From: Kappaphycus alvarezii | Taxonomy: Eukaryota; Rhodophyta; Florideophyceae; Gigartinales; Solieriaceae | Direction: 5' to 3' | NCBI GenBank assembly: GCA_002205965.3 | Contig: NADL03000016.1 | Span: 620,001 to 684,000 of the forward strand | DNA: 64,000 nucleotides | Shown: positions 1-64,000 of the stretch, piece by piece | How the letters are laid out: the number at the start of each line of letters is the position of its first letter | Numbering within the stretch: position 1 is the first letter of the stretch | Position numbers and translations under genes: made by a program | Notes under the pieces: generated by a model | The model's input: the letters and a program-made list of their open reading frames with translations, nothing else | What the model was told of the DNA's origin: nothing | Database searches by the model: none

Positions 1-1000
1 CTAGTGCTCCTAGTTCTCCGCTTGTGGGGTAGTAACCCAAAGGAATCATACCTCCAACTACGGGGGGAATCTCTTTATAAAGATTTTTGGGCCCGGTGTA
101 AGCCCAAACATCCCCTTGGAAATCAAAAATTTTTACATGAGTGTACCCATTGCATTCTATTTTTTAAAAAACGTACCCAACCCTTTCGTTTAGCTTCCCA
201 TAAATTTTGGAGGGAGGTAAACACACGGAAGGGATCTGGAAGGATCTAATAAACTGATCAAGGTAGGAAACATAGAGGAAACATAGGTGTAATTATCACG
301 ATGTATGTGTTCGGATCGCCTTTGCATGGAAGTTGTCTTCGCCCGCAGGTGTTGTTGCCGAAGTTATTGAAAAAAGTGGAAACGCTTATGGAATTTTTTT
401 TGTAAATATTTATGCACGTTGTCTACATTGAGAGGGGCGTTCCTATAGCTGTTTCCGTTCCGCTATTGTCCAATCCTTTCACTTGGTGAATGGGCACAAG
501 GTGAGAGTGATGAAATTGTGATGTGACACTTTTCTCGCCCGGTCAAAGCGCTCGAGAAATGTTGCTGCGAGCCAAATGACCTCTACTCGTTCACATGAGG
601 ATCTTGTTGAACATGGACGTCCGTCCATGTAATCCCTTAAAGAGCAACAATAGTTGGGTAAGAGGATCGCAAGGACCTTTTTTCCATCCTTTGTCCTGTT
701 CACTTTATTTCCACGCAAATGTATTCAAGGGGCAGTCGGTTACGACAGAGATAGTCGCGCTTGAGAATGATCAGAGAAGAGACACGACGACTGATCTGTG
801 CACTCAATTACCTTTACTCTAAAGTAAATTATTACTTACAGTCAATGTGGGACCCCTCTCTTCCTATTGCGAAGCGAAGGAAAGGTACAGAGATCCAGTA
901 AAACCTGTTAGAATATCTGGAAGGTAAATGTCGAGAGTTATGTCGCCTGAATCACAAGTTGCGTGCGCTGTCATCTTTTTAAGTCGAATTTTACAGTGCA
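1..1000. other. No supported gene
   Basis: I see no recognisable gene in this stretch. Short open frames exist on both strands, for example 4-249 on the plus strand, but they have no recognisable domain and no regular composition. The right part borders the retroelement that becomes readable near position 1000, so some of it may be its decayed leader. Confidence 0.5.
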
Positions 1001-2048
1001 ATGGTTGGTGCTTCAAACGTCAATTACATTGACATGTCAACTATTTCTCTGCCTCCAGCAAATGATGCTGGCTACGTTCAATTACGTGATGTCCTCCCGG
1101 AGCGTATGGTTTCCATGTACAAAGACCCACCTAATGGGAATCTCATTCGGGTCCCTACGGACGTAGAGCTGAAAAATACGAAGAAGGGCCTCATGGTAGC
1201 ACCTAAAATCTATCAGAAATTTGTTGAAGGGCTCCTTGAAAGAATTATCGTGGAATTGACCGAAATCGAGCCTAGGGAGATCAACGGACTCTTTGCAGTC
1301 CCTAAGGACAAAACTTGTCAGCACCTTATTTTAGATGTTCGGCGAGGTAATTTGCACTTTAACCGCCCTGCTGATGGCACGGTTCCACATACTGTCCTTT
1401 TTAGGTAGCTTAAATCTGTTTCGGACAAGTTGGTGTATACCGGGAAGTTGGATATTGATAACCATTATCATAGCCTGGCCTTACCGGAACATCTCAGGGA
1501 CTACTCTGGACTTCTGTGAGTCCTTGTGAAAGGTCGCCGTTACTGGCTTCGGTACAGATTTTTTCCCAGCGGATGATCGCACTCTATGGTTTTTGGACAT
1601 TCCATCCAAGAAAAATGTTTGTACTAGCCTGCATTGACCCGGGACTCAAAATAATTGGTTCAAACGACAAGGAGATTCAAGCAGTTCGGTACGATCGCTA
1701 CACTGACGATTTCTTCGCAGTTGATCATAGTCGGAAGAAGGTAGAAGAAGGTAGAAAATGTCTATCTAGCTGTGTAGAAAAACTGTAAGAGTGCCAACTT
1801 TAAACCTAAGCCGAGTAAGTGTAAAGCACCGAGACTAGATACAAAGTCTATTCTCGGAATCCAATGGAAGTCGGACGGAAACTTGGAACCCGATCCCGAG
1901 AAGATGGCTGAACTCATATGGAAGACAAAACGCTTGGAAGCGTCAAAGATCTGGAGCGTATTTGAGCTACAAAAGGTTGTTGGTTCATGGAACTGGATTA
2001 CTCAACTCAACCATCCTGCGTTCGCTTTTACAGGATTTTTATGGGGTA

Positions 2049-2074
2049 CAGAGAAAACTCGCATTTTAGTGACC
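2049..2074 (+). repeat. Left terminal inverted repeat of the pogo element
   Basis: It begins CAGAGAAAACTCGCATTT and ends in GTGACC. It matches the reverse complement of 4593-4617 except for one extra T. Confidence 0.9.
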
Positions 2075-2424
2075 CCTATTTGCAGCGGCGCGATTAAGTC
2101 TTTTATGTCACTGTAATTGAGGGGGTCACAATAGTAACAAGTGACGTGTACACGTGTGCCAGTCCACAGACCGGCAGAATAAAGGTATCAATTCCCAATG
2201 AACTATTTACAGTTTGTAACGGTGTGTTAAATAACATGCCATGTACTGTACTGTATTACATAACCCACCGTTACAGATCCACAACCGTTACAGATCCACA
2301 CCCGTTACCTTCAGTAATTGAATGTAGGTGAATGAAAACTAGGCGACAAGCATTGCAGTTACCAAACCCACTCCACACTTCTTCCTTACCATTCACACAA
2401 CACAACCGACAGCTATCCTTTACA

Positions 2425-4381
2425 ATGACAAAACGACAGCAACCCAATTTTGAGACGAAGCAAAAGGCGCTCCGCCTTCTTGGGGTGCGAAACGATGGAA
2501 CCTTTGGAACGGCACAAACTGACCCAAAAACCAACAAGCCGTACACCAATGCCGCTGTAGCCAGAGAACTAAACATATCAAAAGCCGCAGTGTTTGCTTG
2601 GAGAAGAAGAGTGCCGAAATAATGGCCTTATCGAATGGCAGCAAGAAACTGCGCAAAATGTCTAGAATGTCAACGGGACAGTTTCCAGAGTTGGAAAAGG
2701 CACTTTATGAGTTCATGATGGAGCGAATTGTTTATATGAAGGGAGAGTCTCTGTTCAGAGCTGACGTCTGCATGCGAATATCCCTTGAGTTGCGTGATAA
2801 ACTTGTGGAATCTCTATCAGCACGCATCGAAACAGCCGATATGGATTCAAGCACTGCCATCCAAGCTAAGATTGACCGCTTGAAGGCGTTTAAGGCTAGC
2901 CATGGCTGGGTCGATAACTTCATGAAACGGAATGCGTTGCATAGCAGCAAGGGTCTAGGACAGAATGGTCACTTCACTGAAGCAACGGTTGCTTCCGCAC
3001 GATTGGCGTTACAGAAACAGCTCGCCGTGTTTCCAATTCAAGAAATCTCAAATACGGATGAAGTGGCACTGCTGTATAGATCGTTTCCAAGTCGGGCAAT
3101 TCGCTCTAGTAATAGGGCGGCCACGTATGGGCGTGTAAAGGATCGATTGACAGCAGTACTAACTGTATTCGCTGATGGAAGGAAAGCTCCATTAGTGGTA
3201 ATTGGAAAATCGAAGACGCCACGCAGCTTCCCTCGACATTTCGATCCGATGCGAGATCTGGGGATATTTTATCAGTCCCAATGTAATGCCTGGAATACGA
3301 AACATTTGGGCAATAACAATGAGAGGGTACGATAAGATTGGCGAACTGGAAGGAAGGACACTTGTCAACATTGTCGACAAGTGTTCAGCTCATGCAATTG
3401 ACTACAACGTGTATCATAACGTCGTTAGCATGTTTTTGCCTCCCAACATGACTTCATGTTTACAGCCGGTGGATGCATCCATTGGCAGATCTTTTAAATG
3501 CGCCTTTCGACGGCTTCTCGTGGAACATATACTTGAATACGTGGACAAGCTTATGTTGCTTCCAGCGGAAGAACGCGGTACTTTTAAAATATGGCAAGCC
3601 GTTACTACCTATGATGCTGTATGTATGATGGCAAAGGCGAATATGGTCCCTCAGTCAGTTGTTATTAATGGTTGGTTACAGACGGGAATATTGGCCCTTT
3701 TCAGCAGGAGAAACTGAAATCTATTCGTGACGAGAATATCAAAAAGGTGCAACCCCTCTTTTAGGCCTCCACGTGGTTCCGCTCTAAGCACAGAAAAGGC
3801 TGTTTTTACGTTAGGGCAAAAAATGCCAAAATGGAAGGTCAAACGTGGCTCAAAATATTGGATGATGCGGCTGTGAACTCGTTGATTGATCTAGATGAGA
3901 ACTGTAATCGATGGAATGAAGACAACATGAGGGAATTTATTGACGATGTGGACACATTGGGTGAATTGGAGGTCATTGAAGGCTTTTCTGAGTTGGATAT
4001 GGAGGCATTCTGAGCGAAGAGGATGGACTGGACTGTTGCCAACCAGTAACAGAGGGAAATGCTGTGGATGTAGCCGTATCAGCGGCAATAGAGGCGGATT
4101 CAGAAACGGTCCCTGCGCTTAATATATCAGATACGGAACCAGATATAGAAATTGATGTGGAGCACCGCCAACCATCTATTATTAAGTTTCAGAGGGCAGC
4201 GGAGGCGTTTGCCCAGGAGCTCAAAATAATGGTTGCAGCCAATCATGAGCTCCTGAAAGGATCACGAGCAGACCTTGCTGGTATTATTGACCTGGAAATT
4301 CAGAACGTGATGGACTATCGCAAGAAAACCTCTCGTCAAAGCAGAATCAGTGAATTTTTTGTTAAGTCCAATGAAGAGTAG
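2425..4381 (+). pseudogene. Pogo/Tigger-type transposase (DDD), with a few frame breaks
   Basis: This is a cut-and-paste transposase. The ATG at 2425 opens a frame starting MTKRQQPNF with a helix-turn-helix region (about residues 10-65, including NISKAAVFAWRRR). A CENP-B-like DNA-binding part follows (2600-2950, with SHGWVDNFMKR), then the DDE_1 catalytic core. Visible acidic positions are in NTDEVALLYRSFPSR (about 3055), VNIVDKCSAHA (about 3370) and LQPVDASIG (about 3465), so the third residue is D, as in pogo. A C-terminal helical tail ends at 4381. The frame changes near 2610, near 3310 and between 3717 and 4064, each explicable by a small indel. Otherwise the protein looks well preserved. 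It lies wholly between the element's inverted repeats. Confidence 0.85.
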
Positions 4382-4424
4382 AGAAATAAACTAAATCTGT
4401 TAAATTTAATTAAAAAATAAGGTT

Positions 4425-4617
4425 TTTTTGAGTGACCGTACATGAAACGAGGGTCACTCTGCGGAAAAAGTCACTGTCATGGAATGGGTCACTATTAATA
4501 TCCATTTGTGCACTCATAGATTTAAAACACACATGTCGCATGATATTGTAGGCCAAAAAGACACTCTACCGCAGATGGTCACTAAAATGAGTGGTCACTA
4601 AATGCGAGTTTTCTCTG
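4425..4617. repeat. Subterminal GTCACT repeats and right inverted repeat of the pogo element
   Basis: The word GTCACT or its complement AGTGAC recurs at least six times in about 190 bp (near 4431, 4455, 4470, 4488, 4578 and 4594). The outermost two lie in a near-tandem TGGTCACTAAAATGAG unit. The left end also carries GTGAC/GTCAC words near 2070, 2107, 2125 and 2142. Clustered subterminal words of this kind are typical transposase binding sites. Confidence 0.65.
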
Positions 4618-5300
4618 TATATCACTGTACTCAGGAAAAATATGTCCCGACTCAGGATGCACACATGGAGTTGCGGCTTTTAGTTACATTGGCGCCTTTA
4701 CTCTACTACGACATCAAGAAAGGCCTGAGCAAGTAAGTGATTGTCTCAGATGCCTACTCTCGCGGGGGAGCTACCATGTACGCGCCCTATACCGCTTGGC
4801 ACCCCAAAAAACTTCAGTTTGTTTTAAAATTCTCCCTGAGTTTACTCTCTTCGGAGAATCCAGTCCCTGATTTGAGATGGAAGCCCATTGTGGCTAAAGC
4901 ATGGAAGTACCTTCAACATATTAATCTGCTAGAAGGACAGAAAAATCTCATGGTTCTTCGACTGTTCGCACGACAGAAGGAAACTACATTTCATAGAACG
5001 GCTATCATGTCCGATTCGCAGGTCATTTATTATTTATTGGCTAAGGTCAGATCGAGTTCGCCTGGTTTAAGACGCATTTCTCAGAAAATTTCGGCAGTGT
5101 CCCTTGCCTGCGTCATTCGAGTCACACTAGTTTGGATTCCCTCTGAGGAAAAACCCTGCATATGAGCCTTCGAAAACATCTAAAGCTCATCTTTATTCAC
5201 GACTGGAAACCTTTCTGGCTAGCTCTTCACACTAAGTCCAAGTCCCTGGCGATGATGCCAGACGGGATATTCAAGGTCATCCTGGATCCTCCAGGTTGAC

Positions 5301-6645
5301 GCCTAGAGTTGGAGGTCTGGGTCTCTTGCATGCCTCGCGCTTCAAAGAGAAGATGCGACTGAGTAACCCATTGTTCTCTTCAAGACTTACCTTTTCTCTA
5401 CCAACCGTTCTCAGGTATTAGTTTCAGTTGCATGCCTTTAGAAGAAAAGAAGAAGAAACTGTGGAAACCTGATCATGAAGACGATGAATAACGTTTTTGG
5501 TAACAGGAGAGCCGGCGTAAGGGCAGTGTGCAACCCACTTCGCCTGGTGGCGGTGTGCGTTGATGGAATCCTTCCAGAAGGCTCCCCGTTGGGAGCTAGC
5601 ATAAGCGCGCCGAAACCGTTCGCGCAGGGCTGCCCGTTGCCCTCTCTCATGGTACCAGGCTTCCTCCCCACGCAGGTTGTGGCGCATGACTGTGGTGGGG
5701 ACATATGCAAGTGCAGAAAACCTCGAAAGATGGCTTCTTCTCCACGTACATTAGGTGCTGCTTTGACAAACTTGATGACGAGGTGCGCAAACTGACTGAG
5801 GCATGTGGAAGGGATGTCTTAAAAGATATCCACCTCGCGGTAAGAAATGCTGAAGATGTCGTAAACAGTTGGTACGGGGTCGGAAGAGGGTAAGGAAGGG
5901 TAGTTGGGGGTGCGATCTACGGCACGTCCGCCGGATGGAGGACGTAACGAAGATGCAGGGGGGTTACCAAGAGGAATGCGGAGCTCATGCAGACTTCTCG
6001 GGTGCGGCGCTGTCCAAATTCTGCGTCTGTGTACGCGGAGTGGCAGGCGGAACCGATGGTAGCACGAGAGCGTCCGGAAGCGGTCCCAGGTCTGCCGCCG
6101 GCACCGGGGCCGTCGACGGAGACTGCGTCATTAAGGTGTCCAGGCAGCGGCCGCCTCTTGCGTCAGGGTTCAGGACACGTTCCGGGCATCGGCGCTTGGT
6201 CACCACCGGCAGGGAACCCCGGGACCCACCAGAGTGTGTGGGTGAGGTTGGTCCGTCCGGCATGACCTCCGGTGGGGGGCTTGTGGCGCGGCAAGGGCAG
6301 CGGGCGAAGAAAGGACCACAGGAGCGGTGTTTTTGGCGGCTCAGGCGCCGGGGGCTTGGGGGGAGGCGGGTTCTGTTGGGCGGGAGAGGCGTTGCAGGGA
6401 GCGACGTGGGAGGGGACCTGCGGGGACTTCTTGGTCCTTAGGGCTTGGGCGAGTCGGCGGGCTTCGGCGATGCCGTGGGCGTGGTGGAGCAGGGCAATAG
6501 CGAAGATTTTGCGGATATGTGGTGTCACCCAATAGCGGATGGCCGTCTTTTGGAGGCAGTAAGACCCTCGGCGGAGCCGGGTGACGAGGCCTTGAGCGGA
6601 GCATCGAGGGCGGCCGCCGTAACCGTAGCCTCACCTCAGGAAATG
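5301..6645. other. GC-rich stretch without an assignable gene
   Basis: Base composition shifts sharply to G/C-rich at about 5900-6640, compared with AT-rich neighbours. Long open frames exist on both strands, for example 5869-6441 plus and 6163-6528 minus, but they overlap each other and are rich in Gly/Arg or Pro, as expected of GC-rich DNA read in any frame. I recognise no domain. Possibilities include a decayed coding region of foreign composition or a CpG-rich upstream region of PRP8. I cannot choose between them. Confidence 0.4.
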
Positions 6646-6649
6646 ACAT

Positions 6650-6920
6650 TACAGCACTGTACTGTACAATGAAACATGTAGCCTGCTTCAAGAAATGACA
6701 TTACTTTCCAAATAATAAATTAGCTGTACCCAAAAATTCCCCCCTGTACCCATATTGTACAGTACAGTATTATGAATCATCATACTGTAATGAAAAAGTA
6801 CTGAAAGTACTGTAAGAATTATGCAGTACAGTACTTGCTTTTTCTAGCTACACATGTTTACCTTTGATCCTTAGCTACACCGTTGCCACAGTTGCAATCT
6901 TAGAAACTACAGTACTGTCG
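6650..6920. promoter_or_regulatory. Cluster of TACTGTAC-type words upstream of PRP8
   Basis: The words GTACTGTA, TACAGTAC and close variants occur near 6657, 6757-6773, 6797-6834 and 6910, ending about 130 bp before the PRP8 start codon. Similar clusters sit upstream of other host genes in the window. Position suggests a promoter element, but the same word also occurs in repeat DNA, so function is inference. Confidence 0.4.
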
Positions 6921-7041
6921 CCATCGACCAGCTCATCGCCGCTTCGTGTCACATTGCGAGTATACCTTTTGCTGGTCATTTAGCTGCTACCAGTCACTCT
7001 CAGCTTACCCACTAAATCTTTCCTTTCGCGTTCCAGTGAGC

Positions 7042-14413
<7,372 letters not shown>

Positions 14414-15506
14414 TTGAATATATGCAGGACGCAATGGGCTTGTCTGAATATTTGCACAAGAATGTACTGTACAGTAATGGAAAGCCCTGCTAGCCAGCTA
14501 GCTACAAAATGTACAGCAAACGTACCTTATCGCGCCTCCACCGTCAAACGTCGGTCCATTCTTGTCAATAACAACCGCAGCTCAAATCAAAGCGGAACTG
14601 AATGCGTAGCATACTGTATTTGGATAGACGACAGGTGCAGCGCGTTCTCGAGTACTTCGAGCAACCAAGAACGTCCTTCAGGAAACGTTGAATGATGAAA
14701 ATGTGGACATTGTGATTTCTGGTGCCTGTAACTCTTAGGCGACTGCAACTCGAAATTTTTGTATCTGGACACCTCGTTCAATAATCCCTGCTCACTAAGC
14801 AAAGTCCATGAAAATCTTGCATGGCGGAACCCATGCCCAATCTAGACTCTCCTTGCGTGGCCAAAACGGCGATTGCGTTGCTTTTGGCCGATCACAGTTC
14901 TACATCTCTCTGACCTCCGGTGTCCGCAAAGCTGCTTCAGTATCACCATCCTATGCGCTACAAAGCCTGACATGTTTTCACATGTAGCGTACTTGAATAG
15001 AGTTGAGGTTGAGTTTTTGAAGTAATACTGTTTTAAAACATTTCGTGCAATTGAGTAACTGAAGAATTTCTCACCTGATACTGATTCGTGATGTGAGACG
15101 AGCGTTCCAGGGAACTGGAACAGCCGTAAATACAGCCGTTTGAGCCATATGTGCATTACGCACTGCCGTTTTAACATCCCTGAGAAGCACCTGCTTCTAG
15201 TATGAGGCCATCACATATCCATAATCGTTTTCCGTATTGCAAACTGTGACATTTACTGCCTTCAAGGCCAGTATCTTAGTCTGTCAAAAGAAAATAAATG
15301 CTCTAGCATAACGTGGATCCTCATTTAAAAGTGACCCACAGCCGCCTTACCAAACTGTACTCATCTAAGTTGCAGGACACACTTTCATCAAGAAAAGTTC
15401 ACAAAAATGAACACACCGCGGAGACGCTTCTACGCATTAGCCCCGGATCCTTGGCGAGGAACGTTTCTCACATTTCCATACAAGCTATGTGCGCAAACGT
15501 GACGTG
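14414..15506. other. Intergenic, no supported gene
   Basis: This lies between PRP8 and the first glycosyltransferase gene. One TACTGTACAGTA word occurs at about 14464. A minus-strand open frame of 111 codons (14842-15177) shows no recognisable domain and I do not call it a gene. Confidence 0.5.
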
Positions 15507-17474
15507 ATGCTGAGGCGGTACGCAACTATCTTGTTAGTTTTCATGGCTTCCTCGTTTTTAATATTGCTTTCCTCATCCAAAGAGAATACCTGATACTCGG
15601 AGATGCCGCCGTGTCAGAAAAGTCACAAAGACAGGAAAAAGTACCGAACATAACATTTTCTCCAGGTGTATTGAGGGGCGGAGTTTCGTTGGTATCTGCA
15701 TGTAAAGACAAACATGAAACTCTCCGCGTTGCGATTCCGTCTTGGACAAGCGTCAAGACGGTAAGCGAAATAATATTGGTTGATTGGTCTTCAACCCCGT
15801 CCCTTCGTTATGTGTTGGAGGAAATTGATAACCTTAACCCCAAACACCCACCCTTGTATGTCATTCATGTTGATAACCAAACGAGATGGCATCCAGCAAG
15901 AGCGTTCAATTTAGGTATTCGAGCAGCTCATTTTTCGCAAGTCATAAAGGTAGACTGCGACCACAAAGTAAGAGAAGATTTTGTTGCTAACCACCCACTT
16001 CCAAAGGATGCATTTTTTGCAGGAAGTAGAAAACTAGAAAGAGGTTCCTTCGATGAAAACTTGAGAGGTACCATGTTTATTGCTAAGAAGGATTTCCTTC
16101 GTAATGGAGGATACGATGAAAGAATTCCAGATAATATGGGCGGACAGGAGATCTGCTCAAACGGCTTCAGCAAAACCATCTGAAGCGAATCGACATTGAT
16201 TACGATACTCTGTACAGACATCAGGAAGTTACCCCGTCAACGATTTTCGCAAAGGTTGAAAAACCAAGTGAAGAGATAGAGACAAAAGTCAACTTAGAAT
16301 TGCTAAGGAGCCTTCCAATTTGGACAGGTTACATGGCATGGAAATCGTTTACAATCAATGTGAACATAAGTGCTGTGTCGCATGATTTAACCCCTCCCAT
16401 TCTCATTCAAACGTATACTACAAGAATATTCAAGTTAGGAGCAATGTTCCCTCTTTAAGAACTCTCTTGAATCCAGATCAAATTGGAAAAACGAGAGGGG
16501 AAGTTTTGAACCAAGCTTTAAATTCAGAGTTTCAATTACCGTCAGGACTCCTTCGGGCAATGCCGTTTCCCATCAGAAAACAGCTTGTTCAGCGTCTGGG
16601 AGACAAAAAAAATGTCCACGATAGGGGCCATATTCCGAGAGTCCTATTCCTTCATTGTGTGGGTAAGTTATTGAAGCGAATTCATTGCCTTGCGTCAGGA
16701 CTATCATTTGCCGAACAAACAGGGTTTATACCAGTGCTTATTTGGCTCCCAGAGCCAGGAGAAACGCAATGTCCTTGGCAACTTGTTTGAAGATATATCG
16801 TCTCTGATGGTAGTAGAGGCATTTGAAATCGAATGGTCACCATGGAAGTTCTTCGAAAGCTCAAATGAATCCTTTTCGAAAAGCTTATCGTTCCAAGATA
16901 TGACGACTAATGCAAGTGGAACTATTCCCATTACTTCCAATAGCAAAATGGCGCTTCACAGATATATAACGGCCCGGGAGCGCTTAATCTGAATTAACGC
17001 GACACACAAGCGAACACGCTATGCAGCGGCAACTTCAGCAGTTCGAGATTTGGATCAATCAAGCAAAGTTTACAAAAACTGGAAGATCGCGGCCTGTCAT
17101 CGGCCGTTGGAATTTACACTCCTTCAGAATTTGAACGGATAAACAAGACAGAACGGGAGGTTTTCTTGGCAGAGATGAGAAAGCGTTACGATGAGTTCAC
17201 CAATTGGGATGCGAGGGCTACTAAAGTCTATGTAGATGGTTTCACAAGGATGGAGGGCTTTTTGCGGGATGAATTTAGCACTTTGATATTGGCGCCGAGG
17301 GCTGAGACGGATTGCGAACGGAAGGCAAGTGTTTGTGAAAAAACATTTTAACAAGAGTGTATGCATTGGCGGAGACTGCTCGTTTTTGGTATCCAGAGCT
17401 GGAAACCGATGCGGAAGGATGGGATTTCGTGTCTTTGGTTAGGATTCTTCGTGGAGACTCATTCTCGTGGTGAG
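15507..17474 (+). CDS. Two-domain glycosyltransferase: GT2/GT7-like plus fucosyltransferase-like half
   Basis: This is a predicted type II Golgi enzyme. The ATG at 15507 opens a hydrophobic signal anchor (MLRRYATILLVFMASSFL...). The first half is a GT-A nucleotide-sugar transferase: EIILVDWSSTPSL (about 15770), a metal-binding DXD in KVDCDHKV (about 15950), and RNGGYDERIPDNMGGQ followed by DLLKRLQQ (about 16100-16170), like the GYDE...GWEDEDL motif of such enzymes. The second half has a motif aligning with GxGNRLRALAS (16650-16700, diverged here), then SFAEQTGFIPVLIW and NLFEDISSLMVVEAFE, as in GDP-fucose transferase-like proteins. The end (17360-17474) reads ALAETARFWYPELETDAEG. The frame breaks near 15590, 16150, 16395-16440, 16760, 17000 and 17330, mostly explained by one lost base each. 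The stop is approximate. A second same-strand glycosyltransferase gene follows 1.2 kb downstream. Confidence 0.75.
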
Positions 17475-18653
17475 AATGAGCGAAGCTCGTGATGGGGATG
17501 GCGATTTGCTCCAAGTTGTTGCTTCTCCGGTTTGTAATTTCACGCGCAGCAGTGGACAGTATATTATGCAGGACTTTACCGAATATACAGAGCAATACTA
17601 GTGTAGTGCTGTGCGTACTGCTTGAAGAGGTTCCGGGTTCTACACGGACTGAAATGAGAACTGCCCGCTGGAAAAGTGTGAATCCAAAATCCCTTTTGAA
17701 GAAATGCCTCCATTGCGGACCTATACAGCAAAGCAGAAAACGTAGGAATCAGTAATATCTATTCGGGTTATCCTAAACATCAGTGACAATGCGATGGATT
17801 GATGAACAGAGATTTGAGTACGCCCTATGAGTATCGTTAGGACTAGCTTGAAAGCCATTCTATACGAATTTTCATTTTGGTGAAACTATGGCAACCCAGG
17901 AAATGGGGGAAGTTTGGGTGTCTTACTCTTGGAAGATATACAGCATACCCAAGAAATTGAAACTTGACACCATCAAATTGTAAACATCCTTGCAATGCGG
18001 ACCTCTAAGCCCCCGTTTGAGACGCTAGCGGCGATCCAATAAATTCTATCTCCAGATATCGGCAAAGTCGGGTGCTCACGGACTGATTGTTGTACCGACA
18101 CTATTTCTTATTGAAATCGTCTCAAACACAAGTCATCCAAAAAGCTTGCCGCTGAAGCTAGTTCACAGATGCATTCAAAAACCGTGAGTGTACAGTACAA
18201 GAGTAGTATCAGGATGTTGTAGTCGCACGTCACCCAAATGCAATTTGTAGGACTGCTCTAGAAGAAAAAGTGTCCTGTACTTAATACATGACAAGTATTT
18301 TAGCTCTAAATTCTCGTGCTTTACTTCTTTTTCTTTCTACATAGAAAGTTCGACCTCATTTCAGAGCAAATCGATCCCCTTTTCCCAGAATAAATGTTTA
18401 CGAGTACGTACTTGTTATCGTTTGGAACATCTGGTCATGTGCATTGGAGCACATCGACGTTTTTCCCGCTTTCTCAGGCCAAATATGTTTATGCATTCAT
18501 AGACCGTCATGCTTCAAAATGAAATGCCTTCGAAAACACCATACCTCAAACTTGAATAAATCCGAGACCTTTCCCCAGTTCCGACTCTTAAATAGTCGAA
18601 CGCGCGAGTATACCGGAAATATTCTTGACATTGACAGTCATCACGACAAAGAA
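17475..18653. other. Intergenic, no supported gene
   Basis: This lies between the two glycosyltransferase genes. Weak open frames only. A GTACAGTAC word occurs near 18191. The right end should hold the promoter of the next gene, but I see no clear TATA element. Confidence 0.5.
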
Positions 18654-20150
18654 ATGCCTATCCTACTTCGCACAGCCCTTCGCACCCTACTCCGTCACCG
18701 CGCAACCGCGGTGCCAACTTCGTCAAAATCTCGTCCTACCTCGAATATCAGTCCTTACTTTGCGCTGGTTTCACTTCTTTTCTTCTTTCCATCAATTCAA
18801 AGACCACATCCAAAATTCCAACGCTATCTACTCTGAGCTCCGAACACCCGAGTACCACGAGCATTACTTCTACATCCCGCCCCCTACCATCTTGATAGTC
18901 CCTGCTTACGGCGGCATCGGCAACCAAATCTATTTTCTTCTCGAAGGTCTCTATCTCGCACGCCATGCTCACCTCCACCTCGTCATCCCGTCCATACCTT
19001 TCCGAAAGTTCCCAACAAAAAATCTATCTTCCACACCCGAGGAGCCCGGTCACTTGTATTGGGATATGAACCTGCTTCAACAGGCGGTAGGACCAAACAG
19101 CGCGGTGGTGAAAGAGCTGCCCGAATCCTGCAAAGCGCAGTTCGATGCTATTTATTTTACATCGCGTGGTGCAATCAAGAAAAAGCCGGCGCAACTAAAA
19201 GTGCCCTCCCGTGTGCGGCAGGCGGCTTGTTTTCAAGTGAGAGATTATGACTGGGAGGACGAGGTACCGCCGCTAAATGAATGGGAGTGTGAGGAACGTC
19301 TTTTTGCAAATACATCACTTGAACGGCGGGCGTTGCCATTGTCGTTTCCACCGAGGATGCAGTTTGTGCGGGAGTTGAAGGCACTTCGAAGTAAGCAAGT
19401 GTTGGCGGCGGGGGGGAGAGATATGAGTCGGCCGGCATGTGTGATTGTGGATGGACATGGGTTCAACGTAGGGGGTAAGCTGGGACATGAGTACTTGTAC
19501 TCGTTTATGCACTTTTTGGAGGCGGGGGAGAGGATTCGAGGCATGGCTTCCGAGTGGAACGTAGAATCGCTGGTGTGTTGCATTTGCGGTATGACGAGAG
19601 GGAATGCCGAAGCGAGAGGGTGAATGCGAATATGGTGTGTGTGCGGGTGTCCATGGGGGGCGATGGTTCGTCGGGGGTGTATTGGGCGCATGTGGGGGAG
19701 TTGGTGAACGTTGTGGTGCGGGCAATGAATGCGGAGGGGGTGGCGAGGATTTTCATCGCAGCGTCGCCGTATGTGCCGCGCAGGACGGTGGATCGGTTGC
19801 GGGAGGCGTTTGGAAAAAGGATGCAAGTGGCGGAGGAAGTGGCCGGGCTGGGGCATAATGAGGGGAATTTTGTCGAGAGGGAATTGGCGATTCGGGCAAA
19901 GTGTTTCGTGGGCGATTATGGGTCGACTTGGTCGGGAACGGTTTATTATAAGAGGAGGACTTTGGGGAAGAGGACACTGTGGAGTAGTGTGTTGCTACGG
20001 AGGGCGAGAAACTTGGGATACTACGGTGAGACGAAATCTATTCCAAAGCCAGAGGTTTGGGAGAGGAGGATTGTAGCGGTGAGTAGACAAGTGCAAAATG
20101 AGAGTCGAGCGACGGGCAATGAGGCAACGACGAGCCAACTGTTTAGCTAG
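18654..20150 (+). CDS. O-fucosyltransferase-like glycosyltransferase with signal anchor
   Basis: This resembles GDP-fucose protein O-fucosyltransferase-type enzymes of the secretory pathway. The ATG at 18654 (MPILLRTALRTLLRHR) is followed by a hydrophobic anchor, YFALVSLLFFFPSI. The nucleotide-sugar site PAYGGIGNQIYFLLEGLYLA lies at about 18900-18960. A second conserved block, GVLHLRYDE, is at about 19575. A third, IFIAASPYVPRRTVDRLREA, is near 19750, and a fourth, CFVGDYGSTWSGTVYYKRR, near 19900. These match in order the G-GN, HxRxxE/D and S-xF-x-YS-type blocks of the family. The protein is about 490 residues, a usual length. Two frame breaks (about 18830 and 19565-19580) are each explained by one lost base. 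Acceptor and sugar are unknown; a cell-wall or glycoprotein role is inference. Confidence 0.78.
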
Positions 20151-20263
20151 AGAGTGATGATGGACAGAGCTGAATCGCCTGTAATAGATTTAATTGCTGA
20201 AAAGTTCCGATGCAGGCCACTACCGCTGTGAGTTGTTCGCGGTAATACACTGGTTCTTCGCTC

Positions 20264-20758
20264 ATGAAAAAAGTTTTCGATGCAAATTTAAATCTAATAG
20301 CGCAAAAAGGCAGTCTGGTCGCGTGCGACATTACCGTCGTCTCCCCGTTCAAAGCCGCCGTCCGCACCAAGGCCATCTCGGCCGCTGGCGGTGCTGCCGC
20401 ATTGGCGCACCGTGACAAGGTACGGGACCTGGAACGCAAGCTGTCGCGCCGCCCCCCTGCACCGTCCGACACCCCGACCCATGCACCGAACTTTACGTTT
20501 CAACCAATTTCGTTTGATTCTCTCGGTGCGCCTGCCCCACAAACCCTTGTTTTGCTCGAGGAGTTAATCCCGCGAACAGCGCGCAGCTATAAAACGAATG
20601 CCGGCGTGACACGCCGGCGTGTGTATCAGCGCCTGAGTTGCTTCATCTGGTCATCTATCGCTTTGGCTATCTGCTCGCGCACGCCGCTGCACGTGACCGA
20701 CGTGGACCATCCGGTTAGTTTCTTGCCCTACGGTGGGATCCTGCAGTGGACACCGTAA
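20264..20758 (+). mobile_element. LINE-type retrotransposon, C-terminal fragment (copy 1)
   Basis: A single open frame reads CDITVVSPFKAAVRTKA (from about 20318), then GAPAPQTLVLLEELIPRTA, and ends VYQRLSCFIWSSIALAICSR...DVDHPVSFLPYGG. This is the conserved region after the reverse transcriptase of some eukaryotic non-LTR-type elements. An RPxD...DITV layout, seen whole in copy 2, recalls a restriction-like endonuclease, but that is inference. Only the 3' end is present, as usual for 5'-truncated LINE copies. It is the best preserved of at least four related copies here (others near 26600, 39600 and 46700). Confidence 0.7.
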
Positions 20759-21153
20759 AAACAATTTGATGTGAACTTTTTCATGATGTTCGGCAGTTCA
20801 AAAAAAGGGGGTAACGGTTTGGGAGTTTTTGCACTTCTAAGATATACTGTTTCTTAAAAAAAAATGTTGCCTATTCAATGGTACAGTGTACAGTACTGTA
20901 CGTGCTGTACCCCTCAAGCCGCACAAGAACAGTGCGGACATTTTTGAAGAAAACTAAAATTCAGTTAGAGTTGGCCGCAAACTTCAGCTAGTTTTACGTT
21001 GTGAAATGTTGAAAATATCGTGACTGCAAACCCACTCATCAAACCTTTTATAATGTCGCTGTTATAATGACATCTCATCTCAGAGCAGGATAGTATTTCT
21101 TACTGGAAGGCGTCTGTGGCGTCGCTTGTCGGCGACACCACGCCATTGTGAAG

Positions 21154-22288
21154 ATGGATCAAGAACCTAATGATATCACCGATGACGCTGAGGAGTCTTT
21201 TGCAGATTGGACTATATCAACTAATGTTTGTCATAATGTCATGCTTGTCAATCGAGTCTTATCGACAACGCTTTTAGCTGTGCTCGTGATATTTCCTGAT
21301 GAAGATGCGCTTGACATCGGAGACTTCTCCGTCAACCCAAATGCACGAAAATACAACCGTCTCAACAATCTCATTGAAGGACATCTGTCCCTGTTCAAGG
21401 TGAACACTGGGTTCTTTCCGTCGGAATTTGAACAGTTGAGCCAGCTGGTATGCCCATAATGCTGTCTCGTGCTCGACACAGTAACGCTCCGAGGAACAGT
21501 TTGGGGCGTCCTACCAAGCTAAGCGCTGAGGAGAGGCTTCTATCCTGTGTGATATACGTTCATCATAGCAATGGGGTGCGTACGGACGCAGCAAACTGGA
21601 ATGCAAGCCGCACATCTTTGCGTGATGACGCAATGTCTTGTGCTCCGTCATAAACGAAGTGCTGGAATATGAAATAGCTTGGCCAAATCCCGCGAAGCGT
21701 AGTGTTCTACGCAATAGAATACCACAATTACCGGACTGTATTGGTTCCGTAGATGGAACTCTCTGTCGTATTAAAAGTCCTACATGCGCAGAACCACGGG
21801 CCTACTATAACGGTCGAAAGAAGGTGTACTGTTTCAACAGCACAGTTGTTTTGAGCACGACAGATTATTTAGGCGTTGCACCATGCTACGGTGGCTCATT
21901 TCACCACGTTAGAATCTCATGCGATACAGACCTCGCGCGAAATTGGCAGCAATATTTTACTGGGGAGCCGAACAACCAGCACCCTGTTGAAAAACTGCTC
22001 GGGATCCTGGATACCTTGGAATGGATCACTTCACCTTATGGAGAATTGATGAACGTGAGTTCGAAAATATCGACAGTGATCCTGTATTGAGAGCATTCAA
22101 CTGTATGCATTCGGGCTTTAGAGTAGCCGTGGAGTGGGGCATCGGTGGCTTCAAACAAAAATGTGCAAGATTCCAAGCTGTTTGAGCGAACAGGAGGAGG
22201 TCGTTTTCAACATATGTGTACTACTGCTGCAATTCTTACAAACTTCATTCATCGGCGTCGGAGACTACAGTGTAGTCATATCCGGTAG
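21154..22288 (+). pseudogene. Harbinger transposase (DDE_4), with several frame breaks
   Basis: This is the cut-and-paste transposase of Harbinger 1. The ATG at 21154 starts MDQEPNDITDDAEESF. The catalytic D is in GSVDGTLCRI (about 21750), the second in GDPGYLG-type sequence (about 22010, seen as DPGYLGMDHF in the shifted frame), and the E in VAVEWGIGGFKQKC (about 22125). Blocks such as YYNGRKKVYCFNS and SDPVLRAFNCMHSGFR are typical of the family. The end reads AAILTNFIHRRRR with a stop at 22288. Frame changes near 21457, 21640, 22005 and 22180 break the gene, but all three catalytic residues remain legible, suggesting recent decay or sequence error. Confidence 0.83.
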
Positions 22289-22392
22289 AATCAATGACAA
22301 GGTTGGAGAATGGGCTGTCTAAAAGTCACCCAGCCCTCTTAGCTTTTTGTTCAACTCTGCTTTAGTAATGACACCAATTTCATGAAGCTTGA

Positions 22393-23316
22393 TCAAACGT
22401 CCATCTTTCTATAAATTTCCTGACTAGGGATCGCTTCCTCTTGACTTAAACGAATGTGCTTTCTATCTTCATATTCTCGTTCCTGGATAGCCGTCTGATC
22501 TTTTACAAGATTACAGAGGTCTTTAGAGATTGAGCCCACAGCAACAACCATTTCGTTCATGACGTTAACGCTCTGTTCAAGTAATTCCTTTTTAGGGTAG
22601 TTGCGCTTTGTCTCAGAGCTGTTGCCAGATCCGACACTGGAAGCCATCAAACGCTGCCAGAAGTTCTCCATCTTCGTTTTTTTGTAAGAATCAGAGGCTT
22701 TCAAGCGTTTCATAAGGTCATCATCCTGTAGAGTAGCCATTTCTGATGCGTTATCGTCTGATTCTCCAGTTTTTATGTCTTTAAGGGCGGATTAGAGTGC
22801 ACCTTGCAATGTGCGCTACAATGGAAGCTTATTATTTTCAAAGGGACTTCCGTGTGATGAGAACTTCATCTTCTGGTCGCTGAGATAATCATCATACACA
22901 CCTTTCCATACTGTTTTGAGCATTTTTTGCACTATATTCTTTCTCTCTCTAGAGTATGCTGAAAAATGTCTGTTATAGCTTTAAATCATAACAAACAACG
23001 CTTCCGTACCGACAATGGAACCCTTCTGTTTGATCTTCCTACTACCTGCGGCGGTTTTCAGAATTGTTTGCTTGGAATTTTTAGAAGCTGAAACATTACG
23101 ATTGTCTTCTTCCGGATTCTCTACAGCTGTGGCGGTTTGACTGTCGTTTGGTGGTTGTTGAACATGTTCATGATCTTTCAGATCGATGAAAGCTCTTGAG
23201 GTGACATTACTGGCCTCAGAGAGATCTGATGTAAGTCGGTTGTCAGTAGGGACGTGTTTCTTAGTTGCAATGTCATTCTGCTCAGTTGGATCGTGGTGGA
23301 ATGTTGCAGAATTCAT
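22393..23316 (-). pseudogene. Harbinger accessory DNA-binding protein (ORF1-like), broken
   Basis: The ATG at 23316 opens MNSATFHHDPTEQ. The reading continues after a break through a stretch at about 22950-22840 (VWKGVYDDYLSDQKMKFSS), then MATLQDDDLMKRLKASDSYK at 22740 with a helical C-terminal part ending at 22393. Harbinger elements need a second protein, often Myb/SANT-like, for nuclear entry and end binding. Position inside the inverted repeats and opposite the transposase supports that role; I do not see a textbook Myb motif. At least two breaks separate the pieces. Confidence 0.6.
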
Positions 23317-23528
23317 ACAGATTCGACGTAGAGTAAACTATACCTGTTAAACTTGGCGGAAAGGAGATCTATTACAGATTTTGACGTGAAACTGGCGTAA
23401 AACTTCGAGAGCACGAGTACTGGTTCTAATAAATTTGATACTATTTTCAAACGCTATTTATAACGCGTTTTGCTAAGCGGTGGCTGATCTCGAGTATACA
23501 ACGTAAAATTGTACTTTGTGGCCAACTC

Positions 23529-24460
23529 TAATATTCACTGAAATACAAAAACATTACAGCAACGACAAAGTCACCTCACGACATACTGTACAGTAATACC
23601 GTACGCGTAAATAGCTGTAGTGGTGTACAGTACAGTACTGTATGCTAAACTGCGGACTAGCTCGCTGTCTATGGTTTAGCACAACCTGTCCTGCTGGTAC
23701 ATGTCAAATACATATACATGTATGTATAATTGCTGTCAAGCCAGGAGGACAGTGTAATACTTATCAGACCGGCAACGAGATGCGCATATGGCATCCAACG
23801 GCCTAGGACGAGGAGAGCAGATAGAGAGAGGGGACAGGGGAGAAGCTATGCATCAAGCGACTGAGTCGTTGACACTAGGCCGCAAGATCGCCGCCCTGGG
23901 CACTCCTTGCTCCCTCTCTTTCTCCCGAATAAAATTTTATTTGCCTGTATCTCTTCGCTACTTCTACCTACTCATTTGCCCAGAAGTCGCGATTGTACGC
24001 AACCTGAGGCGCTATTGAAGACATCGACCTCTCATGGCAATCCAGATTCAAAGCCTCGATCCCTACACCCGAAGGAAGAATTCCGCTGCCAAGGAACTAA
24101 CCTAGTTTCTTGCTCGAGCCGAAACGCTTATGTAGAAGGCCAAATATTCCGCTGTGACTGTAACAGAGTTGCTATCTGTAATTAAGGACTGCAAGCTTCA
24201 GGTAATACTCAGGTATCGTACTCAGTCAATCTATGATGCGGCTGAGAAATCGGCCTGCATGGGTCATACGGGAACATTTTGTTGCCTTCGGGACTCTAGG
24301 CTAGGGTGCCGGTCAGTATCTACAGGCGGCCAAATCTTGTTTTTTGGTTACAATTTGGCTGATCACGAATCTCCCGACAATTTATGAGGCCATATGACGG
24401 TGGGACCTCTTTGATTTTATCGACTGTTTAGGTTAGTCATTATGGGACCCCCTTTGATTT
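23529..24460. other. Gene-free DNA with TACTGTAC words and possible LTR remnant
   Basis: TACTGTACAGTA-type words occur near 23585 and 23625-23645. From about 23700 to 24010 the sequence has an AATAAA signal followed by a pyrimidine-rich stretch, like the R-U5 part of an LTR, shortly before gag-like remains. No matching second copy was found in the window, so the LTR reading is weak. Confidence 0.3.
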
Positions 24461-24569
24461 TATTCTAATTAAAAGTATGTCAAGATGCTCACAACGGCTC
24501 TCTTGGAAAACGGTATAAATACCAGGGAGTACTGGTAGAGGTAGAGGGAGAGGTCATCGAACTTTTGGA

Positions 24570-25950
24570 TCATTAAAGTGACGGACGATAATTCGCTGGC
24601 CCTTTTGGAGATTGGTAGAGAAATTATTTCCCTCTTCATGATTTCAGAAGCCCCGTCGCCCGCTACTTCGGATCCCACCGCACAAGTAGTATCTCTACCC
24701 AACCTGGACGATATATCGGACCTAGTGCGTATAATACTGTCCGCACCATCTGTGATTTTTACGGAGGATCTTTCACGCAGCCATTTTACGGGCTCCCGAA
24801 GCTCTATGAAACTTTGGAACTGTTTAGTGAGTCGCATGTGCTGGAACACTTTATTGGTTAGTGATCTACAGTTTTCTGAATCACAGTAAGGAAATAGCTG
24901 TACTAAGTTTCATTTCTGGATATCCCCTGCCCTCGAAGTTGATGCCGACCACTGAATTGCCGTAATTCACAAGTTATAGTCGGCCCAGGGATCTTCCAGT
25001 CTTCTTATTTACAGACAAAGACAAAGGAATACTGCTAATACCCCTGCTACGCCGTCCGCAGTCCTACCACCAGTTCAGAGCGCAAATGGGGTACCACAGA
25101 GCTTTTTCAATCAGTCCTTGGGTTTACGGAACGGAAAAGTGCCTCATGAGCAAGGTAGTTGCTCTCGAAAAATATTTGCGGCGACCGCTGGCACTACGCA
25201 ACAAGCTGAGGATCAGACTCGTGTTGGAGCTGCAACTGCTGGTATTACGCAGAAATACTCATCTCCTTCACCACAGTTGCTATTCTCATTTACAGATAAC
25301 CATCGTGGGAACGAAACGCCTGGAAATGAACCCAGTGGGATGCCTTCTCGCAACGATACCCTTCCAGTTAATTTAGGAGATCAGAAGGAAACCATATATT
25401 TTTTGAGGGGATGAAAGAATCGAGGTTCAGCGGAGATATTACAGGACATCAAGGACATGATCGAGATGTACGAGATCTGTGGGCGCCAATATGGTCTGTC
25501 TGATGGACAGAAAAGTGAATTCTTTATCCACTTTTTTGAACGCGCCGCACGCCGTTACATCATGGAAAATACAACACACAGTATGAATTTTACCGTGAGG
25601 TGTGAAGTGATGGATAAAGAATATAAAAGTGATACGCATAAGCTTCAAGGTAAGGCAACGCTGGAGCTGATTCGCCTTCGATCATTCATGCATGAGAAAG
25701 ATATCCAGGATGTCACCGAAGGTCTCACTAGGATTGCTTCGCATATCAATTAATTGGAGCCACAGGGCCATCGAGTGTTTCAGCCACACGCAAACAAGAC
25801 CGACGGTTCTCGTCGAACATCAGTACTGGTCCAAAATATCTATATCAAATATTAAATCGCAGAAGTACTCCTTTAATACATTTGCTACTGTCCTACATAA
25901 ATCTATACATAACTATAAGCTGCTATGTCTTTCACAGCAATAAACCCTTC
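24570..25950 (+). mobile_element. LTR retrotransposon gag fossil
   Basis: Gag-like remains on the plus strand include GQKSEFFIHFFERAARRYI (about 25505-25560) and a downstream helical stretch. No protease, RT or integrase follows, so this is a partial copy. It is broken in several places and cannot be dated without its LTRs. Confidence 0.5.
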
Positions 25951-26589
25951 TTTTTGTCTACCAAATACGATTTTTACAAAATCATGTGTATCGTTCTTAG
26001 AACTAATATCAAATCGGTCTGTAAATTTCTGCACGAGATGTTCTCTGATGGATGACGCGCTCATTTTTCGGGCTATATTACCGAGGTCCAGATGAAAACA
26101 AAACTGGAGTAAAACTGAGTCTTGTTCAATTTAATTATTCCGAAAAATGAAAATTCTCATTAATTTCAGCCTATCGCTTTGTAATTGGCTTTGCCTTGAC
26201 CTGCAAAATTTCATTTGCTCGAATAACTGGTTTATTAGAGCTTTGAAGAATAGCTCCATTGTATCCCGTAAATTCTCTTTAAAAGTGATAAACCTAGTAC
26301 AGTCAACATCCATAGACGAAACAGAATTATTAATTTCGAAGCGTTCACGCGTAATCATGAATTTGGGTAACAAGAAAGAATTTAGTAGATCCAGAATATA
26401 TCATTGTCACATTAAGAGAAGTTACAGTTCCATTACTGGGCGCTTTGGACATGACTGTACTGAAATTATCACTAATACTGTACTTTCATTGGCAGAGCTG
26501 ATTTTGATGATATTTTGTAGGCCTAATTTTTTGATGTGTCAGCCTACTTAACTCGCTCTGTAATGCGTTTGCTATACACGTTACCCGTG

Positions 26590-26853
26590 TCGCGGGTCTG
26601 GATACTCGGCACGAGGTTACATCCCTCTTTGCGGGCACTGATCTCCGGCCCGCCGATATCCTGGTACAACCCCCCAACCCCGGAAGGCACAACGTTGCGC
26701 CCCATTGCGTGTGACATCACTGTCGTCTCACTGTTCAAGGCCGCAGTTCGCACCAAGGCGACCCAGGTTGCCGGTGGCGCTGCTGAACTGGCGGACCACA
26801 ACAAGGTTACAACTCTTGAACGCAACATCGCCCGACGCCTCCCCGCTCCCTCA
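26590..26853 (+). mobile_element. LINE-type C-terminal fragment (copy 2)
   Basis: It reads LRPADILVQPPNPGRHNVAP in one frame and then, after a one-base shift near 26708, CDITVVSLFKAAVRTKATQ and DHNKVTTLERNIARRLPAPS in another. The second part is clearly homologous to copy 1 at 20318. It adds the upstream RPAD segment missing from copy 1 and stops before the last third, so it is truncated at both ends. Confidence 0.68.
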
Positions 26854-28640
26854 TCTTTTCACCACTATCGAGCTATTGAACTGACCCGGTCCAATTTTTG
26901 TCGTATTTCGTGATTTTTGTAGCAAGGATGACACTTGTGATCTATATGATTAAGACGTAATGCAACTGAGGCTTTCTTATGGATATGATAAGACCATTTC
27001 AAGTATTCAAGTTTATCTTCTCCAATTTACAATGCCTCTACGATCATTACCAGATTTCTTTCCCGAATGAAGCAAGAGCTCACATAGGTTTTCACAGGTA
27101 AATCGATTTTGGAAAGAAGACATAAGTAGGCCATCAGCTTTTCAACGGAAAATAGGTTTGATTTAAAATAAAGAGCTTGATAAGTTTTCTCAGAAATTCC
27201 GCCATTTCAAGGGAATGAGACAAATGAAGTTAATTCAACACTGATTTCTCCGAAGGTGCTTGGACCTCGCAAGCACTAATTGTACACAGCCCAGAGATAT
27301 TTTACACTATGGGAGAAGCTTTTTGATCCTCCTGAGTCAATCAAAGCTTCTATACCTTTTACTTACCCCTAATTTGAGATTGTGAATTTGAGATTGTGCT
27401 TGGCAACTAGATTGATGCTATTGAAACATAATGGTCCTGATGCATTGATGAAATCTTGGGAAACAAGCAAGTGAGCTGGATATTCTGGAGCGGATCTAAA
27501 TAACTGATTTTAGCAGTTTTTGGAATATTTTCGCAACAGCTGCGTACTTTGCTACGTATTTTGCTGATTAAAGTTGAGTTGAGTTGATTCTTAACGATTT
27601 TTGACGCATTCTCGTAAGCCGAGTCTTGAATTGGATCTAGATAGATTAATAGATAGATTCAATGTTCAATTTGTCCGAGACAACTCCCTCGACAACTTGA
27701 TTATCCTCTGATCATGTTTATTACCCCGGTAACTACTCCAGCTAGGTTCTCGAAGGATAATATATCCCTGACCTGCAAACTGGTCTGTACGAAATAAGCA
27801 GTTTTCGAACGGTGATTTATTCTGCAATAAACTTCAGAACTTCTGAAATATTTCACTACTGCTCCTTTTCATTAGGCCATCCTCAAAGTTGTTTCTGAAT
27901 CTAGCAAAACTCGACATTGGCGCTTTAGAAACGCTAAAATTTTTAAATTATGAATTCTTGAATGTATAAAACGATATTTCTATTTCCACCGCCCTTAATA
28001 CCTCCACTAAAATTACCTTGTGATCCATCATCGAGATGGGGGGAAATTTTTTAGGTAGTATTCGAACTAATTTCGAAAGCTTCCCTTTTCTTAAATTTGT
28101 TTTCTAGTGTCTATTCTGGATAGCACTGTCCTAAAATGAGAAAAAACCTCTTTATCATATAAAAAGGTTCAGTAACTAAAGATTTTTTGGGCCCGTAAAT
28201 ATTTACTTAAAAATATACTCCAAAAACATATAATTTCAATAAAGAGGTGCCCAATGGATTCAACTCTACACCACCTCGGCTAAAGCATTCACATAAAGGA
28301 TAAAATATGGCAAATTGACACTAAAATCGAAGGTTATCAAATAGACTAGAGTAGTGGGTACCCTGACTAGTGCTCAAATTACCGAAAGTTTATTTTTATC
28401 GAGCTTCACAACTGCTGAAAGTATAGTTTAGCAGAAAAAACAACAAGAAAAGAATATTTTTTACTTAAAAAAACTAGCCCTAAACTTTGTCCTCATATGA
28501 GGACAATGGTCTTATAGACGCTAGTAACGACAAATTTTCAAGTATCTAATCAAAGCGGCTCGAATGTTGTTCCCAACAAATTCCATCTGTAAATTCCAAA
28601 ACATTCAAGCTCTTGAACCAAATTGATGGCATTCTGCTGA
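26854..28640. other. AT-rich DNA, nothing recognised
   Basis: No frame of any length or motif is convincing on either strand. Stops are dense in all frames. It may be decayed repeat DNA. Confidence 0.5.
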
Positions 28641-30110
28641 TTTGACTTAGTTTAGTGATTATCATGTTGCCAAATAGTAGGGGATCCGGAGTTACCTGAG
28701 GCAGCAGAGTACATTACTGTATAGAGAGCCCCGACTGTAAGGAGCACACTAAGGTACACTCGTGTACAGTATCTCCGGAAGGAGCGCGCCGGGCCAGCGG
28801 GTCGGAGTGGACCAAAGGCAGGACCGCCACGGGCGAAGTGAATGCAGGAGGGCCATAAAGTATTAGTGGAAATTAGCGACACTCCTTTTGTCGGGCATCG
28901 TTGAGGGCTGCAGTTAGGGCACGTGTCTTTTAGGAGATGCGCTACAGTAGTTACAGTGGGGTACAAGTGGCTGAAGCGATGCGTGCCCGCTTCGCGAGCA
29001 CCAGAAGGGAGGGTGTAGAAAAAGAGTGGTAGAGTAAGTGGTGGGGTAAAAAGTAATTGAGAAATGAACACTTGTTCCAACACACACAATTTACTAAGTA
29101 GTTTAAAATATTCTAAGAAAGTACCTCAAGGTACACCAAGTTCTTGCTCATCCCATCATCCACCTCGGTGCAAACTGTAACGTCGTCTGGATGGTTTGTG
29201 CGAGACAACGCGACTTACAACTGGCCGTGGGAGAAGCACTCGTCGCGCAAGTCAAAGCCAAGCTTGCCGGTGAACGACTTGACACTGTGACTTTTTAGTG
29301 GTAAGGCCAAAGCACACGCGTACTGGGAACTGAGGTCTCGTAAAGCCAAGGATGGGAAAGTTGTCGTCGCCAGGAATGCAGGGCATGCGCGGAAGAGTGA
29401 GGCGGGCGCCGACATTGGAGCCAGTAGCGAGGCGGAGAGAGCACCGAGTTAGTCATGTTCTCGACGATATAATGGGCGCCGTTGCAGTTTACACTGGACG
29501 GTTGATATTGCGGAGAATCATGACGTGGTGAGCTGCGAAAGCGGAGGTGGCGACGGCTGTGACTTGTTTGCCACGCATTTGAAGGAATTATTGAATAGCT
29601 CTGGTGATGAAAGTCTTGCCGGTGCCTCTTGGAGCATCGGGAAAAAATACACGCCATTTGCTGGTTACAGGCATTGAGAGAGGAGCTGCAGATGGAGCGG
29701 GGCCGTCTACATTGGATGTAGAAACTCCCGGGATGACTGCGCCGACAATTTGATCGAAGACATGACCATGGCCTTCACTGAAATGAGAGATTGCAGCGTA
29801 AGCTTCTTGTTGAACTTGCGCCGGATCTCGCTCAGTGGAGGGCACTTAGAGTGGCTACAAGTCGTCGGGAGTCATACGAAGTCCAAATTCGTGCAGTTTT
29901 TGTTTGGTAAAGTCTTGAAGGTAAGAATTTATCTCGAGGAGAACGTAGGGGATGGCTGCTTTATCGGAGCCGAGAGCATTGCGGACATCTCTGCGTCGGA
30001 AGCTGTAGCGGATGTCGGTGAGGAAGTAGGTCTTGTGCTCGTCCTAAATTCTCGTTTATCTTCTTTACCTTGAGCAACTAAGGAAACAAAAAGCAGGGTC
30101 ACTGAGCTTT
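28640..30110 (-). mobile_element. Helitron remnant with PIF1-type helicase pieces
   Basis: Minus-strand pieces match the helicase end of Helitron Rep/Hel proteins. From right to left they are FRRRDVRNALGSDKAAIPY (about 30000), QQEAYAAISHFSEGHGHVFD (about 29790), and the Walker A motif DAPRGTGKTF (about 29620). The terminal block FSHGQL.VALSRTNHPDDVT follows at about 29225-29165. Walker A and the C-terminal block are only about 400 bp apart, so the middle of the helicase is missing, and the frame shifts several times. No Rep domain is seen. A hairpin (GTGCTCGC/GCGGGCAC, loop GAA) lies downstream at 28983-29001. I could not place the TC and CTRR ends. Confidence 0.72.
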
Positions 30111-30179
30111 CAATTACGGTCCCGCAGCAGATGTGCTACTCACTTACCTTTTTTTTCCATTTTCAATTCCAACCAGCTT

Positions 30180-30480
30180 CAAGAAAAAACAGCAGCAGCA
30201 ATCAGCAGCAAAAACAGCAAAAGCAACAACAGCACACGCATCGACACACGGACACACAGCGGGAAGCACACATCACAGGCCAGAAACACAGCAGGCAGCA
30301 CACAGGCAGGGCACACCTCAAACGGGCAGGGTGCAACAAACACGGTCAGAGCGCAATAAAACAGCGAGCAGCACAAAGAACATGCGCAGAGCGCAACGAA
30401 GCAGGCCGCAAACGGCAAACCGCGGGCGGGACGGGAGCGCAAGGCTGAGCCAGGCGGGAGCGGAAGGCCGGGGCGGAATC
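30180..30480. repeat. CAG/CAA-rich purine-skewed tract
   Basis: The plus strand is rich in CAGCA, CAACA and GGGCA words with almost no long pyrimidine runs. This alone creates long open frames in several phases (for example 30131-30555 plus and 30179-30442 minus), which I do not accept as genes. Confidence 0.6.
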
Positions 30481-31080
30481 AAAACAGGCCACAAGAAGTG
30501 GGGAGACGGGTGGGCGCTGCGGGTAGGGAACAGGCTAGGTGGGATGGGGATGTAGCGCAGGGTGCCGGCGCTGATTTTATGGCGCCGGCCGTTTGCACTG
30601 GCGCGTGCCTGTCTGTATCCATGTATGCCTGGTGTCTTTGGTGCGCTTGTTATTTTTTTAAGCGCACCAATCAGAGCCCTTTTGTTACGGACCAACGGAA
30701 AAACAGACACAAAAAAATCTAATTTAGTGGGAAGTCAGGCAGTTAGCCTCATAGGGAGAGCCGGGGGTGGGGTGAGCGCGAAAATGTGAAGGAGACAACC
30801 ACTAATTGATCTGCTACTCTACGGTCTCCGGATAGGCTTCCCTGAAAAGGTCTCTCACTACCTGATATTCCCATAAAAAAGGCACCAAGCGTGAGAAAAA
30901 TTGAATCCTTACAATTATCATCTACTTTTGACTAATCTTCAATTGGGCAGGAGATGATCCTTTTTTGCTGTGTTTGTACACCCAGAAGCTCGTAGAAACT
31001 CTTAGAGGATGGATTCGTATGATCAATCATATTGCTCTTCCCGAGATAGAGGCTCGAGGCTCGTAGTATACTTTTCAGCG
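30481..31080. other. GC-rich then mixed DNA, no gene recognised
   Basis: A short inverted repeat GGTGCGCTT/AAGCGCACC brackets about 12 bases near 30639-30669. The minus strand read from about 30795 begins TCTCCTTCACATTTTCGCGC, which might be the 5' end of the neighbouring Helitron, but I cannot show it. Confidence 0.35.
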
Positions 31081-34000
31081 TTTGGAATATGACGTTCCTA
31101 TCCTGTAATGAAATAGCTTGGAATCTTCTTTCGCAAGCTGAGAAAGCCCGTAAGCTTAACTCAGATGGTGAACTTGATGAAGAGGAAGGATCATTATTGG
31201 TCGAAACTATTATTTACGAAATTTCCAAAGACAAACTTACGGAAAAAATTCGGCAAGAGCATTATATTCTTACTGAAGATCAAAATTGTGTTGTGAGAAG
31301 GAAAGATCAACTAACTGATTCTGTTAAAAAACGCAAAGGAGCAGCAGTTCGCTATATCAAACACACTGCAGGCGTCAATTACAGCACGAGCCGCCAATTT
31401 ACTGCCATAATTACTCGTAATTTCCATCCTACAGCGGATGTAGCTAACGATGTAAGCCTAAAGCTAGTCATGTTATCCTAGCAAAGGGAAAAAGCCGAAA
31501 AGTTCGCGAGCGTAGACTTATCAAAGCGTTCGGTCTCGAAGCTCCTTAATAATTTGTGACTAGCAAATGATGAGAAAAGAACATGAATTTAAGAAATCTC
31601 AAAGAAAAAGACAGAATTATTCGAAATTCCTAGTATCGGCTCTACAGAAGGAAAATAATCCTTCAAGTACTGAGCATGTCATGTTCACATTAGAGTAATT
31701 GGTTGACGCGATTGTCCAAGTTAAGCTGGACACCTCCAAAGACAATCTACCTCAGTCCTCGTTACCAGGAAAGAGGTTTAATTACCCAGCTGATTCAAGT
31801 GAAATGCTTTGAAAGAGGCGCAAACTACATACCAGATGCCTCGCCTGCCGGAAGCTCGGACATAGGTTACAGGGACGGGAAGAATGTAGGTACATGGATG
31901 AAGAGAGGCTTATCAAGAGGAATCAGAAAATCGAGGGGTTCGCGTAAGTACATGTATCTATCGAGATAGACGACAATGATGTTAGGAACGCTAGTGCAAA
32001 AAAGGTCGGTTTTTTCATCAAGGAGGTCAGTAGTGCTCTACACTGAACTCAACCTAATCCTTGATGAAGGAGTCCTTAAATCCACAGGGGGTGTGCAGAA
32101 CGCATCTTGACTATCCGATATGCTCGACATCCCTCTTATTCTTGAAATTATAAGACAAAATATCTCCACGATTGGGCTAAGAACTGTGCAAATGCGAAAA
32201 CTGTTCAACATTCATGGAATCTCACCATGATTGATTGTTGAGGACAGGAAACTACGTTTAAGTTCGACCTAGCTCAAGGTTTGTCACCCCTTGCTATCGG
32301 TTTAGACAGAAAGAGGCACACAGATACTCTGAATCGCTCGGAACACAATAGCATTTCTTGCAACAACATTGTGACACCATGGAGCAAGTGTTCCATACAT
32401 ATATTGCAGAAGACGACAGCAGATGCTTCAGGCTATGGATGGAGATGGTGGCTCATGAAAGGTGAACCACTGCTTCTCTTATTTGTAATGTCAAGAAAAG
32501 GCAGCTTTTGAACATAGCAAAAAAAATACAAGGTTCTCCCACGGCACTTCAAAACGGATGATCTCTTTGCTCAGGGATACAGGCCTCGAGAGCCCGGAGT
32601 ATAAGAGACAATTACAAAAAAATTTTGACTTATGTGGAATATATACCTCACCAGGACGCCTAGCCGACAAAGCCAAGGTGTCTTTAGCACAAGTCAACAA
32701 CAAAAATGGTACCAAACGCTCTATTTATTTGTAAAATGTTCCATGGGAACTTGGTGATGAGCACATTCCAGTTTAAGCGTGGATATAGCAGGAAAATAGA
32801 TTTATACAGTTACACCGACATTTTTGATGGAAACATCCTAGTGAGTGTTGTAAGATCGGTCCAGCGAGCTCGGCGCCCTAAAATTTCACAAGTCATACAG
32901 CGTGACGCCATTCCACCAAGGCACACATTTGCGTGTGTGCCTTGTTGCACGGCGGCTGTGTTCTACAAATCATCGAAAGAGAATGAAAAAGTCAAATGGG
33001 CGGCACCTACTTTTTGGTGAGACCAGTGAGCACGAAGTAAACTTTCGACGTTGAAAAATAGAAATACTGATGTAGGTAGCATATGAGGATATCCGGATAA
33101 CTCCATAAGTATACATAGCACAGGAAATAGTCGCCAGAACGCTAGAAGAGTTCATGAGCAAAAAATGTATATTTACACAAGAACTTTGATGATAGATCGT
33201 CTCAAGAACGCTGTGACGGATGGTCTAAAGATATCCTTGAAGGGGAGCAGACCTAGGCCATTGAATCAGAGGGTGAGAGAGCTTTTTGAAGCTTCGATAG
33301 TAGTAGCGTCGTCGGGTTCCCCGACAAGGGCATTGTGGTCGAGCTTTCGCATGGTCTAGATCTAAGCAAATATCCCGCATCACAGCTTAAAAGCATAGAA
33401 AATAAGTAGATAGATTATCTAGGTGAAGTTATCAGTACTATCCAGGTGAACAAGGGGTAAATTTCATCATATCCTCCATGGATTATTGAAAAGGAAGTGG
33501 GGAAAGAGCTAGCACAAAAATGGAAAGGAACAAACGAGGAAGTTCCAGTCAAGGAAGTTCCCAACTGTGCTAGCGTAATTGGATTCCAGGTAATTCTCAA
33601 GATAAAATTTGTGGGAAGTTGCCACAATTGCTTGAAAGCAAAAATGTGCCTGCATAGAAATAGAGACCAGGAAAAGGATAATATCTGCAAAGACTCGTCA
33701 AAAGGACAGCTTTTAGTGGTCTGAATCGTCTTTAGCCTATGCATATCTCTAGGATTCCAAACTGGTTGCATCGGAGTTAAAGGAGCGTACCTGCAGAGTG
33801 TACACTGTAAATGATCTATATATTTTGCGTCCACCAAGGAGACATAATAAGCGGAGAGACTTGATATGGAGGCTCAAGAATCTTACATATGTAATATGAT
33901 AAGCCTGCAGCCAAAGGGCCAAATCTATTGAATCCTGGATTTTGGAACCCATCGGGCTTTATCAATTACTCGGTGTTAGTCAGCTGTATGTGCATACATA

Positions 34001-34460
34001 GCAAGAAATATCAATGCAATGGACTCTAGCCAAAAGCACAGAAGATGTACTCGTCGCGGGGCAAAATGATGATGTCTGATGGTTGAATCAGGTGAAATTC
34101 ATGTTTGAAATACGAAAGGACATAATTTAAGATGACATTATGCTCAACGCAGGCATAGTAACTCGTAATAAGCCTGCCTATACGCAGCTTTCTATGGAAT
34201 CCTATGCTAAGGCTCTGTCTCTAGTTGCGCTGTCCGGAGATCCACGCAGATGGCTGGATCGGAAAGCCAGTAAAGATGAGGTGTCGATTTTTAGGTCACT
34301 CGCCGGAGAGTTTGTTTGGCTAGTATGCGGTTCATTACCACAAGAACGGCTTTTCGGCTCTGAAATTCAACAACTGGCCCCAGTTTTAAAGTCTCACACA
34401 TTGATGGGTACAATTGAGCCCTTCGACAGCTTAAGAACCTGTCGCCGGTGGTGACGTTCC
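31080..34460 (+). mobile_element. Copia-type LTR retrotransposon fossil
   Basis: Plus-strand coding remains run from a helical gag-like part (31089-31480) to reverse-transcriptase-like sequence around 33530-33950 and an RT-to-RNase H-type part at 34140-34450 (RSLAGEFVWLVCG). Order is as in Copia elements. It is broken in many places, looks old, and no LTR pair was found. Confidence 0.55.
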
Positions 34461-34699
34461 GTAGGCTTTGATCTAAGATCACGAACGCCTGCATAGTCAC
34501 TTTTTCCACTGTTGTCTTCCACTTACGCTCCGCGATGAGTTATTTAAACTCAGGTTTTTAGTTGTATCTTATACCGGACTGCTGACGGAGATGGAAAAAC
34601 TTTTCATCCACTGGATTGGAACTTTTCGAAGCAGTTCAGTTTAACGCATTCTTCGTAATTCGCCGATGTACTGGCCTGCTGTAACGCAGATGATCATGT

Positions 34700-37400
34700 C
34701 TTGAACATGAAGATGGCGTTCCGATCAGTATTTGAGAATCAAGATTTCCGTAATGTGCTTTCTGTGGACTCAATGGGACTTTTTGACAAAATCAGTCCAC
34801 TTCATGGCGGACGTGAATACAGGATATACACCAAATATCCAACCTGAAACTCCACCCGCTTTCGCCTCTTGTAAGCATAGTGCTCTGTTCTGAAAATTTC
34901 AACCACTAAGTTGTTCTTTGCAACCTTAAGAAAGGCTTGACGTCTCGAAACTTTGTCTACTGACACAGGAAAAATTGCACTGTCCCTTGCAATATTTGTT
35001 GACAGTTTAGATTCAGGTAAAAGATCAGTTTTCACCTCAAAAGGAGATGTAAATGCGCTCTCACTGGGAATAGAGTTGTAATAGAATTTTCGCTCGAGTA
35101 AAATTCAGTCCTACTTACTCTGACTTGTTCTGAACTGTGAACTTCATCATGTAATAAAGTGTTCTGACCATATTTTAAGACTGCTTATCCGCTTCAGCGT
35201 GTCCATTTGACTCTATGTTCAAGTTAATCTTTAGTCTGACGCCCCTTCTGCTCCAGGGTTTCTCCCACTACATACTTTGAAAAATCAGTGGTTATCGCCA
35301 TGTTTTATCAGAAAATAGATGATATACCATTGCCGATGTTAATATCCTCTTCAAGAATCGATTCCTAGAACGCTTTTTCCGCAAGTCGTTCCAGTGAAAT
35401 TTCTTTTTACGAAAGAGGTCGCTGATCAGACGTGATATCTCAGCAAAAAAATATAAATATTCTATAAAAGTTTTTAGGCCAATGAATCGTAAATCCTTCA
35501 ATGATTTTGGAGTCGATCACTCCTCTTCTGCTATCACAAGCCTTTGTTGCGTATTAAATCCCTCTGAGTGAATCTCAAATCCAAGCTAATCCAATTTCTT
35601 TACGCCAAAGTTGGTCTTACTCGGCCGAATGTACAGCTTATTATTTCTTATAATCTCAAAAAGACGTCTCAAGTGTGTGTTATGTTCTTCGATAGACCCA
35701 CTATAGATGATAATTTTATCCAAGCACAGAACTGTGCACACAATCTCCCTCTGTATTTCGCGAAGAACATGCGCAATTATACAAGTGAATGATTCAAGTT
35801 CATTGTTCAATCCAAAGAACAAGACTCGGCACTCAAGAGACCCATACCTATTACTTATTACAGTCTTATGTTAATACTCTTCTTTTAGCCGCATCTGATG
35901 GTATCCCCATTTCAAATCAAGTTGTGGTAATACCCTAGCCCACATAATCTGATCAAATTTCATTAATCAGTGGGATTGGACTAGTGTCCGGAATCATGAT
36001 TTCATTTCAAGCTCTGTAATCGCAGACAATTCTAAGGCCCCCGTTCTCTTTCTTAATAAAGAATACTAGTGCCTCATATAGCGTAGGAGATGGTATCAAG
36101 AGCCCCTTAAACAAATATTTCTGCAACTGTTGCCTGAAATCCTGGAGCTCTTTCGGGGGAGTCTAATGGCATGTCTGCCTGGGTTTTGAGCGCCCGTTAT
36201 GAATTTAATATAGAATTACATCTCGCGTGGCGGGGGCAACTCATCCCGCAATTCCTCCTTAAAATTTTATCAAACTGTGAAAAAATTCCCACCTGAACTA
36301 AGGAACACACATCTCCTCTGACATTAGGTAACTCTCATTTTAGATTCTTACATAAAATGCTTCACAGTCTCCCTTCTTAGTTACTTCACAGTCTCCCTTC
36401 TTAGTCTCTTTACAAATATCCTTAGGCAAGATTAACTTAAAATGAAATCCGTCGGAAATGGTTATTTCCCTTCCTACTGGCATTACCTTCATAGCGGTTC
36501 CTTCCTTACGCTTCACTCGAAGTATGTTAGTCTACCTGTTGAAAACTAGGTTGTGTTCTCGCAACCAGGACCGCACTAGTGTTAGAGTGGGAACCTCATC
36601 TTCCTCTTTCATACTCATGATTAGGATTTATCTTGAGTCATAAAGCCCTTAATGTATAATATGGCACATTAGTTCTGTTTTTAATGAAATGCCCAGTTCC
36701 ACTTCGACTCCAGCGATATCACCTACTTTCAACTGTAAATACCTTGCGCTCTGTATTTAAAATTCTTCGGTAAGTTCCTGTAGCAGGTCATCAACATTCC
36801 TTGGTTTATTACCATCCCTTCTAGAAAAATCATCCAAATAGCTGCTACGTCCTTCAAATAGGACTCTGCTAAATTTAATAGTCTTTATATAGATGGCAGC
36901 AGAGTTTTCCGTACTTCATGATGCAATAAGAGAAGATAGAGATTTTCTCGGATGTCCCATCTCAAGCATTTTCCGAAAAAGTTGGAACTGGGGGAAAAGT
37001 AACTGAGCTCTACATTCCTGACTCCCTTCTATTTCCCTGTTTTAGTCTTTATTGAAGATAATTAATTGTCTGAGACTGAGCGCGCACCGTCTCCTGCAAA
37101 AATTTAAGAACATTCCTTAGCTGTTGCATCTGTGCCGAATCTATAAAGTTAATGTCATTTTCTTTTGGAGCAAACTGACCTCTCGTTGGGCAGATTATCT
37201 CAGATGGCTTACTTGATATATCCTTGCAACGTTTTTGCAATGCTATCAATTTTTTAACGAAGGCTCTTACTGATGCTTTACTTCCTAAATGAAAAAAAGA
37301 AGCCAGCAATTCTCGGAGGCTTCCCATCCGAAATTGAACTATTATAGTTTTGAGCAATTATACTAGTTTAATTGCCTACAAATTTTGCAAATGTTTGAAA
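34700..37400 (-). mobile_element. Gypsy-type LTR retrotransposon fossil
   Basis: Minus-strand remains appear in the Gypsy order from high to low coordinate: a gag-like stretch at 37357-37049, RT near 36240-35586 with an IIIYSGSIEEHNTHLRRLFE block, and an integrase C-terminal-like stretch at 35035-34802. There are many breaks and no LTRs were identified. It lies against the Copia fossil in opposite orientation. Confidence 0.6.
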
Positions 37401-37739
37401 TTGACTTGACTCAACTTATACTTTGACACGCAAGGTCCATAATGTGGCGATCAATCCCGTTCACGAAAGGTGAAGGCCACGGAATAGCAGAGCTATGTGG
37501 TTGCAGTACAAATTTTTCACTCAAATGAAGTGGTACAGCATCAAAGGGTACAGGAAAAGGATCCTAAATGTTCTAGTGCTTGTATTTGATCTGACGGGAT
37601 ACAGGATATGGAAGTTGCCAAACCCGGAGGATCACGTAATGCAAGAGGACTCCAGGTGTGTCAGCGCAGCGTCTACTACGACACACAGGAATGCTCAGAT
37701 ATTAGCATGATTTAATTGAGTACAAAATGCTACGGTAGC

Positions 37740-38190
37740 CACTAAATTTATTTCTCTGGTAGCCGAACTTTATATCGCACTGTACTGTACTTTTACAGTA
37801 CATACAGTGGAGAGGGGCTTCAAAAAGCCTATATAAGGGCCTGCGTACTGAATCGTGGAACAAGTCCAAGACAGAATAACTAGCCATCACACAGAAAAAG
37901 CAAGCATTTTTTCTTGACGCAAAAAGGAAAGCCAAACCGTCGAGCCAAACGGTCAGTAGTGGTGTCAGACATTGTAATGCGGGCTTTTAAGGCTTACAGT
38001 AGACATTTTTTAGCAACCTTGCTGCGTGCTACACGTATCTCACCTTTTGGGCTACGATCGTACAGGTCGAGCACTATAAAAAGAGATTATACTGTAGTGA
38101 TGGCCGAATAAAGAAATGCATGCAGGAAAAAGAGGGATAAAGAGGACGTCGGCTTGTGCAAATCAACTTGATCATACTGTTATTCAGGCC
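37740..38190 (-). repeat. Dispersed repeat, copy A (related to Harbinger 2 left end region)
   Basis: Read on the minus strand, 38060-37750 matches 54690-54990 over about 300 bp at roughly 70-75 percent by eye. Shared blocks include GTGTAGCACGCAGCAAGGTT, GTCTACTGTAAGCC, GTCTTGGAC and CCCTTATATAG, followed by a TACAGTAC word. A possible decayed end, GGCCTGAATAACAGTATG, lies at about 38187 inward, resembling the GGCCTGTTCCAA end of Harbinger 2. It is likely a degraded relative of that element. Confidence 0.55.
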
Positions 38191-38299
38191 GTAATACTCA
38201 ATACAGTAGAATACTGTACTGTACTGTACTGTAATGTACGTTGTCAAACACTGTGGTGGTCTCTTCAGCCGGACCCGACTTGCCGTGCAGTATAAAGTT

Positions 38300-38490
38300 A
38301 GGCAACCATAAACACGACGATGTCAAAGGTAATTGACGAATACGCGGCCGCTGTCGCAACCCGCAGCGGATGCTCGACGGTAGGAGTGAAGACTTGGCTT
38401 TATTAGCAGCTTAGTTATGCGATTTGGTCCACGTGTGCCGCGTCTGTAATCTTTCGACCCCCACAACATGCAGAGTTTAGCCACCCTATT
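38300..38490 (+). mobile_element. LINE-type C-terminal fragment, second subfamily (copy A)
   Basis: It reads IDEYAAAVATRSGCSTVGVK, then LSYAIWSTCAASVIFRPPQH. This aligns with the RRVYQRLSCFIWSSIALAIC part of the other LINE ends, but forms its own group with the fragment nested in Harbinger 2 (55140-55330, KLSYVIWSRCAASAIGR). An in-frame TAG interrupts it. Confidence 0.55.
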
Positions 38491-38499
38491 CAAACCTAA

Positions 38500-39430
38500 T
38501 TGTTTAGGGTTATTACAGTGAGGTATTCAAGACATGTTGCACCTGCATATGTCTGTGGTAAAGTAAACATTAAACCCGACTTGCTCCTCTTGGCTTATTA
38601 TCGTACGGTACCTAGCGCCACACAAGCGGCCTCCCATACTGAATAAAGTAAAGTTTATGTCGCGAAAATTCAAGGGATAAAAAGCAGACTGGCGGCGTTA
38701 GCAGCGAGCCTGCAAAAAAACTGTAGACGTTTTTGCGTAGAGTAGACAAGTTGGGTAGGTTGAAATAAAATGTTAATGGTGTTTTTACTTCAGTACCCAA
38801 GGCGGCTAGGCCTTTCATAGGCAGTAGATGCCGTCGACTATCTCTAGCACATCTACTAACTAATTACTAGATTCCTTAGCGGATAGTCCTGGGGACGATT
38901 CTAGTGACCCTTACACTGCAACAGTCCTAGCAGGCATCGCTAACAGTACTGAACAATAGGATAGAGAAAATATAGACTACGTAGGATAAAAATAGGAGTA
39001 AGGGCAAAAACTACACTGCAGGACTAAATAGAACATAACTAAATTATATGTATCCTGTATTTGAACAGTTTCTTCATACTCTGAAGGTTTTCGTAAGAGG
39101 GGCATTGATTTGCAGAACTATACAGTGCAGTACAGTACTACTATTTATAAATTCCTAAAAATCTTATGTTTCGAGAAGATGTACAGTACAGTACAGTTCG
39201 TTACTGTCTGGAGTGTATGTAGCGTATTCGGTATTTGATACAGGGTCTTACTGTGCGCATGTTACTATGTTTTCATAATACTGTACTGTACAGTGCAGTA
39301 GAGATCGTGTATAGTCTGCGTTACACACTTCCACCGGCGAGGATACAACCGACCACATCTTCCATACATTAAAATAACCCAAAGTTTCCACCTAGAGACA
39401 GTGCTGTTGCTCATTTATTTCAATACGTGT
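38500..39430. other. Gene-free DNA with a TACTGTAC cluster
   Basis: No gene is recognised. Words of the TACAGTAC/GTACTGTA type are dense at 39120-39140, 39180-39195 and 39280-39300. This lies about 1 kb upstream of the oxidoreductase gene, with a LINE fragment between. Confidence 0.45.
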
Positions 39431-39436
39431 GTATAG

Positions 39437-39845
39437 TTCACCGCACTAACTTAACTGACCCTGTAGATGGGAACTAGCTGGGTATGCCATGTCAGCGGTG
39501 TGCGACGGGGCTCGGGACAAGACAGACATTGCTATGGACGAACAGATGGTAGAGCTAAGGCGTTGGTAGATCTTGCGGCTGACCGTACCAGTGCCTGTAA
39601 AGAAGCGGCGTGCGATGAGGGTGTTTTTGCATCAGAGTGATGGCAATCAACGAGGCGCGTAGAGAGTCAAGGGCGAGGGGCTGGAAGGTAAGTTGGGAGA
39701 GGGTAGTGGTGCGGATGGGAAATTGACAGGTTGGCGTGCCAGGTTGCGCTGAAGTCCGCGAATCTCGTCACAATAGGCGATCTCGGCGGCACTGGCAACA
39801 ACTGGACTGTACAGTCTGCGTTGTCTGATTTCGACGTCTGACGTG
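39437..39845 (-). mobile_element. LINE-type C-terminal fragment (copy 4)
   Basis: On the minus strand it reads AEIAYCDEIRGLQRNLARQP (about 39790), then in a shifted frame LTFQPLALDSLRASL, then VSRKIYQRLSSTICSSIAMS and SRAPSHTADMAYPAS. The blocks follow the same order as copy 1 (DKVRDLERKLSRRP; FTFQPISFDSLGAP; VYQRLSCFIWSSIALAI). At least two frame shifts are present, and it is more diverged than copies 1-3. Confidence 0.65.
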
Positions 39846-40204
39846 TGGGTGGCACACGTACGGAATCATTTGGAATTTGCTTGCTGGGGCTGGCACCAGA
39901 GCATTTGAAATGGGGCGTGCCAGGAATGACAACTTTTCTGTGCAAAATATGAGCACCCGAGTTGTATACGTGTAATAGGTATAGCGAAGAAGAGAAATTA
40001 GAAGATCCACAACTGGCACATTGACGGGCTTGCTCAAATGAAAATCTTTACCCCGATTGCCCCCATTATTGTGCCTAGTTGCCAATTTTCTCATCAACTA
40101 GAACGAGCGAATGTCTCTTTACCCCGTTGCCAATCAAGCAACGACTCAATTCACTCAAACAAATGGTCGTTCTTCGCAACATCCCTCCCGGACCCTATAT
40201 CAAC

Positions 40205-40290
40205 CGCCAAAATGCGGCGGTAAGTCCTTCAAGCGCACATCACTTCCCTTCACTACCCCCTAAACACCATCCCTTCATTTTCCAGATTTG
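40205..40290 (+). other. Possible 5' UTR intron of the oxidoreductase gene
   Basis: A GTAAGT donor-like site at about 40218 and a pyrimidine-rich TTTTCCAG acceptor at about 40285 lie just before the start codon at 40313. Splicing would leave a tiny upstream frame starting at the ATG near 40212. Seen from sequence only; red-algal genes rarely need introns. Confidence 0.25.
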
Positions 40291-40312
40291 ATCTACCCAC
40301 CTAATCTACACA

Positions 40313-42098
40313 ATGCTATCAACGACATTCTTTCACCCCGGGGAACTGGCTGTACAGCGTCGTGCCGGCACTCGGGCGTCGCCGACGAACTGTCCGTCGG
40401 CATCTCCGACGTTCTTCCTGCGAATGGTAGAATCAACCCGTTATTCAGCGGTCTACGCTTCATCAACGTCGCCTCAATCTCCGGCGACCTTCAAACAAAC
40501 GACCACTTTATCTGGGTCTCACCCCTTTTCGGAAAAACTTTATCTACTACCCCTCGCCCGAAAATCTTCACATCGGCCTCGAAGGAATTCCCACCCATGA
40601 CGTCCTTTTCGAAAATTTGACCAACGTTGAGCAAAATCCCGTGGGTCTTCTCGCCCTCGATCTTCGCGCCCGTCGTCGCTGGAGAACCAATGGAACAATC
40701 AATTTCATCCCCGCCACCAAACCCCGTCCCATCTCGATGTCAACATTCGAGAATCCTTCCCCAACTGTCCAAAGTATATTCAGATCCGCGACGTCACGGC
40801 CTCCACCACCCACCTCCCGCCTCTCACTTCAAACCCCGCGGTTCAAAAAGATCACAAGCTCAACGACCACGACAAAGCGCTTATCCACGCCTCGGATACC
40901 TTGTTTGTTGGTACCTATTACAAGGGCAGCGGCGTCGATTGCAATCACCGCGGAGGTCTTCCAGGTTTTGTCCGTGTGCTGTCGGACTATGAACTGTACT
41001 GGCCGGATTATCGTGGCAATGGCCTCTTTCAATCCTTTGGCAACCTTCACATGAATGACAGGGCCGGGCTTGCGTTTATTGACTTTCCCACTGGCACGTG
41101 GTACAGCTTTCAGGTAGCGCCCAGGTGGAATGGGACGTTGACCCTAGCTTGAAAGTCGAGTCTGCTGCAACGCGCATCGTGCGCTTTAGAGTGGATGCCG
41201 TGCGGCGAAGCGTGGGTCGGTTACCAACTACCGTTGGGGGCAGGTTTCCTTCTCGCCGTACAATCCCGTAGTTGGCACAGAGGAGGCGGATGGTGTAAGA
41301 CAAGGCAGCCAGTTTCCTGTCAAGGTGACCATGGTGAAGATTGTGCAGGAATCAGCAGTGGTGAAAACGTTCCGGTTCCTGTCGCCGAAGCGGTGCAGTT
41401 TCTTCCGGGACAGTATGCGACGTTCGACTTTGGAAGTAAGCCGGAGTTGGGGACTGGGGAGGAGCCTATTGTGAGGACGTGGACGTTGTCGGAGGTGTCG
41501 AATTCGACAAAGGGGGATGTCACGTTGGAGGTTAGTGTGAAGAGGAAGGAGGGTGGATTGATGTCAAATTGGTTGCATGATTATGCGGCGCCCGGGATGA
41601 CCGCCATGTTGCTGGGCATTGACGGTGAAATGACGCCGTTTCGGACGGAGGCCCTCCGCAACGGTTTCTGCTGGTGAGTGGAGGAATTGGTATTACCCCG
41701 AATGTGGCCATTTTGCGTGGTATTGGGGCGCGACTGGATGCGTCGATCAACTACACGCCGAATGTTGTTTTGTTGCACCAAGAGCGATACAAGGAAGATA
41801 TCCCCTTTAGAACGAAATACGTCGGCGAGCGGCGCGGTCACATGGGCACACAAAGCTGATTACTTTTATCTCTGGTTGGAGTGAGGCGAGGGAAGAAATG
41901 AGGGATGGGGAAGAGGAGTTTGACAAATTTGTGCCGGGACGGATTGGAAAGGATGCCATACGACAACATGTGCCAGATGTGGAGAGTAGAGAGGTTTACC
42001 TGTGCGGCCCGATTTCATTTATGAAGGACATGACGGGACATCTGATTTCGCTTGGGGTGCCTGGAGACAAAATCATTACGGAAGAGTTTAATTTTTAG
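40313..42098 (+). CDS. FMN/FAD oxidoreductase: PNPOx-like domain fused to ferredoxin-reductase-like domain
   Basis: This is a predicted two-flavin electron-transfer enzyme. The start MLSTTFFHPGELAVQRRAGT (40313) is the hallmark of proteins joining a pyridoxamine-5'-phosphate-oxidase-like FMN barrel to a flavodoxin-reductase module. The FMN barrel shows DHFIWVSPLFG, NPVGLLALDLRARRR, CNHRGGLPGFVRV and NGLFQSFGNLHMNDRAGLAF. The reductase part shows FLPGQYATFDFG, the FAD motif RTWTLSE (about 41480), the nicotinamide-site motif SGGIGITPN (about 41675) and VYLCGPISFMKDM (about 42000). It ends EEFNF at 42098, with no 2Fe-2S domain after it. The frame breaks at roughly eight places (about 40375, 40540, 40740, 41115, 41390, 41660, 41810), most explained by one lost base, with conserved protein throughout. 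The architecture is common in bacteria and fungi, so transfer is possible. The electron acceptor is unknown. Confidence 0.82.
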
Positions 42099-43078
42099 TG
42101 AGTGCCGACTCGGCTTTTGAGCGAACTGAGTCGTTGAGTTTGGAAGACTTGCCAGTACGGATTCCGTCGACGGTATGATAGAGGCTGTTTGTAGTTTTAT
42201 TTCATGGTGCCTGATTTAAAATAATGTCAGCGTTTGCGCAGAAAATGTCGTCTGCTGGCACGGCTATCGTTGCTCGCCAATCATTCTACGTGGCCAACGT
42301 GGAACTACGGGTCAGTTTACATGCAAGGAGTTGGGTAACAATTTGTACATAGTTGAACTCCCGTCACCTCCTACGGAAGAAAGAAACGGAATCTGTGCAT
42401 TGCATTGCAAAACTTTTCTTCCGCGAATTTCTACTCGTCCAGTACAGCACACCTACTGTATTTGGTCTAAAATAATCGCAATCAAATTACTCGAAGCAAA
42501 ACTCCCACAACCCTGAGAACATTCCGAGGGGTTTTGGTCCGGGCATCGACGTTTTGTCCTAGGCAGGTGGCAGTGACATTGTACGTGTGGCGGGTCGCGA
42601 CTATTCGGCCTCGGAATAGCTCAACGCACGGCAACGTCCCGTTGAGGCCTTGTGACAACTATTCGATCATTCGCAAAATATACGCTTCCTCCCCTCCCGA
42701 ACGATAGCATGTCGTTTTGACATGGCAAGCAGGCTGCGATTCAACGCCAAGTTCAATGGATATGGTATTCTATTTCCAACCCAACCCCGTACGTAGTGAT
42801 CACATAGCGGCAGTACCGAGTGTCGACTTTGTAACGGCCAAGGCAATAAATAATTATCATGATTAATGCCGACCCAGAAACAACTTTATAGATCACTTTC
42901 CTCACGTCGTGTAAATCGGTGGCAACCTTGGCAACTCGTACCTTGTGCCCCTGCCTTTGAGCCCTAGAGTACAATCAATTCTTTGCGCATTCATCATTCC
43001 ACTGCAGTGATTATAAGGAAAATTCACTACTCGGTACTCGCTACACGACTTGTCCGTCTCATCGACAGAGATACTTGA
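42099..43078. other. Intergenic, no supported gene
   Basis: This lies between the oxidoreductase and membrane-protein gene A, which converge. No terminator or gene is recognised. Confidence 0.5.
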
Positions 43079-45034
43079 TCAACCGCCTCTGACCTCTATG
43101 ACCCACTCAACACCAGCGACGTTTACACACGTGGAGACTTCATAGTTGCACTTACTCATGATTTGTGCTCTCGCAGAATGTGTTGATGCCAGCAAACCTA
43201 ACGCAACCTGTCCATCAGAGGTTTGCGTGATACGTTTCAAATCCACCGTGCGATAAACTCTCTCTCGGCAACTTGATGAATTTGAATCTCCATTGCCATA
43301 TTCATGCATCTCGAGAAAGTCGCTCGGCGCTTCAATATCCCTGATTCCATATTCCTGATCTCTTTCGGCACTATTGCTTGAAACGATGAACCTTTCCAAT
43401 GTGACTCCACTTGCAAATCAAACCTTTCCATCATGCAATACGGAACTACCGTACGACCAACTGTCTAGGAAAGCCGATGAATGCGGCTCACCATCAGACG
43501 ATTCACGTTTTCCGGCAAGGTTGCTTAGCGTTTCATCATCGCTAAATCCATATTCTTGATCCGCTTCCACAGGTCGTTCGCCTATCTCTGCCCCGTACGA
43601 GTATCTCTCCCTCTCCGCGCGGTTTTTTCTTCCTCTCACCCGGAAAAACTCCAATTCATCATCCGCAACTTCCACCGGGGACCGCGCCAGAATCGCGCAA
43701 ACTTCCTGCTTCACATAAATCCCAGCTATCTCTGCGGTGGAAGCAGGATTCATGCGTAATCTCAACACAGTTAGCACGATTATAGTCACTACTAGCAAGA
43801 TTGTCAGCGATAGCCAGTTAAGAAGCCGCACAGACTCACCCCAGACGACTCCCTCCTCGCTGCGGACCTGGCCATCGTCAACAAAATAGTCTGAAGTATC
43901 CCTCCCCGACACCACTAGTGCAGCTGCACCTCCGAACACGTTCTGAGCGACGTGGAACGCTGGGAGCCTAGTCGGAAGAATCCCATCAACTGTTGTCCTA
44001 TACACATTAGCAGGGATCCGAAACTCGTCGCCCGGTAAGACTGCGACTTCCTCTCGACCTGTAGCATTAAAGCTTATGGCGAATCCATTAAGCATTTCAA
44101 TTGTGATGGGTGAATCGACCATTTCTTTGTTGTACAAGCTGCATAAATAGGAGATGTAGACGTTGTGAAGTGTCTCCACAAGTTGATCCTCGTTGTCAGG
44201 AGGCGGTTCCGCGGCCATGACTCTGGTCTTCTTGTCGCCAAGTGAAAAATAGGCCCTTGTAAAGTAATCAGAGACTTCGCCATCAATTTCGATGGTATGG
44301 TCCGCACCGTACTGATGTATTCGGGAGGTGAGAATGATGCGGACTGGTTCAGTGGCGTTCTGAAAGGGTTGGGGAAGGTCGCCATCCCTATTTGTTGTGA
44401 CGCAAACGTTAATTCTGGTCTCCATCTGAGCGACATGTTCGAGACGAGCGGAGCGACATGGACGGTTCCATGAGGCGCGGTTATGAAACTCAACTTTTTC
44501 CCATTTGGGGGTGACTGGTTGCCTGATCCGAAAGGTCACGGTATTGTTTGTAACGAGGGCGAAGCCCGGATTTGTGAGAAAGAGAATGCAAGTCTCCAAA
44601 CCAAAGGTGAAGAGCAGTATGGAAGTGGCAAAAATGAGGAGCTTTTTGTTTACGGTTCGCTTCGAAGACTTTGTGGTGGCACCCCGGTTAGCGTAAACGC
44701 TGCGAATATCGAAATCACGGAGAAACTCGAGGGTCTGCTTGAGAGAGAAGCCAAAGTTGCTGACCAGTCCATTCTTGCTTCGGAGGAGAAAGGTTGCGAC
44801 GGTCCCTTCTATAACGAGCAGCAGTAAGAGGGAAAGGAAAGCCAGGAAGATATCATCATTAGCGGTAAGGTCTCCAGTGAAAGGGTTTGTGGCCCTTTCA
44901 GTGATAGGTAGAATCGGGCGGAGGAAGGAGTTGATGTTAAAGAAACCCATTGTAGATATGTTACGAATATTTGTCTCGTTAGTGACAAAGGCCAGGAATT
45001 CCCTGCCGTGTCGGTCACCCCTAATTTCGAACAT
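43079..45034 (-). CDS. Three-helix membrane protein A of an unrecognised family, with in-frame TGA
   Basis: Family and function unknown. The ATG at 45034 opens 538 codons ending at a TGA at 43418. The same frame then runs another 112 codons to 43079. Hydrophobic helices are predicted at about residues 62-84 (IFLAFLSLLLLLVIEGTVA), 131-154 and 405-425 (NWLSLTILLVVTIIVL). Between helices 2 and 3 lies a loop of about 250 residues with a Cys pair (193 and 211) and NxT sites (163, 226, 323), so it is probably lumenal or outside the cell. After helix 3 come a conserved STAEIAGIYV and an acidic, Ser-rich tail. The tail motif ADQEYGFSDD (about 491-500) recurs past the TGA as RDQEYGI, so the TGA may be a mutation, an error or a read-through site. 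The clear paralogue is at 52304-53980. There is no frame break before the TGA, unlike the enzyme genes here. Confidence 0.8.
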
Positions 45035-45359
45035 TGTCAGTGAATCACACGGTGAAGAGGCGGAGAATGTTTCGGAGGGGAAGACGTAGGCGATTAATTG
45101 AGGCTACTAAGGGAAGTTGGAGTGGAACGAACAAAAGCTTAAAAGATGTAGATGCATGAATGAAGAACACGATTGAAGCGGGAGTGCGACTTTGTGGGCT
45201 GAACAGATGCTGTAACCTTGAAGACAAGAACTGATCGGAGTTTTCCGGGGGGGCTGTTTGGGAGGGGTAGATGTTTCTTGATACTAATGGAAGAGGGGGT
45301 GACGGAATTTATCGGGAAGTGGATGGGGCAGCTACGAGACTGGCCAAGAGAATTAGATG

Positions 45360-46080
45360 ATTTAGGCGCAGTACAATACAGTATATACTGTACAGCTAAC
45401 AGCACAGTACTGGTGTACTTTGGCCATCTGTTTTTGAACTGCAGGTACAGTACTGTACAGGGATAGCAGCTTTATCATTGTATCGAATTTTTTACCTCGT
45501 GTCTTGTACCGCTGCATAGTCTTGATTGTAGAGTTCAGCATACATCTGTTGCAGAAGTGTAAAATCTGTTTTCTAATGTGCAAAATCTGGCAAATACTTG
45601 CCAAGACATTTTTTTTTGATTAGTGTTCATTTTTACCTCGGTAAGCTCACACCCTCTCACCTTAATCCAAATGAATGGAGGGAGAAACCTTATTGCATTA
45701 CTATCGACCAAGTGGCCTGACGTTAGGAATGACATTACTTCCCAAATATTAATTACCCTAGTTTTTCCCGTTTTTGCCCATACGTTTTCTGCGAGCTATA
45801 CTAACGGGACCGTATTTGACGTTGCGAGCTGACCGGTTGGTCTCCATTTTTGTTTCATTGAATTGAGTAGAGGGTACTGTACAGTAGTCACAGAATCATT
45901 CAAGGGATTTAGGGTTCACTGTACAGGATTACTCATTCCATGCACTCCAGATGAGGCGTTGAGTGGAGAAATTAGGTTGCATTCGTTGGTGGATAATATC
46001 CGCTGGATGATACAGTTCTGTACAGTACAACGTACAGTACAGTGCAGTTCAGTACTGTGATTTAATTACTGTTTACGTAG
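45360..46080. promoter_or_regulatory. TACTGTAC word clusters upstream of membrane protein A
   Basis: The words occur at about 45370-45415, 45445-45460, 45875-45890, 45918 and 46015-46060 (for example CTGTACAGTACAACGTACAG). They begin about 330 bp upstream of the gene A start, a placement matched by membrane-protein gene B. A regulatory role is inference. Confidence 0.4.
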
Positions 46081-46539
46081 AAATGGAAATGATAAGCCAA
46101 TCCGCTTAGACCGCGAGACTGTACTACATCAATTCATTGTTACAGAAAATTACCATTTTTTCTCTCATCGCTACTGCTGTGTAATAATTATCATTTTTCA
46201 CTGTCGCGGCAAGAATAAATAAAATCAATTATAAAACTCTAGGTTTTTTTGAAGAATTGAGGTTGACAGAGATTGTACCGCACTGAATTTTATTACGTAC
46301 GTACCCTACCGTAATAAACACACCTGAGAGGTCTACTTTACAGTTCATCCTCCAATTTTCAAGTAAAGATAACCCAACTTGTACCAATAGGTCTAAAAAG
46401 TTGGCAATTTTGATTGAAGCAAATATCTGGAATTTATTTCCAAATTTGGAGTGGCATCCACTTCAACCAGTGATGCCACAGTAAATTTGGGGATATTATT
46501 TATCCCTCATACAACGGAAACTATTTTCAGCCGGTCAAT

Positions 46540-46938
46540 TATTTTTCAGCGGAAGCCAGTTCCCGCCCTGATCGAAACCCGAGCGCGGGCCACCCGCAAC
46601 ATGGGGGGTGCCGCGGCTATCGCTCACCGCATCAAGGTGACTGACCTGGAACGAAAAATTTCGCGGCGTCTGCTACCGCCCTCAGAAAACCTGACCAGCC
46701 CCCAACTTTGAATTTCAACCGCTGGCGTTTGATTCCCTGGGGTCACCTTCGCCTGCCACCTTCCTCTTCATAGAGAGTCTTCTGCCGCGCATTGCGGAGA
46801 AGTTCGGCACCCCTGTCGGAGTGATCCGCAAGCGCGTGTTGAGTCGCATCAGTTGCACTATCTGGTCGTCAGTTGCGCAAGCTATTTTCTCGCGCATGTC
46901 CCTGCACGTGGACGACGTGGACCATCCTGTTAGCCCTT
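46540..46938 (+). mobile_element. LINE-type C-terminal fragment (copy 3)
   Basis: It reads GGAAAIAHRIKVTDLERKIS (from about 46600), then in a shifted frame from about 46710 FEFQPLAFDSLGSPSPATFL, IRKRVLSRISCTIWSSVAQA and SRMSLHVDDVDHPVS. It is close to copy 1 and truncated at its left. One frame shift near 46700 is seen. Confidence 0.68.
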
Positions 46939-49900
46939 AGCTAGCATTATAGATACTTAATGCAATAAAATTTATCACTATACCGCACAGTCATATATTC
47001 TCAACGTACCGGAAGCTTGAAGAGTATCCCATGACTGCAAGAGCATCTCCGGACAACTGGTAGGACCCCAAACCACTACTTACAGCAAAACACCACAATG
47101 GCGCCATCCATACCTCGCCAGATAGCTATTATCAAAAAGGATACAAACAAAAAATAGCACCAAGCCAATCGTACGGAAGCACCAATCTCCTGTAGGCGCC
47201 AATGCAAGAACATTCAACTGTAACCAATCACCATATTCTCAACCCACCCACCTGGACATAGTAAATGTCAGAAAAAATCACTGCAAGAGGGTAAGCCGAC
47301 CAAATTAGATAAAATTGTTGACGCTAAAGCACTAGAATATACAACTGCCTTAGTCAAAGAATAGGATGTACTGGTTGCTCATTGTGCAACTGCGGCAACA
47401 GAAAAGGCGCGGCGATCGGGTGCAATGGCGAAGCACATATGATGCCCTCAGTTCCACCAGATGGTCGAAGGATATGCAGGTGGTATGCCAGGAACTGATG
47501 TATTTGTCTTTTTACATTTATACCACCAGAAATCAACATTCAGTGCGAAAAGGTTAGGTACACAAAAACAGCGAAGATAAATGCTGAGTAAAGATAAAAT
47601 GTACAACCGTTTTTGACATCGTTCTGGAAATTAAAAAACTATTGGGAGAGACTTTAAATCTTCACACAATTTGAAGTTTCTATAGATAAGCTGTAAATGT
47701 GAAATGCAGGCAAAAAGATGCAGATGCTTAGATCTTTGAGATGCAAATACAGTTTTGAAGAAATCTTTGTAAAACTCGCCCTCGGTAAAATCAAAATTGC
47801 TGTTTTTACTTGCTTGCCAGCGGTTTTAAACAACTTCAAATCTTTTTCGTAACTCCATTCTTCATTATAAAGAGTGAGCGACTCCATGGTGAGTGTTTTG
47901 AGCCACAAGAGGCCCGAACTACGCACGGTTGTCTTGAAACCGGCATCTGCAACAGCTTTTGCATCGTAAATGGTTTCACAAGAGTTCATAAATAGTGAAA
48001 GAAAGACAGAAAGGATCGAATGAATTTGATATATTTTCCGTCCGCCATCATAAATAGTGTGAAAAGATATATGATGCGAAATGTTGATAATTAAAACGGA
48101 TACAAAATACTCACGAAATGGTGTTCATTGGCCATGGAAGTTGCATTTGCAAAATAGTTTCGGTATTTTATTTGAGCGAACATGAGCTATTTTCGTCTTC
48201 AAAGCGATTAATTTGTCAAAAAATTCTAAGTGGGCTTGCGGTAGGGTGCCAGAAGAATTTTTAGCCAAGTCACTTTAGATCACAGAAATTTCGAGTTTGT
48301 ACGGCTGCTAAATAATCACCATCAATATTATCACTAAAAGCTTTTGAAGAATTGAATCTATCCTTTTTAGCTATACTTTTTTCCATATGAATAGGAGGTC
48401 CCGAATCAATTCAGATTTCGCGAACGCAGTATAAGTTGTCCACTTAGACTTAACTATACCTTTAGATTATATTATTTTCTAAAAAAATTCATACCAAATC
48501 AGTCTCGTTTAAAGAATTGTGGTGAATATCTAACATCTTGGCAACAATCATATCAGCACTACAGCAGTTTTCTATCTTATATTGTAATAAAAAGACAGTA
48601 GAAGGCACTCTGGCAGTCTTGACATGGCAGCAAATGGAATAAAATCGGTACCAATTAGTGTTAACGGAAGTCCAATATGCTTATAACAAAAGCGGCATAC
48701 ACAAGAATAACGCCTCAACTTGCAAAAAAATGTAAACAGTAGACGACAAGAAACGACAAAAAAGAGCAAGAGCGCATAGAAAATGAGCAGAAAGGCGGGT
48801 AAGGCGAGAACTAAAAAACAGCGTAAATGGAACGGACAGACCAATTGAAATAGATGCGCACAAGGAGCGCACCGCAAAAGTACTTGAACGAGTGCAATAA
48901 AATGAAGGGTTTCTTTGTCTCCCTGGGCGAGGCAGAAAAGATATGTAAAAGAGAAAGGCCGCCCGGAAGAAACAAAATTGGTGTGTAGCCGTACTTGGTG
49001 ATGAGATTTCCATGGAAAGGTATGCAAGGAGAAAGGATGGCGTTAGGCCAGTCTGCAATGTAAGAAGAGAAAAGTTGCTTCCTGTCCTCTTTCGGCAGCG
49101 ATGGTGCTCAATATTGTGGACGATGCTTGCTTATGTTTTTTCGGGACTGAGGTTTGAATGGGGAGCTGATCGGAGATCAGGTGAAAATATTTGGTATGCT
49201 TTTGACTGAACTTAGTGACCGCTTGCGGGGTAGAAATTTGCTGGTAAAAACCAATCGAAACCATGGAAAATGTGCATGAATCTAGACTCATTTTTAACGG
49301 CCTGTTGATTGAGCGGAATTTCAATTGGATTTTTTGAGTACGAGTTTTGTTTGATTGCATTTTTCGGTTATTTTCAAATATTTTCCCTATACAGGAGGTG
49401 TACCTATTACTTATCAAAAAGGTGCAACGACTGGCCGACTTTCCATTTCAAAGGTATTTCAATAAATTAAAGTAATATAGGGCTAAATGTGCAGTTGATA
49501 ATGGCCTTATTTGACTCAACTATGAGTGGATCTAAAAGATGTGTCAAATTATTGGAATTCATCTACATATGGTAAAATTAACATTAAAAAGGCAAAACAG
49601 TTCAATATGGCGAAAATTTTGTTTTCAAAGCATCGTATAGACTGCTGCGCAGCAGTAAAATCAGTTTAGATCGATGATTAAAATTACAAGTATTCGTTTC
49701 ATACACACAAAAGTGGCATTGAATAAACAAAAGTGTGTCTTAGTAATGTTTTTTTGCAAAATTAACAAAGTCACACAATAGCGCCCTGTATATTTGCATT
49801 CATACGAAAAATACATCTAGGTCCAAAACGATATTTTAAAAATCTTTCATATTAAGAAATATGTTAACCTTTTTGTCAATTCATTTATAAATACTTATAG

Positions 49901-51229
49901 CAATAATTTAAATGATTATAATTTTGAGCACACTTAGGTATTTATTAAAGTGAGTACGATAATTTATTTTCTTCTTTTCTCGAAAAAACATTCCGACAGC
50001 GTATTTGCGTGCAAACAGTCACATTAACAAATAATTATGGCACTACATTCCTGTATTTATCAATATGCATTCGATAAGGGAATTAATGTCTTCAGATTGA
50101 TGCTAATTGAAATAAAATATTCAAGGCATTGTGCAGAAATGTTTTTATATAGGATTGAGTTCATAGTAACACGTATTTTAGTCCAAAAGGGAAACATAGT
50201 TTCCCTTTAGGTATCCTTTTTCACTTCTGAAAGGATAGAATGAAGCTCCATGTTGTATGAACTGCCATTGAAAGGACACTTATTCTGAGAAGGGACTCAA
50301 ATGGTATTCAAACTCCTCCAAATTGTTAGCCCTGTTTATTTTCCCTTGAACTTAGGAGAAGCGATTTTTTACGTCGACAAAACAAGCTCGAGCAATCCCA
50401 ATTTTATCAAAATGCATTTTCTTTAAAATTAACTCATTCTTTTTCAATGATCAAGACGTTTGCACGCGAAAGCATCTGGTCTATTCGGGTTAAACTTTTC
50501 CTCGTCGGACCCTTTCGTGTTTGCTCAACTTGAACTGAGTTCAACGTGGATTGATCTCACGGCACTTTCGTTGCTGCACTTTTGACGGGCTTGTTAATAT
50601 CTTGCACTCATTACCAGGTTGAAAGCATTATTTTTGTGTCGAACATGTCATTACCTCTGAAAAAGCAGCCAGATTCATAAGGATTTACAGAGAGTTGCGA
50701 AGCCTTCAATAAGCCTCAACGTCCAAGTTTTTCCTGTGAAACTTCCCTATTGATATGAATATTTTCCATTCATTTCGACTTAAATCTTCTCAAGCGGTAG
50801 ATAAGATTTTCGGAGTGTTCTAACCATTTTTAAATTGTCACAATGCTCCAGCAGTTGGCATGGGGAGACAAGATTTTATTCTTTGAAATTAGTGAGTGAC
50901 GGCTTTGGGGGATTGTGATTAGGGCTGAAGAGGCGGTATCGAAGTACATCTGTTGGTTTCTATTTGGAAGGTTTTTCTCGTCTAAACAGACATGTGTTCG
51001 TGCCATTTGAGTGCTTTGTTCCCATGCATTGACTGTTTCGGTCAAACTGTGGCTATATTTAATGCTGAGCATGAATGATAGGAATGCCAATATCTTTGTA
51101 AATATGACTGGTTTTTTAAGTCCTGCAAGCTCCCCTCGAGTATGGGACGCTTACAAAGCACCATAGTCCTCATCTGAATAATATAGCAAAAACACGGACA
51201 AAGGTCGACTCTCATTAATTTAATGCCAT
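46939..51229. other. Long gene-poor AT-rich stretch
   Basis: No gene is recognised over about 4.3 kb. Minus-strand frames at 47654-47989 (111 codons) and 48572-49027 (151 codons, hydrophobic) have no identifiable domain. The second lies opposite purine-rich DNA, which produces hydrophobic readings by composition. Decayed repeats are likely but I cannot name them. 49440-50820 is especially AT-rich with dense stops. Confidence 0.45.
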
Positions 51230-51930
51230 CACTGTACAGTATGTGTATGTGGGAAACTGGGGCCCTCATCTACGGTAAAGACTTTAGTGGGCTTGCTAAA
51301 GAGACATACCTGGATGGGCTTAACCGATGCCTACTCCAGCAAGGGGGACAAGGGTACATACTGTAGTACTGAACTACTGTAGTGCAATACTGTACTTTCC
51401 GTATTGATACTGTATAAAGTACAGTACGGTTGATACTTTAGGATACGGTACTGTAATGATAGAGCTACAAGGGATACCGACGAAAAAAAATAATATGAAA
51501 TACTGTACATACTTACAGTATTACTGTATTCAATGAGAAAAGCATTAGGCTACGGTATCAGAAATTCAGCTACAGTACTGTCCTGTAGAGCAATCGTACG
51601 GTTTCGCAATTGGGTTGACAATGATACGATATCTACGCTTCGGTACAAATTTACTGGATACCAGCCCACATATCTGCCACAGTAAATTGACCCTCATTTA
51701 CCCAGATAACATTCTGCTTTATGGCGATGTGAACAGCACTGATGAGTGCAGCAGGCGGATGTAATACTCTGTTGTACAGTACTGTACTGTTGCGAGTTGC
51801 GGCCGTTTCAAGGAGGATGGCAGTTCTGTACTGTACCTGGCAAGTCGGATATTTCCAGAGCATTAATCCTTGCTGTACTGTACTGTTCAAGACGGCAATC
51901 AGTATTGTACTGTAGGAATATTACAAACAA
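51230..51930. promoter_or_regulatory. Dense TACTGTAC word cluster upstream of membrane protein B
   Basis: This is the densest cluster in the window. Words of the GTACTGTA/TACAGTAC type and one-base variants occur repeatedly at about 51233, 51360-51430, 51450, 51500-51530, 51572, 51775-51790, 51827 and 51875-51915. It ends about 380 bp before the start of membrane-protein gene B. A scrap of retroelement-like sequence lies at 51300-51360 within it. Function unknown. Confidence 0.42.
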
Positions 51931-52303
51931 TTGGCTACAACGCCGTGAGCAGTCTTTGTTTCCTGCGATTTCAGAGCTCTTTGTTTCCTATGCATCAAAT
52001 TTGAAAGCTCGATCCTGCATGATAATAGAGCCTAAACGCGTTTCTCCCTCTTTCTTCGTTCTTATGACTTCATGTGGTCCAAATGCTCCACCCCCGTGGC
52101 TGCAGACAGGATTACCGTCATTAATTCAGCAAATGACTTCAAACCCACTCACCGGACCGATTTTCACTTGCAACCTCGCTACCGACTGGCGTTCTTACCA
52201 CTCTCCCAGCTTACCTTCGACATTTTTCCCCGAAACTTCGTAACCCAAAAAGGCCCCAGACTGCAGTTCGCATGCAGCCCCTCGTAACCTTATTTCTTCC
52301 CAC

Positions 52304-53980
52304 ATGTTTGCAATTCACAGTCTCTTCACACCGCCAATAGCACCATTTTGTTCCCCTCGATTCCGCAAACCACTCTACCCAGGCAATTGCACTGCCGTCC
52401 CGTATTCATTCCATGTCAGCCGAGGATATTCCATCGTTTATAACACTCGTCGATGCCACGGGACGCACTACTTTGCCGCCAATCCCGAAGCCATTCCGCT
52501 TAGACTGCGACCAGAAAACGCCTCCGACACAGCCGTCAACATTGCCACATTTCTTTCCGATACACTCGTGGTAACTCCTCGAGTCGCAAACCGCTTCTCT
52601 TCTGACCTTACATCCACGGATGACCCACTTTTGGCCTTGCTGTCCCTCCTCCTGCTTCTTGTCATGGATAGCATCCTGGCCACTATTTTGCTGCGCACTT
52701 ATCGTGGCTCTGTAAGCAATGTCGGCTTCTCAATCAAGCAGTTTATCGACATGGCCCGTGAATTTCGCTTTACTCACCTTTTCAAAGGCCACCGCAAAAG
52801 ATCCTCCGCTCGCGCTCGCGGAACACGCATTAATCAAAACGTCCTGTTTGTTGCAATTCTCCTCTTAATTCTCACCTTTGGACTCGAGGGCGTAGTACTC
52901 TTTCTGAGCAGTCCAGAGCTCAAGGAAGTTTTCAATGACCAAACATCCTACACATTACGCACCGATATCATGCCAGATTGGAATGAAATACAACGGGCGG
53001 GGATTTCCGCAACCATGAGACCGTGCAATGCTATCACCCTTGCTGATGTTGACCAAGGCAACAATCAGTTGAGCCTGTGCATGATGTCGGACCCCCTCAC
53101 AAATCTGCGAGAGGAGCCCACGGTCATTGACGGAAACATAACCCTCTCCATTGTCACCGAAGTGCACGAATTCGGCATTCAGCACAATGTCACCGTTGGC
53201 GAGTTTTCCGCCAGGTTCATCGGTCGCGGCTACTTCACACTCAACGATGCTGTCAATCGAATGCTTCGGTCAAGACAATCCCTTTTGAATCGAGGGAGGG
53301 CGTTTGGATTGATGCACCGTCAGTACGTCGCTTATCTCTTCTCACAGCACGGTCGGCTTAGCCCCAACCAGGGCTTAAGTCTCGAGCAGTTGGAAGCACT
53401 CGATATTAGGTTCAGTACTACGGAGGGAGAGACGATAAGAGTAGTCCAAGTGATTGGAAACCGAAGATTCCGTACGGTCCCCACCATTCGCTACATAACA
53501 ATAGTCACAGGCATGATTCCTCATGGGCTCGAGGCTTTACGATTCGCGCATGCCACTTTGAAGGGCTCTATTGCAGTTGCGTTGGCAGGACCAGATGAGA
53601 CCGACCTGCACATGGGACGAGGAGACATTCTCGCCCTCAGGGGTTGGCTTTGGAGAGAGACCACCAGGAAACTCAACTGGTTGTCGCTCACTATTCTGTT
53701 GGTTTTCTCCTCTTTGACTCTTGTGGGGATGAGATATTTGTATGCACCTATTGGAACCGCTGAAATCGCAGGGACATATGTTACAGAGGTCGTAGGAGCT
53801 GAGATACACAGGCCACCGGCGCTGCTACAGGATTCAGAAAACATGTACTTCAGGGCGCCGCGAGAGGTCATTTCAGGAGCCGTAAGCGCTCTGGACGACG
53901 TTGGAGTTTCGACGTGGGATGAGTATTACCACACCAGTCAACAAACTGGGTGCAAACGTTCGATTACCAAAAGATCTTAA
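52304..53980 (+). CDS. Three-helix membrane protein B, intact paralogue of protein A
   Basis: Family and function unknown. The single uninterrupted frame has 558 codons from the ATG at 52304. Helices are predicted at about residues 108-130 (LALLSLLLLLVMDSILATI), 179-201 (VLFVAILLLILTFGLEGVVL) and 456-478 (NWLSLTILLVFSSLTLVGM). A basic loop of about 45 residues joins helices 1 and 2 (KGHRKRSSARARG), so that side is probably cytosolic. The 254-residue loop between helices 2 and 3 has Cys241 and Cys259, spaced 18 apart exactly as in protein A. A conserved GTAEIAGTYV follows helix 3 and then a cytosolic tail with FRAP-type sequence. The N-terminal 100 residues (YNTRRCHGTHYFAANPEA) align weakly with protein A. 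The similarity is strongest in the helices and juxtamembrane parts, suggesting an old duplication. No coding partner is adjacent. Confidence 0.82.
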   Translation: MFAIHSLFTPPIAPFCSPRFRKPLYPGNCTAVPYSFHVSRGYSIVYNTRRCHGTHYFAANPEAIPLRLRPENASDTAVNIATFLSDTLVVTPRVANRFSSDLTSTDDPLLALLSLLLLLVMDSILATILLRTYRGSVSNVGFSIKQFIDMAREFRFTHLFKGHRKRSSARARGTRINQNVLFVAILLLILTFGLEGVVLFLSSPELKEVFNDQTSYTLRTDIMPDWNEIQRAGISATMRPCNAITLADVDQGNNQLSLCMMSDPLTNLREEPTVIDGNITLSIVTEVHEFGIQHNVTVGEFSARFIGRGYFTLNDAVNRMLRSRQSLLNRGRAFGLMHRQYVAYLFSQHGRLSPNQGLSLEQLEALDIRFSTTEGETIRVVQVIGNRRFRTVPTIRYITIVTGMIPHGLEALRFAHATLKGSIAVALAGPDETDLHMGRGDILALRGWLWRETTRKLNWLSLTILLVFSSLTLVGMRYLYAPIGTAEIAGTYVTEVVGAEIHRPPALLQDSENMYFRAPREVISGAVSALDDVGVSTWDEYYHTSQQTGCKRSITKRS

Positions 53981-54555
53981 CTTTGTCCGACTCGTTAGGG
54001 TCACCCTGCATGCGTCTTACGACGTGGTCGGGAGAAAATCATTGGAGCAAAACATCAGTGAGGCGCGGGATGGCAAGTAGGTGGACATCATGAAGTCCAT
54101 GAGGGGGTTCAAACCTGAGACCGATATTTGAGAAGCATGGTTTAGGGGTTTTATGTGTGTATTATCGGGCTTGTCAGCGACGCTGGCTGCTGTCAGTATT
54201 TCCGAAGACCGCCATATTCCTTAATGTGGAAAGTAGAGATCCGTCGCACAAACTCCCGAAGTGTCTAGCAGCCCAGCATATCTGTGCGCGGGTGTGCAGT
54301 TGCACCAGTCTCATAAGGGCTTTGCTGCTGCTCGCATCTATTATGCTTGCAGCATACCGTACATTTCCAAATTGAGGTTTGCCACAGGTGTGAAGCCGTG
54401 GCCGTATTGTATTGCACAGATCTACTCCAGAAAGCCAATTGCTGCTCGAGACTACTGTACTTTCATATTTGCTTCTCAGGGCCCAACTACTGTAGCTTAA
54501 CTTCGCCGTCACTATTTTTGAAATTTTTTTCTCGAGTTACAGTACTGTACCGTGA
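53981..54555. other. Intergenic, no supported gene
   Basis: This is the 3' flank of membrane-protein gene B up to the left end of Harbinger 2. One TACAGTACTGTACC word lies at about 54538, directly against the transposon end. Confidence 0.5.
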
Positions 54556-55139
54556 GGCCTGTTCCAATACAAAAAATTATCGCATGGGGCACAAAATATA
54601 CATGTGTTTATATGTCATATCTATCCGTTTTTACTCCTTAATTTTCTTTAATACTTGTAAAGGGCTACTAAAATTGACCAGCTTTGGAGCGGGATGTAGT
54701 ATCGCAGCCCAAGAGGTTTCACACGTGTAGCACGCAGCAAGGTTGCTGGTGGAAGTCTACTGTAAGCCCAACTAGCCGAGCTTACAAAGTCTGACACAAC
54801 TATTGGCCATTGTGCTCGACGGGTTGGCTTCCCTTATTGCAGCAAGAACAAGTGTTTACTTCTGTCTGATGGCTGATGATTCTTGTCTTGGACGCTCCGC
54901 TACCGTACGCAAGCCCTTATATAGACTTTTTTGTAGTCTGCACTGTAATTTGGAAGTACAGTACAGTGCAATGTAGAAATTCCACCGTAAAAAAAAATAT
55001 CTCCAATAGGACGAGCATACAAAGATCATTATCATAAAATATCTACGCATTCCTGCTGAGCTGTCACAGGTGCTGCGCTGGCACAGCAAAACGTTGCTTG
55101 CTGCGCTAGCACTTTCGCACAGAATTTATGTATAACACG

Positions 55140-55330
55140 GCGGAAAACTTCTGCATGTTGCGGGCTACGACCAATCGCTGAAGCTGCACACCTGGACCAA
55201 ATGACATAGCTGAGCTTAGATAAAGCCGAGAGAATATCATCGCCTTTGAGCTTCCGATACGGGCCGCGATGCCGGCCGCATACTCGTCAACACCATATCA
55301 TAATCGACCTTCCAACACTTTTTCTATCGT
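55140..55330 (-). mobile_element. LINE-type C-terminal fragment nested in Harbinger 2
   Basis: On the minus strand it reads VDEYAAGIAARIGSSKA and then, in a shifted frame, LSYVIWSRCAASAIGRSPQH. It matches the fragment at 38300-38490 closely and the other LINE ends more distantly. Its place within the transposon ends shows it inserted after Harbinger 2 formed, or was carried by it. Confidence 0.55.
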
Positions 55331-55549
55331 ACTGGATAAAGGACACGGGACCCCTGTAGCTTTCTTTCGTCGAACTCTTTTCGAACGTTCCTGTATTTTC
55401 CCTTAATCATATCACACTTCTTCCTGTTACCAAGCCTCATCGTCATTGTATAAGAACATGAATCGCAGAACAAGACGCATGAGGTAGCTGCAGTTATTGC
55501 CAAACGTCGTAATCGACACGAACGCGTCCGACAGCACTTTCGTCTTTCT

Positions 55550-56660
55550 TTGTGATGATTCTAGGCTACGAGGGACGTGGCGAGCGGACTATATCTCGCG
55601 GAATTTTCTCATTTTCTTCTATCTCGCGTGGCACCCCCCTGCATTTTTCAGGCGACTGTACCGTATGTCCTCACGCAACTTTCATGCTTTTCGCCGGGAG
55701 GATTGCTTTCGTAGACAATTCCAATTTCAGACGGAGCTCACCACTCCATTCTGTAAGTTTGCGTCGGTTAGCCGGTGGTTCTTATTTAGATTTAGCCCTA
55801 GCGCATAACATATCTACCTCAACTATATACCACTACATTGATGAAACCATCTTTGCAATTGATTCGGCCTTGCAAATAACGTTTCCGTACCGAAACGCAT
55901 CTTTGCTAAGGAAAGTCTCTGATGGATTTGCAAGGGATAGGCGTAGCGCTCTGGACATGTGTTGCGGTGCTTTGGACGGACTGGTCGTCAAAATAAATGA
56001 GCCAACTGCATGGGAAGTTCCGAATCCATCTACGTACTATAATACAAAGGGTTGTTTATCTCTAAAAGTGCAAGCAGTTTGCGATTCTAAGTACAGGTTC
56101 ACATTCTTGTCTTGTCTCTCTCCGGGTTCAACCCATGAGAGCACGGCACACGCAATGAATACACTGTCTAGACTACTTAAGAGGGGGTAGAGTGGCCTTT
56201 CAGCAGGGGTTTAAATTGCTACAGATAAGTGTATAAACAGGCTTTTGACGCCTTCGTCTGGTAAAGCGCTCAGAATCTCGAACGACTGCTTCAATTATCG
56301 GCTGTTTACGCTATAATTCATGTGAAGCAGAGTTTCGGGATGCTCATTGGAAGAAATGGGTGTTTTGGAGGCCGCTGAGGTTCACTGTCACCAAAAATGC
56401 CACTATCATAACAGTCTGTCGCAAATTGCACAACTTCATTATAGAACATGAGGACTGTGCAGACATTCCATCTCCATCTGGGGTTGATGTTAGATACCAT
56501 ACAGAGACCGCAGATCGACAGGTCTACCTTCAAGATGATTGTGACCTCAACAAAGAACTACACCGCAGACGTCGTGATCTTGAGTCATCTCAGCCCCGGG
56601 ATGATTTCACAGCTGAAATTGAAGCTAGTGCTCGTCGCAGACCATGTATCTAAAAAATAG
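55550..56660 (+). pseudogene. Harbinger transposase 2 (DDE_4), broken
   Basis: The conserved part begins with a helical region (SYLDLALAHNISTSTIYHYI, about 55790). Next come the first catalytic D in CCGALDGLVVKI (about 55970), TYYNTKGCLSLKVQAVCDS, and GSTHESTAHAM (about 56130). Beyond a frame change near 56190 come a RLLTPSSGKALRI-like block and a WRPLRFTVTKNATIITVCRK block (about 56370), with HNFIIEHEDC near the end. The E-containing block before WRPLR is hard to read, so completeness of the triad is uncertain. The start codon is not clear. Confidence 0.75.
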
Positions 56661-56863
56661 TATAAGGTACTACATATATTCTACGTAAACACTAAGTGTC
56701 ATTGACATTCTCTGACGCTTCGTTGTCCATAATATACATGCGGTCTTAATAATTCTACGCACCTGTGCAAAGCGATTCTCAAGAAGCCGTCTCGTGCCGT
56801 CAGAATTTGCCGTACTCTCGCTAGGAAGTCAGTCAATGCTAATTGTAATTTTTGTTTCCAGCT

Positions 56864-57376
56864 TTATAAGACGCGTAACGGTTGAAGCCACTTTTTCGCC
56901 CTTTCCAAGTTCATTATGCTTGGATCTGTCGCAGAAAGTGAGCCAGAGTCCTGTATTACAATTGGTTGCGGCGTCGTTCTGGTTTCTGCAACTTTGCTGA
57001 GTGCAGCAGCGACTGATTCAATCCCATCTTCTCTTCTCCGCTTACGCGCAGAAGTTTGAATCTGAGGAATCGATGATCCGTTACCTCCTATTTCAGTTAG
57101 ACCAGCCTCAATTTGAGCGTTTGGTGGGATTTCTCTTACAACCGCATCCAGACTTGGGTGGTTGCAGAGCACGCAGTACATCTAATTAATACTATCAACC
57201 CCATTGGTGAAGTCTGGGAAGGTGCCTGGATCTCTTTTTCCGGACTTTTTGTACCTTTCGCATGCAACTTTGTACGATGATCGTAGCTTGCCCCAACTCA
57301 GTTTCAGGATTTTTCCGTTCTGTTTGTGCGATGTGGGATGAAACTGTATCAATAAGTCCTCAGTAACACTGCACAA
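56864..57376 (-). pseudogene. Harbinger 2 accessory protein (ORF1-like), with one in-frame stop
   Basis: Two adjoining same-frame pieces, 57376-57182 and 57181-56864, are separated by a single TAG. The first has KILKLSWGKLRSSYKVACER and YKKSGKRDPGTFPDFTNG, like the Trp/basic helices of Myb/SANT-type Harbinger partners. The second is a linker with NLS-like RKRRRED. The coding part probably continues above 57376 in decayed form up to about 57960. Confidence 0.6.
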
Positions 57377-58249
57377 AGCCTGAGGAATTTCTGGATCGAA
57401 CGTCTTGTCATTGAATAGTTCAAGAAATTCGTCCCAAACTGGTCATGGCGCCAGGTTTAAAGCGCTTAGCGAGTCTCAAATCGTTGATACATTATTGCTA
57501 CTATAGTAGAATGACGTGCATCCGAGATGACGTGACATAGACGGGCTGTCTCATGTTTTGTCCAGTTTGGTGCGCGGCTGCGTTCTGCTCCTGCACGACA
57601 GGCATTCGTTTGTACCTCTGGATCAACGGATTTATGTTACTCACACAAGCGAGCCAGTTGCACTATTCGCATGCAGTCTGTAACACCAGCTTGGCTTAAC
57701 CGACTTGTTAGTATGGACTTGGCCCCTGAGCCAAAGAGTCTGATACGCCGGAGCGCGTTTGATAGAATAGCTTGAGTTAGTCGTCGCGGTTCGAGCATAG
57801 TGGCTTTTGTTGGTTGTGCTTATGGAGAAATGATCGAAGCACCAGTTTCCGGAGGCGCTGTGATGGTGGAATGAGCCGTTTTCTGTGCTTCACTATAGAT
57901 CGGTTGTTGTGGTGATCGGTACGAATGTTTGAGGAGCGTTTACGCTGGTATTGCGCGGAACGGATTGAAACTCTCGGAGAGCTTCACAAAAGCTGTTGCA
58001 GGTATCTGAAAACGTTGAAGGTGTATGAGTAAATTGATGTGAAAGAGGTGACGGTAATTGAGGGGCACATCTGAAGAAGATTAACCATTTTCATACGAAA
58101 TTACTTACTATAGAACTGTCACAGGATTTCGTTGAAGTCCCACAAGATGATTGTGCCTAGAATTATGCATGCCCAATCATCAGAGGCCACGTTATACAGC
58201 ATTAATAATATCTTATGCTCCATGCAAAAGAAATTATGTTGGAACAGGC

Positions 58250-58500
58250 CTTAATAGCGATTTTAGGAATACCGGGGGAAAGTTTTGTGGTTAAAATTTG
58301 AAAGATGCGAGTGGCTGTGTCCCGTGATATTCCGTCAGGAAGCGGACGAATGGTGACTGCGCCAATTGTCGCTAAACATCTAACATTATCGCATGGGTGT
58401 GCTTTATCATCAGACTAGGGAATTGAACCGTGCATTAAAATTCCAGCACCTAATTCAACAGAAGTAGAAAAATCAATGACCGTTGGTGCTCCATAAACTG
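58250..58500 (-). other. Protein-like minus-strand frame, unassigned
   Basis: Just outside the right end of Harbinger 2 the minus strand reads GGTVYGAPTVIDFSTSVELG, a stop, then NVRCLATIGAVTIRPLPDG and RDTATRIFQILTTKLSPG. The residue mix looks like real protein, but I cannot identify it and it has one in-frame stop. It may be a remnant of an unknown mobile gene. Confidence 0.3.
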
Positions 58501-58726
58501 TACCTCCGAAAATATTTGGTCAATTTCGTCCGTTTCAACAGCAAAAGGTAGCGAAGGCAAGCAAGCAAATCATAATAATAGAAGGAAGAGCTACAGTAGC
58601 CTACTGAGGCAAGGTCCATATGAACAACCTTCTAATGGAGCCAAAAACTAAACAATACCAAATTCAACAGCATAACATGGGGGCTTGGCCCGTAAAAAAG
58701 CTCCAATTTTAAAGATCAGCACTAGC

Positions 58727-60198
58727 CTAAGCGCCAGCGATGAGAGGGCCGGATCCAAAAATTAGCCTCTGACGGAGCCTGTGAGCTTCGCGAGTTTGCC
58801 TTAATCGTTTGCCCCTCCCGTACTGTTGTTTAGCGGGAACCATCGGGCGATTGAGGTCCGCTTTGTGTTCTTTGTATGCCGCACGTTCTTCATATTCCAT
58901 CCGCTGCTTGACTTTTGATGCCTTTTGTAGTCGCTCCTGTTCACTTTTCCTTAATGCGTTCAAAACAGCGTCACTTGTCAAATGCGTACCTTAGCTAGTC
59001 TTGATCGAAATTCGTCCTTCCTCCTCAAAATTCCGCATCTTTCAGCAGAAAACGGCCCCTACGTCTGTAAGCCGTGACCAATGCCTCCAGTGAAACAACG
59101 GAGGCGAATTCCATATCATTAAACACGCGATCTAAAGCGCGAGAATTTGTAGCGCGTAAAATAGGATCCCAGATGACACACTTGATGAAACCATCAATAA
59201 TATTTGGGGCTAGAAATGATCGTATGTATGAGTTGCGAATACATAAGCCGACGTCAAATGCGTTCAGGAGCTTGTTTCGTCTAGCTGCTGCATTCAGTTG
59301 ACTTTGCAAAAATGACTTGTAGGAATTAAAGACAGTTACATTATCTCACTATCTGCGCCCGGAATTGGACGACGGAAAAGATAGCAATCTATGAGAACGG
59401 AGTGCAATGAGTCTGAAACTCCACACACAACTCGAAAATGGGGAAAATATCCAGAATAAATCACTGCTGGAATCTGCGCTCGGCCATCTGCTGATATAAC
59501 GGGCATGAATGTAACCCTACTTAAATCTCCTTCTGTCTTCACTGTAAGTTGCACAAGATGTTTTCCTGTTGGGCCAACTCCTTTGCGAAGCGCACGGCCA
59601 ACCATTTTCTCGAAGGAAATCCCCGACTGATCCATATTAAAAACGAATTTCGGATCTTTGACGTTGTACCTGTCAATCGCGGCCTGTACTCTGGACAAAT
59701 GTTCTGCTACATGCGCTCGAGTGAAGTCTTCCATTTTCGGGTCTTTAACTTTTCTAACGCTTCCATAACTAAAATAATTTCGCACTATGAAGTTGTTGAC
59801 GTACTTAACTGATGAACGGTTGTTTTTGAAACTAATTTTGATCCGCTCATTGGAAGGAAGCATTTCAACGCGGTCTTGTACAATATATATGACTCCCGGG
59901 TGGTTAGAGGTGTGTTGATTTCAGCGAAGTACCTTGCTGCCACTGCGACGACTTCCTCGTGGTGTAGAGGGACGGACTGTGGGCGCCCCGGTTTACACCT
60001 GACGAAATGCATACTTGCAGGACTCATAGGCTGAGAATCAGTGGGACCCTTGCTCCACGGCTTGTAAACATTGCACAGCACCATTAATCCTATATCATGC
60101 TGCTTTGCGAGCTTGCTCCATGTGGTCTTTTCGCCGTACTCCCGTTGGAAGAGTGCTTCCTGAATGAAGCGATATTCCGCATCTGAGTCTCTGGTCAT
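58727..60198 (-). pseudogene. Second pogo-type transposase, internally deleted
   Basis: The minus-strand ATG at 60198 opens a helix-turn-helix part (EKTTWSKLAKQHDIGLMVLC, about 60120) and a CENP-B-like linker (CKPGRPQSVPLHHEE). The catalytic core follows with KFVFNMDQSGISFEKMVGR (about 59640), VTFMPVISADGRAQIPAVI and SGYFPHFRVV. Right after 59336 it jumps to a C-terminal region (LQSQLNAAARRNKLLNAFDV, 59300), so the part with the second and third acidic residues is gone. It ends in a charged coiled tail (58981-58727). There is a frame change near 59800. It differs from the 2047-4619 element and no inverted repeats were found. Confidence 0.72.
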
Positions 60199-61036
60199 GT
60201 TTTTTGTATAGTGAGCAAGGGGAAGTAATTAGCTACATTGGATTTGATATGAAGCAGAAAATTCTGGGCAATATTCGTAGGTATGGCGCCCATTGGATTG
60301 CGGTTGAGCTTCTGTTTCGATCATGTCTCCCAGTTCCCCGGAACTTTCAACAACTTTGGTAGAAAGTGGGGTTGAACTGATAGTAGTGGTGTTCATGGGG
60401 AGCAGGGGAGAACATGGGGAATGCAGAACAGTAATCCATTTGTTTAATTTAGTATTTTTGTTGAATTAGGGGTCGGACTTTCACAGGGCCACTAAATTAG
60501 ATTAGCTTTGGAGGAGGAGGCAAATATGCATGTTTCGTGAAGGAATTTGAGAAGATGGCAAGTTGTTGTTGTCTCGAGTCCCGCAGATGGGGATTCCAGT
60601 GTCCTTTGTACACTGTACTGCATCAATCCTAGGTAATTGTACTAGTGTACTGTAGCCTGCCAGAGAGAAATGCATGCTGACTCTTGATGATTGCTTGTAG
60701 GCCCAAATACAGTATCCTGATGATTTTGTGTAACCCAGGACATGATTTTTCCTGACCCGGGACATTATTTGTCCTTTCGAATTAAGTTTTAAACACAATT
60801 AACGGGTATATCGCCAAAGACGAAGTAATTCAATATCATCCTGGAGATCTAATTCAAGATAGGATAATAAAAAAATGGCTATTTGGCAATATTCTGACTA
60901 TCATTTTAGTCTACGTAGGTTTCCAATATGTAAACATCAGAGTAGGTCTTATAGCAACCATACCACGGATTCAGACATTTAATGAGATCTTAAAGCAACC
61001 AAGATAAACTAATCATTCCGAAACAGGTCACCCAAT
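60199..61036. other. Intergenic, no supported gene
   Basis: A few TACTGTAC-like words occur near 60608-60655. No gene or transposon end was recognised. Confidence 0.45.
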
Positions 61037-62225
61037 TCAGATGTCAGCGCTAGGCTCCCGTGTAATGCCAGAATGCCCAGGCGTATCTCGGAACTGCACG
61101 TCCATCTTAGCCCTCCGCTTACGACGGTAATTCTCTTGCTTCATCCAGCGCTTTTGAACCGTCTGAGCCCCGGTCTCAACAAGACGATTTCGAAACCGCC
61201 TATAAAACTCACTGTTCCGAGCGCGCAACGGTTGCAGGCGAATTTTAATTTTTGTCTGAGCAACACAAATATTAAAGTATGAATCGTAGCTCGCTTTTGT
61301 CCAACGCCATTTTGAGGACAATACAGTCCAAAAAACGCGTAACTGGCCAAAAATTCTCCACTATCACACGGATCGGATTAAATCTTATCATTTCGGTGCT
61401 GCTCACTATGCGATAAAACCGTTCTGTGGATTTTTCTTTGGCAACACAGCCCTCATAAACTCGTCTGCTCCCTGATACCCTTTGTGGGCTAACACATCCC
61501 ACAACCACGGATGTTCTGAAGCCAACTCCCAATCATCCTCAATTACCCGTTCCTGTCGAGGCATGCGAAGTTTTTCAGAATGGAAATCGCGATTTTTCTG
61601 AAAAATAGTTAAGTAGTACACTGAACCAGGAAAATGAGCGGTGCATCCAATTGCTATGTCATTTGGTAACACGGAAGTCTCAAACTTTTAACCATAAAGC
61701 TTGTGTTTACCGCTTTAATACAACTTCCCCTCCTGCAGATTACCACTTGGGCGACATCCCTGTTGGATGGTGACATCTGCAGCCTACCGAGCGTATTTTT
61801 AATGAAGAAATAGTACTTTATCTTCCCGTAGCTTCCACATACTGTACTTCGAACCAGGTGCAACGACTGCCAGCTCATACATAAACTTGCCCAAAAGTCC
61901 TACGAAGTTTTTGACAAATGTCTCTAATGCTGGGCCTTTATTCCCAAGAAGCCTCGCTAAAAAATCCCATTGGCCTCCATTCTTGAGGACCCTGAGCAAC
62001 ATAAAAATGGCTTCTTTTCCTGAGATATCGCTCCTCCTCCCGCGACCTACTTTTTAATGAGTACTGATAAAACTCGCAAAAATGGTCCAATTGTAGTCAA
62101 ATTCGTTTGGGTTGAAATTGCACATCTTAAGTATAGCCTCGCCTCCTCCGAATCCGCAAAATCTGTCAAAACCGCACATTCAGAGTCGTTCTCGTCATCA
62201 GTTTCTTTGACACGCTTGGTGTTGT
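61037..62225 (-). pseudogene. Third Harbinger-type (DDE_4) transposase, broken
   Basis: Minus-strand pieces in order are FNPNEFDYNWTIFASFIST (about 62110), KEAIFMLLRVLKNGGQWDFL (62000) and GCTAHFPGSVYYLTIF (61640). These are followed by the second catalytic region VLAHKGYQGADEFMRAVLPK (61480), the E-containing RVIVENFWPVTRF (61370), and a tail KWRWTKASYDSYFNICVAQT (61310-61037). The DKGYQG and VENFFGR motifs are classical for this family. Here the D of DKGYQG reads H (LAHKGYQG) and FFGR reads FWPV. Frames change several times. The first catalytic D is probably in a DVTIQQG-type block near 61760. No ends or accessory gene were located. Confidence 0.7.
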
Positions 62226-62289
62226 AATTGCAGAATTCATTCTCTCTCTACGGCTGCCTCGACGAGCAGACGGATGCCGTTTCTGGCTT

Positions 62290-62505
62290 GACTCTCTGTG
62301 ACGGGGCATGAGTTAGTCAACTCAAGAAAACGAGACTCAATCGGAGAGCCAACCGGGGGCCTGGGTTCGGATACCCCCTGGATAGTAAAGAAAGAAAACA
62401 AAAATAACAGAAAAACAAATAAAACAAACAAAGAAACAAAAACAAAAAAGAAAGAAAGTAAAAGAAGAAGGAAGAAAGAAAAGAAGGAAGAAAAGAAATT
62501 GTAGA
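62290..62505 (+). repeat. tRNA-like sequence followed by A/purine-rich tail (SINE-like)
   Basis: GGGGCATGAGTTAGTC (about 62300) resembles a polymerase III A box and GGGTTCGGATACCC (about 62363) a B box, spaced about 60 bp as in tRNAs with a long variable arm. A run of about 120 bp of almost only A and G with some C follows (62381-62503). This is the layout of a tRNA-derived SINE with an A-rich tail. No second copy was seen in the window and the cloverleaf does not fold convincingly. Confidence 0.35.
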
Positions 62506-62615
62506 GTAGCACTAAAAAGCTGCCTTGGAAAGCCAACGCGTATTATCACTACCGTAATCATACGAGCCTAGTCTAAGCCCAACTCAACAGCCGCTAAAAC
62601 TACACGTGCATCAGA

Positions 62616-64000
62616 ATGGATCATTCCAGAGACTCCCGACGCTTCTTTTGTATTGAACCTCTCGAGAAACCTTCTGATTACATCATGTGGGCGAGGCGGA
62701 TCAGGTCCATCCTGAGAGCAGATGAAAACTCCATGATCGTAATGCTCGGAGAATCAGCAACGAACTCTGCAGACGCGAGGAATGAAGGGATAAAACGCTC
62801 CGCCAAACAAAAAGTGTCATCACCCTAGGCCTTGGTGCATCTGCCATGGCCTAGGTAAAAATAATCACCGATGATGACACGAAAACCGCCCTGGATCTCT
62901 GGAATGAGCTTAAGCGTATCTATACCCCTCTAACGAACAAGCCATCCCAAACATCCGGAACAGATTAGACACTCTGGTGTCCGACGAGAGTGGAGACTGG
63001 CACAAACACGTCTCTCAGTTTAACAGCATCTGCGGAGAACTCGCAACATATGACGAGGAACTGTCGCATCAAAAAAGACTTCAGAACTCATTAGGTCTCT
63101 CCTTCTTTCCTTTACAGCTCTCTCTATGGTCTCCACGATCACTACAGCCTCCTTTCTGGACGTCATGAATGCTATTCAAGCATAATTCGCTCGAAGGATG
63201 ATCCCAAACAACCCTCATAACGCTCCTCGAAGGCAAGATTTCATCTAAGCCAACATGGATTACGACACACGAAGATACGTTAGAGGACGTGGAAGGAGTT
63301 CCTCATACGCCATAGGCGAGCATTTTCGTGGCACAGGTCGCGGTGGATGCCGCACTGGGCAACTCAGACCACCAGGAAACTGCCATTACTGCGGTAAACC
63401 CGGGTATTTCATTACCATATGTCGGAAACGCCTCGAGAATGAGCTAAATGGGCGCATTCGGAAACCTCGCCGTGGACGTGGAGGACAGCGTCACTATTCA
63501 CGGGCTGACCGGGAATGGAACCGACAAGTTAACCACGGACACTGGGAATCCCATACACTTCCAAATCGTCCTCCTATGCCTTCAGCAAACGCCGCCGCGG
63601 CCCTCACGAATACATATAACGTTGATTTTCCACAGAATCTGACTGAGTTCCAACAACGGCCAAGCTTTGGTTAGGAGCCTCGTTACCGCGAAAACATGGC
63701 AAGGCGCAAGTTTTGAAGTCGGGTGGCAAAAATGGGAGGACAGAAAGATGACACCGCGCCCATGGAATCTGGTGCAACACATCATTTCTTCCAAAGTCGT
63801 TCTTCTTTAATTACTATAGCCCAATTGCCAAAAAAGCTGTGCAGACAGCAGCTGTAACTTCACACCTTCTCGGTAAGGGCCTAGTGTGGTTAATATTGAA
63901 CGGCGAGACATAAGTAGAAGTCTACCATGCACCTCAACTTTGAAACAAACATACTGGCTGTTAACTTGCTTACAAAACACTTCAACGTGATATTCTCAGA
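62616..64000 (+). mobile_element. Copia-type LTR retrotransposon fossil, 5' part, runs off the window
   Basis: Gag-like remains start at 62616 (SDYIMWARRIRSILRADE) and continue to a basic, Arg/Gly-rich region with a zinc-knuckle-type CHYCGKPGY motif near 63380. A protease-like stretch may begin after 63700. The pol part lies beyond the window. It is broken in several places and no LTR was recognised. Confidence 0.55.

What the first reader, a model, noticed from the sequence alone, without database searches (positions are those of the whole stretch)
43079..53980. Unrecognised three-helix membrane protein family in two divergent copies
Genes at 43418-45034 (minus) and 52304-53980 (plus) share three helices at matching spacing and a 250-254-residue loop with a Cys pair exactly 18 apart. 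Both also carry the near-identical words LSLLLLLV, FGLE, LNWLSLTILLV and TAEIAG.YV. Both are large, have no frame breaks in the shared region, and match no family I know. The juxtamembrane TAEIAG motif and the conserved helix faces suggest a functional membrane unit, for example a receptor or adhesion-type protein with a large outer domain. This is the best candidate here for something undescribed. Function is inference.
Basis: partly seen in the sequence, partly recalled or inferred. Interest (0 to 1): 0.75.

Follow-up and report, generated by a model that had tools for sequence, protein, structure and literature searches.

The report
Diverged orphan membrane-protein gene pair
Two neighbouring genes encode distant copies of the same three-pass membrane protein, which matches no family in the libraries searched and looks kept by selection, although what it does is unknown.

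Summary
P1 (43418-45034, minus, 538 aa) and P2 (52304-53980, plus, 558 aa) are homologues: 33% identity over 441 columns, E 2e-70. Each has three hydrophobic segments and a loop of about 250 residues whose only shared cysteines lie 18 apart. Synonymous sites are randomised (46 of 141 identical residues share a codon; 44.1 expected), while identity by codon position is 44/59/33%: a far-diverged pair under protein-level selection. Helices and predicted cytosolic flanks are 40-65% identical, the loop 23%. No relative was found in Pfam, NCBIfam, PADLOC, PDB or the viral and prokaryote scans; PHROGs gave one weak match (E 0.073). No eukaryote collection was available, so 'lineage-specific' and 'red algal' are untested. 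AlphaFold with two sequences failed (pLDDT 33 and 40). 'Conserved helix faces' did not pass a test. Conserved neighbours (PRP8, a reductase) are broken by frame changes, and coding bias is poor at some ORF ends, so the gene ends are uncertain. Most likely an undescribed surface or secretory-pathway membrane protein with a fast-changing outer domain; sensing or adhesion is inference.

The parts
43418..45034 (-). P1: 538-aa ORF, three-segment membrane protein (TM1 about aa 60-85, TM2 130-153, loop 154-399 predicted outside, TM3 400-428, tail 429-538 predicted cytosolic)
   Evidence: ORF; homologous to P2 at 33% over 441 columns, E 2e-70; hydropathy
52304..53980 (+). P2: 558-aa ORF, paralogue of P1; BLASTP-shared region aa 79-517; aa 1-78 and 518-558 lie outside it
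   Evidence: coding bias favours another frame in the unshared ends
44780..44857 (-). P1 TM1 (about aa 60-85): run LSLLLLLV, acidic residue E76 (D122 in P2), then ATxLLR
   Evidence: 65% identity in this segment; residues checked
44648..44779 (-). P1 loop between TM1 and TM2 (aa 86-129), basic (8 K+R, 3 D+E; P2 11 and 2), predicted cytosolic, with the conserved GxVSNxGFSxKQ stretch
   Evidence: 40% identity; the positive-inside rule is established knowledge
44576..44647 (-). P1 TM2 (aa 130-153) with invariant TFGLE (E147; E195 in P2)
   Evidence: 46% identity
43838..44575 (-). P1 predicted outer domain (aa 154-399): 23% identical to P2, shared Cys 193/211, N-glycosylation sequons at 163, 226 and 323
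43685..43837 (-). P1 TM3 and juxtamembrane segment (aa 400-450): LNWLSLTILLV ... TAEIAGxYV
   Evidence: 52% and 50% identity
52910..53668 (+). P2 predicted outer domain (about aa 203-455), Cys 241/259, sequons at 278 and 295
43079..43417 (-). Frame after the P1 TGA stop: open for 112 codons to a second TGA at 43079-43081; holds a diverged copy (about 43205-43360) of the P1 tail stretch 43421-43561, so the stop may be a true end, a mutation or an assembly error
   Evidence: DNA local score 79 against a maximum of 41 in 500 simple shuffles; protein score 61 against 46 in 1000

Best explanation
The two genes encode diverged members of one undescribed integral membrane protein family. Shown: homology, far divergence with continued protein-level selection, three hydrophobic segments, and a shared Cys pair. 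Inferred from sequence: N-terminus outside, a basic cytosolic loop between TM1 and TM2, a 250-residue outer or lumenal domain between TM2 and TM3 with one disulfide, and a cytosolic C-tail. The membrane core and its predicted cytosolic edge (VSNxGFSxKQ after TM1, acidic residues in TM1 and TM2, LNWLSLTILLV-TAEIAGxYV at TM3) change slowly, whereas the large loop changes fast. The most likely working model is a conserved membrane core that assembles, probably as an oligomer, and reports or anchors what a copy-specific outer domain binds: a cell-surface or secretory-pathway sensor or adhesion unit. The functional step is inference.
For: Homology 33% over 441 columns, E 2e-70, far above hydropathy-preserving shuffles. 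Synonymous codons are randomised (46 of 141 same, 44.1 expected) while codon-position identity is 0.44/0.59/0.33 over 430 codons. Whole-ORF coding bias is highest in the true frame for both (0.119 and 0.099, against at most 0.038 in the other five frames). Identity by region: TM1 65%, loop 1-2 40%, TM2 46%, large loop 23%, TM3 52%, juxtamembrane 50%. Only the 193/211 and 241/259 cysteines are shared. All 9 N-glycosylation sequons (5 in P1, 4 in P2) fall in segments predicted outside (chance by length 0.039). Loop 1-2 net charge is +5 and +9.
Against: No homologue with a function, no usable fold (pLDDT 33.1 and 40.0) and no expression data. The N-tail stretch next to TM1, also predicted outside, is 44% identical (27 of 27 aligned), so not everything outside changes fast. 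Charges outside loop 1-2 do not help the topology: the P2 N-tail is net +5, the P1 N-tail 0, and the C-tails net -9 and -3. No 19-residue window starting in the first 32 residues passes 1.4 hydropathy (maxima 0.97 and 0.72), so no signal peptide is evident, though no predictor was run. No conserved helix face. With two sequences, single conserved residues carry little weight.
Confidence: 0.4

Rival explanations
1. A ligand-gated channel or transporter subunit: outer domain between two helices as in P2X, ENaC/ASIC or ionotropic glutamate receptors, with the intramembrane acidic residues (E76/D122 in TM1, E147/E195 in TM2) lining a path or binding ions.
For: The order outside N-tail, TM1, short cytosolic loop, TM2, large outer loop, TM3, cytosolic tail resembles the pore and S2 part of glutamate receptors (recalled); both acidic positions are kept in both copies.
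Against: No PDB sequence match for P1 or the profile at E up to 10, only two chance matches (integration host factor, E 0.72 and 1.2) for P2; no Pfam family; the glutamate-receptor motif SYTANLAAF (recalled) is not in the ORFs; no conserved helix face.
Confidence: 0.15
2. An accessory subunit of the secretory or wall-building machinery (for example a membrane partner of glycosyltransferases), with the 250-residue domain in the Golgi lumen.
For: Topology, sequons and disulfide fit the lumen as well as the outside; the window also holds glycosyltransferase-like ORFs.
Against: Fast divergence of the large loop (23%) is not what a fixed partner would suggest; the glycosyltransferase-like ORFs are over 20 kb away and below Pfam cut-offs.
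Confidence: 0.25
3. A divergent member of a known eukaryotic membrane family that the libraries miss for want of close sequences.
For: A two-sequence profile is weak, and no eukaryote sequence database could be searched.
Against: No Pfam family at E up to 10 for either full protein or either outer domain; no PDB hit with the two-sequence profile.
Confidence: 0.25
4. Cargo or envelope-like gene of a mobile element or virus: the window holds transposase pieces and repeated element ends.
For: DDE transposase pieces at 2598-3335 and 55552-56190 (above Pfam cut-off) and 21638-22090 (weak); a repeated element piece at 46698-46934 lies between the two genes; two imperfect 17-nt inverted pairs (88%) flank P2 at 51561/54488 and 51772/54955.
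Against: The inverted pairs are instances of the TACAGTACTGTA-type word found across the window, and no pair frames P1 in the region searched; no relative in five pattern-seeded viral scans; randomised synonymous sites do not fit recent transposition.
Confidence: 0.05

Closest known systems
P2X receptors and ENaC/ASIC channels (recalled)
   Same: A large disulfide-bearing outer domain held between two membrane helices
   Different: Those have two helices with both ends inside and many cysteines; here there are three hydrophobic segments, N-end predicted outside, and one shared Cys pair; no PDB match above chance
Ionotropic glutamate receptors (recalled)
   Same: N-end outside, three crossings, a large outer segment before the last helix
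   Different: Too short an N-tail for an S1 ligand-binding part before TM1 (about 60-105 aa), no pore motif seen, no Pfam or PDB match above chance
Malectin/Ig-fold candidate receptors of multicellular red algae (PMC8307928, passages seen)
   Same: Proposed outer-domain proteins in a lineage reported to lack receptor kinases
   Different: No malectin or Ig family hit in either protein; host lineage of this window is unverified

Membership tests
Ionotropic glutamate receptor | Detectable ligand-gated-channel or ligand-binding-core profile | tested here: not met
   Pfam 0 families at E up to 10; PDB none for P1 and two chance hits (integration host factor) for P2
Ionotropic glutamate receptor | N-outside with three crossings and an outer segment between the last two | tested here: inconclusive
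   Hydropathy and loop 1-2 charge fit; other charges do not help; no re-entrant loop was seen
P2X / ENaC-ASIC channels | Two crossings, several outer disulfides, Pfam family match | tested here: not met
   Three hydrophobic segments, one shared Cys pair, no Pfam match
Mobile-element cargo | Terminal repeats framing the gene | tested here: inconclusive
   None frames P1; two imperfect 17-nt inverted pairs flank P2 but belong to a word spread over the window
Viral envelope gene | Relatives in viral sequence | tested here: not met
   0 relatives in five pattern-seeded viral-contig scans
Red-algal lineage-specific family | Orthologues in several red algae and none elsewhere | not testable with these tools
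   No eukaryote collection; no genome held for the window
Receptor / adhesion protein | Outer-domain ligand and signalling or cytoskeletal link | not testable with these tools
   No usable fold, no functional data

The most novel reading that the evidence does not exclude
A previously unseen class of cell-surface sensor: a conserved three-helix core carrying a fast-changing, disulfide-stapled outer domain, present as a far-diverged paralogous pair in a lineage (red macroalgae, if the host guess is right) that is reported to lack receptor kinases.
Probability: 0.12. Interest if true: 0.7.

Novelty: new variant of a known kind. Interest (0 to 1): 0.38.

Why it matters
[quoted passage not shown] Even without that, two copies at 33% identity with randomised synonymous sites are good evidence for an unnamed functional family, and they give an invariant residue set from which a real profile could be seeded.

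Tried and rejected
Chance or composition: rejected by shuffles that keep the hydropathy profile. Recent duplicate or pseudogene: rejected for the shared region by randomised synonymous sites with the frame kept. Mobile-element cargo: no repeats frame P1; P2 is flanked by two imperfect 17-nt inverted pairs built from a word spread over the window, not accepted as terminal repeats; no viral relatives. Internal duplication of helices: TM1 segment against TM3 segment gave probability 1.8%, E 0.027, over 21 columns, not accepted. Missing exon shared by both: no significant shared translated stretch upstream (best E 0.075, in CTGTAC-rich repeat) or downstream (best E 0.65). P2 tail against the two P1 tail stretches: no similarity (scores 16 and 18). 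Fold: AlphaFold on P1 with P2 gave pLDDT 33.1; on the outer domains 40.0 for the best model and 25.9-29.6 for the other four. Foldseek on the second gave 0 of 603 PDB and 0 of 598 viral matches at E up to 0.001 (50 of each listed; best PDB match MoaC, E 0.016, TM 0.23), treated as meaningless. Prokaryote genomes: 0 relatives in two pattern-seeded scans. Rfam and tRNA: nothing in the window. Bacterial-type promoter and terminator scan of the spacer: about chance level and not apt for a eukaryote. Literature: five searches aimed at the family (20 of 128 listed; 38, 15 of 30 listed; 39, 1 unrelated paper; 48, 14 of 14; 64, 2 of 2) listed no paper that, judged by title and abstract beginning, describes it; two searches were about splicing structures and assembly errors. 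The library holds open-licence papers only, and none of the 15 papers listed mentions Chondrus crispus, so this is weak evidence of absence.
Full report
What was checked. The two ORFs are at the stated places: P1 at 43418-45034 on the minus strand (538 aa) and P2 at 52304-53980 on the plus strand (558 aa). They lie head to head with 7269 bases between them. BLASTP aligns P1 33-465 with P2 79-517: 145 of 441 identical (33%), 53% positives, 10 gap positions, E 2e-70. Membrane proteins can look alike by composition alone, so P2 was shuffled within 20-residue windows, which keeps the hydropathy profile: the real local score is 621 against a maximum of 123 in 300 shuffles, and for the large loop alone 240 against 57. 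The homology is real and does not rest on the leucine runs.

Divergence and constraint. At 141 aligned identical residues other than Met and Trp, the two genes use the same codon at 46; chance from their codon usage is 44.1. Synonymous sites are therefore randomised, and dS cannot be estimated (NG86 dN 0.754, dS undefined; YN00 failed). Identity by codon position over 430 codons is 0.44, 0.59 and 0.33. Frame and protein similarity were kept after synonymous similarity was lost, which is the strongest evidence that both are functional genes over the shared region. Whether the split is old or the genes evolve fast cannot be told from two sequences.

Anatomy. Hydropathy gives three segments in each protein. 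Using boundaries from hydropathy and the weak model, identity is 44% in the 27 residues before TM1, 65% in TM1, 40% in the loop after it, 46% in TM2, 23% in the 246-residue loop, 52% in TM3, 50% in the next 22 residues, 36% in the next 15, and 27% over the 41 of 73 alignable residues of the rest of the tail. The loop between TM1 and TM2 is basic (8 K+R to 3 D+E in P1; 11 to 2 in P2), which by the positive-inside rule puts it in the cytosol, and the N-tail and the large loop outside. The other charges do not help: the P2 N-tail is net +5, the P1 N-tail 0, and the C-tails net -9 and -3. All nine N-glycosylation sequons fall in the parts predicted outside; by length alone the chance is 0.039, mild support. 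No N-terminal hydrophobic window suggests a signal peptide; no predictor was run. Cys 193/211 of P1 and 241/259 of P2 are the only shared cysteines and equally spaced, so a disulfide is likely (inference). Acidic residues in TM1 (E76/D122) and TM2 (E147/E195) are kept. They are not supported.

Search for relatives. Pfam-A and NCBIfam gave 0 families at E up to 10 for both proteins; PHROGs gave one of unknown function at E 0.073 for P1; PADLOC none; Pfam none for the outer domains alone. PDB sequences: none for P1, two chance matches at E 0.72 and 1.2 for P2, none for the profile. Viral contigs: five scans, none confirmed. Prokaryote genomes: two scans, none confirmed. These scans start from exact short peptide patterns and can miss distant relatives. 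No eukaryote sequence collection was available and no genome is held for the window. 'No match above chance in these libraries' is shown; 'lineage-specific' and 'red algal' are not.

Fold. P1 with P2 as alignment: mean pLDDT 33.1, pTM 0.21. Outer domain of P2 with that of P1: 40.0, pTM 0.43 for the best of five models (others 25.9-29.6), a mix of strands and helices, with 56 of 253 residues at 50-70 and none above. Foldseek gave no match at E up to 0.001 among 603 PDB and 598 viral matches. No fold claim is made.

Ends of the genes. A codon-bias score trained on three PRP8 ORFs favours the true frame in P1 and P2 overall (0.119 and 0.099) and in P2 79-520 (0.121). It does not in P2 1-78 (0.022 against 0.078 in the next frame), the P2 tail (-0.002 against 0.138) or the P1 tail 466-538 (0.072 against 0.126). 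After the P1 TGA the same frame stays open for 112 codons to a TGA at 43079-43081, where the finding starts, and it contains a diverged copy (about 43205-43360) of the tail stretch 43421-43561 (DNA score 79 against a maximum of 41 in 500 simple shuffles; protein 61 against 46 in 1000). The real tails may be longer or different.

A warning from the neighbours. The PRP8-like gene at about 7168-13844 matches PRP8 of other eukaryotes in pieces that change frame 7 times up to aa 1960 of the reading (6 if one short piece seen by eye is left out), with no intron-sized gap between those pieces; more changes follow. The FAD-binding reductase at about 41195-42095 is also spread over three frames, by eye. 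Good residue conservation with many frame changes suggests uncorrected assembly indels more than decay, but I cannot prove which. At 7 to 12 breaks in 6.7 kb (the higher counts are assumptions), both shared regions being unbroken has a probability of 0.06 to 0.01.

How it may work. The slowly changing part is the membrane core and its predicted cytosolic edge; the large loop is free to change. That is the pattern of proteins whose core assembles or signals in a fixed way while the outside meets variable partners. I commit to a cell-surface or secretory-pathway sensor or adhesion unit as most likely (0.4 for the whole statement; about 0.85 for family and general topology by my judgement). Rivals are an accessory subunit of secretory or wall-building machinery (0.25), an ion channel or transporter (0.15), a distant member of a known family (0.25, overlapping with the others) and mobile-element cargo (0.05).

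Verdict. A genuine, far-diverged and constrained pair of orphan membrane genes. Such orphans are common in sparsely sampled eukaryotes (general knowledge), so interest is moderate (0.38) until orthologues and a fold are available.

Noticed in passing
7168-13844 (+): PRP8 splicing-factor gene (PDB matches at E 0) whose matched pieces change frame 6-7 times or more: assembly indels or a decaying copy.
   Followed up: partly
41195-42095 (+): FAD-binding reductase, flavohaemoglobin-like by recall (Pfam FAD_binding_6, E 0.0016, below its curated cut-off), spread over three frames by eye.
   Followed up: partly
43205-43561 (-): Diverged direct repeat with one copy on each side of the P1 stop codon; the frame is open for 112 codons beyond it.
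   Followed up: partly
19 places, e.g. 20889, 23631, 45446, 51775, 54538: The palindromic word TACAGTACTGTA (up to 1 mismatch) occurs 19 times against 0.06 expected; ACTGTACAGTA gives 8 matches over both strands (5 places) against 0 expected. No explanation found.
   Followed up: partly
51561-51788 and 54488-54971: Two imperfect 17-nt inverted pairs (88%) flank P2, built from the same palindromic word.
   Followed up: partly
20318-20719, 26704-26853, 39473-39769, 46698-46934: Translated pieces of one repeated element recur, one of them between the two genes; the ORF at 20264-20758 has no Pfam family above cut-off.
   Followed up: partly
2598-3335, 21638-22090, 55552-56190: Transposase pieces: Tc5/DDE_1 type at 2598 and DDE_Tnp_4 type at 55552 (above cut-off), DDE_Tnp_4 weakly at 21638 (which tested 10 of the 21 ORFs).
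   Followed up: partly
15611-16183 and 19554-20150 (+): Glycosyltransferase family 2-like and O-fucosyltransferase-like ORFs, both below Pfam cut-offs.
   Followed up: no
37822-38073 and 54686-54931: Inverted diverged repeat pair about 250 bp long.
   Followed up: no
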